Below, one piece after another: positions 1-48,277 of a stretch of DNA of 48,277 nucleotides. The position numbers and the translations under genes were made by a program. The first letter of the stretch is position 1, and the number at the start of each line of letters is the position of its first letter. The notes under the pieces were generated by a model. That model ran no database searches and had not been told where the DNA came from. It worked only from the letters and a program-made list of their open reading frames with translations. Source of the DNA: a virus; the IMG/VR virus record IMGVR_UViG_3300008110_000702, positions 1-48,277 of that record; one strand, 5' to 3'.

Positions 1-2561
1 CTAAAGGCGTCTCCTGGGAAGTGTTCAGCATCAATGTCTGCTTTAGTAACCCATAGTTTATCTACCGCACTACCTGCTAAAGGAGTAATTGCTCCGTATT
101 CAGTGTATTCGTTGAACTTTTCGCCAACTACTGCTACCTTACCTGTTGAACTAACATCAACATCATAGGGGTAAACATCTCCTTCGTCTTTGAGTGTAGT
201 TGTGCTGACCACTGTGCCTGAACCTGAATCAATCAGTAATACTACAGTTTCAGTCCACGCAGGATCAAATGTGTTACCAATATATGTTGGTGTAGAAATC
301 ACTACCACAGGATTGCCTGTGACTGGGTCAAATGTCATTGAACGCACTTCACAATGTGCGTCATCGTAGAAGTCAGTAACGCCATTTGCGTTGTTACTAC
401 CGTTGGCTACACCACTGATGATATTAACTGTGGCAACTTGACCGATAAAACTAGGGCCAAAACTGTTAATAGTTGCCACTTCTAATACTAGGCTGTTGAC
501 CCCATCTTGGCCAATAAGGTCTTCTCCCGCAAGAACAATTCTGTCACCTACTTTATAGCCGCTGCCGCCATTGGCAACCTCAACTACAGTATACACGTTG
601 TTGACCCAAGTTACATTAAATGATGCGCCGTCACCACTGTGTAGTTGTCGCTTCCATACTAACTCGCCTTCTGGCGTAAATTTGTAAATGTGAGCACGAT
701 TGCCGTCCCACCAGTCACTGCCCAGCGCATAGGCAAAACCATCAGCATCGTGAGTAACACTTTCAAACCAAATGTCATCGTCATTGTTAGGGAATAAGCC
801 ATACATGTTAGCATAGCCTAACTGACGTTGATTTAGTCGGATGTTGGCATCTGCTGGTGCTGTAAATGTACCATCATTGCCAAATGTCCAAGTGTTGATC
901 TTGCTGGCTACTCGTCTTACGCTGACGCTCACAGCCAGCGCAGAGAGCATCACCGAGCCGTCTACAGTCATAGCAATATCGTTTTGTAATGCTATTGGAC
1001 CGTCAAATGCTGCTAATGTGTTGGTCAACTTGCCTGGAATACGACTTGTTGATAGTGTCCAACCTTCTGCTGACCAAGGAGTAGCATCAGTGTCGAACTG
1101 TGCCAAGAAGCCTTGTGTAAAGTAATCAAACTCACCCCAAGGTGTCATAAACTGATCCACGCCAGCCTGGCCAAGTCTAACTGAGCCGCCGATAAGAATC
1201 TTATCGCCTCGAACTGCCATTAAGTCTGTGGCAAAATACTCTGGACCAAATGGAGCATCGTTGCCGTATCCTGGAAATTCTTGTGAGTTAGGATTGTCAA
1301 AATAACTTTGCCAGATGACAGCACCTGTGGATTTGTTATATCTGGCCAGCGCCAATGTGGCATTCCAGTAGCCTAAAGATTCGTCAACATCGCCTGCGGA
1401 GCGACGTTGATAAGTTGAGGCATACAAGTATAAGTCGCCATCATCACCAACTGCTGTGCTAACGCCAACCCAAGAACATTCGCCTGGACCAACACGACGA
1501 TCCCACGCTACTACACCCAGTGTGGTCATCTTGAATATTACAACGGCATTGCTCACCGGACCAGCCCAAAGATTTTCGCCACTAGAAACAACATAAATGC
1601 CAGTGGCATAGATGTTGCCCACGCTGTCAAGACTGACGCCTGTTACAGTACCGCCATTGATATCATCAAGTGCTATAGATTTCTGCCAGCCTAGGCCGCC
1701 GATGCTGGTAATTTTAGTCACTAACATTACAATATCTGTAGTGGTGTTTCCATCAACATTATGTTCAACTTCAGCATGACCTGCCGCTATGATGTTGTTG
1801 CTGAAGTCAACTTCTAAACAATTAACGTTTGAAAATCCACTGTCAACCATCAGTGATCGTTGCCAAACGATTGTGTCAGCAGTGGAGTTTAGTTTGGCCA
1901 CAAATCCTATGTTTTCATCGCCGGATGGAAAGTAGAAGTTACCGCCAATGATAATGTTATTGCTGTTGTCAACGGCAATGGCCCTAATTGTAAACGAGTC
2001 ATTTAACACAAAACTTTCACAGAACATGATAGCGCCAGTTTCGCCGTTCATTTTAATAATATATTTGGTAGAACTGTCGTCTGGATTTACCGCAAATATG
2101 ATATTGTCAGCACTGTCGATGACCACATTGCTTTCTAAATAGTGACTATCGTTAATTGCTCCAACTGACTTCTTCCAAACTAATTCACCTGCTGTATCAA
2201 ACTTGGCTATGACCACTCCGTCGTCTTGGAGGTCAATCACGGCAGCAACAATGGCATTGCCTTCACTGTCATAGTTTGTGCTGGTAACAACTACACCTTT
2301 CCATTCTGGGTTATTGATTTGATCTTCTCTACGTAGTCGAACAAGCCAACGATCAGCATCACCAGTTTGAACTGTGATAGAGCCTTCGTTTACTAACTGA
2401 TCCCCACCCGAGTGTTCGAGCACATTCCAACGGCTAACACCGTCACCATATTTAATCTTGCCGGTATCAGATTCTAAACCTGGTTCACCTGCGGCTAGTA
2501 TCGGATTACCTGTGGTCCAATTAGCCGCTGTATCTCTACGTAATTTAATTCTAGTTGTCAT
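1..2561 (-). CDS. Beta-propeller tail fibre/adhesin protein, C-terminus beyond window
   Basis: The frame is open from an ATG at 2561 down to position 1 with no stop, so more than 853 residues are present and the C-terminus is missing. The N-terminus (about residues 1-48, beginning MTTRIKLRRDTAANW and containing GEPGLESDTGKIKYGDG) is the short virion-attachment module found at the start of many phage fibres (Mtd-N-like). It is followed by repeated units ending in patterns such as FVAKLNSTADTIVWQRSL and VVIFKMTTLGVVAWDR alternating with AVDNSNNIIIGG-type strands. These resemble SBBP/delta-60 beta-propeller blades. The role is inferred to be receptor or glycan binding at the tail or capsid surface. 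It starts one base after the stop of the 66-aa gene, whose last codons provide a GGAG Shine-Dalgarno. Fibre class is fairly certain; ligand unknown. Confidence 0.8.
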   Translation of the reverse strand, partial: MTTRIKLRRDTAANWTTGNPILAAGEPGLESDTGKIKYGDGVSRWNVLEHSGGDQLVNEGSITVQTGDADRWLVRLRREDQINNPEWKGVVVTSTNYDSEGNAIVAAVIDLQDDGVVIAKFDTAGELVWKKSVGAINDSHYLESNVVIDSADNIIFAVNPDDSSTKYIIKMNGETGAIMFCESFVLNDSFTIRAIAVDNSNNIIIGGNFYFPSGDENIGFVAKLNSTADTIVWQRSLMVDSGFSNVNCLEVDFSNNIIAAGHAEVEHNVDGNTTTDIVMLVTKITSIGGLGWQKSIALDDINGGTVTGVSLDSVGNIYATGIYVVSSGENLWAGPVSNAVVIFKMTTLGVVAWDRRVGPGECSWVGVSTAVGDDGDLYLYASTYQRRSAGDVDESLGYWNATLALARYNKSTGAVIWQSYFDNPNSQEFPGYGNDAPFGPEYFATDLMAVRGDKILIGGSVRLGQAGVDQFMTPWGEFDYFTQGFLAQFDTDATPWSAEGWTLSTSRIPGKLTNTLAAFDGPIALQNDIAMTVDGSVMLSALAVSVSVRRVASKINTWTFGNDGTFTAPADANIRLNQRQLGYANMYGLFPNNDDDIWFESVTHDADGFAYALGSDWWDGNRAHIYKFTPEGELVWKRQLHSGDGASFNVTWVNNVYTVVEVANGGSGYKVGDRIVLAGEDLIGQDGVNSLVLEVATINSFGPSFIGQVATVNIISGVANGSNNANGVTDFYDDAHCEVRSMTFDPVTGNPVVVISTPTYIGNTFDPAWTETVVLLIDSGSGTVVSTTTLKDEGDVYPYDVDVSSTGKVAVVGEKFNEYTEYGAITPLAGSAVDKLWVTKADIDAEHFPGDAF

Positions 2562-2562
2562 T

Positions 2563-2763
2563 TTATACTCCGCCTCCACCGATGGTGTTGTCTATATTGT
2601 CATTGTAGGTTTGATCGGCAACCCCGCCGTCTGCTACAAATTGTGATCTGCCCGTTAACCACGGGGTCAATGTGCTCCACGCTGAGCCAGTCCACTGATA
2701 TGTAGCAGAGTTATCTGCTACGTATTCTTGACCTAGCGTTGGATCTGTTGGGAATGTTATCAT
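2563..2763 (-). CDS. Small virion-associated protein with Gly-rich C-terminus
   Basis: This 66-aa protein begins MITFPTDPTLGQEYVADNSA and contains an ATYQWTGSAWSTLTP stretch, the short W-G-S-A-W motif often found in structural proteins of T4-like marine phages. It ends in NTIGGGGV. It lies between the fibrinogen-domain gene and the propeller gene, and its stop is one base before the next ATG, so the two are probably translationally coupled. An AGGA Shine-Dalgarno lies about 7 nt before the ATG, and a GATAAATA late-type box is at 2780-2787. Function unknown; a linker or fibre-accessory role is inferred from position only. Confidence 0.65.
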   Translation of the reverse strand: MITFPTDPTLGQEYVADNSATYQWTGSAWSTLTPWLTGRSQFVADGGVADQTYNDNIDNTIGGGGV

Positions 2764-2779
2764 TGTTGTGTCCTATTCA

Positions 2780-2787
2780 TATTTATC
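2780..2787 (-). promoter_or_regulatory. Late promoter-like box GATAAATA
   Basis: On the minus strand GATAAATA matches 7 of 8 bases of the T4 late promoter box TATAAATA. It is 16 nt before the ATG at 2763, with room for a short leader carrying AGGA. Seen as sequence; activity is inferred. Confidence 0.45.
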
Positions 2788-2795
2788 GTATTGTA

Positions 2796-3869
2796 TTATC
2801 GTACCCAGTACCAAATAACTCCTGGGCCGCCGTCAAGGTCGCCCATGTACGGTGCTGGCTCCCAGAACGCTTCACAACCTTGAATTAGTGTGCCCCACCA
2901 ACCGCCACGGAATCCGTCTGTGGTTAGCCATCCTGCGTTGATACCAATACCAATCCACGGCATACGTGCTTCTATACTGTTATCACCGTAGTTCCAATTG
3001 TTATCACCGCGTCCCCAGTGTGCTAGTTCTGTAATGTTCTTGCGCCAACCTTCTGTGCCCAACTGTGCGTCACCCATGCTGATATCATTTTCAAGAGTTT
3101 GTGTAAACAAGTATGCTTCGTTAGCAGTCCAAGCACCGCCAGTTGTAAGATGTTCACGAGCAGTGATCATAAAATCAAATCCTGACTCGCTACGTTTAAT
3201 CTTATCAGCCCAACTTAAGATGCTGTAGCATTGTTCAACTGTTCGTGTATCGTATTGGGCTAGTTGAGTAGGACAGGCTGTTTGATTGCGTAGAAATACT
3301 TGATCTGTGGTCCAACTACTATTAGTATTTTGAACTAGTAACGTCCATCCACCGCCTAGTGTGGTCATATCACAGTAGACAGCGACAGGATGGCCGTCGT
3401 TGATAGCATCATTCCGTATCCAGTAGACACCATCTTCACTGTCTGGATAGTCTTGTTTGATTTGCCAAGCACTGGTGCTGTATTCTTCTCTAGTCTTGCC
3501 AGTGTGAACACCCAAGGCTAGATTACGTGCTATAAGTTCTGCTTTCTCTCTTGCTAGGATAGCCTGTTCAGTTGTGCGTAGTGAAGCAGTTAGTGCAGTT
3601 CTATCACTGATAGGCAAAGCGTCATAATATGCTAATACCTTTTCATTACTTACTGCACCATCTGTATTTTGTAAAGACTCCTGTAGTGTGTCGAAGTTTT
3701 CATTAACGGTATTAATGACATCAACTAACGGATTAGCAGGGTGTAGGTCTTTTAGTTCTATTTTCTTAAATGTCATAGGATCCTCAAAGTTTTCATTGAC
3801 GGTGTTAATAACATCAACTAACGGATTAGCAGGATGTAGATCGTTTAGTTCTAGTTTTTTAATAGTCAC
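2796..3869 (-). CDS. Fibrinogen-like (lectin-type) domain fibre protein with duplicated N-terminus
   Basis: The frame gives 357 aa from a GTG at 3869. A second start, ATG at 3776, has a better Shine-Dalgarno (GAGG, 6-nt gap) and would give 326 aa. Residues 1-31 and 32-62 are tandem copies of one block (shared core HPANPLVDVINTVNENF). Residues about 85-115 look helical or coiled. From about residue 140 there is a fibrinogen/intelectin-like domain: GVYWIRND, then PVAVYCDMTTLGGGWTLL, and a Trp/Gly-rich end GPGVIWYWVR. In animals and some bacteria such domains bind acetylated or other glycans, so a receptor-binding fibre tip is inferred. Neighbours are the collagen-like fibre upstream and the propeller fibre downstream. 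The domain call is strong; glycan target unknown. Confidence 0.8.
   Translation of the reverse strand: MTIKKLELNDLHPANPLVDVINTVNENFEDPMTFKKIELKDLHPANPLVDVINTVNENFDTLQESLQNTDGAVSNEKVLAYYDALPISDRTALTASLRTTEQAILAREKAELIARNLALGVHTGKTREEYSTSAWQIKQDYPDSEDGVYWIRNDAINDGHPVAVYCDMTTLGGGWTLLVQNTNSSWTTDQVFLRNQTACPTQLAQYDTRTVEQCYSILSWADKIKRSESGFDFMITAREHLTTGGAWTANEAYLFTQTLENDISMGDAQLGTEGWRKNITELAHWGRGDNNWNYGDNSIEARMPWIGIGINAGWLTTDGFRGGWWGTLIQGCEAFWEPAPYMGDLDGGPGVIWYWVR
3684..3869 (-). repeat. Tandem duplication of a ~93-bp coding block
   Basis: Two adjacent 93-bp copies (3777-3869 and 3684-3776) encode near-identical 31-aa blocks at the N-terminus of the fibrinogen-domain protein. Over the first 84 bases I count 12 differences; eight are synonymous third-position changes, one distinguishes GTG from ATG at the start, and three change an amino acid. 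That pattern fits an older duplication held by selection on the protein. Confidence 0.85.
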
Positions 3870-3878
3870 GATATTCTC

Positions 3879-5602
3879 TTACCAGTTAGTGCCAGTCCAC
3901 GCCACACGGACCCAAATGTCAGTTACATTATCAACATAGTCTTGCTTACAATAGTAAATGTAAGGGTCGGAGAACACTACCATACCTTCCTTGTCCCCAG
4001 CAGCACCATAACTGTGTTCTGGCACGGTGCCATTAGGGAATGTAGTTCTACCATCTTTGTCGAATGTCCAAGTCTTATCAGCAACCTTGACATCAAATTC
4101 AAGATATTGACTTATGGTATAAACATTGCCTCCTCCAGAAGGAAATTCTGATCCGTCTGGCAATGGGCCTGATCCGCTACCAATTCTTATGATCAGGGCC
4201 ACGCCACCGTTGTCTTGTACGGCTGTTATTGGCTTCCACCCTATTAGGCCCGGACCTTTGATATACCATGGTCCACCAATTTCAAGTATTAAACGTAATA
4301 TTGGACTATCAGTATACATAAAAGACGCTGCCTGCGGGACATAATTAGTAACTGCATTAGTAGCGGTAAAACAATAGCCTTTTAGAGTATTCTCAGGAGG
4401 CGTTGTACTACCATCTAAACCAAATCTCCAATTTTGACTGGTTATACTGTTGTGTGTTCGTAGAGTAATTTCTCCACCGTTGTGAGCCCATACTGTGATA
4501 TCACCGCCAGAACCGTATGTATTAGATTGTCCGCTTTCAATGTTGACGTATCCGCCATTACCAGTATTACTATCGCCTGCTTGGAAGTTTAAGTAACCAC
4601 CATCCCCGCTGCCTATACCTTCACCGGCACGGATTTTGATATCGCCACCTTGGCCGTTGGTGCTACCACCCGGGCCAGCCCATACATATACATCGCCACC
4701 TTCGCCGGCAGTTCCTGTATATCCAGGAGCACCTTGAATAATAACTCGTTCAGCACTAATATTGTCCGCTGTACTAGATGGTCCGTAAATGATGGCCTGT
4801 TGTGATGAGTCGCTGAACTTTAGAGTTTGCCCAGTGCCGCTTGGATTAGCGTTATCGCTAATGGGTACTGTTAGCGTTGGGAATTGTGTAGTGCCGTCTC
4901 TGCCAAAATACCACTCGTAAGCGTCGCCAGTTCCGTTGAGATTAGTTTCAATGTAGACACCAGGCTCTTCAATATATAACCAATGTTTAAGTTCGTCAGT
5001 GCCGTTAGGATCGTCTTCTACTACACCTGCTAGTGTAGTCCACTGTAGTTGAACAAAACCATTAGGACCTGCTCCTACAATGTTAACATCGTAAGTGCTA
5101 CCTAAATTACGTATAACACCAAACCGTGGCACGTTTAAGGCACCGGCTTGGTCTAAATTAACTTCGTAATCGCCATTGACTATCTTATTGCCAATACCAG
5201 TAAATGCTGTAGTTTGTACCGAAGCATCTGCAAATGTAATACTGGCAACATCAATGTCTGTGTCAGGGGCAGGCATCATTAAAGGTGCTGCATCAATCCA
5301 CTGATCACTATACTTGATGTAGAGTCTACCTTCTAGGGTATTGAACCATAGCGTACCGTTTGATGCTGTTGGTGGCGTGTCTTGACGAACTACTGTGTTA
5401 TCGCCACTACCACCAGTTTGGTCAACCCACTCGGTATTATAATCGTCACTGTTAATTTTAGCAAGAACTTGCCCAGCAGTACCACCTGTTGGAACGCCTA
5501 CTCCATCTTGTCCATTAGTACCAGGTGCGCCATCTTGTCCATCGGCACCATCTTGTCCATCGCTTGGTCCGTCGGCCCAACTTAATTCTTCACCGTCTGT
5601 GG

Positions 5603-5609
<7 letters not shown>
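3879..5609 (-). CDS. Distal part of collagen-like fibre protein, probably one gene with the preceding frame
   Basis: The frame is open from 5609 to the stop at 3879. The first conventional start is ATG-ATG at 5279 (466 aa), but clear coding extends upstream of it: [12 protein letters not shown], then collagen-like [13 protein letters not shown], then [19 protein letters not shown], with no ATG, GTG or TTG. This indicates that the gene is the continuation of 5603-7279, shifted by -1. Downstream residues show several fibre motifs: [13 protein letters not shown] and [15 protein letters not shown] (phage fibre strand repeats), and a long Gly-rich [12 protein letters not shown] / [11 protein letters not shown] / GGYVNIESG beta-roll-like array. 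It ends [10 protein letters not shown]. Inferred role: shaft and tip of a tail or capsid fibre. See the finding on the frameshift. Confidence 0.7.
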
Positions 5610-7279
<1,670 letters not shown>

Positions 7280-7281
7280 TA

Positions 7282-8085
7282 TTATGCTCCGCCGCCGTCT
7301 AACACAAGCTCGCCGGAAATATCGTCAAATGTTACAATGACATAATTAATTTTACCGGTATTTGTTCCGCTATGTTCATATTTAACCCTAGCCCAATTAT
7401 ACTTTCTGTTGTATGTGGGGAATTCGTAGGTCTTTGTAACTGTATCATTCATAGTTGTTACATTAAAAGTTTCGATAGTTTCCCAAGTAGTTCCGGCGCT
7501 TACGACTGCATCTTTGGTCCACTGTACAATAGCAGATCCTACTAGATTATCAAGGGAAAATTCCATAGTGAGGTATTCATCAACTTCTGCTTTTAAGAAA
7601 TTAGGTCTTGTTATCTCTACAGCATCACTGTAATAAGTAGTTGTTCCTAACAAGACATTTCCCATATCGGTATTGGTAATTCCGTAAAATCTTGTTATGT
7701 ATCTTGAAGGTATTTTTTCTGGGATTGTTGATCCTGCTTGAGGGAAAGCAGCTCCGACCAGCTCCATTAACCCTTCTGCGCCAAACTGTGTGTCAGCGTA
7801 CAGAACGGTACGAGTAGTGTCTGCATTCACTCGATATATAGTGAATTTTAAGAATTGCGGAGTAACACCTTTTAAAGCATCAGCAGTTATATTAACTGTT
7901 GCTAATCCTTGAGTTGTTAACGAATTTACCACATCTGCTGTAAGCAAAGCTGCTCCTTTGACGTCTGTAACAGACATTTTTATTGTCATTCCAGATAGAC
8001 TTATACGCTTTTGATCTGAATTTTTAACATCCAAGGTAAGTATATTATCAACACCTTTGTAAATTTTAATTTTATTTTGATACAC
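7282..8085 (-). CDS. Conserved-type virion protein, function unknown
   Basis: The frame opens at GTG 8115, but a second GTG at 8085 follows an AGGTGG Shine-Dalgarno by 6 nt and is preferred (267 aa, beginning with residues read as [19 protein letters not shown]). The product is beta-rich without membrane segments or recognised catalytic motifs, and ends LVLDGGGA. Those last codons also supply a GGCGGAG Shine-Dalgarno for the collagen-fibre gene, whose ATG comes two bases after the stop. As the first gene of the adhesin operon it may be a baseplate or fibre-attachment component; that is inference from context. Confidence 0.65.
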
Positions 8086-8143
8086 GATTTTCCACCTCAC
8101 AGGATATAAAGCCACATCTGCAACTAGATTGATTTTGTTTGGA

Positions 8144-8151
8144 TATAAATA
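8144..8151 (+). promoter_or_regulatory. Late promoter box TATAAATA
   Basis: A perfect match to the T4 late promoter octamer on the plus strand, in the divergent gap between 8085 and the plus-strand gene. It ends only two bases before the ATG at 8154, so transcription would be expected to begin at or just inside the coding region. Activity is inferred. Confidence 0.55.
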
Positions 8152-8153
8152 AC

Positions 8154-8508
8154 ATGAAATTTACCCTTTATCAGTGTACTTAACTACGGAGAAGAAGAGT
8201 ACGTTGGGATAATAATCAACCAAGATCAGCATGTTACCAGCTTCTACGACCTGGAAGCAGTGAAATCAAAGGAAGAAAAAACCCTGTTACTAGAACTGGG
8301 TGAAATTTGGTGGTGGGAAAGTAACCGTCAAGTTCCGATCAATATATTTTTAAGAAAAGATATTGAACCGTTTAGGTATATTATAAAAACGTTTAACAGC
8401 AAGGATGTAAGGATTATACTAGGGCCGGTAGTAAACCTTATGAATCTATCCTTGAAACGTATCAAAAGAAAAAGCGTACAACTAGTACGCCGACCGCCGT
8501 CTCGTTAA
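8154..8508 (+). CDS. Conserved-type small protein, N-terminus frameshifted
   Basis: From ATG 8154 the frame reads MKFTLYQCT and stops at 8181-8183. The next frame is open from 8158 and reads convincingly as protein (VLNYGEEEYVGIIINQ, FYDLEAVKSKEEK, GEIWWWESNRQVPINIFL, TFNSKDVRIILGPVVNL, ending VRRPPSR). One extra base between 8157 and 8180 would unite them as a protein of roughly 117 aa. A GTG at 8260 with GGAAG just before it could instead start an 82-aa product. The gene lies alone on the plus strand and its stop overlaps the stop of the converging DnaE-like gene by four bases. No domain recognised; function unknown. Confidence 0.6.
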
Positions 8509-9083
8509 CTGAATTCGTAGCTGATCTTTTCGCAGATTAAATTCATCTGCACTACAATAGCCACTGCGTAGGCCACTGCGTGAGCCTTCTTAAAGTAATA
8601 TTCACCAGTCTCGGGCGGGATCCAGACTTCCTTCATTATCGTAGTCCAACTCTCCCCAATCAAATGCCTCTTCGCGGGGCGGATTATCGCTAGGACGGCA
8701 GCTAATTCTTCCACTGAAGTAGGGCAAGTTTTCTTCAGAATTGCCCCATGGCCATTCAAATGAAATAATAGATTTGTGAATTCCTCTTGTTGTAAAAGAT
8801 CCCATAATGGTTCAGCCTCCATTAAATTTTTAAGATGTTCTTCACTGCTTATTTCTTTGTACAAGCTTACGTTAAGAAAATCTACTTTAAAATATCCACG
8901 TTCTTCTGCTTCTTTATAATCTAGAGTTGAGAAGTTTGATATAGGATTTGCTGGTATTTCGTGCGGATAAATTCCAGTGTTATGTGGAACAAGTTTATTG
9001 TTTTCCGAACGTGATGCTTTGATGTGATCAACTACATCCAGCACCTTTTGTCTATCTGCAAAGTCTATATCAATATCCGGCAT
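8505..9083 (-). CDS. Miniature DnaE-like (PolIII alpha palm) protein
   Basis: This 192-aa protein begins MPDIDIDFADRQKVLD. The PDIDIDF motif (residues 2-8) matches the bacterial PolIII alpha palm motif carrying two catalytic aspartates. GYFKVDFLNVSLY (63-75) matches the KFDFLGL motif carrying the third. YYFKKAHAVAYA (162-173) matches the FxKSHAxAYA segment that follows in DnaE. The PHP, fingers and tau-binding regions of an approximately 1100-aa DnaE are absent. It is the last gene of the recombination operon; its start overlaps the preceding stop. Whether it is a catalyst, a regulator or a relic is unknown; T4-like phages normally carry their own family B polymerase gp43, which is not in this window. 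Confidence 0.7.
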   Translation of the reverse strand: MPDIDIDFADRQKVLDVVDHIKASRSENNKLVPHNTGIYPHEIPANPISNFSTLDYKEAEERGYFKVDFLNVSLYKEISSEEHLKNLMEAEPLWDLLQQEEFTNLLFHLNGHGAILKKTCPTSVEELAAVLAIIRPAKRHLIGESWTTIMKEVWIPPETGEYYFKKAHAVAYAVAIVVQMNLICEKISYEFS

Positions 9084-9268
9084 TATTGCATTACCTGTGT
9101 TTCAAACAACATCAATGGCAGTTTATCTACTAGATAACTTGCATATTCATCAGCGGATTCTAGGTCATCAAATCCTGTTAGTTTTACATAAACAGTCTTG
9201 TCATCTTCGCTTACAATAACTTCTAAATTAAGACTCTGTTCTTTGCTATTTTCAACATTAGGACTCAT
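9083..9268 (-). CDS. Small conserved-type acidic protein
   Basis: A 61-aa protein (MSPNVENSKEQSLN ... LVDKLPLMLFETQVMQ) with an acidic, soluble composition and no transmembrane segment. Its start overlaps the end of the zinc-finger gene by four bases and its stop abuts the DnaE-like gene's start, so it sits in a translationally coupled chain. The LPLMLFET ending recalls small hypothetical proteins of T4-like cyanophages, from memory only. No function can be assigned. Confidence 0.6.
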   Translation of the reverse strand: MSPNVENSKEQSLNLEVIVSEDDKTVYVKLTGFDDLESADEYASYLVDKLPLMLFETQVMQ

Positions 9269-9996
9269 AAGCTAGCCTCCCTGACTACATCCTTAACTAG
9301 ACCAAGATTGTACCGTTCGTTTTTAAATCTTTTTACCCATACTTGGGGGTCTATAATACTACTTATCGATGCCAGCTGTTCATCAGACAGAGATGCTAAT
9401 AGATCTTTGCCTGTTTGACAATTAAGTATCAACCACGGACTTATTTTACCGTCTTTAATATCAAACGTTGCCCTATTAGGACTTACATATTTGAAATAAT
9501 GACTCCATACACTATTATTTTTTTCAGCCCATATGTCCATAGTTTTTATACTACGTTCTAGTGCTACTTCTGCATGTTCTGTGTGAATCAGTTCTAACAC
9601 ATATTTTACGTAGAGCTCGTCGCGGCACCAATGATCTAACTTAACTCCACTCTTTACGACCCAGTCGATAAAATGTTCTGGGTATAGAGGATTTACATTA
9701 CTAACAAAACTGCCAAATTTTACAAATGCATTGTAGTACGGACTTTTAGCAAATTCGCTGTATGTTTTATCTTGCTTGGCATTCTGCGTCAGTTGAAAAA
9801 ATCTAATAAACGTTTTAAACCCAATTAACACATGTTTCTCAGTGGCGGCTAGATGTCTGCGTTTTTGTTCACAGACATGTGTTATCAGTGTGCTTTCTTT
9901 AGTATAACCATGCCCACAATATTGACAAGTATATGGTTTCTCTTTATTCACTTTTAACTCAAAATAATTTTTCAATTTCTTTGTCTTCGTAACCAT
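9265..9996 (-). CDS. Zinc-finger protein of unknown function
   Basis: A 243-aa protein with one N-terminal finger, C24-x2-C27 ... H40-x-C42 (CQYCGHGYTKESTLITHVC), followed by a mostly helical, aromatic-rich region with no recognised catalytic motif. The ATG at 9996 overlaps the preceding gene by 38 bases; GTG at the VNKEKPY position (residue 16) is a possible alternative start with little overlap but a weak Shine-Dalgarno. Its place among replication and recombination genes suggests nucleic-acid binding, but that is inference. The finger is clear; the rest is unassigned. Confidence 0.65.
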   Translation of the reverse strand: MVTKTKKLKNYFELKVNKEKPYTCQYCGHGYTKESTLITHVCEQKRRHLAATEKHVLIGFKTFIRFFQLTQNAKQDKTYSEFAKSPYYNAFVKFGSFVSNVNPLYPEHFIDWVVKSGVKLDHWCRDELYVKYVLELIHTEHAEVALERSIKTMDIWAEKNNSVWSHYFKYVSPNRATFDIKDGKISPWLILNCQTGKDLLASLSDEQLASISSIIDPQVWVKRFKNERYNLGLVKDVVREASL

Positions 9997-10432
9997 GTTG
10001 TCGAGCTAACTCTTTTATTTCTTTTAGAGTCATTAATTCAGATAGCAGTTCTAATTCGTCTTGTTTTTTGCTTGGATAAAGTTCAAGTAAAAATTTCAGT
10101 CGTTTAGTATCTGCCTTTTTTCTTTTGAAACCTATCCACTCATGAAAAAAGATCTTACGACTTTCATGACTGCACATACACAATAGTTGCCACTGCAATT
10201 TAGGATGCTTTTGTAAAATATTCCAATGCTTGTTAAAGAATTCATTGACAGTGAGTACAAAATGCTCTTGCATTTCTCTTGACTGCCCTTTTACATTGCT
10301 AATATATCTATTAAGAATAAACATTTCACTTTTTAATGACTTCCGTTGGTCATCAGTGATGTCATCCCATAAAGTTTTTGCACCAAGATCAACTGCTGCC
10401 AACTTATCTTTTAGTTCGATTTTTTCGCTCAT
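9959..10432 (-). CDS. Possible clamp-loader small subunit (gp62-like) or unknown replication protein
   Basis: A 157-aa helical protein (MSEKIELKDKLAAVDLG ... FILNRYIS ... CSHESRKIFFHEWIGFKRKKA ... KEIKELARQHGYEDKEIEKLF). The FILNRYIS segment, the basic FxEWIGFKRKKA segment and the following ELYPSKKQDELELL helix loosely resemble the layout I recall for gp62 clamp-loader small subunits of marine T4-like phages, which contain an N-R-x-(I/L)-S motif. Gene 44, its normal partner, is not in the window, so the assignment is tentative. It overlaps the 98-aa gene by 29 bases and the zinc-finger gene by 38. Confidence 0.5.
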   Translation of the reverse strand: MSEKIELKDKLAAVDLGAKTLWDDITDDQRKSLKSEMFILNRYISNVKGQSREMQEHFVLTVNEFFNKHWNILQKHPKLQWQLLCMCSHESRKIFFHEWIGFKRKKADTKRLKFLLELYPSKKQDELELLSELMTLKEIKELARQHGYEDKEIEKLF

Positions 10433-10700
10433 AGTCTTCCGTCATTTTATATATTAGTATAGCACGATCTAGAGCCTTTTGTAAAGCTGGATTGGAGGGA
10501 GCGGCTCGACGAATATTACCCCATAGTTGATCTTCCATCATATGCTCATGAAGCGGACGACCATCATTGGTACGAGGGTCAACCTTGTTTTCGTATTGAT
10601 AACCAATCAATTTACGCTCCGTTGTACCAACTTCTCGAGCATATATTTCTTCACCATTACGCTCATAGATGTATGTAGCGCCAGGTTTAAGTGTTCCCAT
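10404..10700 (-). CDS. Small conserved-type protein
   Basis: A 98-aa protein beginning MGTLKPGATYIYERNGEEIY and ending in a basic ERKNRTKR tail. It contains a DQLWGNIRRAAPSNPALQ segment followed by a helix. It begins at ATG 10700, just after the stop of the 174-aa-class gene, and overlaps the start of the next gene by 29 bases. Small proteins of this type occur in T4-like marine phages, from memory. No motif allows a function call. Confidence 0.6.
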   Translation of the reverse strand: MGTLKPGATYIYERNGEEIYAREVGTTERKLIGYQYENKVDPRTNDGRPLHEHMMEDQLWGNIRRAAPSNPALQKALDRAILIYKMTEDYERKNRTKR

Positions 10701-10701
10701 A

Positions 10702-11208
10702 TTACAATAATTTGTCTAGCTGAATTAATTCGTTCTGTCTTGAAATTTCTTTTACAAAATATGTACACAACGCTTTTGGTTGGTTGTTTAACGGTATGGC
10801 TAGTAACTGACTGTTCTTCATTTTAGGGAAATACCATTTAACATCGTTGTAAAAATTTACAATTTCAATAGGTTTAAATTCTACTCTAAAACTACTTAAA
10901 GGATTAAAACATAATGCTTCAAATCCTCGATCATTAAGACTGGTCAGTGGTAGTATTTCTATATCAGAGCTACTTTGGCTGTCTCCCACAGCTATGCTCC
11001 AATCGATGGGCATTGTAACTTCGTCGTTGCCTATTCTTAATACCATTGCAGGACTGTTGAAGCTTTCTAAAAACACTAGCGGTTGAAAAAAGAAATCTGG
11101 TTCCGAAGGTGTGCTGTTATCTAACACAGCAAATCTCATATTGTCGTCTACCTCGTCGGGTAAATTGTTTAAATCGAAGGGTATATTTTCTAGTGTAAGT
11201 ATCATCAT
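10702..11208 (-). CDS. Conserved-type protein downstream of uvsW
   Basis: The frame opens at a TTG (11226), but ATG-ATG at 11208/11205 (MMILTLENIPFDLNNLPDEV) is the more likely start. The roughly 168-aa product is soluble, beta-rich, with no cysteine cluster or nucleotide-binding motif. Recognisable segments are MVLRIGNDEVTMPIDWSIAVGD, FEALCFNPLSSFRVEFKPIE and DVKWYFPKMKNSQLLAIPL. It follows uvsW after a small palindrome. Function unknown. Confidence 0.6.
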   Translation of the reverse strand: MMILTLENIPFDLNNLPDEVDDNMRFAVLDNSTPSEPDFFFQPLVFLESFNSPAMVLRIGNDEVTMPIDWSIAVGDSQSSSDIEILPLTSLNDRGFEALCFNPLSSFRVEFKPIEIVNFYNDVKWYFPKMKNSQLLAIPLNNQPKALCTYFVKEISRQNELIQLDKLL

Positions 11209-11223
11209 GTTGTTATTGTACAA

Positions 11224-11239
11224 CAATCTATTTAGATTG
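11224..11239. repeat. 16-bp palindrome CAATCTA-TT-TAGATTG after uvsW
   Basis: Perfect 7-bp arms with a 2-bp centre lie directly after the uvsW stop and about 15 bp before the next ATG. On the minus strand the centre reads CTAAATA, a late-promoter-like core. A second imperfect symmetry (TTGTT ... AACAA) follows. It could be an operator over a promoter; too short and A/T-rich for a strong terminator. Confidence 0.4.
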
Positions 11240-12700
11240 TCAATCCCATTTTACTTTTTCTAACGTAAATGGATATTTTGCTTCCTTGTAAAATTTCTTT
11301 CTTTCAGTTAAGTGTCGTTTCGCGTATTTGCACGTCGACGTGATGTCCCAGATCTGTACGAAGTCTTTATCTTCAGCTTTTCTAATACCTCGCCCAATAC
11401 TCTGTATAACCCTTGTAAAGCTTTTTCCGGACTCCAGAAGAACCAGATTAAAAATCCTAGGGATATTAATACCCACAGCGGCCACACCATAAGTCGCCAC
11501 AATAATCTTGTTATCACTAGTTTTAACTTCGTCATATTCTTCTTTTCTATCTTTAGTTTTTACTTCACCTGATATAAACACACTATCTTCGATCTCATTG
11601 GTTAAAACTTTACCGGATTCGATACGATTTACCAGCACCAGTGTATTGCCAGTTTTAGCAATATCTTTGATCAAGTTACTAATATAGATTATTCTATCTT
11701 CGTTGGTGACAAGATATTTGTTTTCTTCAGCGTAGCTTTTAAATTCTGGAAGATCGACTAATTGTAACACATTTACATGGCACTGAGCAAGCACTCCTTT
11801 GTCTTGAAGTTCTTTAGCACTGACTCGACCAACAACAGGACCAATACTGGCAAAAATACTTTCAAACTCAAATGCTTCTTTAGGAACTGTGCCAGTTAGT
11901 CCCCAGCGAATAGGTGCATTGCACATATTCTGTGTGAGTAAATTCTTTAAAACGTCAGCTTTAGCTTGGTGTACCTCGTCTACAATAACAGTTTGTACAC
12001 CTTCTAAAAATTCTGCTAAACTGACAATATCGTGCTCTTGATTTTTACTTTTCTTGTCAAGAATATTAAGACTTTGCCAAGTACAGATTGTATGAGTTTT
12101 ATTGAGATCTTTGCGATCTCCATAGTACACGCCAACGTCTAATCCAACATTGATAAAATCTTCTTCTGTTTGTTCAACAAGGCTTTTATTAGGTACAATA
12201 GTAATTGATCGACCAAACGATTCACATAATTTTGCCAGAGTTGCAGTCATAATAGTTTTACCTGCACCTGTGGCAACTTCTTGTAATGCCTGGGGATTTT
12301 TAAGAAAATTATTAACTACTTCAACTTGGTCATCTCGTAGTCTTATTGGCTGGCCGGCAAATCTATGTCCCACAGGCCAACACTGATCTCCCCAAAATTC
12401 TTCAGTGACTTCTGGAAAATTAAGTTTTATAGGATTTCTTAAATCTTCAATCTCATCAACGTCAATACCATTTTTATCTAGTATTTCTAATATACGAGGT
12501 AGCTGATTAATATAACCATTTCCTCCCATACCAAACAAGGTAACGCTGCCATCCCACCTACCTAATTTGTAAGCAGGATGATATCTGGCGTAGCCTACCT
12601 CGTACTTAAAGGCATTAGCCAGCTTCCTGCGAATTTCCACAGGAAGGCCTTCAATTTTAATATTAACTTCGTCTCGTATGACAAGTTTACACAATGACAT
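11240..12700 (-). CDS. uvsW: UvsW-type SF2 DNA/RNA helicase
   Basis: About 486 aa from ATG 12700, which has AGGAG six bases upstream; a TTG one codon earlier is less likely. Residues 1-110 match the UvsW N-terminal nucleic-acid-binding domain (RKLANAFKYEVGYARYHPAY, LGRWDGSVTLF). Helicase motifs follow in order: Q-type RLRDDQ, Walker A EVATGAGKT, Walker B VIVDEVHQ, motif III WGLTGTVPK, and motif VI QSIGRGIRKAED. In T4, UvsW unwinds R-loops and branched intermediates and drives the switch to recombination-dependent replication. It overlaps the preceding 392-aa gene by 14 bases and sits with uvsX and uvsY. Length is close to T4 UvsW (~500 aa). Confidence 0.95.
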   Translation of the reverse strand: MSLCKLVIRDEVNIKIEGLPVEIRRKLANAFKYEVGYARYHPAYKLGRWDGSVTLFGMGGNGYINQLPRILEILDKNGIDVDEIEDLRNPIKLNFPEVTEEFWGDQCWPVGHRFAGQPIRLRDDQVEVVNNFLKNPQALQEVATGAGKTIMTATLAKLCESFGRSITIVPNKSLVEQTEEDFINVGLDVGVYYGDRKDLNKTHTICTWQSLNILDKKSKNQEHDIVSLAEFLEGVQTVIVDEVHQAKADVLKNLLTQNMCNAPIRWGLTGTVPKEAFEFESIFASIGPVVGRVSAKELQDKGVLAQCHVNVLQLVDLPEFKSYAEENKYLVTNEDRIIYISNLIKDIAKTGNTLVLVNRIESGKVLTNEIEDSVFISGEVKTKDRKEEYDEVKTSDNKIIVATYGVAAVGINIPRIFNLVLLESGKSFTRVIQSIGRGIRKAEDKDFVQIWDITSTCKYAKRHLTERKKFYKEAKYPFTLEKVKWD

Positions 12701-13865
12701 CAATCTCTCCTGCTAGTAGTACTTTGTCGGTATGATAGATAATAAGATCAACATCTGCACAGTATACAGCACTTTTGTTATTTTTAAAACTGTTTGTGAA
12801 ACTAATTACAGTTTTTGGCTTCCATGACGATTTTAGGAAGAATTTTGGTAATTTGTTGTTAGCTATACCAGCTATCATTGTTTGATCGTTTAAATTTTTA
12901 TTGAACTGATAGTCAGCTACTGATGAGTTAAAATTAGCAGTGTCTTCAGATTTATCAAATCTAAAATAAATTCCAACGTTACCGGTAAGATTATGAGAGG
13001 CCAGTGTACTATACAAAAAATCCAGTGTTTTTTTGTTGACTTGTGGGGTATGTCCTTCAAAAATACAAAGGACCGGAAATCGATTAAGATCTTTTAAAGA
13101 CTGCATTACATCCGCTAAAGGAACAGTTCCTTCGTCAATAAAAATTTTGGTATTTTTTCTTGCTGCAATTTTTTCTGTAAGTGTAGTAGCCGTAAATTTC
13201 TCAAAAATTTGGTATTGATACCGAATTTTTTGGTCGTTGAGCTTGAGAACGTTTTCTTCTGATATTGGGCCAACTCTTGACTCGATAATTTTTTTAAATT
13301 TTTCATTTTCTGTTTTGAAGATGTCAAATTTATTATTGTCGTTGGTTAACAATTTATCAATCTCATAGTAAAAATTCAAGATTTTGTCATCAATGTCAAA
13401 ATCTTCCCTTAAAAAATGCTCAACAAGTGTGTGTACATTTTTTTCAGTATATGCAATGCCATAGGTACGGGCTCCGATAGCAGAAATTTGTCCTTCAACT
13501 AGTGGACCTAGTGAAATTAATTTTTCTTTGAGACGCTTGTCGTAGGTAAACTCAATACATACTGCATTTTCACCTTCAGTCGAGGGGTAAATTTTTCGAA
13601 TTTTTTGTATTAGACGAAAAATTTGTGACCAGCTGTTAGCTTCAATACTAGATTCAACTGTTGGTTCGATTATTTTGATTGCTGGTATATTTTCTTTAAA
13701 AATTTTTAATATTAGCTTGGCTTGATTTTCAGTTAAGAATTGTCCTTGATCAATTTGATTGCTTATGCTCAACAATATTCGTTTATCTTTGTGAGGAAAT
13801 TGCAAATTATTTGCTTTTAACTCTACAGCAACTTTTTTTAGGATAGCGTCAAGATAAACAATCAT
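12687..13865 (-). CDS. Unknown protein between nucleotidyltransferase and uvsW
   Basis: A 392-aa Lys/Ile/Asn-rich soluble protein (MIVYLDAILKKVAVELK ... LLAGEIDVIV). The N-terminal part has LLSISNQIDQGQFLTENQAK, resembling the short helix-turn-helix-like piece seen at the start of some phage helicase or primase accessory proteins; the rest has no motif I recognise. Its ATG overlaps the preceding stop in an ATGA arrangement and its end overlaps uvsW, so it is translated with the recombination genes. Homopolymer A/T runs are frequent. A DNA-metabolism role is inferred from operon position only. Confidence 0.6.
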   Translation of the reverse strand: MIVYLDAILKKVAVELKANNLQFPHKDKRILLSISNQIDQGQFLTENQAKLILKIFKENIPAIKIIEPTVESSIEANSWSQIFRLIQKIRKIYPSTEGENAVCIEFTYDKRLKEKLISLGPLVEGQISAIGARTYGIAYTEKNVHTLVEHFLREDFDIDDKILNFYYEIDKLLTNDNNKFDIFKTENEKFKKIIESRVGPISEENVLKLNDQKIRYQYQIFEKFTATTLTEKIAARKNTKIFIDEGTVPLADVMQSLKDLNRFPVLCIFEGHTPQVNKKTLDFLYSTLASHNLTGNVGIYFRFDKSEDTANFNSSVADYQFNKNLNDQTMIAGIANNKLPKFFLKSSWKPKTVISFTNSFKNNKSAVYCADVDLIIYHTDKVLLAGEIDVIV

Positions 13866-14620
13866 AATCTTTCAATATCTTCTTCTTCACATTTGTCACC
13901 ATATTGTACTTCTACAATTTTACAGGGTTCATCAAATGGGTTGTATATACGATGCCAGTCATTTTTTGGAATAACCAGCTGTTTGTGCGGAGTTAGTTCA
14001 ATAGTAGGTAGTGCGTAGCCTCCTGGCATACGTTGTTCTACCAAACAACGTCCAGAAGTAACATGCCAAAACTCTTGCCTGTACTGATGCCGCTGTAAAC
14101 TCAACGACTGGCCTGGCATGACGGTGAGCTCTTTAACTTTAGTACCCTGTACATCATGTAAAACTCTATAATAACCCCAAGTCCTAATAGTTTTAGGATT
14201 CTTCCAGTCTTCTAAAATCCAAGAACTTGAATTTTTCTTGTCAGCCCCTCCGACACCAAACACAAATTCTATATTAGAGTCAACTACGTCCATCTCTGGA
14301 ATGTTATGTTCAGTTCTATCGCCGCCATTAGCAAAAATTATTTTGTCATTTGGATAATGAGCTCTTACTTGTTGAATAAAATGTCGGGCTGAGCCGTCTT
14401 CATCATCAAATGTATAAACCTCATCGACCATTAATAGATTATTAATGAGACATAATCTCTCATTCCATGGCATGAAGGATCTTCCCTTCTTACGTTCTAA
14501 CCATTCGTCGCTGTTAAGTCCTACAATTAGCATATCGCCAATCATTTTAGCAGCTTTGAAATAGGCTATGTGGCCTGAATGTAAAGGATCAAAGCCTCCA
14601 TTTACTAAAACAATGTTCAT
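13862..14620 (-). CDS. Bifunctional cytidylyltransferase-like / mannose-6-P-isomerase-type cupin protein
   Basis: A 252-aa two-domain protein. Residues 1-130 form a HIGH-type nucleotidyltransferase: NGGFDPLHSGHIAYFKAAK (7-25), with the class signature G-x-F-D-x-x-H-x-G-H, and ERLCLINNLLMVDEV, as in RfaE/TagD-like cytidylyltransferases. Residues about 145-252 form a type II phosphomannose-isomerase-like cupin: WGYYRVL, VKELTVMPGQSLSLQRHQYR, EFWHVTSGRC, VIPKNDWHRIYNP and a VQYGDKCEEEDIERL ending. Together they suggest activation or modification of a sugar, perhaps for altering a surface glycan or the virion; substrate unknown. It is coupled by ATGA overlaps to uvsY upstream and the 392-aa gene downstream. 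Confidence 0.85.
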   Translation of the reverse strand: MNIVLVNGGFDPLHSGHIAYFKAAKMIGDMLIVGLNSDEWLERKKGRSFMPWNERLCLINNLLMVDEVYTFDDEDGSARHFIQQVRAHYPNDKIIFANGGDRTEHNIPEMDVVDSNIEFVFGVGGADKKNSSSWILEDWKNPKTIRTWGYYRVLHDVQGTKVKELTVMPGQSLSLQRHQYRQEFWHVTSGRCLVEQRMPGGYALPTIELTPHKQLVIPKNDWHRIYNPFDEPCKIVEVQYGDKCEEEDIERL

Positions 14621-15072
14621 AAAGTAGCATCCTCCATTCCAGCAACTCGAAGTTTAATAATGTTACTCAACTGCCATTGTTTAATGTCTAGACTCTTGGT
14701 TATACCTAACCATTTGTTACGTAATAGGGCAAATTCGTTGATAATTTTTTCCATATCAATAACATCCGACTCGCCGTCGACGTATTTTTCAACATCTCTT
14801 GAAGTAAGAGCACGTTGATATGTTTCTAGGTATTTTCTAAACAAAGAACTACGCAATCTGCGTAGCTCAATGTTCAAATATTCCAGTATTGCTTCAATTT
14901 CTTGTAGTTGACCAAATCGTTGTTCTACAATACCTGGCATACTGGCAGACGCTTTTTCAATATTTCCCGCTATGCGGCTATCATTTCTTGCTGCCACTAA
15001 TTCAGCTTCAAAATATGCAATAGCATCTGGAATATTTGAAATATCTTTCGATACTTTAGAATACCAACCCAT
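14617..15072 (-). CDS. uvsY: UvsY-like recombination mediator
   Basis: A 151-aa helical protein. The signature segments I associate with UvsY of marine T4-like phages are EYLNIELRRLRSSLFRKYLE, RALTSRDVEKYVDGESDVID and ALLRNKWLGITKSLD, ending KLRVAGMEDATL. In T4, UvsY loads UvsX onto gp32-coated single-stranded DNA. Size is near the T4 protein (137 aa). It starts at ATG 15072 with one base shared with the preceding stop, two genes after uvsX, matching the expected functional grouping. Assignment depends on recall of family sequence, not on an alignment. Confidence 0.75.
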   Translation of the reverse strand: MGWYSKVSKDISNIPDAIAYFEAELVAARNDSRIAGNIEKASASMPGIVEQRFGQLQEIEAILEYLNIELRRLRSSLFRKYLETYQRALTSRDVEKYVDGESDVIDMEKIINEFALLRNKWLGITKSLDIKQWQLSNIIKLRVAGMEDATL

Positions 15073-15320
15073 TAATCTTCGTCCTCGTCAAAGTCCCAGT
15101 TGTCTTCTTCGTCAAGACTTTCTTCTGTGTCTTGATCAAGGTAATACTCAATGGCTGTATCTAGAGATTCGTCAAAGCCTACTGCTGACTCAAGTACTTT
15201 ATCACTTATTCCGTGGTCTGCTAGCAGGTCTACATATCGTTCTGCTAGTGCCTCGTGAGTTTTTCTATCAGCATATTCTTTAAACAACATCCAAATATCA
15301 GCAATTTGATTCTCATTCAT
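15072..15320 (-). CDS. Small acidic protein between uvsX and uvsY
   Basis: An 82-aa protein (MNENQIADIWMLFKEYADRK, then AERYVDLLADHGISDKVLES) with an extremely acidic tail DEEDNWDFDEDED. It overlaps the uvsX end and the uvsY start. A short helical protein with an acidic C-terminus in this exact position is typical of T4-like cyanophages, from memory. It may contact the recombination or ssDNA-binding machinery as gp32's acidic tail does; that is speculation. Confidence 0.65.
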   Translation of the reverse strand: MNENQIADIWMLFKEYADRKTHEALAERYVDLLADHGISDKVLESAVGFDESLDTAIEYYLDQDTEESLDEEDNWDFDEDED

Positions 15321-16383
15321 GATTTAAGATTTCTCCAGTTTCAAGATCGATGTTAGATTTTACATTAGGATTGTTAGCAAAGTCAACCATGACATTGTCA
15401 AGACATCCTTCCTCGTTGCGTTCCCATTCTTTACGGTAAAGCTTAATTTCACTACCATCGGATCCAACATATTTAAGTCTGTTGCCATCTTTTTGGAGGA
15501 ATGATTTTGCTTCGAACAAATCAACAAGACCGCTATAGGGGTTCATGCCTTGCTCGTATGGAATTTTAATTTGTAGTGTTTCAAAAGGTTTAGCATAGCG
15601 TGTTTTCATAATTTTACATGAAGCACGAATACCTTTTACTTCTGAAATCTTGTTGCCATCTTCATCTTCTTTCAACTTTAGCTTCTTCATGGCAACCACA
15701 ATAGAACTTGCGTAAACGAAGCCTTGGCCGCCTGAGATTTTATCGTCTGGATCGAACATATCTTGGCTAGCGTATGTGTGATTTGTACAAACCATTCCAA
15801 CATTATAACTCCCAAACATGTTTACACAGTTACGGACAAGACTAGTCAATGCTTTAGGCTTACGACCCATGTCACCTTTCATATCACCTGCCTCAAACTG
15901 ATTAATATCAGTAGGAGTGAGCAACATACCAAGGCTATCAATGACAAATAAAACTTTTGGACGTTCTGCCATTGCCTTATATTCTTTCATGAACTCTGAA
16001 ATGGTCTTTGCCACGTCATCAATCATGGCCATGTTTAACTTAAGAAGTTTTTCTTCTGAAGTATCTACACCTAATGCTTCAAGCCATGCTTGGTCTAGTG
16101 CATTTTCACTGTCAATTAAGACAACATAGATGCCTTGTTCCTGTGCGTGTTTGATAAGGTTGCCAGAGCAGATATAACTCTTGCCTGCGCCAGATTCTCC
16201 CGCAAATACAGTGACCTTGCCCAAGGGAATCCCCTTGTTAAAGTCAGAACTAATCAAATAGTTTAGAGCAAAGTTACCAGTTGAAACCCAGTCAGTAGGA
16301 TCATTGAATCCTACACCTAACCCGTCAATGCTCTTGGTTAGGGTTTTACGAAATTTTGATAAGTCAAATGCTTTAGTGGCCAT
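15313..16383 (-). CDS. uvsX: UvsX RecA-like recombinase
   Basis: About 356 aa from ATG 16383 (MATKAFDLSKFRKTL); an in-frame upstream start at 16413 would overlap the 63-aa gene and is less likely. Walker A GESGAGKS is at residues 62-69, Walker B is VLFVIDSLGML, and CTNHTYASQDMFDPDDKISGG matches the RecA/UvsX L2 region. UvsX forms filaments on ssDNA and catalyses strand exchange in recombination-dependent replication. It lies two genes after gp32 and just before the acidic protein and uvsY. Length is slightly below T4 UvsX (391 aa). All key motifs intact. Confidence 0.96.
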   Translation of the reverse strand: MATKAFDLSKFRKTLTKSIDGLGVGFNDPTDWVSTGNFALNYLISSDFNKGIPLGKVTVFAGESGAGKSYICSGNLIKHAQEQGIYVVLIDSENALDQAWLEALGVDTSEEKLLKLNMAMIDDVAKTISEFMKEYKAMAERPKVLFVIDSLGMLLTPTDINQFEAGDMKGDMGRKPKALTSLVRNCVNMFGSYNVGMVCTNHTYASQDMFDPDDKISGGQGFVYASSIVVAMKKLKLKEDEDGNKISEVKGIRASCKIMKTRYAKPFETLQIKIPYEQGMNPYSGLVDLFEAKSFLQKDGNRLKYVGSDGSEIKLYRKEWERNEEGCLDNVMVDFANNPNVKSNIDLETGEILNHE

Positions 16384-16385
16384 AA

Positions 16386-16577
16386 TTATTGATCCAATGG
16401 TAATGTGTTCCACTCTTTAACTAGAGTGAGTACGTCTTCTTCTGTGTTACACAGAGTTTTTGTATTAGACCAATCTTCTTTTTTATTTCGGCCACCAATT
16501 TCTACCATCCAACCATTGTCATAACGATTAATAGTAATTGATTCATTTACTTTTGCTAATTTTGCCAATTTACTCAT
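16386..16577 (-). CDS. Small conserved-type protein upstream of uvsX
   Basis: A 63-aa protein (MSKLAKLAKVNESITINRYD ... EWNTLPLDQ), soluble, with a GWMVEIGGRNKKEDW strand segment. A TAGGAG Shine-Dalgarno precedes its ATG. Its stop is two bases before the uvsX ATG, so it probably shares a message with uvsX. The 67-bp gap to gp32 (16578-16644) is more GC-rich than its surroundings, has a repeated AGAACT and a weak TGAGA/TCTCA hairpin. Function unknown. Confidence 0.65.
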   Translation of the reverse strand: MSKLAKLAKVNESITINRYDNGWMVEIGGRNKKEDWSNTKTLCNTEEDVLTLVKEWNTLPLDQ

Positions 16578-16644
16578 ATTATTCTCCTAAAAGGTGTGAG
16601 AACTCGGGCGTAAGAACTATGTCTCAGAGGCCCAAGCCGTATTT

Positions 16645-17619
16645 TTATTGCTTGTTACGATTGCGAATCATCGCAAGAATGTCTTGTGCGCTACCACTAG
16701 GAGTAGTTTTTGATTCAGCAACAGGAGCAGATGCGCTCTTTGCAACAGGAGCAGGTTCGTCATCAAACTCGTCTGCAACTGGAGCAGGAGCTGCCTTGCG
16801 TGTAGTGTTAGGATCACCAGTCGCTTGGCTCATACCTGCTGGTTTGAAGTATTGACCCCAACGTTCCATATCATATGGCTCGCCGTCAACTGATGCTTCA
16901 AACATTTCCTTAATGACTTTAACTTCAACATCACTAGGCTTCTTGGGTAAGAAGTCTTTGAGACTATAAAGTCCGTGAGTAGCAACTGCTGCCTGCTCTT
17001 CGTCATTTAACGGACGCTCACGACGGCTCCACTTTGATGTAGAGTAGTCAGCATATCCACCTTTGCTGGTTTTGATCAATTTAAAATCAACACCATGTAC
17101 AGTATCAGTTGGGAGATTGTCCATTTCTGGGTCAAGCAATGCACCGCGGATCAATTGGAAGATCTGTGGGCCGATAATGAATCGACGAATTGGATTTTCT
17201 GCTTTGTTGTCTTCTTTAAGACCGTCTTCTACGACAAAACCTTGGAAAATGTACGAACGCTTTTTCCAATATTTACGACCCATGTCCTCAAGATTAGGAT
17301 CTTTAAACCAGCCACGAACTTCTGATAAGATTGGGCAAGTTTCGCCGTACATCTCAACGCAGGGAACGTTGACAATGATTTGCTTTGAATCGGTTTCACC
17401 TTTGACTCCAGCAAACGGCAATTTGATCATTGCACGTTCTACCCAGAAAAATGTGTTATCAGTGTTACCATCGGGTAAAAAGCGGACTACTGCTTCTTGA
17501 CCTTCTTTGAGATTCCAGAACGGGTAAATTGAATTGTCACCGCCTGAACGTTGATTGTTGTCGGAACCACGTAGTTCCTGTTCTTTGAGCTTTGCTCGGA
17601 TTTCTGCTAAAGATGCCAT
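16645..17619 (-). CDS. 32: gp32-like single-stranded DNA-binding protein
   Basis: 324 aa from ATG 17619 with AGGAG upstream. The N-terminus (MASLAEIRAKLKEQ) is basic, followed by the DNA-binding core WNLKEGQEAVVRFLPDG and the KLPFAGVKGETDSKQIIVNVPC region. Cysteines 87 and 95 (CVEMYGETC) occupy the zinc-knuckle area, then RKYWKKRSYIFQGFVVED. The C-terminus has an Ala/Pro-rich acidic linker and a terminal AQDILAMIRNRNKQ. It coats ssDNA and coordinates the replication and recombination proteins encoded downstream. A promoter is predicted before it and a terminator separates it from the upstream operon. Confidence 0.92.
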   Translation of the reverse strand: MASLAEIRAKLKEQELRGSDNNQRSGGDNSIYPFWNLKEGQEAVVRFLPDGNTDNTFFWVERAMIKLPFAGVKGETDSKQIIVNVPCVEMYGETCPILSEVRGWFKDPNLEDMGRKYWKKRSYIFQGFVVEDGLKEDNKAENPIRRFIIGPQIFQLIRGALLDPEMDNLPTDTVHGVDFKLIKTSKGGYADYSTSKWSRRERPLNDEEQAAVATHGLYSLKDFLPKKPSDVEVKVIKEMFEASVDGEPYDMERWGQYFKPAGMSQATGDPNTTRKAAPAPVADEFDDEPAPVAKSASAPVAESKTTPSGSAQDILAMIRNRNKQ

Positions 17620-17671
17620 AATTATTTCTCCTATTAATAGCCTTTGTTTTGCATTTCTGCGATTTTATTTG

Positions 17672-17699
17672 CCTATAATTTACTTTACACCATTGTAAA
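17672..17699 (-). promoter_or_regulatory. Predicted sigma70-like promoter of gp32
   Basis: On the minus strand TTTACA (17694-17699, 5/6 match to TTGACA) is followed after 16 bp by TATAGG (17672-17677, 4/6 match to TATAAT), leaving a leader of about 45 nt before gp32. The -35 overlaps a TTTACA-ccat-TGTAAA inverted repeat (17684-17699). This is the only promoter-like site between the terminator and gp32. Confidence 0.45.
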
Positions 17700-17703
17700 A
17701 TAA

Positions 17704-17735
17704 AAAAGCGCATACATGTTATTGTATACGCTTTT
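17704..17735 (-). terminator. Intrinsic terminator upstream of gp32
   Basis: A hairpin with 7-bp outer stem (AAAAGCG/CGCTTTT), one mismatch, and a 5-bp inner stem (ATACA/TGTAT) around a 6-nt loop. On the minus strand it is followed by a TTTTTTATTTT tract. It would end transcription from the 17787-19605 operon before gp32. Confidence 0.75.
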
Positions 17736-17743
17736 ATTTATTA

Positions 17744-17763
17744 AAGCAAGAGAAATCTTGCTT
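17744..17763. terminator. Second hairpin, AAGCAAGA-GAAA-TCTTGCTT
   Basis: A perfect 8-bp stem closed by a GAAA tetraloop when read on the plus strand (TTTC on the minus strand), 24 bp after the stop of the 17787 gene and 8 bp from the next hairpin. The T-tract on the minus strand is poor, so it may stabilise the 3' end of the message rather than terminate. Confidence 0.5.
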
Positions 17764-17786
17764 AAAAGTGATTTATTTTAGCCGTT

Positions 17787-19427
17787 TTATCTCATTCCGG
17801 CTAATTTTTTCATTCTTGTCATTTCGCCAATAGTCTGTAATTTAGCAATTACCTTTTCGGCAATTGGACCTGCACTATCGCCAAATTTCTTTTCGCAGGC
17901 AATTTTAACACCTTCTTCTCCTTTTGGAAAAGTGCCTTCTTCTGCATTGTACATACTCTTAACAAATTCAATTAACTCATCAGATTTGTTTCCAAATACA
18001 TCTTCAATCTTCATACCTGCCTTGGTAATAGCTTCGCCTAGTGTCATTTCTTTACCAGCAATGCGAATAATAGTTTCTGCTGTTGCACCAGCCTTCTTTG
18101 CCTTTTTAATAGCATCGGCCATTCCCTTTTTAGCCAAATGACGGGCTTTATGTTTAATAGTATTTCCAAACTGATCTTTATTATCGCTTGATTTTTTGTA
18201 AGGACCATCAAACGGAGGATCTTCTTTTTCTTCTGCAACTGGAGGTGTTGCTGGTGGTGTTGGTTCAGCAGCAGGGGCAGCAGGTGCTTCTGGAGCTGGG
18301 GCAGCAGTTGGTTCAGCAGGTGCTTCTGGTTCAGCCGGCATTTCGGGCTCAGTGGGTGTTTCTTCAAAATTAAGTTTGCTTAACACATCTGTGCCGTTTT
18401 CTTTGTCTTTTATTTCCACATAATCTTTAAGTATGTCTCGTACGTCTTGGTCTGGATTAATGTCTGCTAGTTCTTTTAGCACATCCATTAGATCATCGTC
18501 TTCAATAATTCCTGATAAGCTCTCAATGGCATTATTTCCATCTGTGCCAACAGGAAAAGGTTGTGATACTAATTGATTAAGTTTTTCAATAGCTTGATCT
18601 TGCTTCTCTTGATCATCACTGAATATGTCTGACGAACCCTCTACAATGCTGTTAAGGTATGATTCAAACTCGTTAAATTCTTTAACTTCTTTATGAGCGT
18701 TTTTATCTTCGTCTTCGTCTTCTTCGTCAATTAAATCTTCAATAGTTAAATTTTTAACTGGAACATCGCTTTCATCTATTAGTTTAAAAATATAAGGGAA
18801 TACATTTTTAAGTTCTTCGTTGAATGTACGGATAGTCAAACGATCAATCCAATCATTCATAATTTCTTCAGGTATTTCTTTTGCAGATGTCTCTTCAAAA
18901 TTTTCTGCAAATTGTTCGTAGTGATTAACATTTTGTAGACTAAAGATTTCTTTTTTAACTTGATCAATGCGCTCTAGAACTTTAAAATTTACTGAACTCA
19001 TTGCTTCGCTGACCATTGGATTACGTTCAACATAACCTTTAAACATACGTAGTTTGCCAAGTTCTTCACTTAAACTAGTAATGTGTTGACCCATTGAGTC
19101 ATAAGGTGTTCCGCCATGACAGATATGTTGAGCTAATGCTCTAGCACCATTTAAATGTTTGAAAGGATATTTAAATCTTTCACCTTGTGCATTTTCAATA
19201 TAGATGCTTTCTATTCGCTGTGTTCTACCAGCAGGATTTTCTAAATTAATAGGGGCACTGTGTTTTACAATAATTTTTGATTCGCCAAACTGTTGAAAAC
19301 TAGTTTTGCTTGTGCCATATAGTTTGCTTTCGGTCATGTTGCCGTCTCCGGATTTTTTGGATAAAAAGTCGTAAGATAATTGTAAGGCCGTCTTTATCTC
19401 CGTCCTCGTCTTCATCTTTTTCTGCAA
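17787..19427 (-). CDS. Large T4-like conserved protein, N-terminus disrupted
   Basis: The frame extends from 19427, but meaningful sequence begins near 19375 (SYDFLSKKSGDGN). ATG 19337 (MTESKLYGTSKTSFQQ), with GGAG eight bases before it, could start a 516-aa product. Segments ERFKYPFKHLNGARALAQHI and DWIDRLTIRTFNEELKNVFPY match a protein I recall from marine T4-like phages, always preceded by a domain like that encoded at 19300-19605. A low-complexity Pro/Ala/Glu linker lies about residues 355-400, followed by a basic helical C-terminus (KARHLAKKGMADAIKKAKKA). It follows the terminase gene. Function unknown; structural or packaging-associated is inferred. Confidence 0.7.
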   Translation of the reverse strand: MQKKMKTRTEIKTALQLSYDFLSKKSGDGNMTESKLYGTSKTSFQQFGESKIIVKHSAPINLENPAGRTQRIESIYIENAQGERFKYPFKHLNGARALAQHICHGGTPYDSMGQHITSLSEELGKLRMFKGYVERNPMVSEAMSSVNFKVLERIDQVKKEIFSLQNVNHYEQFAENFEETSAKEIPEEIMNDWIDRLTIRTFNEELKNVFPYIFKLIDESDVPVKNLTIEDLIDEEDEDEDKNAHKEVKEFNEFESYLNSIVEGSSDIFSDDQEKQDQAIEKLNQLVSQPFPVGTDGNNAIESLSGIIEDDDLMDVLKELADINPDQDVRDILKDYVEIKDKENGTDVLSKLNFEETPTEPEMPAEPEAPAEPTAAPAPEAPAAPAAEPTPPATPPVAEEKEDPPFDGPYKKSSDNKDQFGNTIKHKARHLAKKGMADAIKKAKKAGATAETIIRIAGKEMTLGEAITKAGMKIEDVFGNKSDELIEFVKSMYNAEEGTFPKGEEGVKIACEKKFGDSAGPIAEKVIAKLQTIGEMTRMKKLAGMR

Positions 19428-19605
19428 GATGGATTGTAATTCTTCCTAAATTTTGTCCATCAATTGCGTAGTCAAAATCAAAGAATCTAGCTTCTGATGG
19501 TTTGCCTGTGGTTTCGCTTTCTTTGTCCTTAAGGCTTATCTCTGGAAAAGAAGTACGAATTTTAGCAAATAGCTCTTTAGCAATTAAATTTAGATTTTTA
19601 TTCAT
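19300..19605 (-). pseudogene. Detached N-terminal piece of the 17787 gene
   Basis: From ATG 19605 the frame reads MNKNLNLIAKELFAKIRTSF, then ARFFDFDYAIDGQNLGRITI and an acidic AEKDEDEDGDKDG, and then loses sense and stops at 19300. In relatives as I remember them, this domain continues through a short strand and a LNFDTRDI-type helix into the DYxFLA ... SESK region of the following frame. About 45-50 residues appear to be missing at roughly 19371-19384, with a shift of frame. Start at GTG 19620 is possible but has no Shine-Dalgarno either. Either an internal deletion or an assembly error. Confidence 0.65.
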
Positions 19606-19610
19606 ATTCG

Positions 19611-19618
19611 TATTTATC
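19611..19618 (-). promoter_or_regulatory. Late promoter-like box GATAAATA
   Basis: On the minus strand GATAAATAC lies five bases before ATG 19605 and overlaps the stop codon of the terminase gene. No Shine-Dalgarno fits between, so a transcript from it would be leaderless. Confidence 0.4.
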
Positions 19619-20822
19619 ACATGTTTGTGGAAATAAAAATTGGCATTGGCATGTCAATGTCGTCATCGCTGACAAGATCACTGCTGTTAATAGTGGCATA
19701 AACCCGCTGATCCCAATCTCCTAGTACTTGACTCATTCTAACTAACAATAAACATGCACTTACTAGATCGTCTTGTTCATCATTTTTAGCTTTAAAACTT
19801 ACTCCATGTGCAATAAAAGTTTTAAGCTCTGAAATCAACGGCCTACTGTAAATAGCCATCTTATTAGTTTCTATTAGATGTTTTAATCTAGCAGCAGCAG
19901 CAATTTTTGACCCGTGCGTAGTGTTAAATCCTTTGCGGAACTTACGCACATGGCCTTTTCTTACAGGTTCGCTAACAAATAGTCCTGGAAAGTTTTCTTC
20001 TCCAATATCTTTTATGCAGACTAATCCTGCTTCACCAACTGTGTTATTTTCTATAGTCCAATAGATGCTGTTAGGATTATCGTCGCCCATGAAATCATTA
20101 ATGTATCTTAATATTTCTCGTAATATTTTAATCTGCCCTTGTATAGGCGTAAGATTGTGTTGCCACTCTGCTACTTGAGTAAAGCTAGGTAATTCAAACA
20201 CTTCTATAGCAGCATTGTTGCCTCCTGTACCTAAACTAGGATCTAATGTAATAGCATAGATACTTTCTTTGTTTAATTTTTTATACCAGCGTGTCTGACC
20301 TACACGTTGAATTGGCTCCATACCTTCTAGTTCTGATAGTTTAATGCTGTTAACTAGTGTTTCGTCGTAGATTAAGAATTCACAGTTATATTCTCGACGG
20401 AATCGTTCTTCACCAATACGGCCTCGTTCAGCAGTTTCCCAGGCAGAATCTCTATCTGGATGCTCGCTCCATTTACAGGTAAAAGGAAAAAATCCATTTA
20501 TACCTACTTCTTGTTCATTGCCAAATTCGTCAAACTTCTTGTTGGCTTCTTTCCATATAATAGCAAACGTGTCTTCGTCACTGTTAGGTGTTGACGTGAT
20601 AATTGCTTTACCGCCTGTGGCTAGTGTAGGTGATATGGATGTCCAGAATTCATCAGCGATATTGGGGGGAACAAATGCAAACTCATCACAGTATAGTAAG
20701 GAGATAGACATACCGCGGCCTGTATTGCCAGTAGTAGTTGTAGAGACAATGCGTGATCCGTTATCAAATTCAATACTCCCTTTGTTATAGTTGTTTGATC
20801 GGGATGAAACATAGCATACCAT
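19617..20822 (-). CDS. 17: Terminase large subunit gp17, C-terminal part (ATPase Walker B and nuclease)
   Basis: The frame opens at 20822, but homology begins near 20797 with YNKGSIEFDNGSRIV. It contains TGRGMSISLLYCDEFAFVPP (Walker B with the catalytic acidic pair, then coupling motif TSTPNSDED), and the RNase-H-like nuclease domain with acidic residues in TLDPSLGTGG, WTIENNTVGEAG and NDEQDDLVSACLL. gp17 pumps DNA into the prohead and cuts the concatemer. The first residues of this frame (MVCYVSSRSNN) are the Walker A region read out of frame. As given, no intact terminase can be made. Family assignment is secure. Confidence 0.9.
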   Translation of the reverse strand: MVCYVSSRSNNYNKGSIEFDNGSRIVSTTTTGNTGRGMSISLLYCDEFAFVPPNIADEFWTSISPTLATGGKAIITSTPNSDEDTFAIIWKEANKKFDEFGNEQEVGINGFFPFTCKWSEHPDRDSAWETAERGRIGEERFRREYNCEFLIYDETLVNSIKLSELEGMEPIQRVGQTRWYKKLNKESIYAITLDPSLGTGGNNAAIEVFELPSFTQVAEWQHNLTPIQGQIKILREILRYINDFMGDDNPNSIYWTIENNTVGEAGLVCIKDIGEENFPGLFVSEPVRKGHVRKFRKGFNTTHGSKIAAAARLKHLIETNKMAIYSRPLISELKTFIAHGVSFKAKNDEQDDLVSACLLLVRMSQVLGDWDQRVYATINSSDLVSDDDIDMPMPIFISTNM

Positions 20823-21106
20823 AAAAGATATCCTGCGGCACAGGTAGTTTTGCCCATTTGTCGAGGTAACATGTTGATGTTAAATCGATGTCCATGGTAT
20901 GCGTCTAATAATCTAGTTTGGAACTCAAAAGGTTCAAACAGCAATTTACCTTTTACAGGATGCTGTATATAAAAAAACTTTTGGCAGAAATAATGATATC
21001 CGTCTTCAAGACTACAGGCCAGCAGATCTTCAATTTGCTGCTCTGTAAATGATTCTTTGGTGTGAGCCTTTTTAGTTAAGACTCCATCTAATGATTTTGA
21101 TGGCAT
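20621..21106 (-). pseudogene. 17: Terminase large subunit gp17, N-terminal part, frameshifted
   Basis: Starting at ATG 21106 (MPSKSLDGVLTKKAHTKESF), real homology runs to about residue 106: QKFFYIQHPVKGKLLFEPFE, then Walker A MLPRQMGKTT (79-88) and AAGYLLWYAMFHPDQT. After about 20790 the frame turns into nonsense. Compared with T4 gp17, where roughly 36 residues separate the equivalent of FHPDQT from NKGSIELDNGS, that segment is absent here and the frame changes. The piece follows a strong terminator, and GTAAATAA, a weak late-type box, lies six bases before its ATG. Confidence 0.85.
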
Positions 21107-21123
21107 ACGATTATTTACAACAA

Positions 21124-21147
21124 AAAAGCGGGCAAATGCCCGCTTTT
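21124..21147. terminator. Bidirectional intrinsic terminator
   Basis: A perfect 10-bp stem AAAAGCGGGC/GCCCGCTTTT around an AAAT loop, with A and T tracts on both sides. It lies between the 21164-21802 gene and the terminase gene and would end the upstream message on the minus strand. Confidence 0.88.
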
Positions 21148-21163
21148 GAAATTATAAAACTGA

Positions 21164-21802
21164 TCAACGAGATTTAACTTCGTTGTATAAGTTTGACAGG
21201 CGATTTACAAGACTTTCCATTGCTGGAACACCTCTAGGCGCATATCCGTCATAACGATCGCCTTGATTGCCTCTGCTAGCGTTGCCGTGTAGGTCGTCGC
21301 CGGTGCCTGTAACTGCGCCGGTATCTGCATACATTTCATCTGGGCTGTTGGCAAATTCTTCTTGTCCAATTATTTTTTGTTTGTCGCCACCTATGCTTGG
21401 AGGCTGCATTTTTTTAATAAGGATTGCAGGATCTTGCATACCGTCATCGCTGCCAGCATCACCGCCATCTTCAATATTTTTTAAGATATCCATTAGATTT
21501 TTAATGCCGCCTGCACCGCTAGCGTTCATACTAACATTTGCACTAATGCTGTCTGCTTGAGGAGGTGTTGGACTTCTCATACCCATCATACCACCTGGCA
21601 TGTTTGCCATTCCTGGCATGCCGCACTCATCTACGTCGCCTTCTTCTTTAACTTTAAACTCTTGTCCGTCAACTTCAAATTCATCTTTGCCCGCATCTCT
21701 AGCAGCATCTAATGCACCGCTGAAAGCATTGCCTTCATTAGGCTCTTCGATGACTTGCTGATCTAATTCAGCCATTCTTTGTATTAATTCTTGGAAATTC
21801 AT
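21164..21802 (-). CDS. Conserved-type acidic protein upstream of terminase
   Basis: A 212-aa protein (MNFQELIQRMAELDQQVIEE) rich in Gly, Met, Asp and Asn in the middle (GMPGMANMPGGMMGMRSP, then DGGDAGSDDGMQDP) and ending SLVNRLSNLYNEVKSR. No cysteine cluster of note and no enzyme motif. The low-complexity, flexible middle suggests a scaffold-like or linker protein, but no function can be claimed. AGGA precedes its ATG; its start is separated by one base from the preceding stop and a strong terminator follows it. Confidence 0.65.
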   Translation of the reverse strand: MNFQELIQRMAELDQQVIEEPNEGNAFSGALDAARDAGKDEFEVDGQEFKVKEEGDVDECGMPGMANMPGGMMGMRSPTPPQADSISANVSMNASGAGGIKNLMDILKNIEDGGDAGSDDGMQDPAILIKKMQPPSIGGDKQKIIGQEEFANSPDEMYADTGAVTGTGDDLHGNASRGNQGDRYDGYAPRGVPAMESLVNRLSNLYNEVKSR

Positions 21803-21803
21803 A

Positions 21804-22421
21804 TTATCGTCCTTTTCTTGGGTCTGGGTTTCCTGATAGACCCTTGAGCAAACTGTGGGCAGGGCCAGCTTTGGTCATTTCAGTTGCTTTTTCTTTGTGC
21901 AATGATTTGGCCAGTAATTTTTCGTTCACGCCTTTAAATTGTGTAGGTTGACTTTCTTTTCTTTGCTTTGCTAAATCTTTTAAGAAATTACTGATGTATT
22001 TTTCGCCTACTAAATTTTGATTATTCTCTTTAGGGTAGTCTTGAGTTAAAATAGATTTAGCATCGTCTGCTTCTGTTTCAACAGCCATGTTTGCTTCTTC
22101 AATAGGAGTTCTTACACGAATGCAAGATCTACTTAATCCTGTAGAGCTAGCTAACAGTTCTGCTAATACTGCACTGGTAGTAGGATAATCTAACTCGGTC
22201 TCAAATACTGTCATTGCTGCATTTTTTATTTCTGGAAAATCAAGTAGAGTTGCTTGTATTGGAGTGCTTTTACCTTTGGTAAATTTACTTACTTGGTATT
22301 TTTGTAATGCGGCTTCCATAACATCTTCGCAATGCTCGGGAAGATCTCCTGCAACTTTTATTTTAAAGACGTATTTTTTAGCGTCTTGATTTTCTTTAAG
22401 GTAGTGACTGAATAGTTTCAT
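21804..22421 (-). CDS. Conserved-type T4-like protein, unknown function
   Basis: A 205-aa protein (MKLFSHYLKENQDAKKYVFK). Residues 18-110 form an alpha/beta region (KVAGDLPEHCEDVMEAALQK, LLDFPEIKNAAMTVFETELD, STGLSRSCIRVRTPIEEAN), followed by a charged C-terminus with SNFLKDLAKQRKESQPTQF and a final SGNPDPRKGR. It starts with AGGA eight bases upstream and an AATAAATA box 19 nt before the ATG. It lies between gp16 and gp17, so a head or packaging role is possible; unproven. Confidence 0.65.
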   Translation of the reverse strand: MKLFSHYLKENQDAKKYVFKIKVAGDLPEHCEDVMEAALQKYQVSKFTKGKSTPIQATLLDFPEIKNAAMTVFETELDYPTTSAVLAELLASSTGLSRSCIRVRTPIEEANMAVETEADDAKSILTQDYPKENNQNLVGEKYISNFLKDLAKQRKESQPTQFKGVNEKLLAKSLHKEKATEMTKAGPAHSLLKGLSGNPDPRKGR

Positions 22422-22439
22422 GGCTTAAATCCTAATGTA

Positions 22440-22928
22440 TTATTTATTCATATTTTTAAGTTTTTCAATTAGGCTGTTGCGATCACTAATAATCACACCC
22501 TCACCATGTACAGTAAGAGTTTCATCGCCGGCTTTTTGATCTAACTGTTGTTTCTTAAGTTGAAGTTCGATCATCTTAAGTTTTTTATCTAATTTTGCTG
22601 ACTTTGCATCAATTGCATTTTTAAGCATAGTTCCCGCAACTTCAAATATGCGGCCGCTGTATCTAGCTTCTACATTCATACCTAGATCCATAAGGTCATC
22701 ATAGGCATCTGTGGCCCGCTGTGCTAGAGCATCAAGTTCTCCGTCAGCAATATCTCCAAGTCCTTTGACCTGCGGAAGGGCTGCTGATATTTTATCGAAT
22801 TCTGATAGGTCCCGTAACAAAGGCTGTGCCTGTTCAGCTACTGCGTTTCTTTCAGCAACTTTTTCCGCATCCTTAACCATTTTCTTGTTTTCGGGCAAAT
22901 TGAGCAATTCTTCTAGTTTTTTAGTCAT
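22440..22928 (-). CDS. 16: Terminase small subunit (gp16-like)
   Basis: A 162-aa helical protein beginning MTKKLEELLNLPENKK. Segments AYDDLMDLGMNVEARYSGRI, then FEVAGTMLKNAIDAKSAKLD and KLKMIELQLKKQQLDQKAG form the paired helices I recall for small terminase subunits of T4-like cyanophages. T4 gp16 (164 aa) is the same size. It forms a ring that regulates the gp17 motor. It follows gp4 after eight bases. Family assignment rests on recalled pattern and size, without alignment. Confidence 0.72.
   Translation of the reverse strand: MTKKLEELLNLPENKKMVKDAEKVAERNAVAEQAQPLLRDLSEFDKISAALPQVKGLGDIADGELDALAQRATDAYDDLMDLGMNVEARYSGRIFEVAGTMLKNAIDAKSAKLDKKLKMIELQLKKQQLDQKAGDETLTVHGEGVIISDRNSLIEKLKNMNK
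22441..22448 (-). promoter_or_regulatory. Late promoter-like box AATAAATA
   Basis: On the minus strand AATAAATA overlaps the end of the gp16 gene and lies 19 nt before ATG 22421, leaving room for a leader with AGGA. A 7-of-8 match to TATAAATA. Confidence 0.4.
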
Positions 22929-22936
22929 ACAAATAC

Positions 22937-23374
22937 TTATCTTTTTCCACCGTTATGGAAAATTTCATTTTCGTTGACTACTCTAAACTTTATGCCCTGT
23001 GCTTTGCACCAAGCCTGTGCGGCTCGCCATTTGGCAACATTCCTTGCATACTCAATTTGATTGTTTCTGCTTTTACCTACTTTTTCTCTTAACGTTTGAT
23101 TTTGTGGTTTAACTTCTACTAGTTCAGTGTGTATTTGACTGTTTTTATCAAGATACTGTATAAAGAAGTCTGGAACATATACTGTTTGTCGACCAGTAAT
23201 TGGACAACGATAAGGTATTGCTATCGATTCGCTGGCCCATTTTTGAACGCTACCGTGAGAATCGCAGAAACGCATAAATGCCAATTCCCAACTACTGCGG
23301 TATGTAGGACTTTTTTTGCCTACATATTTTTCTGGATTTAAAGGTTGATATTTTCCAGATGCAAATCTACTCAT
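22937..23374 (-). CDS. 4: Head-completion protein gp4 (nuclease-fold)
   Basis: A 145-aa protein. MSRFASGKYQPLNPEKYVGK, YRSSWELAFMRFCDSH, WASESIAIPYRCPITGRQ and VYVPDFFIQYLD followed by ELVEVKPQ match T4 gp4. The E in SSWE, D in PDFF and ExK in VEVKP reproduce a TnsA/PD-(D/E)xK-like nuclease arrangement. gp4 completes the head before tail joining and protects DNA ends. Length matches T4 gp4 (~150 aa). Its start overlaps the previous gene's stop. All key residues are present. Confidence 0.85.
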   Translation of the reverse strand: MSRFASGKYQPLNPEKYVGKKSPTYRSSWELAFMRFCDSHGSVQKWASESIAIPYRCPITGRQTVYVPDFFIQYLDKNSQIHTELVEVKPQNQTLREKVGKSRNNQIEYARNVAKWRAAQAWCKAQGIKFRVVNENEIFHNGGKR

Positions 23375-23748
23375 GGCTTGATGTTTCTGCTTTCTAGAGC
23401 ATCATTGTCTGTGGTGAATTTAAATCCTAGGATGCTGGTCTTTTCTCGATAGGCATTAAGGACTTGACTTACAATAGTACTGAGTTGTACGTCATTTAAA
23501 CCTTTAAGGCTGTCTAGTAGTTTAAAAACATTTACGTTATCAACTTTAGCCTGATTCATCAAGACAATTCCTGTACTTCTAGCGGCTTCTTCTCCGAATC
23601 CTCGTTTTAAGAAAAAGCCCACAACAGCATCTACTTGACTAGCAGGAAAGCTTATTTGATTAATAAAATATTTGTCAAAAAATGTTTTGACGCCTGTGCT
23701 ACTATCTTCAGTAGCTTCGGTGGGAATATTACTAGTGACTTCTGACAT
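23371..23748 (-). CDS. Conserved-type T4-like protein, unknown function
   Basis: ATG 23748 (MSEVTSNIPTEATED) is preferred over the upstream start at 23769 because AAGGCGG lies five bases before it and it just clears the preceding stop; the product is 125 aa. It is helical, with FFDKYFINQISFPASQVDAV, GFFLKRGFGEEAARSTGIVL and VNVFKLLDSLKGLNDVQLST. Proteins with this FLKRGF ... LLDxLKGLNxVQLS pattern are common in T4-like marine phages near tail genes, from memory. Role unknown. Confidence 0.65.
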   Translation of the reverse strand: MSEVTSNIPTEATEDSSTGVKTFFDKYFINQISFPASQVDAVVGFFLKRGFGEEAARSTGIVLMNQAKVDNVNVFKLLDSLKGLNDVQLSTIVSQVLNAYREKTSILGFKFTTDNDALESRNIKP

Positions 23749-23749
23749 G

Positions 23750-24850
23750 TTAACCGCCTTGTGGACCAAAAATACTTATTGCTTTTGCAGGAGTCGATTG
23801 CGAAGCTCCTGGTACTGGAAAACTTACATTTGGTTGACCGCTTAATCCAACTCGGGCAGTAGCATTTATGCCTGTTAGCACAGCACCTGTAACTTGATTA
23901 AGTGCGCCTTCTTTAGTGAGATTTTTTGCATTTTGATATGTGTTCACTGCGGTAATAGCTGTGCCTATTAGAGCTGCTGGATTTTTAAATGTATTAGGAT
24001 CGCCCATTGCACCAAGTACAGAACTTATTCCGCCTAATATACTGCTGGCATTACCAAAGATACTAGTACCTCCACCTAATGCCACAGGGTCTGATGCGGC
24101 ACGTCTTGCCTGCGGATCGGCAGCATATGGGCTTGGTGTTTGATCGTAGTGCTCTTGACTAAATCCATTGGGTATTCCGTTTCTTACTCTACCAGTTTCA
24201 TAGGCCACAGATTCATAGGCCAGCGTCATAGACTGTTCAGCAGGTTGACTGCTACTTGAGTCTAATGTATCGTGATTCCACTGTGTTACTATAGGATTAA
24301 TTAATTTATACGCATACCATGCTTTTTTAGCAAGTTGATAAATTACTATACTTGTAAAAAACGGCACAGTACTGTTATTATCTAAACCATAACTAGCTTT
24401 AATAAACGGTTTAGCTTTCATAGCAGTCCTATTATAGGCGCCAATATTATCTGCTGCGCTAGTATCACCGTAGTAGTAATTAAAATAATTGTACCATAGC
24501 TGTCCTACAACACCATAGTTGTCATCATGGAATCTTAAAGTTACAGGTTGATAATCAATTTTGTTCTGTACAACTTTTTTTCTGTTGTATTGATTTAATG
24601 TTTCAGACTGTACTGTAAATTTAGGTAATTCAGCTGATTTAACCAGCATGTTAATTTCGTTCTGATGTCGATATTTAAATCCTAAATTCTTAAGAGCACT
24701 AGAATTAATATTGAAAACTACATGGTAGAGGAATTTTGTTTTAGGAGCAAGACGTAGATCACTTTCTCGATACAGACGAGAAGCGTGTTGAAAATCACGA
24801 AGAACTGGTTCTCCGGGTTGTCTTATTCCATATTGAACTGGTGTTGGCAT
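23750..24850 (-). CDS. Tail tube-related structural protein
   Basis: A 366-aa protein. Residues about 35-200 (FLYHVVFNINSSALKN, LVKSAELPKFTVQSETLNQY, KIDYQPVTLRFHDDNYGVV, GQLWYNYFNYYYGD, ANPIVTQW-like INPIVTQWNHDTLD, and MTLAYESVAYETG) have the strand order and K-x-x-x-LP / PVTLRFHDD pattern of the tail-tube fold shared by gp19 and the tube-initiator family. Residues 230-366 are a Gly/Ala/Ser-rich extension that may be flexible or membrane-active. It follows gp19 after a terminator and has its own GATAAATA box. A tube-initiator or baseplate role (gp54- or gp48-like) is possible; not resolved. Confidence 0.65.
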   Translation of the reverse strand: MPTPVQYGIRQPGEPVLRDFQHASRLYRESDLRLAPKTKFLYHVVFNINSSALKNLGFKYRHQNEINMLVKSAELPKFTVQSETLNQYNRKKVVQNKIDYQPVTLRFHDDNYGVVGQLWYNYFNYYYGDTSAADNIGAYNRTAMKAKPFIKASYGLDNNSTVPFFTSIVIYQLAKKAWYAYKLINPIVTQWNHDTLDSSSSQPAEQSMTLAYESVAYETGRVRNGIPNGFSQEHYDQTPSPYAADPQARRAASDPVALGGGTSIFGNASSILGGISSVLGAMGDPNTFKNPAALIGTAITAVNTYQNAKNLTKEGALNQVTGAVLTGINATARVGLSGQPNVSFPVPGASQSTPAKAISIFGPQGG

Positions 24851-24855
24851 AATAA

Positions 24856-24863
24856 TATTTATC
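24856..24863 (-). promoter_or_regulatory. Late promoter-like box GATAAATA
   Basis: On the minus strand GATAAATATTATT lies five bases before ATG 24850, after the gp19 terminator. No Shine-Dalgarno fits in between, which would make this message leaderless. Match 7 of 8. Confidence 0.45.
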
Positions 24864-24899
24864 GTTCGATATTAACTACGTAGTTAATACTCAGTCACA

Positions 24900-24925
24900 A
24901 AAAAGCCCACTTGCGTGGGCTTTTT
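24900..24925 (-). terminator. Intrinsic terminator after gp19
   Basis: An 11-bp perfect stem AAAAAGCCCAC/GTGGGCTTTTT around a TTGC loop, beginning just after the gp19 stop on the minus strand and ending in a T tract. It separates the gp18-gp19 message from the next gene, which has its own late box. Confidence 0.88.
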
Positions 24926-24926
24926 A

Positions 24927-25547
24927 TTAACCGCCTGTGGCGTTTGTACTTACTGAACGACCGTAGCTTGTTCCAACGCCAGCTAATGGTGAATTATCTG
25001 GTTTCTGGATTGCGTTGTCATACTTAATACTCATCTGTATTGTTACAGGAGCATTTTCGCTGTATGATAAATTCTGGTAGTTAACGTTTTCTAGATAGCA
25101 ACCATAAAGTTCCCATGTTTCTAGAATGCCAACTGTTTGATTTCCGTTACCGCCATCAAGAATTTCAATTTTAGTTGAAAACTTATAATCAATACCAGAA
25201 GCAGCTGAAGCTTGCTCATAGAAGTCAAATTGTTTCTGTAATTGCTCACCAACAATTTTCTGTGTAGCACCAGTTACATCGTCACGAACGTTAAGAGTAA
25301 TTGGCGACCATGTGTGTTTACCTGCTAGATAAACACGGCTGTTATATACATCAACAGTAATTGGATCAAATGCTATAGTGGGTCTTGTTACGTCAGCAAC
25401 TTGTTTAGTTAACTCTGCTGTTGATGATGCTAGACCAAAACCTAACAAAGTAACGCGGAAGCGATACTTGAGTTTTGGCATTAGCAAACCCTGTGACTGA
25501 GCACCGTCTAATGGTACTGTGAATTTGGTTAATGTTGAAATTGACAT
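24927..25547 (-). CDS. 19: Tail tube protein gp19
   Basis: A 206-aa protein (T4 gp19 is 163 aa). MPKLKYRFRVTLLGFGLASS, ELTKQVADVTRPTIAFDPI, YNSRVYLAGKHTWSPITLNV-type strands, and LETWELYGCYLENVNYQNL with YSENAPVTIQMSIKYDNA reproduce the gp19 order. Hexameric rings of this protein form the inner tube through which DNA passes. It follows gp18 by 15 bases, with AGAGGA before its ATG, and ends at a strong terminator, so gp18 and gp19 form one transcript as in T4. Confidence 0.9.
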   Translation of the reverse strand: MSISTLTKFTVPLDGAQSQGLLMPKLKYRFRVTLLGFGLASSTAELTKQVADVTRPTIAFDPITVDVYNSRVYLAGKHTWSPITLNVRDDVTGATQKIVGEQLQKQFDFYEQASAASGIDYKFSTKIEILDGGNGNQTVGILETWELYGCYLENVNYQNLSYSENAPVTIQMSIKYDNAIQKPDNSPLAGVGTSYGRSVSTNATGG

Positions 25548-25562
25548 ATTAATATCCTCTTA

Positions 25563-28500
25563 TTATAGACCTGCGATTTCGCCAGTGTTCTTCAAACGCA
25601 ATGGAATGTAGATAAATTCAACTGCTTTAACTGGCTCAACAGCTACATCAACCCAAAGTTCATTTCTATCAATTCTAGCAGGAGTATTATTGCTTTCATC
25701 ACAAACTACTAGGTAGTCGTAAAGAGCACGTTGTCCAACTAGTTCTAACATCAATGAATCGACAGCACCTTTGATCTCATCTCTAGTGATCTTATCGTTT
25801 GGTTCAAACACGTATGGTTTAGCTAGTGCATTTAGTTGTCTACGTAGGTAAATCACTAAACGAGCTACGTTAATACGATCAAGTGCGCTGGCTGCTTTTG
25901 CTCTAGTGCGCTGACCGTAGTTTACTAGACCGCTGCCTGTAAAGAATGTAATTGGATTAATCTTTGATTCATAAAGTGTATCGCGTTGACCGTTGTTTAG
26001 TGCAACTGATCTAAATTCACCTTCTGCATCTACATACCCAACTGCTGTAGCATTTGTAATACCGCCACGACGTAGTCCGGCTGGTGCAAACCATGGATAA
26101 GCTACTTGATCGTTAAGAGCAATAGTTCTTAACATCATATGGCTCGGTGGAACAACTACGTTGTTACCAAAGTTATCGCTGGTAAAGCCCCATGGATAGA
26201 ACATAGCCATGTATTCGTCGTAACTTACTGCGCCTAGATCGTTGTCTTCTAGAGCTAGACGTTGGTTAGTACCCCATCTATTCAAGCTAGTAGCATCTGG
26301 TGTTAAACGTGCTGGTGTATCACCAACTACAAATGCTGTTAGTCCACGATCATAGTTTAAGCTAATTAACTCACCTATTAACTCTGGATATCCTGGGCAA
26401 GCCATCAAGTTAAACACACGACTTTCTTCGTCACGAATTTGTTGATTACTGTTCACCAACGCTTGCAGAGCTTGTACAACTACCTTGCGCTGTGCTTGAC
26501 GTCCGAAGCTTCCACTTCCGTCTGGGTTATTAGCACTCTCTGTTACCCAACGATGTGTGTAGTAAGCCTGCATTGACTCGCCAACAGGTGCATTAAATCT
26601 TGTGTTGTCTGCTGTAGTGTCAATGTAACTTTGTTTAAATTTCTTAACGTTGAATCCACTTCTACGTAGATTCCATAACAACATACCTTTTGGATATAAT
26701 GCTGGATCTGGGCAGTCAAAGTCTACGAAATTACTTGTGAGTAATTCTTCAATAGTTCCGGTAGGTGCATTATCAGCAGTGCCGCCATCTGTTCCTTGTC
26801 TAGCATCTGCAAATAAGATACCTTCGTCTGTTGACTGGTCAGTCTTATCTACTAATACCCAACGATCTTTAACTGGCTTGTTTAGCAAGTCTGAATCGTA
26901 TTTGTAAATTGTTGGATAGTTTTCAATGTCGCTGGTGTCGATCCATAGGTCGCCGGTTTCAAGTGCTGAACCATCGCTTTGTTTTTCTGGTGCTGTAGCA
27001 GCTACCATTGGGCCTGCTGGATCAGTACCTTCTGCAAAGTATGGGCTTGTTGGACTCTTATAGCCCACCCACTTGTCGCCATCGTGAATCATGATATCAA
27101 CTTCGTCAACTACAGAGCTGTACCATAAAGTACCGTCTTCTGCAAGACTACCTGGATTATCTGCTGAACTGATATACACTAATGGTACCCAGTTGCTGGC
27201 CACATAGCCTGATGCTGTTTGGCCTACTGGTGCTGTTTGAATCCACTCTGTGCCTTCGCCAAAGTTAGCTTCGCTAGGCTCATATTGATATGCAGTTGAA
27301 AAACCTAATGGATTTAATGGAGTGTTCAGTCCATTGGTAAATCTAATCTCGCCGCCTTTATTATGTTTAATTACTAAACGGTTTTGACTATCAACTTCTG
27401 CAGTAATGTTTACATAACCGTTAGCATTGATCACAGTTGCGATAGTTTCTGCATCAGAAGAGTCGCCGGCTGCTGTAAATTGATTAACTTTGTCAGCATC
27501 AATAACAGCATCACCTACTAATGATTCTGCCATATTAAACACATAATCTTCGCCGCTGGTAAACATACCTGTTATAATCTTTGCACTTCTAACCACAGTT
27601 GCTCCGATAGCAGCTCTGCGCCATGCTTTAAACTCTGCTACACGTGGTGTAGAGTCAGCTGTATCGTCGTGTTCTTGATAATTGTATTGTACATATACTG
27701 TTCCAAGAGCAATGTTTGCGCCACCGCCTGTTTTATCTAAACTAGCAATAGCTTCATGACCGTTGGAATATAATGGTGTAGTGATGCTGTCCCACAATAG
27801 TGTTTGGCCGTTCCAGCGTTTAAATCTCCAACGAGCACCTAGATTGCTTTCTGTAGTCTTTAACCACACAGAACCTGTAGGACGTGGATATGTATCTTTT
27901 CGTTTAAATGTAGGAACTTGTGTATGCTTGCTGATTGTCAAACGTGGGTTATAATAATCACCGCCAGCAATTCCCAATGTTGTTAATAGGCCTGCTGTAC
28001 TAGCAGCACCAATTTCAACTAGGTTAGAATCGTCACCAACATCACCGCTTTCGCCGTTGTGGTAAATTTCTAGTTTGTTATTAACTACCGAAGCAGTTAC
28101 ACCGCTGCCACCTAATATTGGATTAGCATTAATTGCATCTACAAGTTTAGCCAATGTGTTGTTTGGACCAACTGGTACTAAAATTGATTCACCGTTAATT
28201 TCAATAACGTTGTTAGCAGTGAGCGTAGAGGCTGCTTTAGTACCAGCTACAGTTGGCCATGAAGCTTGCCATTGATTGCTGCCTACTAAAACCCAAGCAC
28301 CTGAACGATTCTTGTAATATAAAGTATTTGGATGGAGGCTAGTTAATGCAGGTCTGTTATCGTTAGCATCACGTACAGCAACAAAAGCGTAGTCGCCAAT
28401 CTGACCACCTGCTTTTGTATTTGGAGCACCAGTAAGTGGATCAACTTTATTTGGATCTGTAACTACAAGTGGGATTTTGTTAGTAAATGTCTGGCCACCA

Positions 28501-28970
28501 GATGAAGTAACTGCTGCGCCATTCCACTCAAAAACGCCAAATGCTGTAACACTAGTATCTAACCAGTGTGTTCCTGGGATAGGATTAGCAATTGGAGCTT
28601 CTGCTGAAGCATTTAGTTCATCTAAATCAATATTAGCTCTAACAACATAAGCACGATTACTTACGCCTAACAAACTGTAAGCAGCCTGTAGACCGTATTC
28701 GTTCTGTTCACCTGCGTGAATCGGATTGTTATTAGAATCTGTCTTGAACGATGGATCGCCAAAAGTATCTACAAGATCCTTCTGACTGGTTATTAAATAT
28801 ACTTGGCCGGCGTTGGCCTTTAAGGTACCTGGAGCTGTTCCGTCTCCTGCACCGTTAGTTTTATTTTCTGCTGAAGCAACGACAATTAAAGGTACGGTGC
28901 CAGGCTCAGCTGGTGTATAAAACGATTCGTCAACAACTTTGACTTCTACGCCTGGTGAAGTTAATGCCAT
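25563..28970 (-). CDS. 18: Contractile tail sheath protein gp18, enlarged
   Basis: 1135 aa compared with 659 in T4. The N-terminus (MALTSPGVEVKVVDESFYTP, VPLIVVASAENK) and C-terminal third (FNLMACPGYPELIGELISLN, PSHMMLRTIALNDQVAYPWF, APAGLRRGGITNATAVGYVD, INPITFFTGSGLVNYGQRT, and the ending VEFIYIPLRLKNTGEIAGL) are the conserved sheath parts. Between about residues 130 and 720 lie inserted beta-rich modules with repeated W-G-D and ETGDLWIDTSDIENYPTIY-type motifs like those in phage fibre proteins. The sheath contracts to drive the tube through the envelope. It has AGGAG at its start, and CTAAATAA, a possible late box, about 30 nt upstream. Confidence 0.94.
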   Translation of the reverse strand: MALTSPGVEVKVVDESFYTPAEPGTVPLIVVASAENKTNGAGDGTAPGTLKANAGQVYLITSQKDLVDTFGDPSFKTDSNNNPIHAGEQNEYGLQAAYSLLGVSNRAYVVRANIDLDELNASAEAPIANPIPGTHWLDTSVTAFGVFEWNGAAVTSSGGQTFTNKIPLVVTDPNKVDPLTGAPNTKAGGQIGDYAFVAVRDANDNRPALTSLHPNTLYYKNRSGAWVLVGSNQWQASWPTVAGTKAASTLTANNVIEINGESILVPVGPNNTLAKLVDAINANPILGGSGVTASVVNNKLEIYHNGESGDVGDDSNLVEIGAASTAGLLTTLGIAGGDYYNPRLTISKHTQVPTFKRKDTYPRPTGSVWLKTTESNLGARWRFKRWNGQTLLWDSITTPLYSNGHEAIASLDKTGGGANIALGTVYVQYNYQEHDDTADSTPRVAEFKAWRRAAIGATVVRSAKIITGMFTSGEDYVFNMAESLVGDAVIDADKVNQFTAAGDSSDAETIATVINANGYVNITAEVDSQNRLVIKHNKGGEIRFTNGLNTPLNPLGFSTAYQYEPSEANFGEGTEWIQTAPVGQTASGYVASNWVPLVYISSADNPGSLAEDGTLWYSSVVDEVDIMIHDGDKWVGYKSPTSPYFAEGTDPAGPMVAATAPEKQSDGSALETGDLWIDTSDIENYPTIYKYDSDLLNKPVKDRWVLVDKTDQSTDEGILFADARQGTDGGTADNAPTGTIEELLTSNFVDFDCPDPALYPKGMLLWNLRRSGFNVKKFKQSYIDTTADNTRFNAPVGESMQAYYTHRWVTESANNPDGSGSFGRQAQRKVVVQALQALVNSNQQIRDEESRVFNLMACPGYPELIGELISLNYDRGLTAFVVGDTPARLTPDATSLNRWGTNQRLALEDNDLGAVSYDEYMAMFYPWGFTSDNFGNNVVVPPSHMMLRTIALNDQVAYPWFAPAGLRRGGITNATAVGYVDAEGEFRSVALNNGQRDTLYESKINPITFFTGSGLVNYGQRTRAKAASALDRINVARLVIYLRRQLNALAKPYVFEPNDKITRDEIKGAVDSLMLELVGQRALYDYLVVCDESNNTPARIDRNELWVDVAVEPVKAVEFIYIPLRLKNTGEIAGL

Positions 28971-29079
28971 ATTAAACTCTCCTATGGGGTTTCATTATAC
29001 TTTTATTTAGCGGTTTTTTCTAAAATGGACCCGTAATACACCTATGAAAAGGGGTTAAAAAGGTGAGCATAAATACAGT
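28971..29079. promoter_or_regulatory. Divergent regulatory gap between gp18 and the HNH-like gene
   Basis: 109 bp. The minus strand has CTAAATAA near 29002-29010 and TAGGAGAG before gp18. The plus strand has CATAAATA at 29068-29075, four bases before ATG 29080. Both boxes resemble T4 late promoters. No other structure seen. Confidence 0.45.
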
Positions 29080-29418
29080 ATGCCCAGACCATTATGCATT
29101 TGCGGTTTTAGACCCGCCGCTATTAACTACCATAAAAATGGTAAAACATACTATCGCAAAAAATGCGAAGTATGTCTTATTGGCGGAGTAAGTAAGGGTA
29201 TCCCTAAATGGTATAGAGATGGATTTAGGTTAAGTAACTCTTGTGATAAGTGTGGCTTTAAAAGCAAACACAGAGAGCAGTTTAACGTCTTTCACATGGA
29301 CGGAAACTTAAACAATACTAAACTTACTAATCTTAAGTGTATATGTGCCAATTGTCAACGCACACTAGCTAAAGAAGGATTTAACTGGCGACGAGCTGAT
29401 CTTCAACCAGATTTCTAA
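29080..29418 (+). CDS. HNH-like zinc protein
   Basis: A 112-aa protein with two zinc-binding halves: C7-x-C9 ... CEVC, and CDKCGFKS ... CANC. The C-terminal half FHMDGNLNNTKLTNLKCICANCQ follows the HNH pattern (H-x-D-G-N ... N-L ... C-x-x-C), but the usual histidine after the last CxxC is Q. It may be a nicking or recombination-type endonuclease or a degenerate, DNA-binding form. Reading from ATG 29080 there is no Shine-Dalgarno at normal distance. It is a lone plus-strand gene that converges with and overlaps the dNMP kinase gene by 38 bases; this suits a mobile or late-acquired gene, but similar proteins occur in other T4-like marine phages. Confidence 0.7.
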   Translation: MPRPLCICGFRPAAINYHKNGKTYYRKKCEVCLIGGVSKGIPKWYRDGFRLSNSCDKCGFKSKHREQFNVFHMDGNLNNTKLTNLKCICANCQRTLAKEGFNWRRADLQPDF

Positions 29419-30028
29419 TCTGCGAGAATAAATCATCAATACTGCCGTTGTTATCAATTTCGCAGTCTATTCCTCGACCTATCCATGCTGTTTCGCTGGC
29501 ATGAATTTTTAGTGCTTCCATACGTGCTTTGCTAATAGCCCATGACATATTTGTTGGACCAGCATTTACATTAAGTGCATCTTGATACCACCCTGGGTCA
29601 GCACCTCGAACTACTCGCACTACTTTGCCGCCTGCGTTATGAATGGCTTTAATTTCGTTAGGAAATCGCACATCTGAAATAACAATATTATCACTGGTCT
29701 TACGCATTTTGTTTTCTAAACTGGCAATCCAAACGTCGTCGTGAAAACCTTGTCGGCAAACTTCTGTACCCCAGTATTGCAAAATCCATCGAGGAGTTAG
29801 GTTAGGCATATTGAGTCGTTCTGCCCACCAAGGATCTACACGCTCACGCCACTCACGGGCTTCTTTGGTGCGGCCTTCTAACAGGGTTCTGTCCCATCCA
29901 AATACTGCGGCAACAGCATCTTTAAGTGTATTAGCAAATGAATCACGGCGGAATCCGTGAAAGTTAACAAGATAGTCTGCGGCAGTATCTTTGCCCGAAC
30001 CGATAAATCCAACGAAGCCAATGATCAT
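29381..30028 (-). CDS. 1: Deoxynucleoside monophosphate kinase (T4 gp1-like)
   Basis: A 215-aa P-loop kinase. Walker A GFIGSGKDT is at residues 6-14; DSFANTLKDAVAAVFGWDR, ILQYWGTEVCRQGFHDDVWI and VISDVRFPNEIKAI are typical of phage dNMP kinases. It phosphorylates dNMPs to dNDPs to feed phage DNA synthesis. Slightly shorter than T4 gp1 (241 aa). It is set among tail genes and has its own sigma70-like promoter and a palindrome over the start region, suggesting early expression separate from the late genes around it. Its 3' end overlaps the HNH-like gene. Confidence 0.88.
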   Translation of the reverse strand: MIIGFVGFIGSGKDTAADYLVNFHGFRRDSFANTLKDAVAAVFGWDRTLLEGRTKEAREWRERVDPWWAERLNMPNLTPRWILQYWGTEVCRQGFHDDVWIASLENKMRKTSDNIVISDVRFPNEIKAIHNAGGKVVRVVRGADPGWYQDALNVNAGPTNMSWAISKARMEALKIHASETAWIGRGIDCEIDNNGSIDDLFSQIRNLVEDQLVAS

Positions 30029-30050
30029 AGTATCTCCTAGGTGATACTAT
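30027..30050. promoter_or_regulatory. Palindromic operator-like site over dNMP kinase start
   Basis: ATAGTATC and GATACTAT form perfect 8-bp arms around a centre TCCTAGGT whose core CCTAGG is itself palindromic. It spans the predicted transcription start, the AGGAG Shine-Dalgarno and the first base pairs of the ATG. Because transcription would begin within it, a DNA-binding repressor site is more likely than an RNA hairpin. Confidence 0.55.
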
Positions 30051-30078
30051 ATTTTATACTATTTTATAACTTTGTCAA
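30051..30078 (-). promoter_or_regulatory. Predicted sigma70-like promoter of dNMP kinase
   Basis: On the minus strand a perfect TTGACA (30073-30078), 16-bp spacer, and TAAAAT (30051-30056, 5/6). The expected start site is near 30044, inside the palindrome. It is the best host-type promoter in the window. Confidence 0.65.
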
Positions 30079-30082
30079 GAAT

Positions 30083-30466
30083 TTATACGCCATATTTGTT
30101 GCGTTTTGGTTTAGCAACAGGGCTTGTTTTATTTGTAGTGTTTAATTCTTCGCTGTTCATGTTGCCGTCATTGACATCTTTATAATCGGCACCAGCGGCT
30201 TTGTACGCCATCTTGAGTATGTCTGCTTCTTCTTTGGTATAAGGAAATGCAGCTTTGCGTTTGCCAATCCAACTTTTAGCATCTATGTCAGGCATTGTTT
30301 TGCCATCGGTCGATGCCGCCGCCATGCCTACACGAAATTGAACATAGTCACTGTTAGCTCTTTCTGCGTCTCCAAATGTGTGTACACCTCGAGTAGACTG
30401 ATTTTGACGCTTGGTCATTTTAGCCTGTTTTACTTTTGCTTCGGTGATAATTTCTTGAACTTTCAT
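30083..30466 (-). CDS. Small conserved-type protein after gp13
   Basis: A 127-aa basic protein beginning MKVQEIITEAKVKQAKMTKR, with GVHTFGDAERANSDYVQFRV and SWIGKRKAAFPYTKEEADIL and ending KPKRNKYGV. The short MKxQEIITE N-terminus occurs on several unrelated T4-like marine phage proteins, from memory. Its ATG comes immediately after the gp13 stop, so the two are co-translated. A packaged or neck-associated role is possible but not shown. Confidence 0.6.
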   Translation of the reverse strand: MKVQEIITEAKVKQAKMTKRQNQSTRGVHTFGDAERANSDYVQFRVGMAAASTDGKTMPDIDAKSWIGKRKAAFPYTKEEADILKMAYKAAGADYKDVNDGNMNSEELNTTNKTSPVAKPKRNKYGV

Positions 30467-30467
30467 A

Positions 30468-31229
30468 TTAACCTATTACAAATGTATAACCAGTTCCGCC
30501 ACTGATTAGAGTTTCTAGTTCTTTGTCTAATTTTTCTAATTCTTCTTTGCTGGCAGATTTAAGATCGGCACCATTTAACTGCGTTCCTCCTTGAGGTCCA
30601 GCAATAGTTCCAAATTTGCTACGTGCTTCTCCTAATATACCTTTACAAATAGCTAGAGTATAATCTTTAATCCACTGTCCTGCATAGATGTCATTAATAA
30701 GATTAAAATCTGGTCTGTAATTATAGCATCTTAACAGTAATGTTTCTTTTTCAGTAAACGGTCTTTGTAGAATACGTAATGTATGCGAATACGGAATCCA
30801 CTGAAATTCAATGTAGCTACCAAACATACGTCCTACCATTTCTTGATATTGTGCAAAGAAATCATATGTAGCAATACCACCAAGTGTTGTTGCATTTAAC
30901 AAATATGTATTAGTATAGGCTAAATTAAATGGCTCAAAATTAGTGCCTGTGCCTACAGATCTACTTCCTAGCGATCGTCTAAACACTGATCTTACTTCAA
31001 CAATTTCGTCAGGAAGTTTGTAATCATTAGTATCTCTTTCTAACTCAATAAACATGTAGCTTTCTTCAACCGCATTTGGGCTGCGCTGTCTAAATCTAGA
31101 TAGCGTTTTATTAAGAGCTGCTTCGTAGTGTATAGGGTCAAGTTCAACGTCAATCATCCCGTCGCCTAGCATGGCGCGAACATAGTCGTAAACTTTCTGT
31201 TTTTCAGCTTGAACATTAATTTCTAACAT
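30468..31229 (-). CDS. 13: Neck protein gp13
   Basis: A 253-aa protein (T4 gp13 is 309 aa). The N-terminal VRAMLGDGMIDVELDPIHYE followed by a helix, and the C-terminal WIKDYTLAICKGILGEARSK, then GPQGGTQLNGADL and a final GYTFVIG, line up with the start and end of T4 gp13 (its WVKDYATALAKE ... GGVTIDGQRL ... FGILVG). gp13 caps the head after packaging and, with gp14, joins it to the tail. A GATAAATA box and a GGGAG Shine-Dalgarno precede it; gp14 diverges from the same 39-bp gap. Confidence 0.8.
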   Translation of the reverse strand: MLEINVQAEKQKVYDYVRAMLGDGMIDVELDPIHYEAALNKTLSRFRQRSPNAVEESYMFIELERDTNDYKLPDEIVEVRSVFRRSLGSRSVGTGTNFEPFNLAYTNTYLLNATTLGGIATYDFFAQYQEMVGRMFGSYIEFQWIPYSHTLRILQRPFTEKETLLLRCYNYRPDFNLINDIYAGQWIKDYTLAICKGILGEARSKFGTIAGPQGGTQLNGADLKSASKEELEKLDKELETLISGGTGYTFVIG

Positions 31230-31244
31230 TGGTGTCTCCCAGTA

Positions 31245-31261
31245 TATTTATCGAATAAATA
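31245..31261. promoter_or_regulatory. Back-to-back late promoter-like boxes between gp13 and gp14
   Basis: Minus-strand GATAAATA (31245-31252) faces gp13, 15 nt before its ATG. Plus-strand AATAAATACTG (31254-31261 for the octamer) faces gp14, seven nt before its ATG. Divergent boxes one base apart suggest simultaneous late expression of the two neck proteins. Confidence 0.5.
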
Positions 31262-31268
31262 CTGTACT

Positions 31269-32873
31269 ATGCCACGTTTATCACTTTACCGTCCCGAAAA
31301 GGGCAACGACTCATCTGAGATGTTTCAGGTTGGCGGAACAGACGTTTACGTTCACAAATACATGGGTCCATCCCTAGTAGCTAACGGTACTGCTGATCAA
31401 CCCACTATTGATTCGTACAATGTTAAAAACATACAAGATCTACTGTTTTTAGAAAATCGAGATAGAAAGTATGATCCTAGCATTTATAGAATACGAGGCG
31501 TTTATAACGTACAAGATCTTGACTTTAATTTAAGTCAGTTTGGTTTATTTCTCGATAACGACACATTGTACATGACCATACATATCAACGATTTTGTTAA
31601 TACTGTTGGCCGCAAACCTATTAGCGGAGATGTATTAGAAATTCCGCATCTCAAAGATGAGTTTGCTCTTAACGATTTAGATGTAAGTCTACCTAGATAC
31701 TATGTTATCAGTGATGTAGGCCGAGCTGCTGAAGGATTTAGTCCAACATGGTATCCTCATTTATACAGATTAAAATTAACTAAAATCAGTGACAGTCAAC
31801 AGTATAAAGAAATTTTTGATCAGAAGATTGTTGATCCAGTAACTGGTGAAGAAACTAATAATACGTTGCGTGAGTTGTTAAGTACTCAACAAAAAGTATT
31901 AGACATAAACGATCAATTAATTGCTCAAGCAGAAGCAGACGCTCCCAAGAGCGGTTACGAAACTCGACATCTGTACACATTAGCAGTTGATGCATCTGGT
32001 CACGCTGCACTAGAGTCAGTTGACGATACTAGTTTTCCTCCAGACTCGTCATCTACTAACATTGATGCTAGTAGAGTTTTAAAGAGACCAAAGCGCAGCG
32101 GCTACCAAGGTTACCTAGTTGGTGACGGAGTTCCAGAGAACGGTGTTGACTTTGGGCACGGAATACAATTTCCCAATAATCCCTATGACGGTGATTTCTT
32201 CTTAAGAACTGATTTTTTACCTAACAGATTATTTCGATATGATGGAGCTCGATGGGTCAGAAGAGAAGACGATGTACGCATGACAATGACTAACACTGAC
32301 ACTAGAAGTACACTCAAAGGAACATTTATTAACAATAGTAATAAAGTTGGAGTTGGATTTATTGCCAGCGATGTTTATAGAGTTGAAGAATTTAAAGTTA
32401 CAGCATCTATAGCTACTGTAGGAACTGATCTTGTTCTTACTGTAAGTTACATGCCGCCAGGTAAGATTATTAAAACAGGGTATGTGTTTAATTTACCAAA
32501 AATTCCCACTGATGCAAATGTCTATAATAGTGTAGAAATTGAATCTATATTGTCAGGTTCGGGAGGCATTGGCACTTATAAATTGGTAAGTACAACGGGC
32601 ATAACCACTGTATCTAACAGACAAATTACACTTATAGGATTTAAACAACATCTCCTTACTCAAACTTATGTAGCAGGTATGTTTGCCAATGTTAATTTTG
32701 GTGACAGTCTTGTTCCGTCAGTAACTGCTAGTTCAGGAACTGGCGGTAAAGTGTTGTTGACATTTAGTGAAGCAGCACCAACTGATTATGAAATAGAATG
32801 GCAGCTATATTCTGGTTCAACAAACGAAAGAGTGGCTATTAGCAAGGCTCTTAAACCAAAGGCTGATTTATAA
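31269..32873 (+). CDS. 14: Neck protein gp14, enlarged
   Basis: A 534-aa protein, twice T4 gp14 (256 aa). Residues 1-195 are the gp14 core: MPRLSLYRPEKGNDSSEMFQ, VYVHKYMGP, LSQFGLFLDNDTLYMTIHIN, ISGDVLEIPHLKDEFALND and LYRLKLTKISDSQQYKEIFD. The rest is an extension with a fibre-like NPYDGDFFLRTDFLPNRLFR / YDGARWVRRED module and a beta-rich end. gp14 is part of the head-tail connector. It starts the plus-strand neck operon and its stop overlaps the gp15 ATG by one base. Confidence 0.78.
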   Translation: MPRLSLYRPEKGNDSSEMFQVGGTDVYVHKYMGPSLVANGTADQPTIDSYNVKNIQDLLFLENRDRKYDPSIYRIRGVYNVQDLDFNLSQFGLFLDNDTLYMTIHINDFVNTVGRKPISGDVLEIPHLKDEFALNDLDVSLPRYYVISDVGRAAEGFSPTWYPHLYRLKLTKISDSQQYKEIFDQKIVDPVTGEETNNTLRELLSTQQKVLDINDQLIAQAEADAPKSGYETRHLYTLAVDASGHAALESVDDTSFPPDSSSTNIDASRVLKRPKRSGYQGYLVGDGVPENGVDFGHGIQFPNNPYDGDFFLRTDFLPNRLFRYDGARWVRREDDVRMTMTNTDTRSTLKGTFINNSNKVGVGFIASDVYRVEEFKVTASIATVGTDLVLTVSYMPPGKIIKTGYVFNLPKIPTDANVYNSVEIESILSGSGGIGTYKLVSTTGITTVSNRQITLIGFKQHLLTQTYVAGMFANVNFGDSLVPSVTASSGTGGKVLLTFSEAAPTDYEIEWQLYSGSTNERVAISKALKPKADL

Positions 32874-34459
32874 TGCAATATTTTTACGATGGTCAAATAA
32901 GAAGATATCTTTTGCAAATCATGAGATTAGTGAGCAACTTCGTTATAAAATACGGGGATGGAACACTGGTACGTGTTCCGGTAGTATATGGTGATCCGGA
33001 TAGACAAGTGGCTAATATCATTAATCAGAATAGTGAAAATACTGTAGTAAGTGCCCCTAGGATATCAGTCTACATTACCGGATTAGAATTAGATAATAGT
33101 CGTCTAGGAGATCCTAGTTTTGTAGGTAAGGTACATGTAAGAGAACGCGAAGTAGATCAAGACGGAAACTATACCACTAATCAAGGTAACAGTTATACTA
33201 TTGAACGTCTTATGCCCACTCCTTATAAATTATCTGTAAAAGTTGATATTTGGTCTACTAGTAATGATCAAAAATTACAGATACTTGAGCAAATATTAAT
33301 GCTGTTTAATCCTAGTTTAGAAATTCAAACTACAGATAATTATGTTGACTGGACTAGTTTAACTGTAGTTGACCTTACTCAAGTAAATTATAGTAGTAGA
33401 AGTATACCAGTAGGTGCGGCAACAGAAATTGACATCGCTTCATTATCTTTAGAAACACCAATCTATATTAGTCCCCCAGCTAAAGTAAAACGTCTTGGTG
33501 TTGTTACTAATATTGTCACTAGTATTTTAGGCGGTATAACTGATAGAAATGATGCATTTGTTGACGGGTTTGGTAGTGATAGCAATATAGGATTAAATGG
33601 ATCATGGATCGCTACACCTTTATCAAATATAAATTCTACACCCGGCAATGATAATATTGAAGTTGATGGGAATCAAATAAGATTAGTAAATAATGGATCT
33701 TACATATCTTGGTTACAGCTTTTAGAGCAATATCCTGATTTATATAAACCAGGATTGAGTAAAATTTATCTTAAACAACCGGACGGTACATACGTAATCG
33801 GTTATTGTACAGTAAATCAACTTGACGATACTGTGTTACAGGTAAATTGGGATATTGACACATATCCATCAAACACTCCAATCGTGTCAAATTTTAGATC
33901 TAACCTAGGCACCTTTGATGCTATAATTGATCCAAGAAGAACTAGACCATCTAATGTAGTGCCTGGTACTAGATATCTTATTTTAGAAAGCATTGGAGGT
34001 GGCATTAGAGATACGTTCACTGCTGAAAATAGCGTATATACTATCAATACTGATGTATTGCATAAAAAAGTTTACGATCATAAAATATTTGTTGATGGCG
34101 TTGAAGTAGGCTCGGGTAGTAGCAGAGTACCTGATAATAAAGAAATTGGCAACTACTATATTACATTAGATAATCCAGCTGCCTCAGGTAGCATTATCAA
34201 ATACGAATTATATATGAATGAAGACGGTCCTGATGCTTGGAAAAATACTAACGGCAGTGATTTTATTGCAGAAGCTGACGACATAATTGAGTGGGACGGC
34301 AATACTTGGAACGTAATATTTGATGCTCAAGAGAGCAATGATATTATCTTATATATGACCAACGAGTATAGTAATACACAGTATAAATGGAATGGTGTGT
34401 ATTGGAGTAAGAGCTTTGAGGGCGAGTATCAAAGAGGAAACTGGAGTCTTGGAATCTAA
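32873..34459 (+). CDS. 15: Tail sheath terminator gp15, enlarged
   Basis: A 528-aa protein (T4 gp15 is 272 aa). MQYFYDGQIRRYLLQIMRLV, then VRVPVVYGDPDRQVANI, PRISVYITGLELDNSR, PTPYKLSVKVDIWSTSNDQK, QILEQILMLFNPSLEIQ and a C-terminal SLETPIYISPPAKVKRLG align with T4 gp15's YFYNSSFRRY, VPITYASKEHFMM and VEQILPYFQP. gp15 caps the sheath and tube and joins the tail to the neck. Residues about 215-528 are an added beta-rich region with fibre-type WDGNTWNVIFDAQ and YKWNGVYWSKSF motifs. The Nudix gene begins near its end. Confidence 0.86.
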   Translation: MQYFYDGQIRRYLLQIMRLVSNFVIKYGDGTLVRVPVVYGDPDRQVANIINQNSENTVVSAPRISVYITGLELDNSRLGDPSFVGKVHVREREVDQDGNYTTNQGNSYTIERLMPTPYKLSVKVDIWSTSNDQKLQILEQILMLFNPSLEIQTTDNYVDWTSLTVVDLTQVNYSSRSIPVGAATEIDIASLSLETPIYISPPAKVKRLGVVTNIVTSILGGITDRNDAFVDGFGSDSNIGLNGSWIATPLSNINSTPGNDNIEVDGNQIRLVNNGSYISWLQLLEQYPDLYKPGLSKIYLKQPDGTYVIGYCTVNQLDDTVLQVNWDIDTYPSNTPIVSNFRSNLGTFDAIIDPRRTRPSNVVPGTRYLILESIGGGIRDTFTAENSVYTINTDVLHKKVYDHKIFVDGVEVGSGSSRVPDNKEIGNYYITLDNPAASGSIIKYELYMNEDGPDAWKNTNGSDFIAEADDIIEWDGNTWNVIFDAQESNDIILYMTNEYSNTQYKWNGVYWSKSFEGEYQRGNWSLGI

Positions 34460-34889
34460 AGAAAAAATTGTCTGTAGCGGTGCAATATTTTACTCAAAAA
34501 GCACTAAAAAAATACTTTACTTACAGAAAGCCAACGGTAAACATCAAGGTGTATGGAGTATTGTTGGAGGAACTACAGAACTATCCGAAACTCCGTGGCA
34601 AGGACTTCAACGAGAGATAGTTGAAGAAGTTGGATTTCTTCCTGAAATAATTAAAAGTTTACCTATTGAAACATTTATCAGCAACGATAAAGTTTTTAAC
34701 TTTCACACATACCTGTGCATAGTCAATGAAGAATTTATTCCAAAATTAAGTTTAGAGCACAGCGGATATGCCTGGACCGGACTTGAATCTCCACCTAAAC
34801 CATTACATCAAGGGTTGCGGAATAGTTTTAGTAACAAAACTATTCGCAACAAACTACAAACAATATTTGATGTAATTGACCTTATATAA
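34449..34889 (+). CDS. Nudix hydrolase
   Basis: The frame opens at ATG 34392 inside gp15, but the Nudix fold starts about residue 20, so TTG 34449 (about 146 aa) is likelier; its ribosome site (GAGG or GGAG) is at imperfect distance. The Nudix box is complete: G-x5-E-x7-REIVEEVGF within GTTELSETPWQGLQREIVEE. Before it are KIVCSGAIFYSKSTKKILYL and GVWSIVGG. Substrate cannot be told: candidates are ADP-ribose, NAD-type cofactors, oxidised or excess (d)NTPs or capped RNA, as for T4 NudE and relatives. It ends the neck operon, back to back with the 1623-aa fibre stop with no spacer. Confidence 0.85.
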   Translation: MESKEKIVCSGAIFYSKSTKKILYLQKANGKHQGVWSIVGGTTELSETPWQGLQREIVEEVGFLPEIIKSLPIETFISNDKVFNFHTYLCIVNEEFIPKLSLEHSGYAWTGLESPPKPLHQGLRNSFSNKTIRNKLQTIFDVIDLI

Positions 34890-37800
34890 TTAAGCGTAAG
34901 TAGCAGATACTGTGACCCACTGGGTTGCAGTCATACAGATAAATTCTAATGTTCCGCCTGTTGTGATTGTAAATCCTACGTTACTGCCTGCTGAATTTAT
35001 CTGAGCACCAATGTTTGGATAAACAGTAAGGTTATTAACACCACCGTTTCGTATAACAATTCGATGTCCAGTTTGCCAGAAAGGAAGTATTACACCTGAA
35101 CTTACAGGCGTTGTTGTAACGTTGTTTACGTCAGCAGTAATAGCCAATGCTGTTCCTTGATTGCTGCCTGTTGCAGTTAGTCCTGTTGCCGTACTAAATG
35201 CTAGGAAATCACCATACTTTCTACGACCTGCCTTGTAGACTCTAGTGTATCTCCAACCGCTAATAAAACTACGTCTTGTTCCAGATGTAAATGAGTAGTT
35301 AAATAATGCCATTGGGCTAAAATATTTTGTATTAGCTGCAAACTGTCCTACGGCTGTACCAAAGCCTGTGATATATCCTGTATACTTGGTCCAAGTAGTA
35401 GACGCGGCAGTATTACTCATTACCCAGTAACCAAAGCTACCCGGGTTACCTCCAAGACTTGTTCCAGATGCGCTGATGTCAACTGACCCCATATAGTGTC
35501 CCGGCCCTACATATCCAGGATCGTTACGCAGCCATACTTCACAATAAAATATGTCGTTAGTATCAACTGGAATTAATGGAAATCCTGAACCGTAGGCAAT
35601 AGATGCCACACTAGGATTACTGTCAATCTGAATACAATATCCGCCTGGCGCAGTAGTGTCTGCGTTCCAAGTCACGTTTGAAGTATTAAAGAAATTTTGT
35701 AATTCAGTCTGCGTCCATGTTGGATCAATTTCAAATACACATTCGCCTGGACTATAGTGTCCCATTGGATGTCTTTCTGATGTTTGAAAACGTGCATTAG
35801 TTCTTACTAGACCGTTGGCATGTTGACTATATCCGCCAACATACAGATTTTCTACAATGCCTACACCGCCGGCCACAACTATTGCTCCGGTGCTAGTACT
35901 TGACGACCCTTGATTAAACAATACAGATAGTCTACCACCAGCGCCACTACCTACGTTAATAGTTCCGGTTGATATTCCAGTAAATAAGTTTACAGTACCT
36001 GTGGTCACGTTAGTGGCTAGCGATGCTGTACCTGTAGTTCCGTTACCTCGTATGTTTACAGTTGCATTACCACCAGTGCCACCTACGTTAACTGTAGCAG
36101 CATTACCGCCTAGGATAATAGTTGATCCACCGCCAGTACCAAAGTTAATTGTTCCTGTAGTTATACTTGTCCATTGATTAACAGTACCTGTGGTCACGTT
36201 AGTTGCCAGTGTTGCAGTACCTGAAACTCCGTTACCGCTGACGTTCAATGTTGCATCACCGTTGGTTGCTCCAACTCTAACCTGGCCGCCAACACCACCA
36301 AGGTTAATTACACTCGAACTTGATCCAACACCAACGTTGACAGTACCTGTAGTTAGTCCAGCAAACATATTAACTGTACCAGTGGTTAAGTCTGTAGTAA
36401 AGTTGATAGCGCCAGATCCGTCTGCTGGACTTCTTACTCTAAATACGTTTCCTGTAATCTGTGCGCCAAGTGAGGCAGTTACCAGTGAAGTACTACTTAA
36501 TCCAAAATTAACTGTTTGAGCATTTAATGATATTGTACCCAGTGCACCTGCAACACTACTGCCAAGACTAATATTAGTTATACTATTTGAAATACCGTTT
36601 TGTCCAATTTCTATAGTTTTAGTTGTAGCATTAGTTGTAGCACCAGAACCAAATCTATAAGTACTTGCGCCCGTACTGCTGTTACCTATGTTAATAGTCT
36701 GTGCAGCCGTAGCTGATGATCCTACTGAAATAGCAGTAGCATTAGAACCATAGTTTATAGTACCAGTTACTGATGTAAATTCGTCAACTTGGCCTGTGGT
36801 CACATTAGTAGTAAGCGTAGCAGTACCGCCTGTGCCGTTGGCTAGTATTGACAATATGTTATTACTAGTATTGGCACCAATGTTAACTGTGGCTGCGGCA
36901 CTCTGGTGTCCAATGGCTGCTGTAGCTATACCAGGAAATACAACAGTGGCATTAAGCACATCGCTGCCGTTAATTTTAACAGCTTTACCTGATACTAAAT
37001 TAATATTTTCACTTGACGACCATGCTAGTACGCCAGCAGTATTATCATACTGCCATGTTTTATTAGCTGTACCAAGGACTGTGATACCACCACCATTAGC
37101 ACTGGCATCTGTAGCACCGCTTGAACTAAATGTAGCTGGCCCAGCAGTCTGATGATTAACGGTCATGGTAACCTGTGTAAGGCTGTCGATGCTTTGAATA
37201 ACAGCACCTGCGCCAAATGCTCCAGTGCCTGAAGTTACTGTAAAAGTCTGTCCTGGAATTAATCCAACTGTAGATCCGCTGGTAATAGTAACTGTGGCAA
37301 TTCCTGTTGCTAGTGTTGCCTGTAAACCTGTTACTGCTACAACGCTGGCTAATTCAATATTCTTATCGTCAACTTGTACTATGCTTGAATTAAAAGTTGT
37401 TGTTGTACCATTAACTGTTAAATTACCGTTAACTGTTAAATTATTTGGAATTGTGACTAAACCTTGGTTACTGATAGAAAGCACGTCTGCCATTGTATTG
37501 GCAGCAGGTCCTGATGAACCTGGAAGTGCAGTTCTAAATACGATAAGTCCTGATCCGCCTGTTCCTGTTCCATTACCTGCGGTAATGATAGTGTCGGCAC
37601 CAATTTGGTTAGTTCCTACGGCCGAACCTGATCTAAATGTTGCAACGCCGCCAGTGCCTGAAGTTGTTGCATTTCCGCCTTGGAATATTGCTGTACCGCC
37701 TGCGCCACTAGTTGAACCACCACTGCCGCCTTGTACTGTAAGAGCTATACCTGGACTGCCAGCGCCTGTTGCGCCTGGACGTACAGTCATTGTACTGTTA

Positions 37801-39761
37801 GACTGTGTTGTTATAGTTGTAGCTGTGGCATTAGCACCTATTGTGATTGTGCTAGCGTTTGCTCTAAATGCTTGAACTGCTGCTGAGCCCGAAGTCATTG
37901 TTCTTAATACAAGGTCAAATGTTTCTGCGCCGGCGGCAATTCCAGTAGAAAGTATTTCAATAGCTGCGCCAGTGGCATTTGTTCCGCCAGCGTTTTCAGC
38001 TATAAACTGAATACCTGTGCCCATACCTGCAGCAGCAGTTCCTGAAGTTGTATGTCTAACTTTTAACGGATAGCTTATGCTGGCATTTGATGCATCATCA
38101 ATGCTAACTGTTAATGTATTTGGTGCTGTTATTGTATCTGAATTAAATGTAACAGCATCTGCACTAGCATCGCCTATGGTAGTAGTTCCGTTGACTAATA
38201 GATTACCCCTGACGGTGACGTTACTGCTTGTACCGCCCATAGAAATAGCAGCAGCTTGTCCAAAATTAATTGTAGTAATGTTAGCATTAAAAATACTAGC
38301 AGTACCTGTATTAGAACTAGCGATAGCAGGATTGGCGCCGTTCATATTGAACGTTGTACCGTTAGTCATTGTTATAGTTGGATTAGCAACAGTTACAGTA
38401 CCAGTGCTAGTTCCAATGTTAATAGAAGTACCGGCGCCAAACGCATTAATTGTTGATGCGTTTGCGTTGAATACACTAGCTGTTCCAGCATTGGTAGTAA
38501 TAGTACCTGTGCCACCTGTGCTGTTGCCTCGAATAGTCAAAATACTGTCGCCACCAGTTGTACCAATATTGACTAGGCCAGCTGCACCACCAATGTTTGT
38601 TGTACTTGCACCGCCTGTGGCAATGTTTACTGTACCTGTGGTAATACCAGTATAGGCATTAACAATGCCTGTAGTCACATCACTGGTTAAATTAATAGTT
38701 CCACTAGCAACAGAATTAATTTCAAATATATTACCAGTAGCAGCTGGACCAAATGTTAATGTACTTGCGGCAGCGGCACTGGTAGCAATGTTAACGCCAG
38801 TAGCAACTCCAAAAGCATTAACCGTAGTGCTTTGAGTATTCCAAAGGTTTACTGTGGTTTGTGTACCAACAACAGTGGGATTGCCTATAGTTAATGTACC
38901 ACTGTTGGCGCCAACAGCAATAGTTGTTCCAGCCCCAAATAGGTTACCAGTAGTTGATACAGTATTAAAAACGTTAGCGGTGGTAACACCGTTGTTAGTA
39001 TTAATTGTAGCCGTACCAGTTGTAGCATTACCGCTGACTGTTAAAGTGGCGTTACCTGTATTAGATCCAATAACTAACGTGGCAGCGCCCGAACCAACGT
39101 TAGTTGTACTTGCGCCACCTGTGGCAATATTTACAGTACCAGTTGTAATGCCAGTGTATAAATTTAAAGTACCTGTGGTAAGATCTGATGTGATATTAAC
39201 TGCACCACTAGCTGTGCTTGATATTTTAAAAGTATTATTGGTCACAGCAGGACCAACGGTAACGGTTACTGCTCCAGCAGCACTTGTGCCTGCGTTAATA
39301 CCTGTGGCTACACCTGCAAAATTTACAGTAGTAGCATTGGTGTTTAATAAATTAAATGTTGTTTGACTAGTAGTAAGGTCACCACCGTTAACTGCTAGGT
39401 CTCCTGTGACCACAGTATTAGCATTGTTTATTGTAGCAGTACCAGTAGCTGCACCAATACTTACAGTTGTTGCGGCGCCACCTACATTTAATGTCGTTGC
39501 ATTAGCATTAAAAAGTGTAGCTGTACCAGTTGCTGATGTTGTAATGTCTGCGCCATTAACTGCTAAATCTCCAGTTATTGTTGCTCCACCGCCTACAGAT
39601 AAATCAGTACCTACAAACGCTTTTTTAGCTACTGCTACACCACCTGCTGTGTATACAGATGCGTTAGTGTCTGTTGAACTTGACGCATCTGTTGAACTTA
39701 ATACTTGTGCCTCTTCCGTCACTACGAGGCCGTTCTTTACGACGAAATCTATTGTTGCCAT
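34890..39761 (-). CDS. Giant repetitive tail fibre/adhesin (1623 aa)
   Basis: N-terminus MATIDFVVKNGLVVTEEAQV then VGTDLSVGGGATITGDLAVN. Residues about 70-1330 are built of many degenerate Thr/Asn/Gly/Ala repeats with core phrases such as DVTTGTVNLFTGI, TGTVNIATGGASTTNIGG and STTVNAFG, predicted to form an elongated beta-roll or beta-helix. The C-terminal 290 residues are non-repetitive (YSPGECVFEIDPTWTQTELQ, YCEVWLRNDPGYVGPGHYMG, and ending LEFICMTATQWVTVSATYA) and probably a jelly-roll-type tip domain. A GGAG Shine-Dalgarno precedes ATG 39761 and an AATAAATA box is upstream. Role in host attachment inferred. Long open frames on the opposite strand are composition artefacts. Confidence 0.8.
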   Translation of the reverse strand: MATIDFVVKNGLVVTEEAQVLSSTDASSSTDTNASVYTAGGVAVAKKAFVGTDLSVGGGATITGDLAVNGADITTSATGTATLFNANATTLNVGGAATTVSIGAATGTATINNANTVVTGDLAVNGGDLTTSQTTFNLLNTNATTVNFAGVATGINAGTSAAGAVTVTVGPAVTNNTFKISSTASGAVNITSDLTTGTLNLYTGITTGTVNIATGGASTTNVGSGAATLVIGSNTGNATLTVSGNATTGTATINTNNGVTTANVFNTVSTTGNLFGAGTTIAVGANSGTLTIGNPTVVGTQTTVNLWNTQSTTVNAFGVATGVNIATSAAAASTLTFGPAATGNIFEINSVASGTINLTSDVTTGIVNAYTGITTGTVNIATGGASTTNIGGAAGLVNIGTTGGDSILTIRGNSTGGTGTITTNAGTASVFNANASTINAFGAGTSINIGTSTGTVTVANPTITMTNGTTFNMNGANPAIASSNTGTASIFNANITTINFGQAAAISMGGTSSNVTVRGNLLVNGTTTIGDASADAVTFNSDTITAPNTLTVSIDDASNASISYPLKVRHTTSGTAAAGMGTGIQFIAENAGGTNATGAAIEILSTGIAAGAETFDLVLRTMTSGSAAVQAFRANASTITIGANATATTITTQSNSTMTVRPGATGAGSPGIALTVQGGSGGSTSGAGGTAIFQGGNATTSGTGGVATFRSGSAVGTNQIGADTIITAGNGTGTGGSGLIVFRTALPGSSGPAANTMADVLSISNQGLVTIPNNLTVNGNLTVNGTTTTFNSSIVQVDDKNIELASVVAVTGLQATLATGIATVTITSGSTVGLIPGQTFTVTSGTGAFGAGAVIQSIDSLTQVTMTVNHQTAGPATFSSSGATDASANGGGITVLGTANKTWQYDNTAGVLAWSSSENINLVSGKAVKINGSDVLNATVVFPGIATAAIGHQSAAATVNIGANTSNNILSILANGTGGTATLTTNVTTGQVDEFTSVTGTINYGSNATAISVGSSATAAQTINIGNSSTGASTYRFGSGATTNATTKTIEIGQNGISNSITNISLGSSVAGALGTISLNAQTVNFGLSSTSLVTASLGAQITGNVFRVRSPADGSGAINFTTDLTTGTVNMFAGLTTGTVNVGVGSSSSVINLGGVGGQVRVGATNGDATLNVSGNGVSGTATLATNVTTGTVNQWTSITTGTINFGTGGGSTIILGGNAATVNVGGTGGNATVNIRGNGTTGTASLATNVTTGTVNLFTGISTGTINVGSGAGGRLSVLFNQGSSSTSTGAIVVAGGVGIVENLYVGGYSQHANGLVRTNARFQTSERHPMGHYSPGECVFEIDPTWTQTELQNFFNTSNVTWNADTTAPGGYCIQIDSNPSVASIAYGSGFPLIPVDTNDIFYCEVWLRNDPGYVGPGHYMGSVDISASGTSLGGNPGSFGYWVMSNTAASTTWTKYTGYITGFGTAVGQFAANTKYFSPMALFNYSFTSGTRRSFISGWRYTRVYKAGRRKYGDFLAFSTATGLTATGSNQGTALAITADVNNVTTTPVSSGVILPFWQTGHRIVIRNGGVNNLTVYPNIGAQINSAGSNVGFTITTGGTLEFICMTATQWVTVSATYA
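35840..39740 (-). repeat. Degenerate tandem repeats in fibre gene
   Basis: Repeated coding modules, each containing a TTGTVN-type phrase and a following GGxxTVNIG phrase, succeed each other with variable spacing. Matching modules are found near 39900-40500 in the next fibre gene and at 47900-48277 in the third, which shows a shared repeat family. Borders are approximate. Confidence 0.7.
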
Positions 39762-39788
39762 TTGGTTTCACTCTCCACCATTATGTTG

Positions 39789-39796
39789 TATTTATT
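39789..39796 (-). promoter_or_regulatory. Late promoter-like box AATAAATA
   Basis: On the minus strand AATAAATACAAC sits across the stop codon of the 2609-aa fibre gene, 27 nt before ATG 39761, with GGTGGAG between. Match 7 of 8 to the T4 late box. Confidence 0.45.
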
Positions 39797-42700
39797 AGAC
39801 GGTATTTAAATGTCTTACCACCCTTACTTTAACAGTATTACCTGTTGTTGCCTGCGCACGTAGTTCAACGTTTGCACCGTTAATAGTTGCAGTAAATGTA
39901 ACTAAATTATTTCCAGTTCTTATCACAGCATAGTCTGTAATAGTTGCAGTAGTACCGTCGTGTAATATTAATATTTCACTGGTCTGATATTGGTTAACAT
40001 CTGTACCAGCGGTACAAGTCACTGTGAGAGTGTACTTGCCGCTTCTAAAAGTCGCTAATGCAAATGTATCAACTGCTACGGCACTTACACTAGTAACGCC
40101 GGTCGTTTCGCTTGAGCTTATATAATTCTGATTGTTAATATTAACTGTACCAAATCTAATTGTGCTAGTTGTTGCACCAATATTAATTGTACCTGTCACA
40201 CCAGTATATAGATTTACAGTACCTGTAGTTACATCAGTTGTATGATTAATAGTTCCAGATGTTGTTCCAGATAGTTTAATTGTATTACCTGTAACTGCAC
40301 CACCAAATGTCAATGTACTTGCGCCAGCTGTTGCGTTAGTAGCAACATTGATAGTTCGGGCGCCCGTGCCGCTGTTAGCAAGTGTTAATGTAGTTGCTGA
40401 AGCAAACGCTGCGACCGAAGTTGCGTTGTTATTAAACACGTTTGCTGTCGTCATAGCAGTTTCTAAATTTAAACTAGTTGCTGTACTAGATTCAGCAAGT
40501 GTCATTCTTGTTACAACAGTTTGTGTGGTATCGCCAGTTGAGCCAGTTGTGCCGCTTTGGAAGTTAATTACACCGCCTGTAGCGTTACCTGTACTCAACC
40601 CCGGACGAACTGTAAATGCTGCACCTGCAATATTTGTTCCAACCCCGTTTTCGCCTTTGATTACCGCAGACACAGGTGTTGCGCTAGCTTCACTTGAACC
40701 AATAGTCACATTGCGATTTCTGATTACCAATGTAGATTCTCTTACAACAGTACCTGCTTTAGTCAAGTTCGCTGCTGTAACACTTCCATTAGTTTTAATT
40801 GTAAATGTAGCTGAAGCTGCTCCTGCACTAGTTACTGGCCAAGTACCAATAAGGTCTGGAACTCCAGCACCAGCAAGAGTAATTTGATCTCCTACTTTAA
40901 TTCCTAAACTTGTATTAGTATCTGTGAATACTATTGATGTACTTGCAGTTATTGTGCCTGTTGTTGCTGCACTTAAATAAACAGTTGTTCCATTTACGCC
41001 AGTTACTGTTGTACTACCAGGAATATTTGCGCTGCCTTGTACTAACATACCGGCACGTACACCAGTAGTTGCTGCAAATACCAATGCAGTTGCTCCAGAC
41101 GTAACTGTTGTTGTTAGTGCCAATGCAGTTGCTCCAACATATACACTTCCAGAACTTAATGTTGTGAGCAATGTAGAACCAGTATTGCTGTAAGTAAATG
41201 TAGTAAGTCCAGTAACAGTTGCACTTATATTTCTTGCATCAAATGTAGAATCTGATCCGCAGACTACTGTAACTGTGTCGCCTGTGGTCAATCCATGATT
41301 AGCAGTGGTTGTAATAGTTGCCACGTTGGAACCATTTCTAGCAATTGAACCAATAGTTAATGTTAGGCCAACATTGACAGTTACGCTAGTAGTTGATGAT
41401 CCGCCTGTGGTATAGCTCTTAACATTTGTAGTAAGACTTTCGCTGGCAGAATTTGAACCAATACTTACACTAGTAGCATCGCCGCCAGCATTAAGTACTT
41501 TAGATCCTGTGTTAAAAACTGCGGCAGCACTAGTGCTAGTAGTTGTAACATATGGGCCTGTTAACGATATACTTCTAGCAAGTGTGAGTCCTGTGCTCCA
41601 CTGTGGGGCTGTACCTGAACTGGTCATTACACTATCACTAATACCAATATTCAAAGTGTTAAATGTTGTCGTACCAGAAGCAAACACAGTATCGCCAACT
41701 GCATAACTTCCTATTCCTGTACCGCCACGATTTACAGGTACTGAACTAGTTAAGTTTGCTGGGTTTAAGAAGTAGGAACTATCTAAATTATCTAGTGTAC
41801 CAGCATCAACTACTCCAGATTTAATATAAACTTCACCTGCATTGATAGCATCTCCAGTACCAACTGCAAACTGAGATAGATTAAATGATGCGGCACCTAA
41901 CGATGAATAACCACCAGCACCACCAGTCTTATCAGCTTTAATAATATCAACTGTGACTGCACCATAGAATGGACTTGAGCCGGACCCTAATATAGTAATT
42001 GGGCTCAGCGCAGCAGCCGCAACACTTTTAACCGCAGTGGCCCAAGTTGAATCACCGCGTAAGAATGTATCAGTATTTGCAGTACCGGATGCAAGGCGTG
42101 ATGGGCTAATAATACCAGAAATAATATTACTTGCATCAATGTTGCTAGAAACCAATGAGTTCCAGTTATTTCTATCTGTGCTTGATGTATTAACTGTACC
42201 AGTTACTTGAACATTTTGTTTGACAAAAGTAAGTGTTCCAGATCCAGCGCCGTCGATGTTTGTAGAATTTGTTACGTTGCCGTTGACACTTAATAGTGCG
42301 TCGGCTCGTAGTTCGTGTAATGTAAAACTATTTGTAGTTACAGATCCAACAAAGAAGCGTGTTTGATCTGGAATTGCTACTGCGCTGACTGTAGGCATAT
42401 TTAAACTTGTTACACGAACAGCATCACCAGTGATTAAACTGTGTGCGGCTGCATAAATTGAATTATCTGTAAGATTTATTGCATATCTTGTTAGGGTATG
42501 TGTACCAGTTGATGACGCTCCAAATGGAGCAGCAGTCACTGATCCTACATTAAATGTACTACATAATTGAATAGTATCAACGCCAATTACCTTAACGTAA
42601 TACACGTTACCAGTTACTAGTCCGCCCATTGATGGGTTAACTCCAGGACTGTATGTCACAGGATCTCCACTGCTAAATCCGTGTCCAACTAATGTAATTT

Positions 42701-45700
42701 CGTTGGTAAGATAATTTACATCTCCTCCAGAACCTGTAGGCAATGCGTTAAATGAAAACACTGTGCTGTTAGTAGAAGTTATGCTAAATTTAGTAGCGTT
42801 ATTTTCTTCAATAAAGTCAGGAGCAGTTGGTGTAGCAACAAACAACTGACCGCCTGTTATTCTTAAATAGGCACGTCGTTCAACAGCGGTTGTAGTAATT
42901 TGAAAACCTGATCCACTGCCTCCCAAATTTGCATTGTTAGCAGATAAATTGCTACCAGCTACATAGCCTGTGCCACCAAAGACTAAATCTATATCAGTGA
43001 CAGCGCCTGTGGCACTTACAGTAAGATCTGCTAGTGCTCCTGAACCAGAACCCGTTACATTTGTCAGCGGTACTCGTCGATAAATTCCAGCTACATAACC
43101 CGAACCCGGAACTAGTGTAAGACTGTTGACCGCAGTAAGAACACCAGCTCGTAGTTCTTGTACTTCACCTTGACTTAATGAGTCAGCGGCAGTGGCCACT
43201 GATTTTACAGTTCCTGATTCTGTAGCAGGAGTAAAGAATGACAACGTAGCAGTATTTGTGCTGGCAACTGTGCTATTACTTGGGAATGTAACTGTAAACG
43301 TTCTTGGATCAACTGCCATGTTCACTGTGGTAATTTTGCTACCTTTTGGAATTGTGCCGCTGGCATCAAATACATAATCTCCCACAGTAATTGTTCCTGT
43401 TAGAGAAGCAGCCGGAACACTACCGGTCATGGTGCCAGCACTTGCTGCACCGTCTAATGTTGCTGTGGCAGTTGTAGTAGCAGACGCAGTAGATGATGCA
43501 GTAATCTGCGGGTAGTAAAATTCAGTAGATGATGTTACTGTAACAAATGGTGATGCATCATAGGCTGCTGAAACAGCATTAACACGAACTTGGTTACCTG
43601 TAACAGCACTATGTGAACCAGTAGTTGTGATATATGCATAGTTGTTATAAACAAATGCTTTGCTGATTGTTGCCAAAGTAAATGTCACTGAGCCAGTATT
43701 AGGAATAATCAAATATTGACTAGTTGTAGCATTTCTTAAAAAGTAGTTAGGACTTTGAGAAGTTTTAGTAGCAAGTGTTGGATACGCTCCAGTTGCAGTT
43801 GATGCAATAGTCAGTGTATTTCCAGCACCGGTTGTAAAATTAACTGTAAAATCTTCGTAGATGCTGGCAACAATAATTGTAGTGGCGCTGCTAGCATAGT
43901 CGCCTTTTAGGTATCCTGTTGCTCCTGACACTGCTTGAACTACTAGAGATCCGTCAGTAAATGCAGTACCAAGGCTACCACTCAAATTTAATTCAAATTG
44001 ATGGAAATTTTCAGTTGCAATATCACCCGCCTGCATGTCGCTTGCAGGAACATTGTCTACCTGTGTTAATCTTGATCCATATCCTGGAGAAATAAAACTT
44101 GTAAAGTTTCTTTGTGTCGGAATAAGATCACTGTTGATCTGACCATTACTGTTTAATTGAACAATTGAGCCTGGAATAGCGGCTGTGGTCACAGTCTTGT
44201 CAATAAATGAACCTAGTCTATTATTAGCATAACTCCACATTGCTAACTGTGTGCTTAATCTAGCATCACTAGGGCCGCCAACTTCGTTTTCACCTAGGTC
44301 AACGTCTGTAGAAATTCCAGTAATTTCAATATTACTCAATGCTAGTCGCAACACATCGAGTGTGTCAACTGTAACTTTATTACGGAAAGTAATATTACCA
44401 GTTCTGTTAAACGCTGTAATAAAGTCACCAACTTTAAAGTCACCTAATTCGTTAGTGCCAGATGAGTAAACTCGACCAGCATTTTCTCTATATTGCTCAT
44501 ATCTACTTTGAGTTTGTCCACCGTTCTGTGGTAGAGCGTTATAGTCTATACCAGAACCTGCATATTCCCAAGTATGTCCTGAACTGTTGGTAATACTAGG
44601 ACGGTGGAAGTGAACTTTCTTTCCAGGTAATGTTCCTGTTCCAGTAAATGCTCCACCTGTGACTGTTGGTATAACACTAAACCTTGATCCATATAAATCA
44701 AATCTACGTGATGCTGATGTAAGTGCTATGCTTACAACTGTTGCATTAATTTTTGTAATTGATCCTGTACTTAAGAAAACGTTTCTTACAGACGCACTGT
44801 TAATAGTAACTTCATTGACACAGACAGTTAATGTATAAGTGGCTGCATCATAGCTATAAACATAGGCAGCATTTGGAAGTCCGTTGCTTACACCTTCTAG
44901 AACGTCACTGGCTGTAAATGAATATACGCCTGGTGTAAGAACAATATCTTGGAAAACATTGTGTGAATCTAATCTTTCGTTGACTACTACTTGGTAATCT
45001 TGTTTACGGAATTTGTGTGTTCCTGAACTCACAGAAAGAATTCTTACATTTCGTGACAGACTATCATCATAGCAGAGAGTAAAACTGTTAGCATCAATAT
45101 ATTTTACAAAATAAGTATCACCATTAAACAATCCACCAATGTCAGTATTTCCTTCACTGCTGTAGATTATTTCTGCACCGTTAAGAAATCCATGCGTGTT
45201 AATAGTAAATATACCGCCAGAGGGTGCTTGACCAGTTGTCACAGCAGTGGCTGCATTAAATGACACTTCAAGGAATGCTGGTAGTGTAGTTTTATAACTG
45301 TCTGTTAGGTCTGTACCAATGCCGTTAAGGCTTGCATATGTGCTGACCTGTGTTTTAACTGTTGCGGTGTTAGTTACTAGCGTATTATTTTTAACAATTA
45401 AGTCACCGTCAGAAACCCAAACTGTGCTAGGTGCGATATCGGCAACAGGTATTCCTGTATTAATTGTATCATAGATATCTTGTATTCTATCTTGAGCAAA
45501 CACAGCGGCACCGCTAGAACCAGCAGTACCACTGATGTCTTGTGTTTGACCATTGCCTGCTGAAGGTGTAATGCTTACAGCTTGTGCAACATCATCAACA
45601 ATAGATTTAAGATAAGCATAGGCTGCTAGTATAGCTGTTTTTTGCGATCCTGATAATGTAAATCCAACGGAATTTCTTCCTGCTACCACCGACTCAAGGT

Positions 45701-47624
45701 TACCGCCATAGGTTAAATCGTAGGCTAACCCATCAACAATATAACCAACATCAGCTTGCCATTCAGCTTTAACGGTTGAACTTAACGCAGACCAAACTGC
45801 ATTTTGATTGACGTTTAACCACGCAGCAATTTCTGCTTTTAAAAAGTTTTTGTTTGCAACAACCAATCTTCTAGCATTAAAATATCCAGTGTCGTATCCA
45901 GTAGGATCTACAAGATTAGTATTAGCTAGAGCTTCTTCTGGATCTGCAATAATACCAATAATTAAATTCATTGCTGAATTAACTCTGTCTAATGCTGTTG
46001 GATTATCTGATACATAGCCTGCAAGTATACCTTTTAGGTATATGTAAGAATTAATTGTAATATCTTTTTGTGCAGTAGTGACTACAGATGCGGATCCTAA
46101 AAGGTATAATCTACCGGCACTGAGTGCTCTAAAGTTGCCGCCAAACATCATGTCATATCGAACAGCATCTATGATATAGCCTACATCACGTTCGCATTTA
46201 GCAACATCGTAGGTGAATACAGGATCAATAACTCTTACAATAAAGTGTTCAACTGGGCCTTGTGGTCTTGTAAAACCAAAAGCTGTAATAGTTTGATATC
46301 CTTGAAACGAACCAGTTGTTCCGATATAACCTCTGTCAAAGTCAAAACTCAGCGGACTATAACCAGATGCACGTAGAGCATATAAACCAAAGTTAGTAGC
46401 AGAGTTAGTAATAGAACAGTAGCCACCACTTTGTGTATAGACACCGTTCAATAAGAAAATCTGGAAACATGAAACAATTTGTGAGTAAGCATCATTAATA
46501 ATACGCCATCCAGTACCACCAAAGCTTAACATGGTAAATGCGTTGGCAACCATTGACTTACCCTGTTGTGGTGTTGCACCTACTACAGGATTTTCTGCTT
46601 CGATAGCAACTGGCGGAGTGTTTGGTGTATCGACTTTACTGCCATCAACTAGTACACCGTTACCGCCCAAGAATGAAATAATAGAACAGTTCTGAATATA
46701 AGGAGAAGTGTGAATTGTTGGTTTGTCATTGGACAAGTAAGTGTAACCTACCCGACTTACAGTAGTATCAAGTGGATCATCAAATGCCACTGCGTAGTTA
46801 AAAGTAAAACTAGGAATGCCTGCACTTAACGCATCTCTAAATGTAAATTCTGTAAAATAACATCCGTTACGCACACGGAACATGTCTTGGTTAGCGTTTA
46901 ATGGACGTACAATACATGCACGTAGGCTGTCTCCGCAGACGCTGACATTGTCTGGAATAATAATAGGGTTGTCTTCGTAGTAATCACCAGCGGCTACACT
47001 TACTACAAATCTTTGTCCATTAGGAATTCCTAATGCAGTATAGACCTGTGCCGATGCTAGTTGAAGTGCTCGTTTAACAGTTTTTACAGGAGCCGAAACT
47101 CCGTCATTGGCATCGTCACCTTTAGAGTTTGATACATAAATTCTGTTTCCGCCAAACGAGTCTGCATCTGCCCATAGTAGCTGGCCGCTGCCATTAGTTA
47201 CCAACGTTTGATTAAGAGCACCTGTGGCTGTTGGTAATTTTAATGTGTAGTTACCGGCAAGGTTGTCTGGTGCTCGAACACCTACATAGTTAATGCCGTT
47301 GGCTGTTAATTCTTTAAACTGAAGTTCTTTTGCATTTGCAACACTAGTATCTTGAGTAAACCCTATGTGATTACTAGTAAAAGATGAAACTGTATTTCCG
47401 TCTACTACCGAAGTAATTGCTCCATTACTTCCAGTGTCAGTTACTGTTACACTAGTGTCATTTTTAAAAATAGTACTAGTAATATCTAAAATACTATTAT
47501 CGTCTTTCTTAAGAAAAACTTTACCATCGTTTGAGTTAAGAGCTAGTTCGCCTGCTTCAAGGTCTCCAGCAACTGGGATTTTTCCAGCTACGCTGGAACG
47601 CTTGTGTTTAATTCTACTTGCCAT
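39795..47624 (-). CDS. Giant tail fibre/adhesin with beta-helix domain (2609 aa)
   Basis: The largest gene here. Residues 1-50 (MASRIKHKRSSVAGKIPVAG, EAGELALNSNDGKVFLK) form the usual attachment module. From about 155 (NRIYVSNSKGDDANDGVSAP, TVKRALQLASAQ, then FVVSVAAGDYYEDNPIIIPD) comes a DUF1565/pectate-lyase-like right-handed beta-helix, with further helix strands to about 450. Helical YxxD-containing repeats follow (VGYIIDAVRYDMMFGGNFRA and VGYIVDGLAYDLTYGGNLES, two copies). The C-terminal half is long and beta-rich with GGTGIGSYAVGDTVF and TTGTVNLYTGVTGTIN repeats, ending VRVVRHLNTV. A distal fibre or receptor-binding, possibly glycan-degrading, role is inferred; no catalytic residues identified. 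Confidence 0.82.
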   Translation of the reverse strand: MASRIKHKRSSVAGKIPVAGDLEAGELALNSNDGKVFLKKDDNSILDITSTIFKNDTSVTVTDTGSNGAITSVVDGNTVSSFTSNHIGFTQDTSVANAKELQFKELTANGINYVGVRAPDNLAGNYTLKLPTATGALNQTLVTNGSGQLLWADADSFGGNRIYVSNSKGDDANDGVSAPVKTVKRALQLASAQVYTALGIPNGQRFVVSVAAGDYYEDNPIIIPDNVSVCGDSLRACIVRPLNANQDMFRVRNGCYFTEFTFRDALSAGIPSFTFNYAVAFDDPLDTTVSRVGYTYLSNDKPTIHTSPYIQNCSIISFLGGNGVLVDGSKVDTPNTPPVAIEAENPVVGATPQQGKSMVANAFTMLSFGGTGWRIINDAYSQIVSCFQIFLLNGVYTQSGGYCSITNSATNFGLYALRASGYSPLSFDFDRGYIGTTGSFQGYQTITAFGFTRPQGPVEHFIVRVIDPVFTYDVAKCERDVGYIIDAVRYDMMFGGNFRALSAGRLYLLGSASVVTTAQKDITINSYIYLKGILAGYVSDNPTALDRVNSAMNLIIGIIADPEEALANTNLVDPTGYDTGYFNARRLVVANKNFLKAEIAAWLNVNQNAVWSALSSTVKAEWQADVGYIVDGLAYDLTYGGNLESVVAGRNSVGFTLSGSQKTAILAAYAYLKSIVDDVAQAVSITPSAGNGQTQDISGTAGSSGAAVFAQDRIQDIYDTINTGIPVADIAPSTVWVSDGDLIVKNNTLVTNTATVKTQVSTYASLNGIGTDLTDSYKTTLPAFLEVSFNAATAVTTGQAPSGGIFTINTHGFLNGAEIIYSSEGNTDIGGLFNGDTYFVKYIDANSFTLCYDDSLSRNVRILSVSSGTHKFRKQDYQVVVNERLDSHNVFQDIVLTPGVYSFTASDVLEGVSNGLPNAAYVYSYDAATYTLTVCVNEVTINSASVRNVFLSTGSITKINATVVSIALTSASRRFDLYGSRFSVIPTVTGGAFTGTGTLPGKKVHFHRPSITNSSGHTWEYAGSGIDYNALPQNGGQTQSRYEQYRENAGRVYSSGTNELGDFKVGDFITAFNRTGNITFRNKVTVDTLDVLRLALSNIEITGISTDVDLGENEVGGPSDARLSTQLAMWSYANNRLGSFIDKTVTTAAIPGSIVQLNSNGQINSDLIPTQRNFTSFISPGYGSRLTQVDNVPASDMQAGDIATENFHQFELNLSGSLGTAFTDGSLVVQAVSGATGYLKGDYASSATTIIVASIYEDFTVNFTTGAGNTLTIASTATGAYPTLATKTSQSPNYFLRNATTSQYLIIPNTGSVTFTLATISKAFVYNNYAYITTTGSHSAVTGNQVRVNAVSAAYDASPFVTVTSSTEFYYPQITASSTASATTTATATLDGAASAGTMTGSVPAASLTGTITVGDYVFDASGTIPKGSKITTVNMAVDPRTFTVTFPSNSTVASTNTATLSFFTPATESGTVKSVATAADSLSQGEVQELRAGVLTAVNSLTLVPGSGYVAGIYRRVPLTNVTGSGSGALADLTVSATGAVTDIDLVFGGTGYVAGSNLSANNANLGGSGSGFQITTTAVERRAYLRITGGQLFVATPTAPDFIEENNATKFSITSTNSTVFSFNALPTGSGGDVNYLTNEITLVGHGFSSGDPVTYSPGVNPSMGGLVTGNVYYVKVIGVDTIQLCSTFNVGSVTAAPFGASSTGTHTLTRYAINLTDNSIYAAAHSLITGDAVRVTSLNMPTVSAVAIPDQTRFFVGSVTTNSFTLHELRADALLSVNGNVTNSTNIDGAGSGTLTFVKQNVQVTGTVNTSSTDRNNWNSLVSSNIDASNIISGIISPSRLASGTANTDTFLRGDSTWATAVKSVAAAALSPITILGSGSSPFYGAVTVDIIKADKTGGAGGYSSLGAASFNLSQFAVGTGDAINAGEVYIKSGVVDAGTLDNLDSSYFLNPANLTSSVPVNRGGTGIGSYAVGDTVFASGTTTFNTLNIGISDSVMTSSGTAPQWSTGLTLARSISLTGPYVTTTSTSAAAVFNTGSKVLNAGGDATSVSIGSNSASESLTTNVKSYTTGGSSTTSVTVNVGLTLTIGSIARNGSNVATITTTANHGLTTGDTVTVVCGSDSTFDARNISATVTGLTTFTYSNTGSTLLTTLSSGSVYVGATALALTTTVTSGATALVFAATTGVRAGMLVQGSANIPGSTTVTGVNGTTVYLSAATTGTITASTSIVFTDTNTSLGIKVGDQITLAGAGVPDLIGTWPVTSAGAASATFTIKTNGSVTAANLTKAGTVVRESTLVIRNRNVTIGSSEASATPVSAVIKGENGVGTNIAGAAFTVRPGLSTGNATGGVINFQSGTTGSTGDTTQTVVTRMTLAESSTATSLNLETAMTTANVFNNNATSVAAFASATTLTLANSGTGARTINVATNATAGASTLTFGGAVTGNTIKLSGTTSGTINHTTDVTTGTVNLYTGVTGTINIGATTSTIRFGTVNINNQNYISSSETTGVTSVSAVAVDTFALATFRSGKYTLTVTCTAGTDVNQYQTSEILILHDGTTATITDYAVIRTGNNLVTFTATINGANVELRAQATTGNTVKVRVVRHLNTV

Positions 47625-47695
47625 GTTGTCATCCTAAAAAGGTTGGGTCAAGACTTTCGTCGCCCTGCGGGTCAAGGAGAGTTTCCCCTCCGCCC
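47625..47695 (-). other. GC-rich spacer with predicted RNA hairpins between two fibre genes
   Basis: A 71-bp gap, more GC-rich than its surroundings. On the minus strand it can fold as GGAGGG-GAAA-CTCTCC (6-bp stem with one G-U pair, GNRA loop) and GAC-GAAA-GTC enclosed by GGG/CCC, and contains CTTGACCC twice, 16 bp apart. A TTTTT tract and AGGA precede ATG 47624. It may control read-through or translation of the giant fibre gene; not a recognised family. Confidence 0.45.
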
Positions 47696-48277
47696 TTAAT
47701 AACTTCCGCCATCTATCGTATCTGTCCAAACAGGCACGTTACTTGCATCTGTTGTTAGTATTCCATAACTTGTTGTAGCATTACCTACGCCTGGATCACT
47801 GGCGGCCGTTACTGCTAGACCGCTTGTATTTTGTCCGTATAAGACACCATTTGTTGTAAAGCTACTCTGTCCTGTACCACCGTATTGAACTTCAAGATCA
47901 GCAGTCAGTGTTAATGTTTTAATATTTACCGTTGAGCCAGTGCCGCCTAGATTAACTGTTGAAGCACCAGCAGTGGCAACATTTAATGTGCTGCCTCCAT
48001 CTAAACTTGTAAACAAGTTTACAGTACCTGTAGTTACATCAGTTGATAAATTAGCTGTACCTGCTGCTACTCCGGCAATCTTAAGAGTATTACCTGTAAT
48101 AGCTGATCCAACATTAACTGTTGTTGCATTAGAAGTGCTTGTTCCTAGAACTATTGTTCCGCTAGCACCAATGTTGATTGTGCCAGTAACTGACTGCCAT
48201 GCATTAACTGTACCTGATGTTACATCAGTAGTGTAATTAATTGTGCCGCTGGCAGTACTGCCAACTTTAAATGTGTT
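47696..48277 (-). CDS. Third repetitive fibre protein, C-terminal 193 residues
   Basis: The frame is open to the right edge, so the start lies outside the window. It reads NTFKVGSTASGTINYTTDVT, then SGTVNAWQSVTGTINIGASG, DVTTGTVNLFTSLDGGSTLN, ASTVNLGGTGSTVNIKT and a phage fibre motif VQYGGTGQSSFTTNGVLYG, ending VPVWTDTIDGGSY. The repeats match those of the two following fibres, so it belongs to the same family. The end DTIDGGSY resembles the Gly-rich ends of two proteins in the left cluster. Confidence 0.8.
   Translation of the reverse strand, partial: NTFKVGSTASGTINYTTDVTSGTVNAWQSVTGTINIGASGTIVLGTSTSNATTVNVGSAITGNTLKIAGVAAGTANLSTDVTTGTVNLFTSLDGGSTLNVATAGASTVNLGGTGSTVNIKTLTLTADLEVQYGGTGQSSFTTNGVLYGQNTSGLAVTAASDPGVGNATTSYGILTTDASNVPVWTDTIDGGSY

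Follow-up and report, generated by a model that had tools for sequence, protein, structure and literature searches.

The window, by which we mean the whole stretch of DNA that was analysed, is the 48,277-base virus record IMGVR_UViG_3300008110_000702 of IMG/VR, and it carries a T4-type large terminase in two frames of the minus strand (Table 1). The frame of the N-terminal piece starts at 21106 (-), passes through MLPRQMGKTT, which we take to be the Walker A motif, and stops matching at FHPDQT. The next conserved segment, NYNKGSIEFDNGS, lies in the frame of 20822..19617 (-) and comes directly after FHPDQT of the other frame. This arrangement, the starting point of the original prediction, was confirmed in the translations and by profile matches. 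Both pieces match PHROGs families of the terminase large subunit, with E values for phrog_36964 of 7.3e-97 (C-terminal piece) and 1.8e-11 (N-terminal piece). Pfam Terminase_6N matches the C-terminal piece (E 7e-08), and a Pfam profile search with the N-terminal piece by itself gave no match. No match to the gene was found at the DNA level in the phage collection.

The PHROGs matches of both pieces and the Walker A letters in the translation place the gene with T4-type gp17 (Pfam Terminase_6N; phrog_36964, phrog_2). The difference from that family is that the window copy lacks 103 nt and with them a single continuous frame, which we read as a probable loss during assembly.

Table 1. Terminase pieces, junctions with missing bases and strain-shared exact tracts in the window
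Feature	Position	Strand	Remarks
N-terminal piece, T4-type large terminase	20794..21106	-	Up to FHPDQT, with Walker A; edge approximate
C-terminal piece, large terminase	19617..20793	-	From about NYNKGSIEFDNGS, other frame; edge approximate
Terminase junction	20785..20793	.	103 nt missing versus G001/L002; 8 nt ambiguous; abuts end of exact tract 20641-20793
Exact tract, window and strain-B contig G002	20641..20793	.	153 nt; read as a probable graph node common to the strains
Second junction	19374	.	146 nt missing versus G003, G004 and 3300042691_006553; in G001 the loss here is 162 nt
Shared exact tract by second junction	19261..19374	.	Window length 111-114 nt; 118 nt at most in contigs uncut there
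Third junction	8162	.	64 nt missing versus G004; at end of shared tract 8062-8162
Fourth junction	5609	.	229 nt missing versus G004; cuts short ORF 5603..7279 (-); frame continuous in G004
Fifth site	31311	.	21 nt (7 codons, in frame) missing versus G001, 3300008448_000412 and 3300031857_007980; end of shared tract 31198-31311
Exact-identity tracts between strains	8062-8162, 19261-19374, 20641-20793, 28926-29039, 31198-31311, 39697-39810		101-153 nt in the window

The intact gene in the same phage and in relatives

A second contig of the same phage, L002, which is part of IMGVR_UViG_3300008108_000304 (G001), holds one open terminase gene of 530 residues across the break site. Its DNA is 99.7-100% identical to the window over about 11 kb, and at the protein level the N-terminal piece (105 residues) and residues 2-392 of the C-terminal piece are each 100% identical to the intact gene. 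The product of this gene matches Terminase_6N with E 2.8e-18 over profile positions 3-205 of 215. An intact copy of the same genome is thereby available in another assembly, and in it 34 residues stand between the equivalents of the two pieces. The missing 103 nt amount to those 34 residues plus one base and, as had been foreseen, are not a multiple of three. The predicted extent of the loss, some 36 residues or 108 nt, was close to what we measured, if slightly too large; the break had been placed near 20788-20797 and was found a few bases lower, within the interval of ambiguity given in Table 1.

A search with the C-terminal piece returned 353 relatives, and the spacing of the two halves was measured in the best 80 of these. 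In 72 of the 80, L002 included, the halves are spaced by exactly 102 nt in the measure used. Two others among the best 80, L004 and L064, have differing deletions at the same place, and the remaining six possess the C-terminal half only, their contigs starting at C-piece residues 2-26. No insert was present at the break site in any of the 74 relatives of the best 80 that have both halves. Judging from these sequence comparisons, we have very little doubt that the terminase of the real phage would prove to be an intact T4-type large terminase.

Missing stretches and tracts shared between strains

The terminase junction is one of several in the window (Table 1). For each of the four further missing stretches, at 19374, 8162, 5609 and 31311, one or more of the phage's other contigs have the sequence. 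Losses of 48-285 nt, at these positions or elsewhere, also occur in other contigs of the phage and in contigs of a second strain. The loss at 19374 divides the gene that follows the terminase, at 17787-19620 (-), between two frames; the larger piece of this gene matches phrog_13484, a virion structural protein in PHROGs. The shared tract that ends at 8162 is 114 nt long in G004, where the tract end falls 13 nt inside the missing stretch. No known strain-shared tract lies beside the 5609 junction among the contigs compared. In G004 the frame of the ORF at 5603-7279 (-) extends beyond 5609 into a collagen-like G-X-Y stretch. The window also has two very long ORFs, at 34890-39761 and 39795-47624 (-), of 1623 and 2609 codons.

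The second strain, which we call strain B, is 84-86% identical to the window phage overall, and its contig G002 is 83-89% identical to the window, segment by segment. Both strains co-occur in metagenome 3300008267, since each has contigs from it (L104 for one strain; L092, L180 and L106 for the other). Against this divergence the two strains have in common tracts of exact identity (Table 1), which are perhaps natural recombination tracts that were turned into assembly nodes. For the tract at 20641-20793, a conserved DNA element was considered and rejected: synonymous codon identity near the tract is ordinary, the best interval there giving z = 1.43 among 68 other intact relatives and values elsewhere in the gene reaching 1.75.

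The positions of the deletions were compared with the ends of these tracts. Contig-pair events were collapsed by hand to a set of 19 deletions with a threshold of 30 nt, which leaves the 21-nt loss at 31311 outside the set. Six strain-shared tracts are 114 nt or longer, and 12, 15 and 16 of the 19 deletions lie no farther than 5, 15 and 30 nt, respectively, from one of their ends; the chance means for 19 deletions are 0.11, 0.31 and 0.57, with maxima of 3, 3 and 5 in 5000. All six long tracts have at least one deletion adjoining. Five shorter tracts, of 63-89 nt, were compared as well: a deletion lies up to 30 nt from the end of just one of them, and no deletion comes within 15 nt of any. Without collapsing, 37 of 50 contig-pair events are no more than 12 nt away from one or other end of a tract of 70 nt or longer (against 1.46 on average by chance, with a maximum of 6 in 2000); two of 52 rows had been dropped from this count for a large negative gap that arose from internal repeats, and the pairs have contigs in common and so are not independent. 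Three of the 19 deletions lie away from the long shared tracts of the contigs compared, namely those at window 5609, G003 26873 and G003 37736; the deletion at G003 26873 is within 30 nt of the end of a 63-nt tract. Two of the twelve tract ends, those at 28926 and 39810, are not independent of assembly breaks, because strain-B contigs end there.

The lengths of the tracts carry a signature of their own. Among 120 exact matches of at least 60 nt between contigs of the two strains, a count in which each tract is entered once per contig pair, 39 are exactly 114 nt long, the commonest length. Twenty-six of these 39 reach to the end of a contig or fetched piece; the other 13 do not, some of them being cut off by a deletion instead of ending naturally. 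Five contigs, drawn from both strains, all begin at base 28926, and at 39810 two strain-B contigs stop after the first 114 nt of a shared tract. L064, whose terminase gene is about 77% identical to that of the window, is broken where an exact match of 114 nt with another relative, L054, begins. L059, which is the same as L064 at that place, has 119 nt in common with L054, and the deletion edge of L064 is therefore 114 nt from the other end of the tract. The same 114-nt offset recurs at the edge of G003 at 20754, in the tract 20641-20793.

Such a pile-up at 114 nt would be expected of a de Bruijn graph built with k = 115; both the assembler and the value of k are our reconstruction. A setting of IDBA-UD with mink 65, maxk 115 and step 10 is in print, in a passage of PMC8204110, and we infer that such a setting was used in these projects. 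Among the papers searched, none was found for five IMG metagenome numbers.

Alternative explanations

We considered whether the two pieces could yield a functional terminase by some unrecognized expression route, such as a split intein, frameshifting, bypassing or a piece supplied in trans. In support of this idea, split terminases do occur in known relatives. The large terminase of Atu_ph07 is divided between gp110 and gp109 (L098 2530-4721) and SCTP-2 gp534 (L097 3498-3890) is an N-terminal piece alone; all are annotated just as terminase, and the C-terminal half of the SCTP-2 terminase was not found in 7 kb around gp534. These genes are like the window copy in having the terminase coding sequence in two pieces. 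They differ from it in the place of the split, which is the Walker A lysine, some 19 residues upstream of the window break, and in having N-piece tails that, from this lysine on, appear intein-like when read by eye. In the window the Walker A motif is whole, nothing resembling an intein was seen by eye in the pieces or at their ends (the profile searches being those of PHROGs and Pfam), and the two would-be exteins are not jointly complete, since 34 residues are absent with respect to L002; the residues missing from the window are encoded in Atu_ph07 by the second gene. The intein treated in the relevant part of PMC6892783 is that of a DNA polymerase, not of a terminase. An intein, intron or split gene at the break was rejected, the known split lying elsewhere, at the Walker A lysine with its intein-like tails. 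The plain spacing of the halves in 72 of the best 80 of 353 relatives, the same phage among them, also speaks against such a route, as do the intact gene in that phage and the occurrence of similar losses mostly beside strain-shared tracts. We regard this explanation, one of three offered by the original prediction, as having a vanishingly small probability, and it is not needed.

A defective genome had been offered as another cause. The intact form might have been displaced in the assembly by defective genomes with a real deletion, from a subpopulation that is non-viable or dependent on a helper; the flanks of the break match the intact copy in the same phage exactly or nearly so, as they would after a recent deletion. 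Set against this is the number of separate losses, five in a single 48-kb contig, with each lost stretch present in another contig; similar losses affect other genes and other contigs, and the edges lie mostly at the ends of strain-shared tracts. In addition, the three junction sequences tested (20793, 19374 and 5609) have no exact match among other entries in viral_contigs, a collection that may omit the window's own record. With the gene intact in another contig of the same phage, we consider a real deletion very unlikely. Recurrent biological deletions at hot spots, for example at homing-endonuclease cut sites with conversion tracts alongside, would account for the recurrence of the same edge bases across several contigs of both strains, and for tracts that are locally identical although the strains have diverged. 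Yet the tract lengths pile up at 114 nt and contigs end at the same bases, both of which fit k-mer graphs; moreover, the 74 relatives with both halves (among the best 80 of 353) have no insert at the site, and the synonymous conservation of the tract is ordinary. Hot spots therefore seem to us highly improbable. The same slight chance attaches to the wider proposal that short deletions of lethal appearance are numerous in the population, at fixed sites by gene-conversion tracts (nuclease scars, for instance), with its defective genomes complemented by intact siblings.

A proposed route to the break

The interpretation that we favour, and hold to be almost certainly correct on the strength of the contig comparisons, is that the terminase break would be an artefact of metagenome assembly in which about 100 bases were dropped. 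Assembly collapse had been among the causes first proposed, and it is strongly supported by the intact contig of the same phage, by the deletion edges at the ends of shared tracts and by the 114-nt matches. Because most of the deletions adjoin shared tracts and 114 nt is the commonest match length, we propose that the strains were merged at shared nodes and that neighbouring bases were lost on joining.

The sequence of events might be as follows. Phage strains that are about 85% identical would have been present in the same samples (in 3300008267 by contig names; for the window's own sample this is presumed). Wherever the strains had 114 nt or more of exact sequence in common, a de Bruijn graph with k near 115, both graph and k being postulated, would fuse them into one node, and contigs would stop at such merged nodes. 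When pieces were then joined, a step that we also postulate, the bases beside the node could be lost, in keeping with the losses of 48-285 nt that we see. One such loss inside the terminase gene would produce the apparent deletion of 34 residues and the change of frame.

The collapse of strain mixtures is a general kind of error in de Bruijn metagenome assemblies. The present case resembles it in its contig ends and small losses at strain-shared exact tracts, and in no tested feature does it differ, with the particular assembler and the joining step supplied by our model.

With regard to the gene itself the finding is ordinary, and there is no new biology in it. Its value is of another kind. 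When an essential gene looks broken in a phage assembled from a metagenome, contigs can suffice, without recourse to reads, to recognize a probable assembly error: those of the phage in other assemblies are compared, and exact strain-shared tracts of length k-1 are sought at the break. Falsely 'fractured' genes in other IMG/VR records could be caught in this way.
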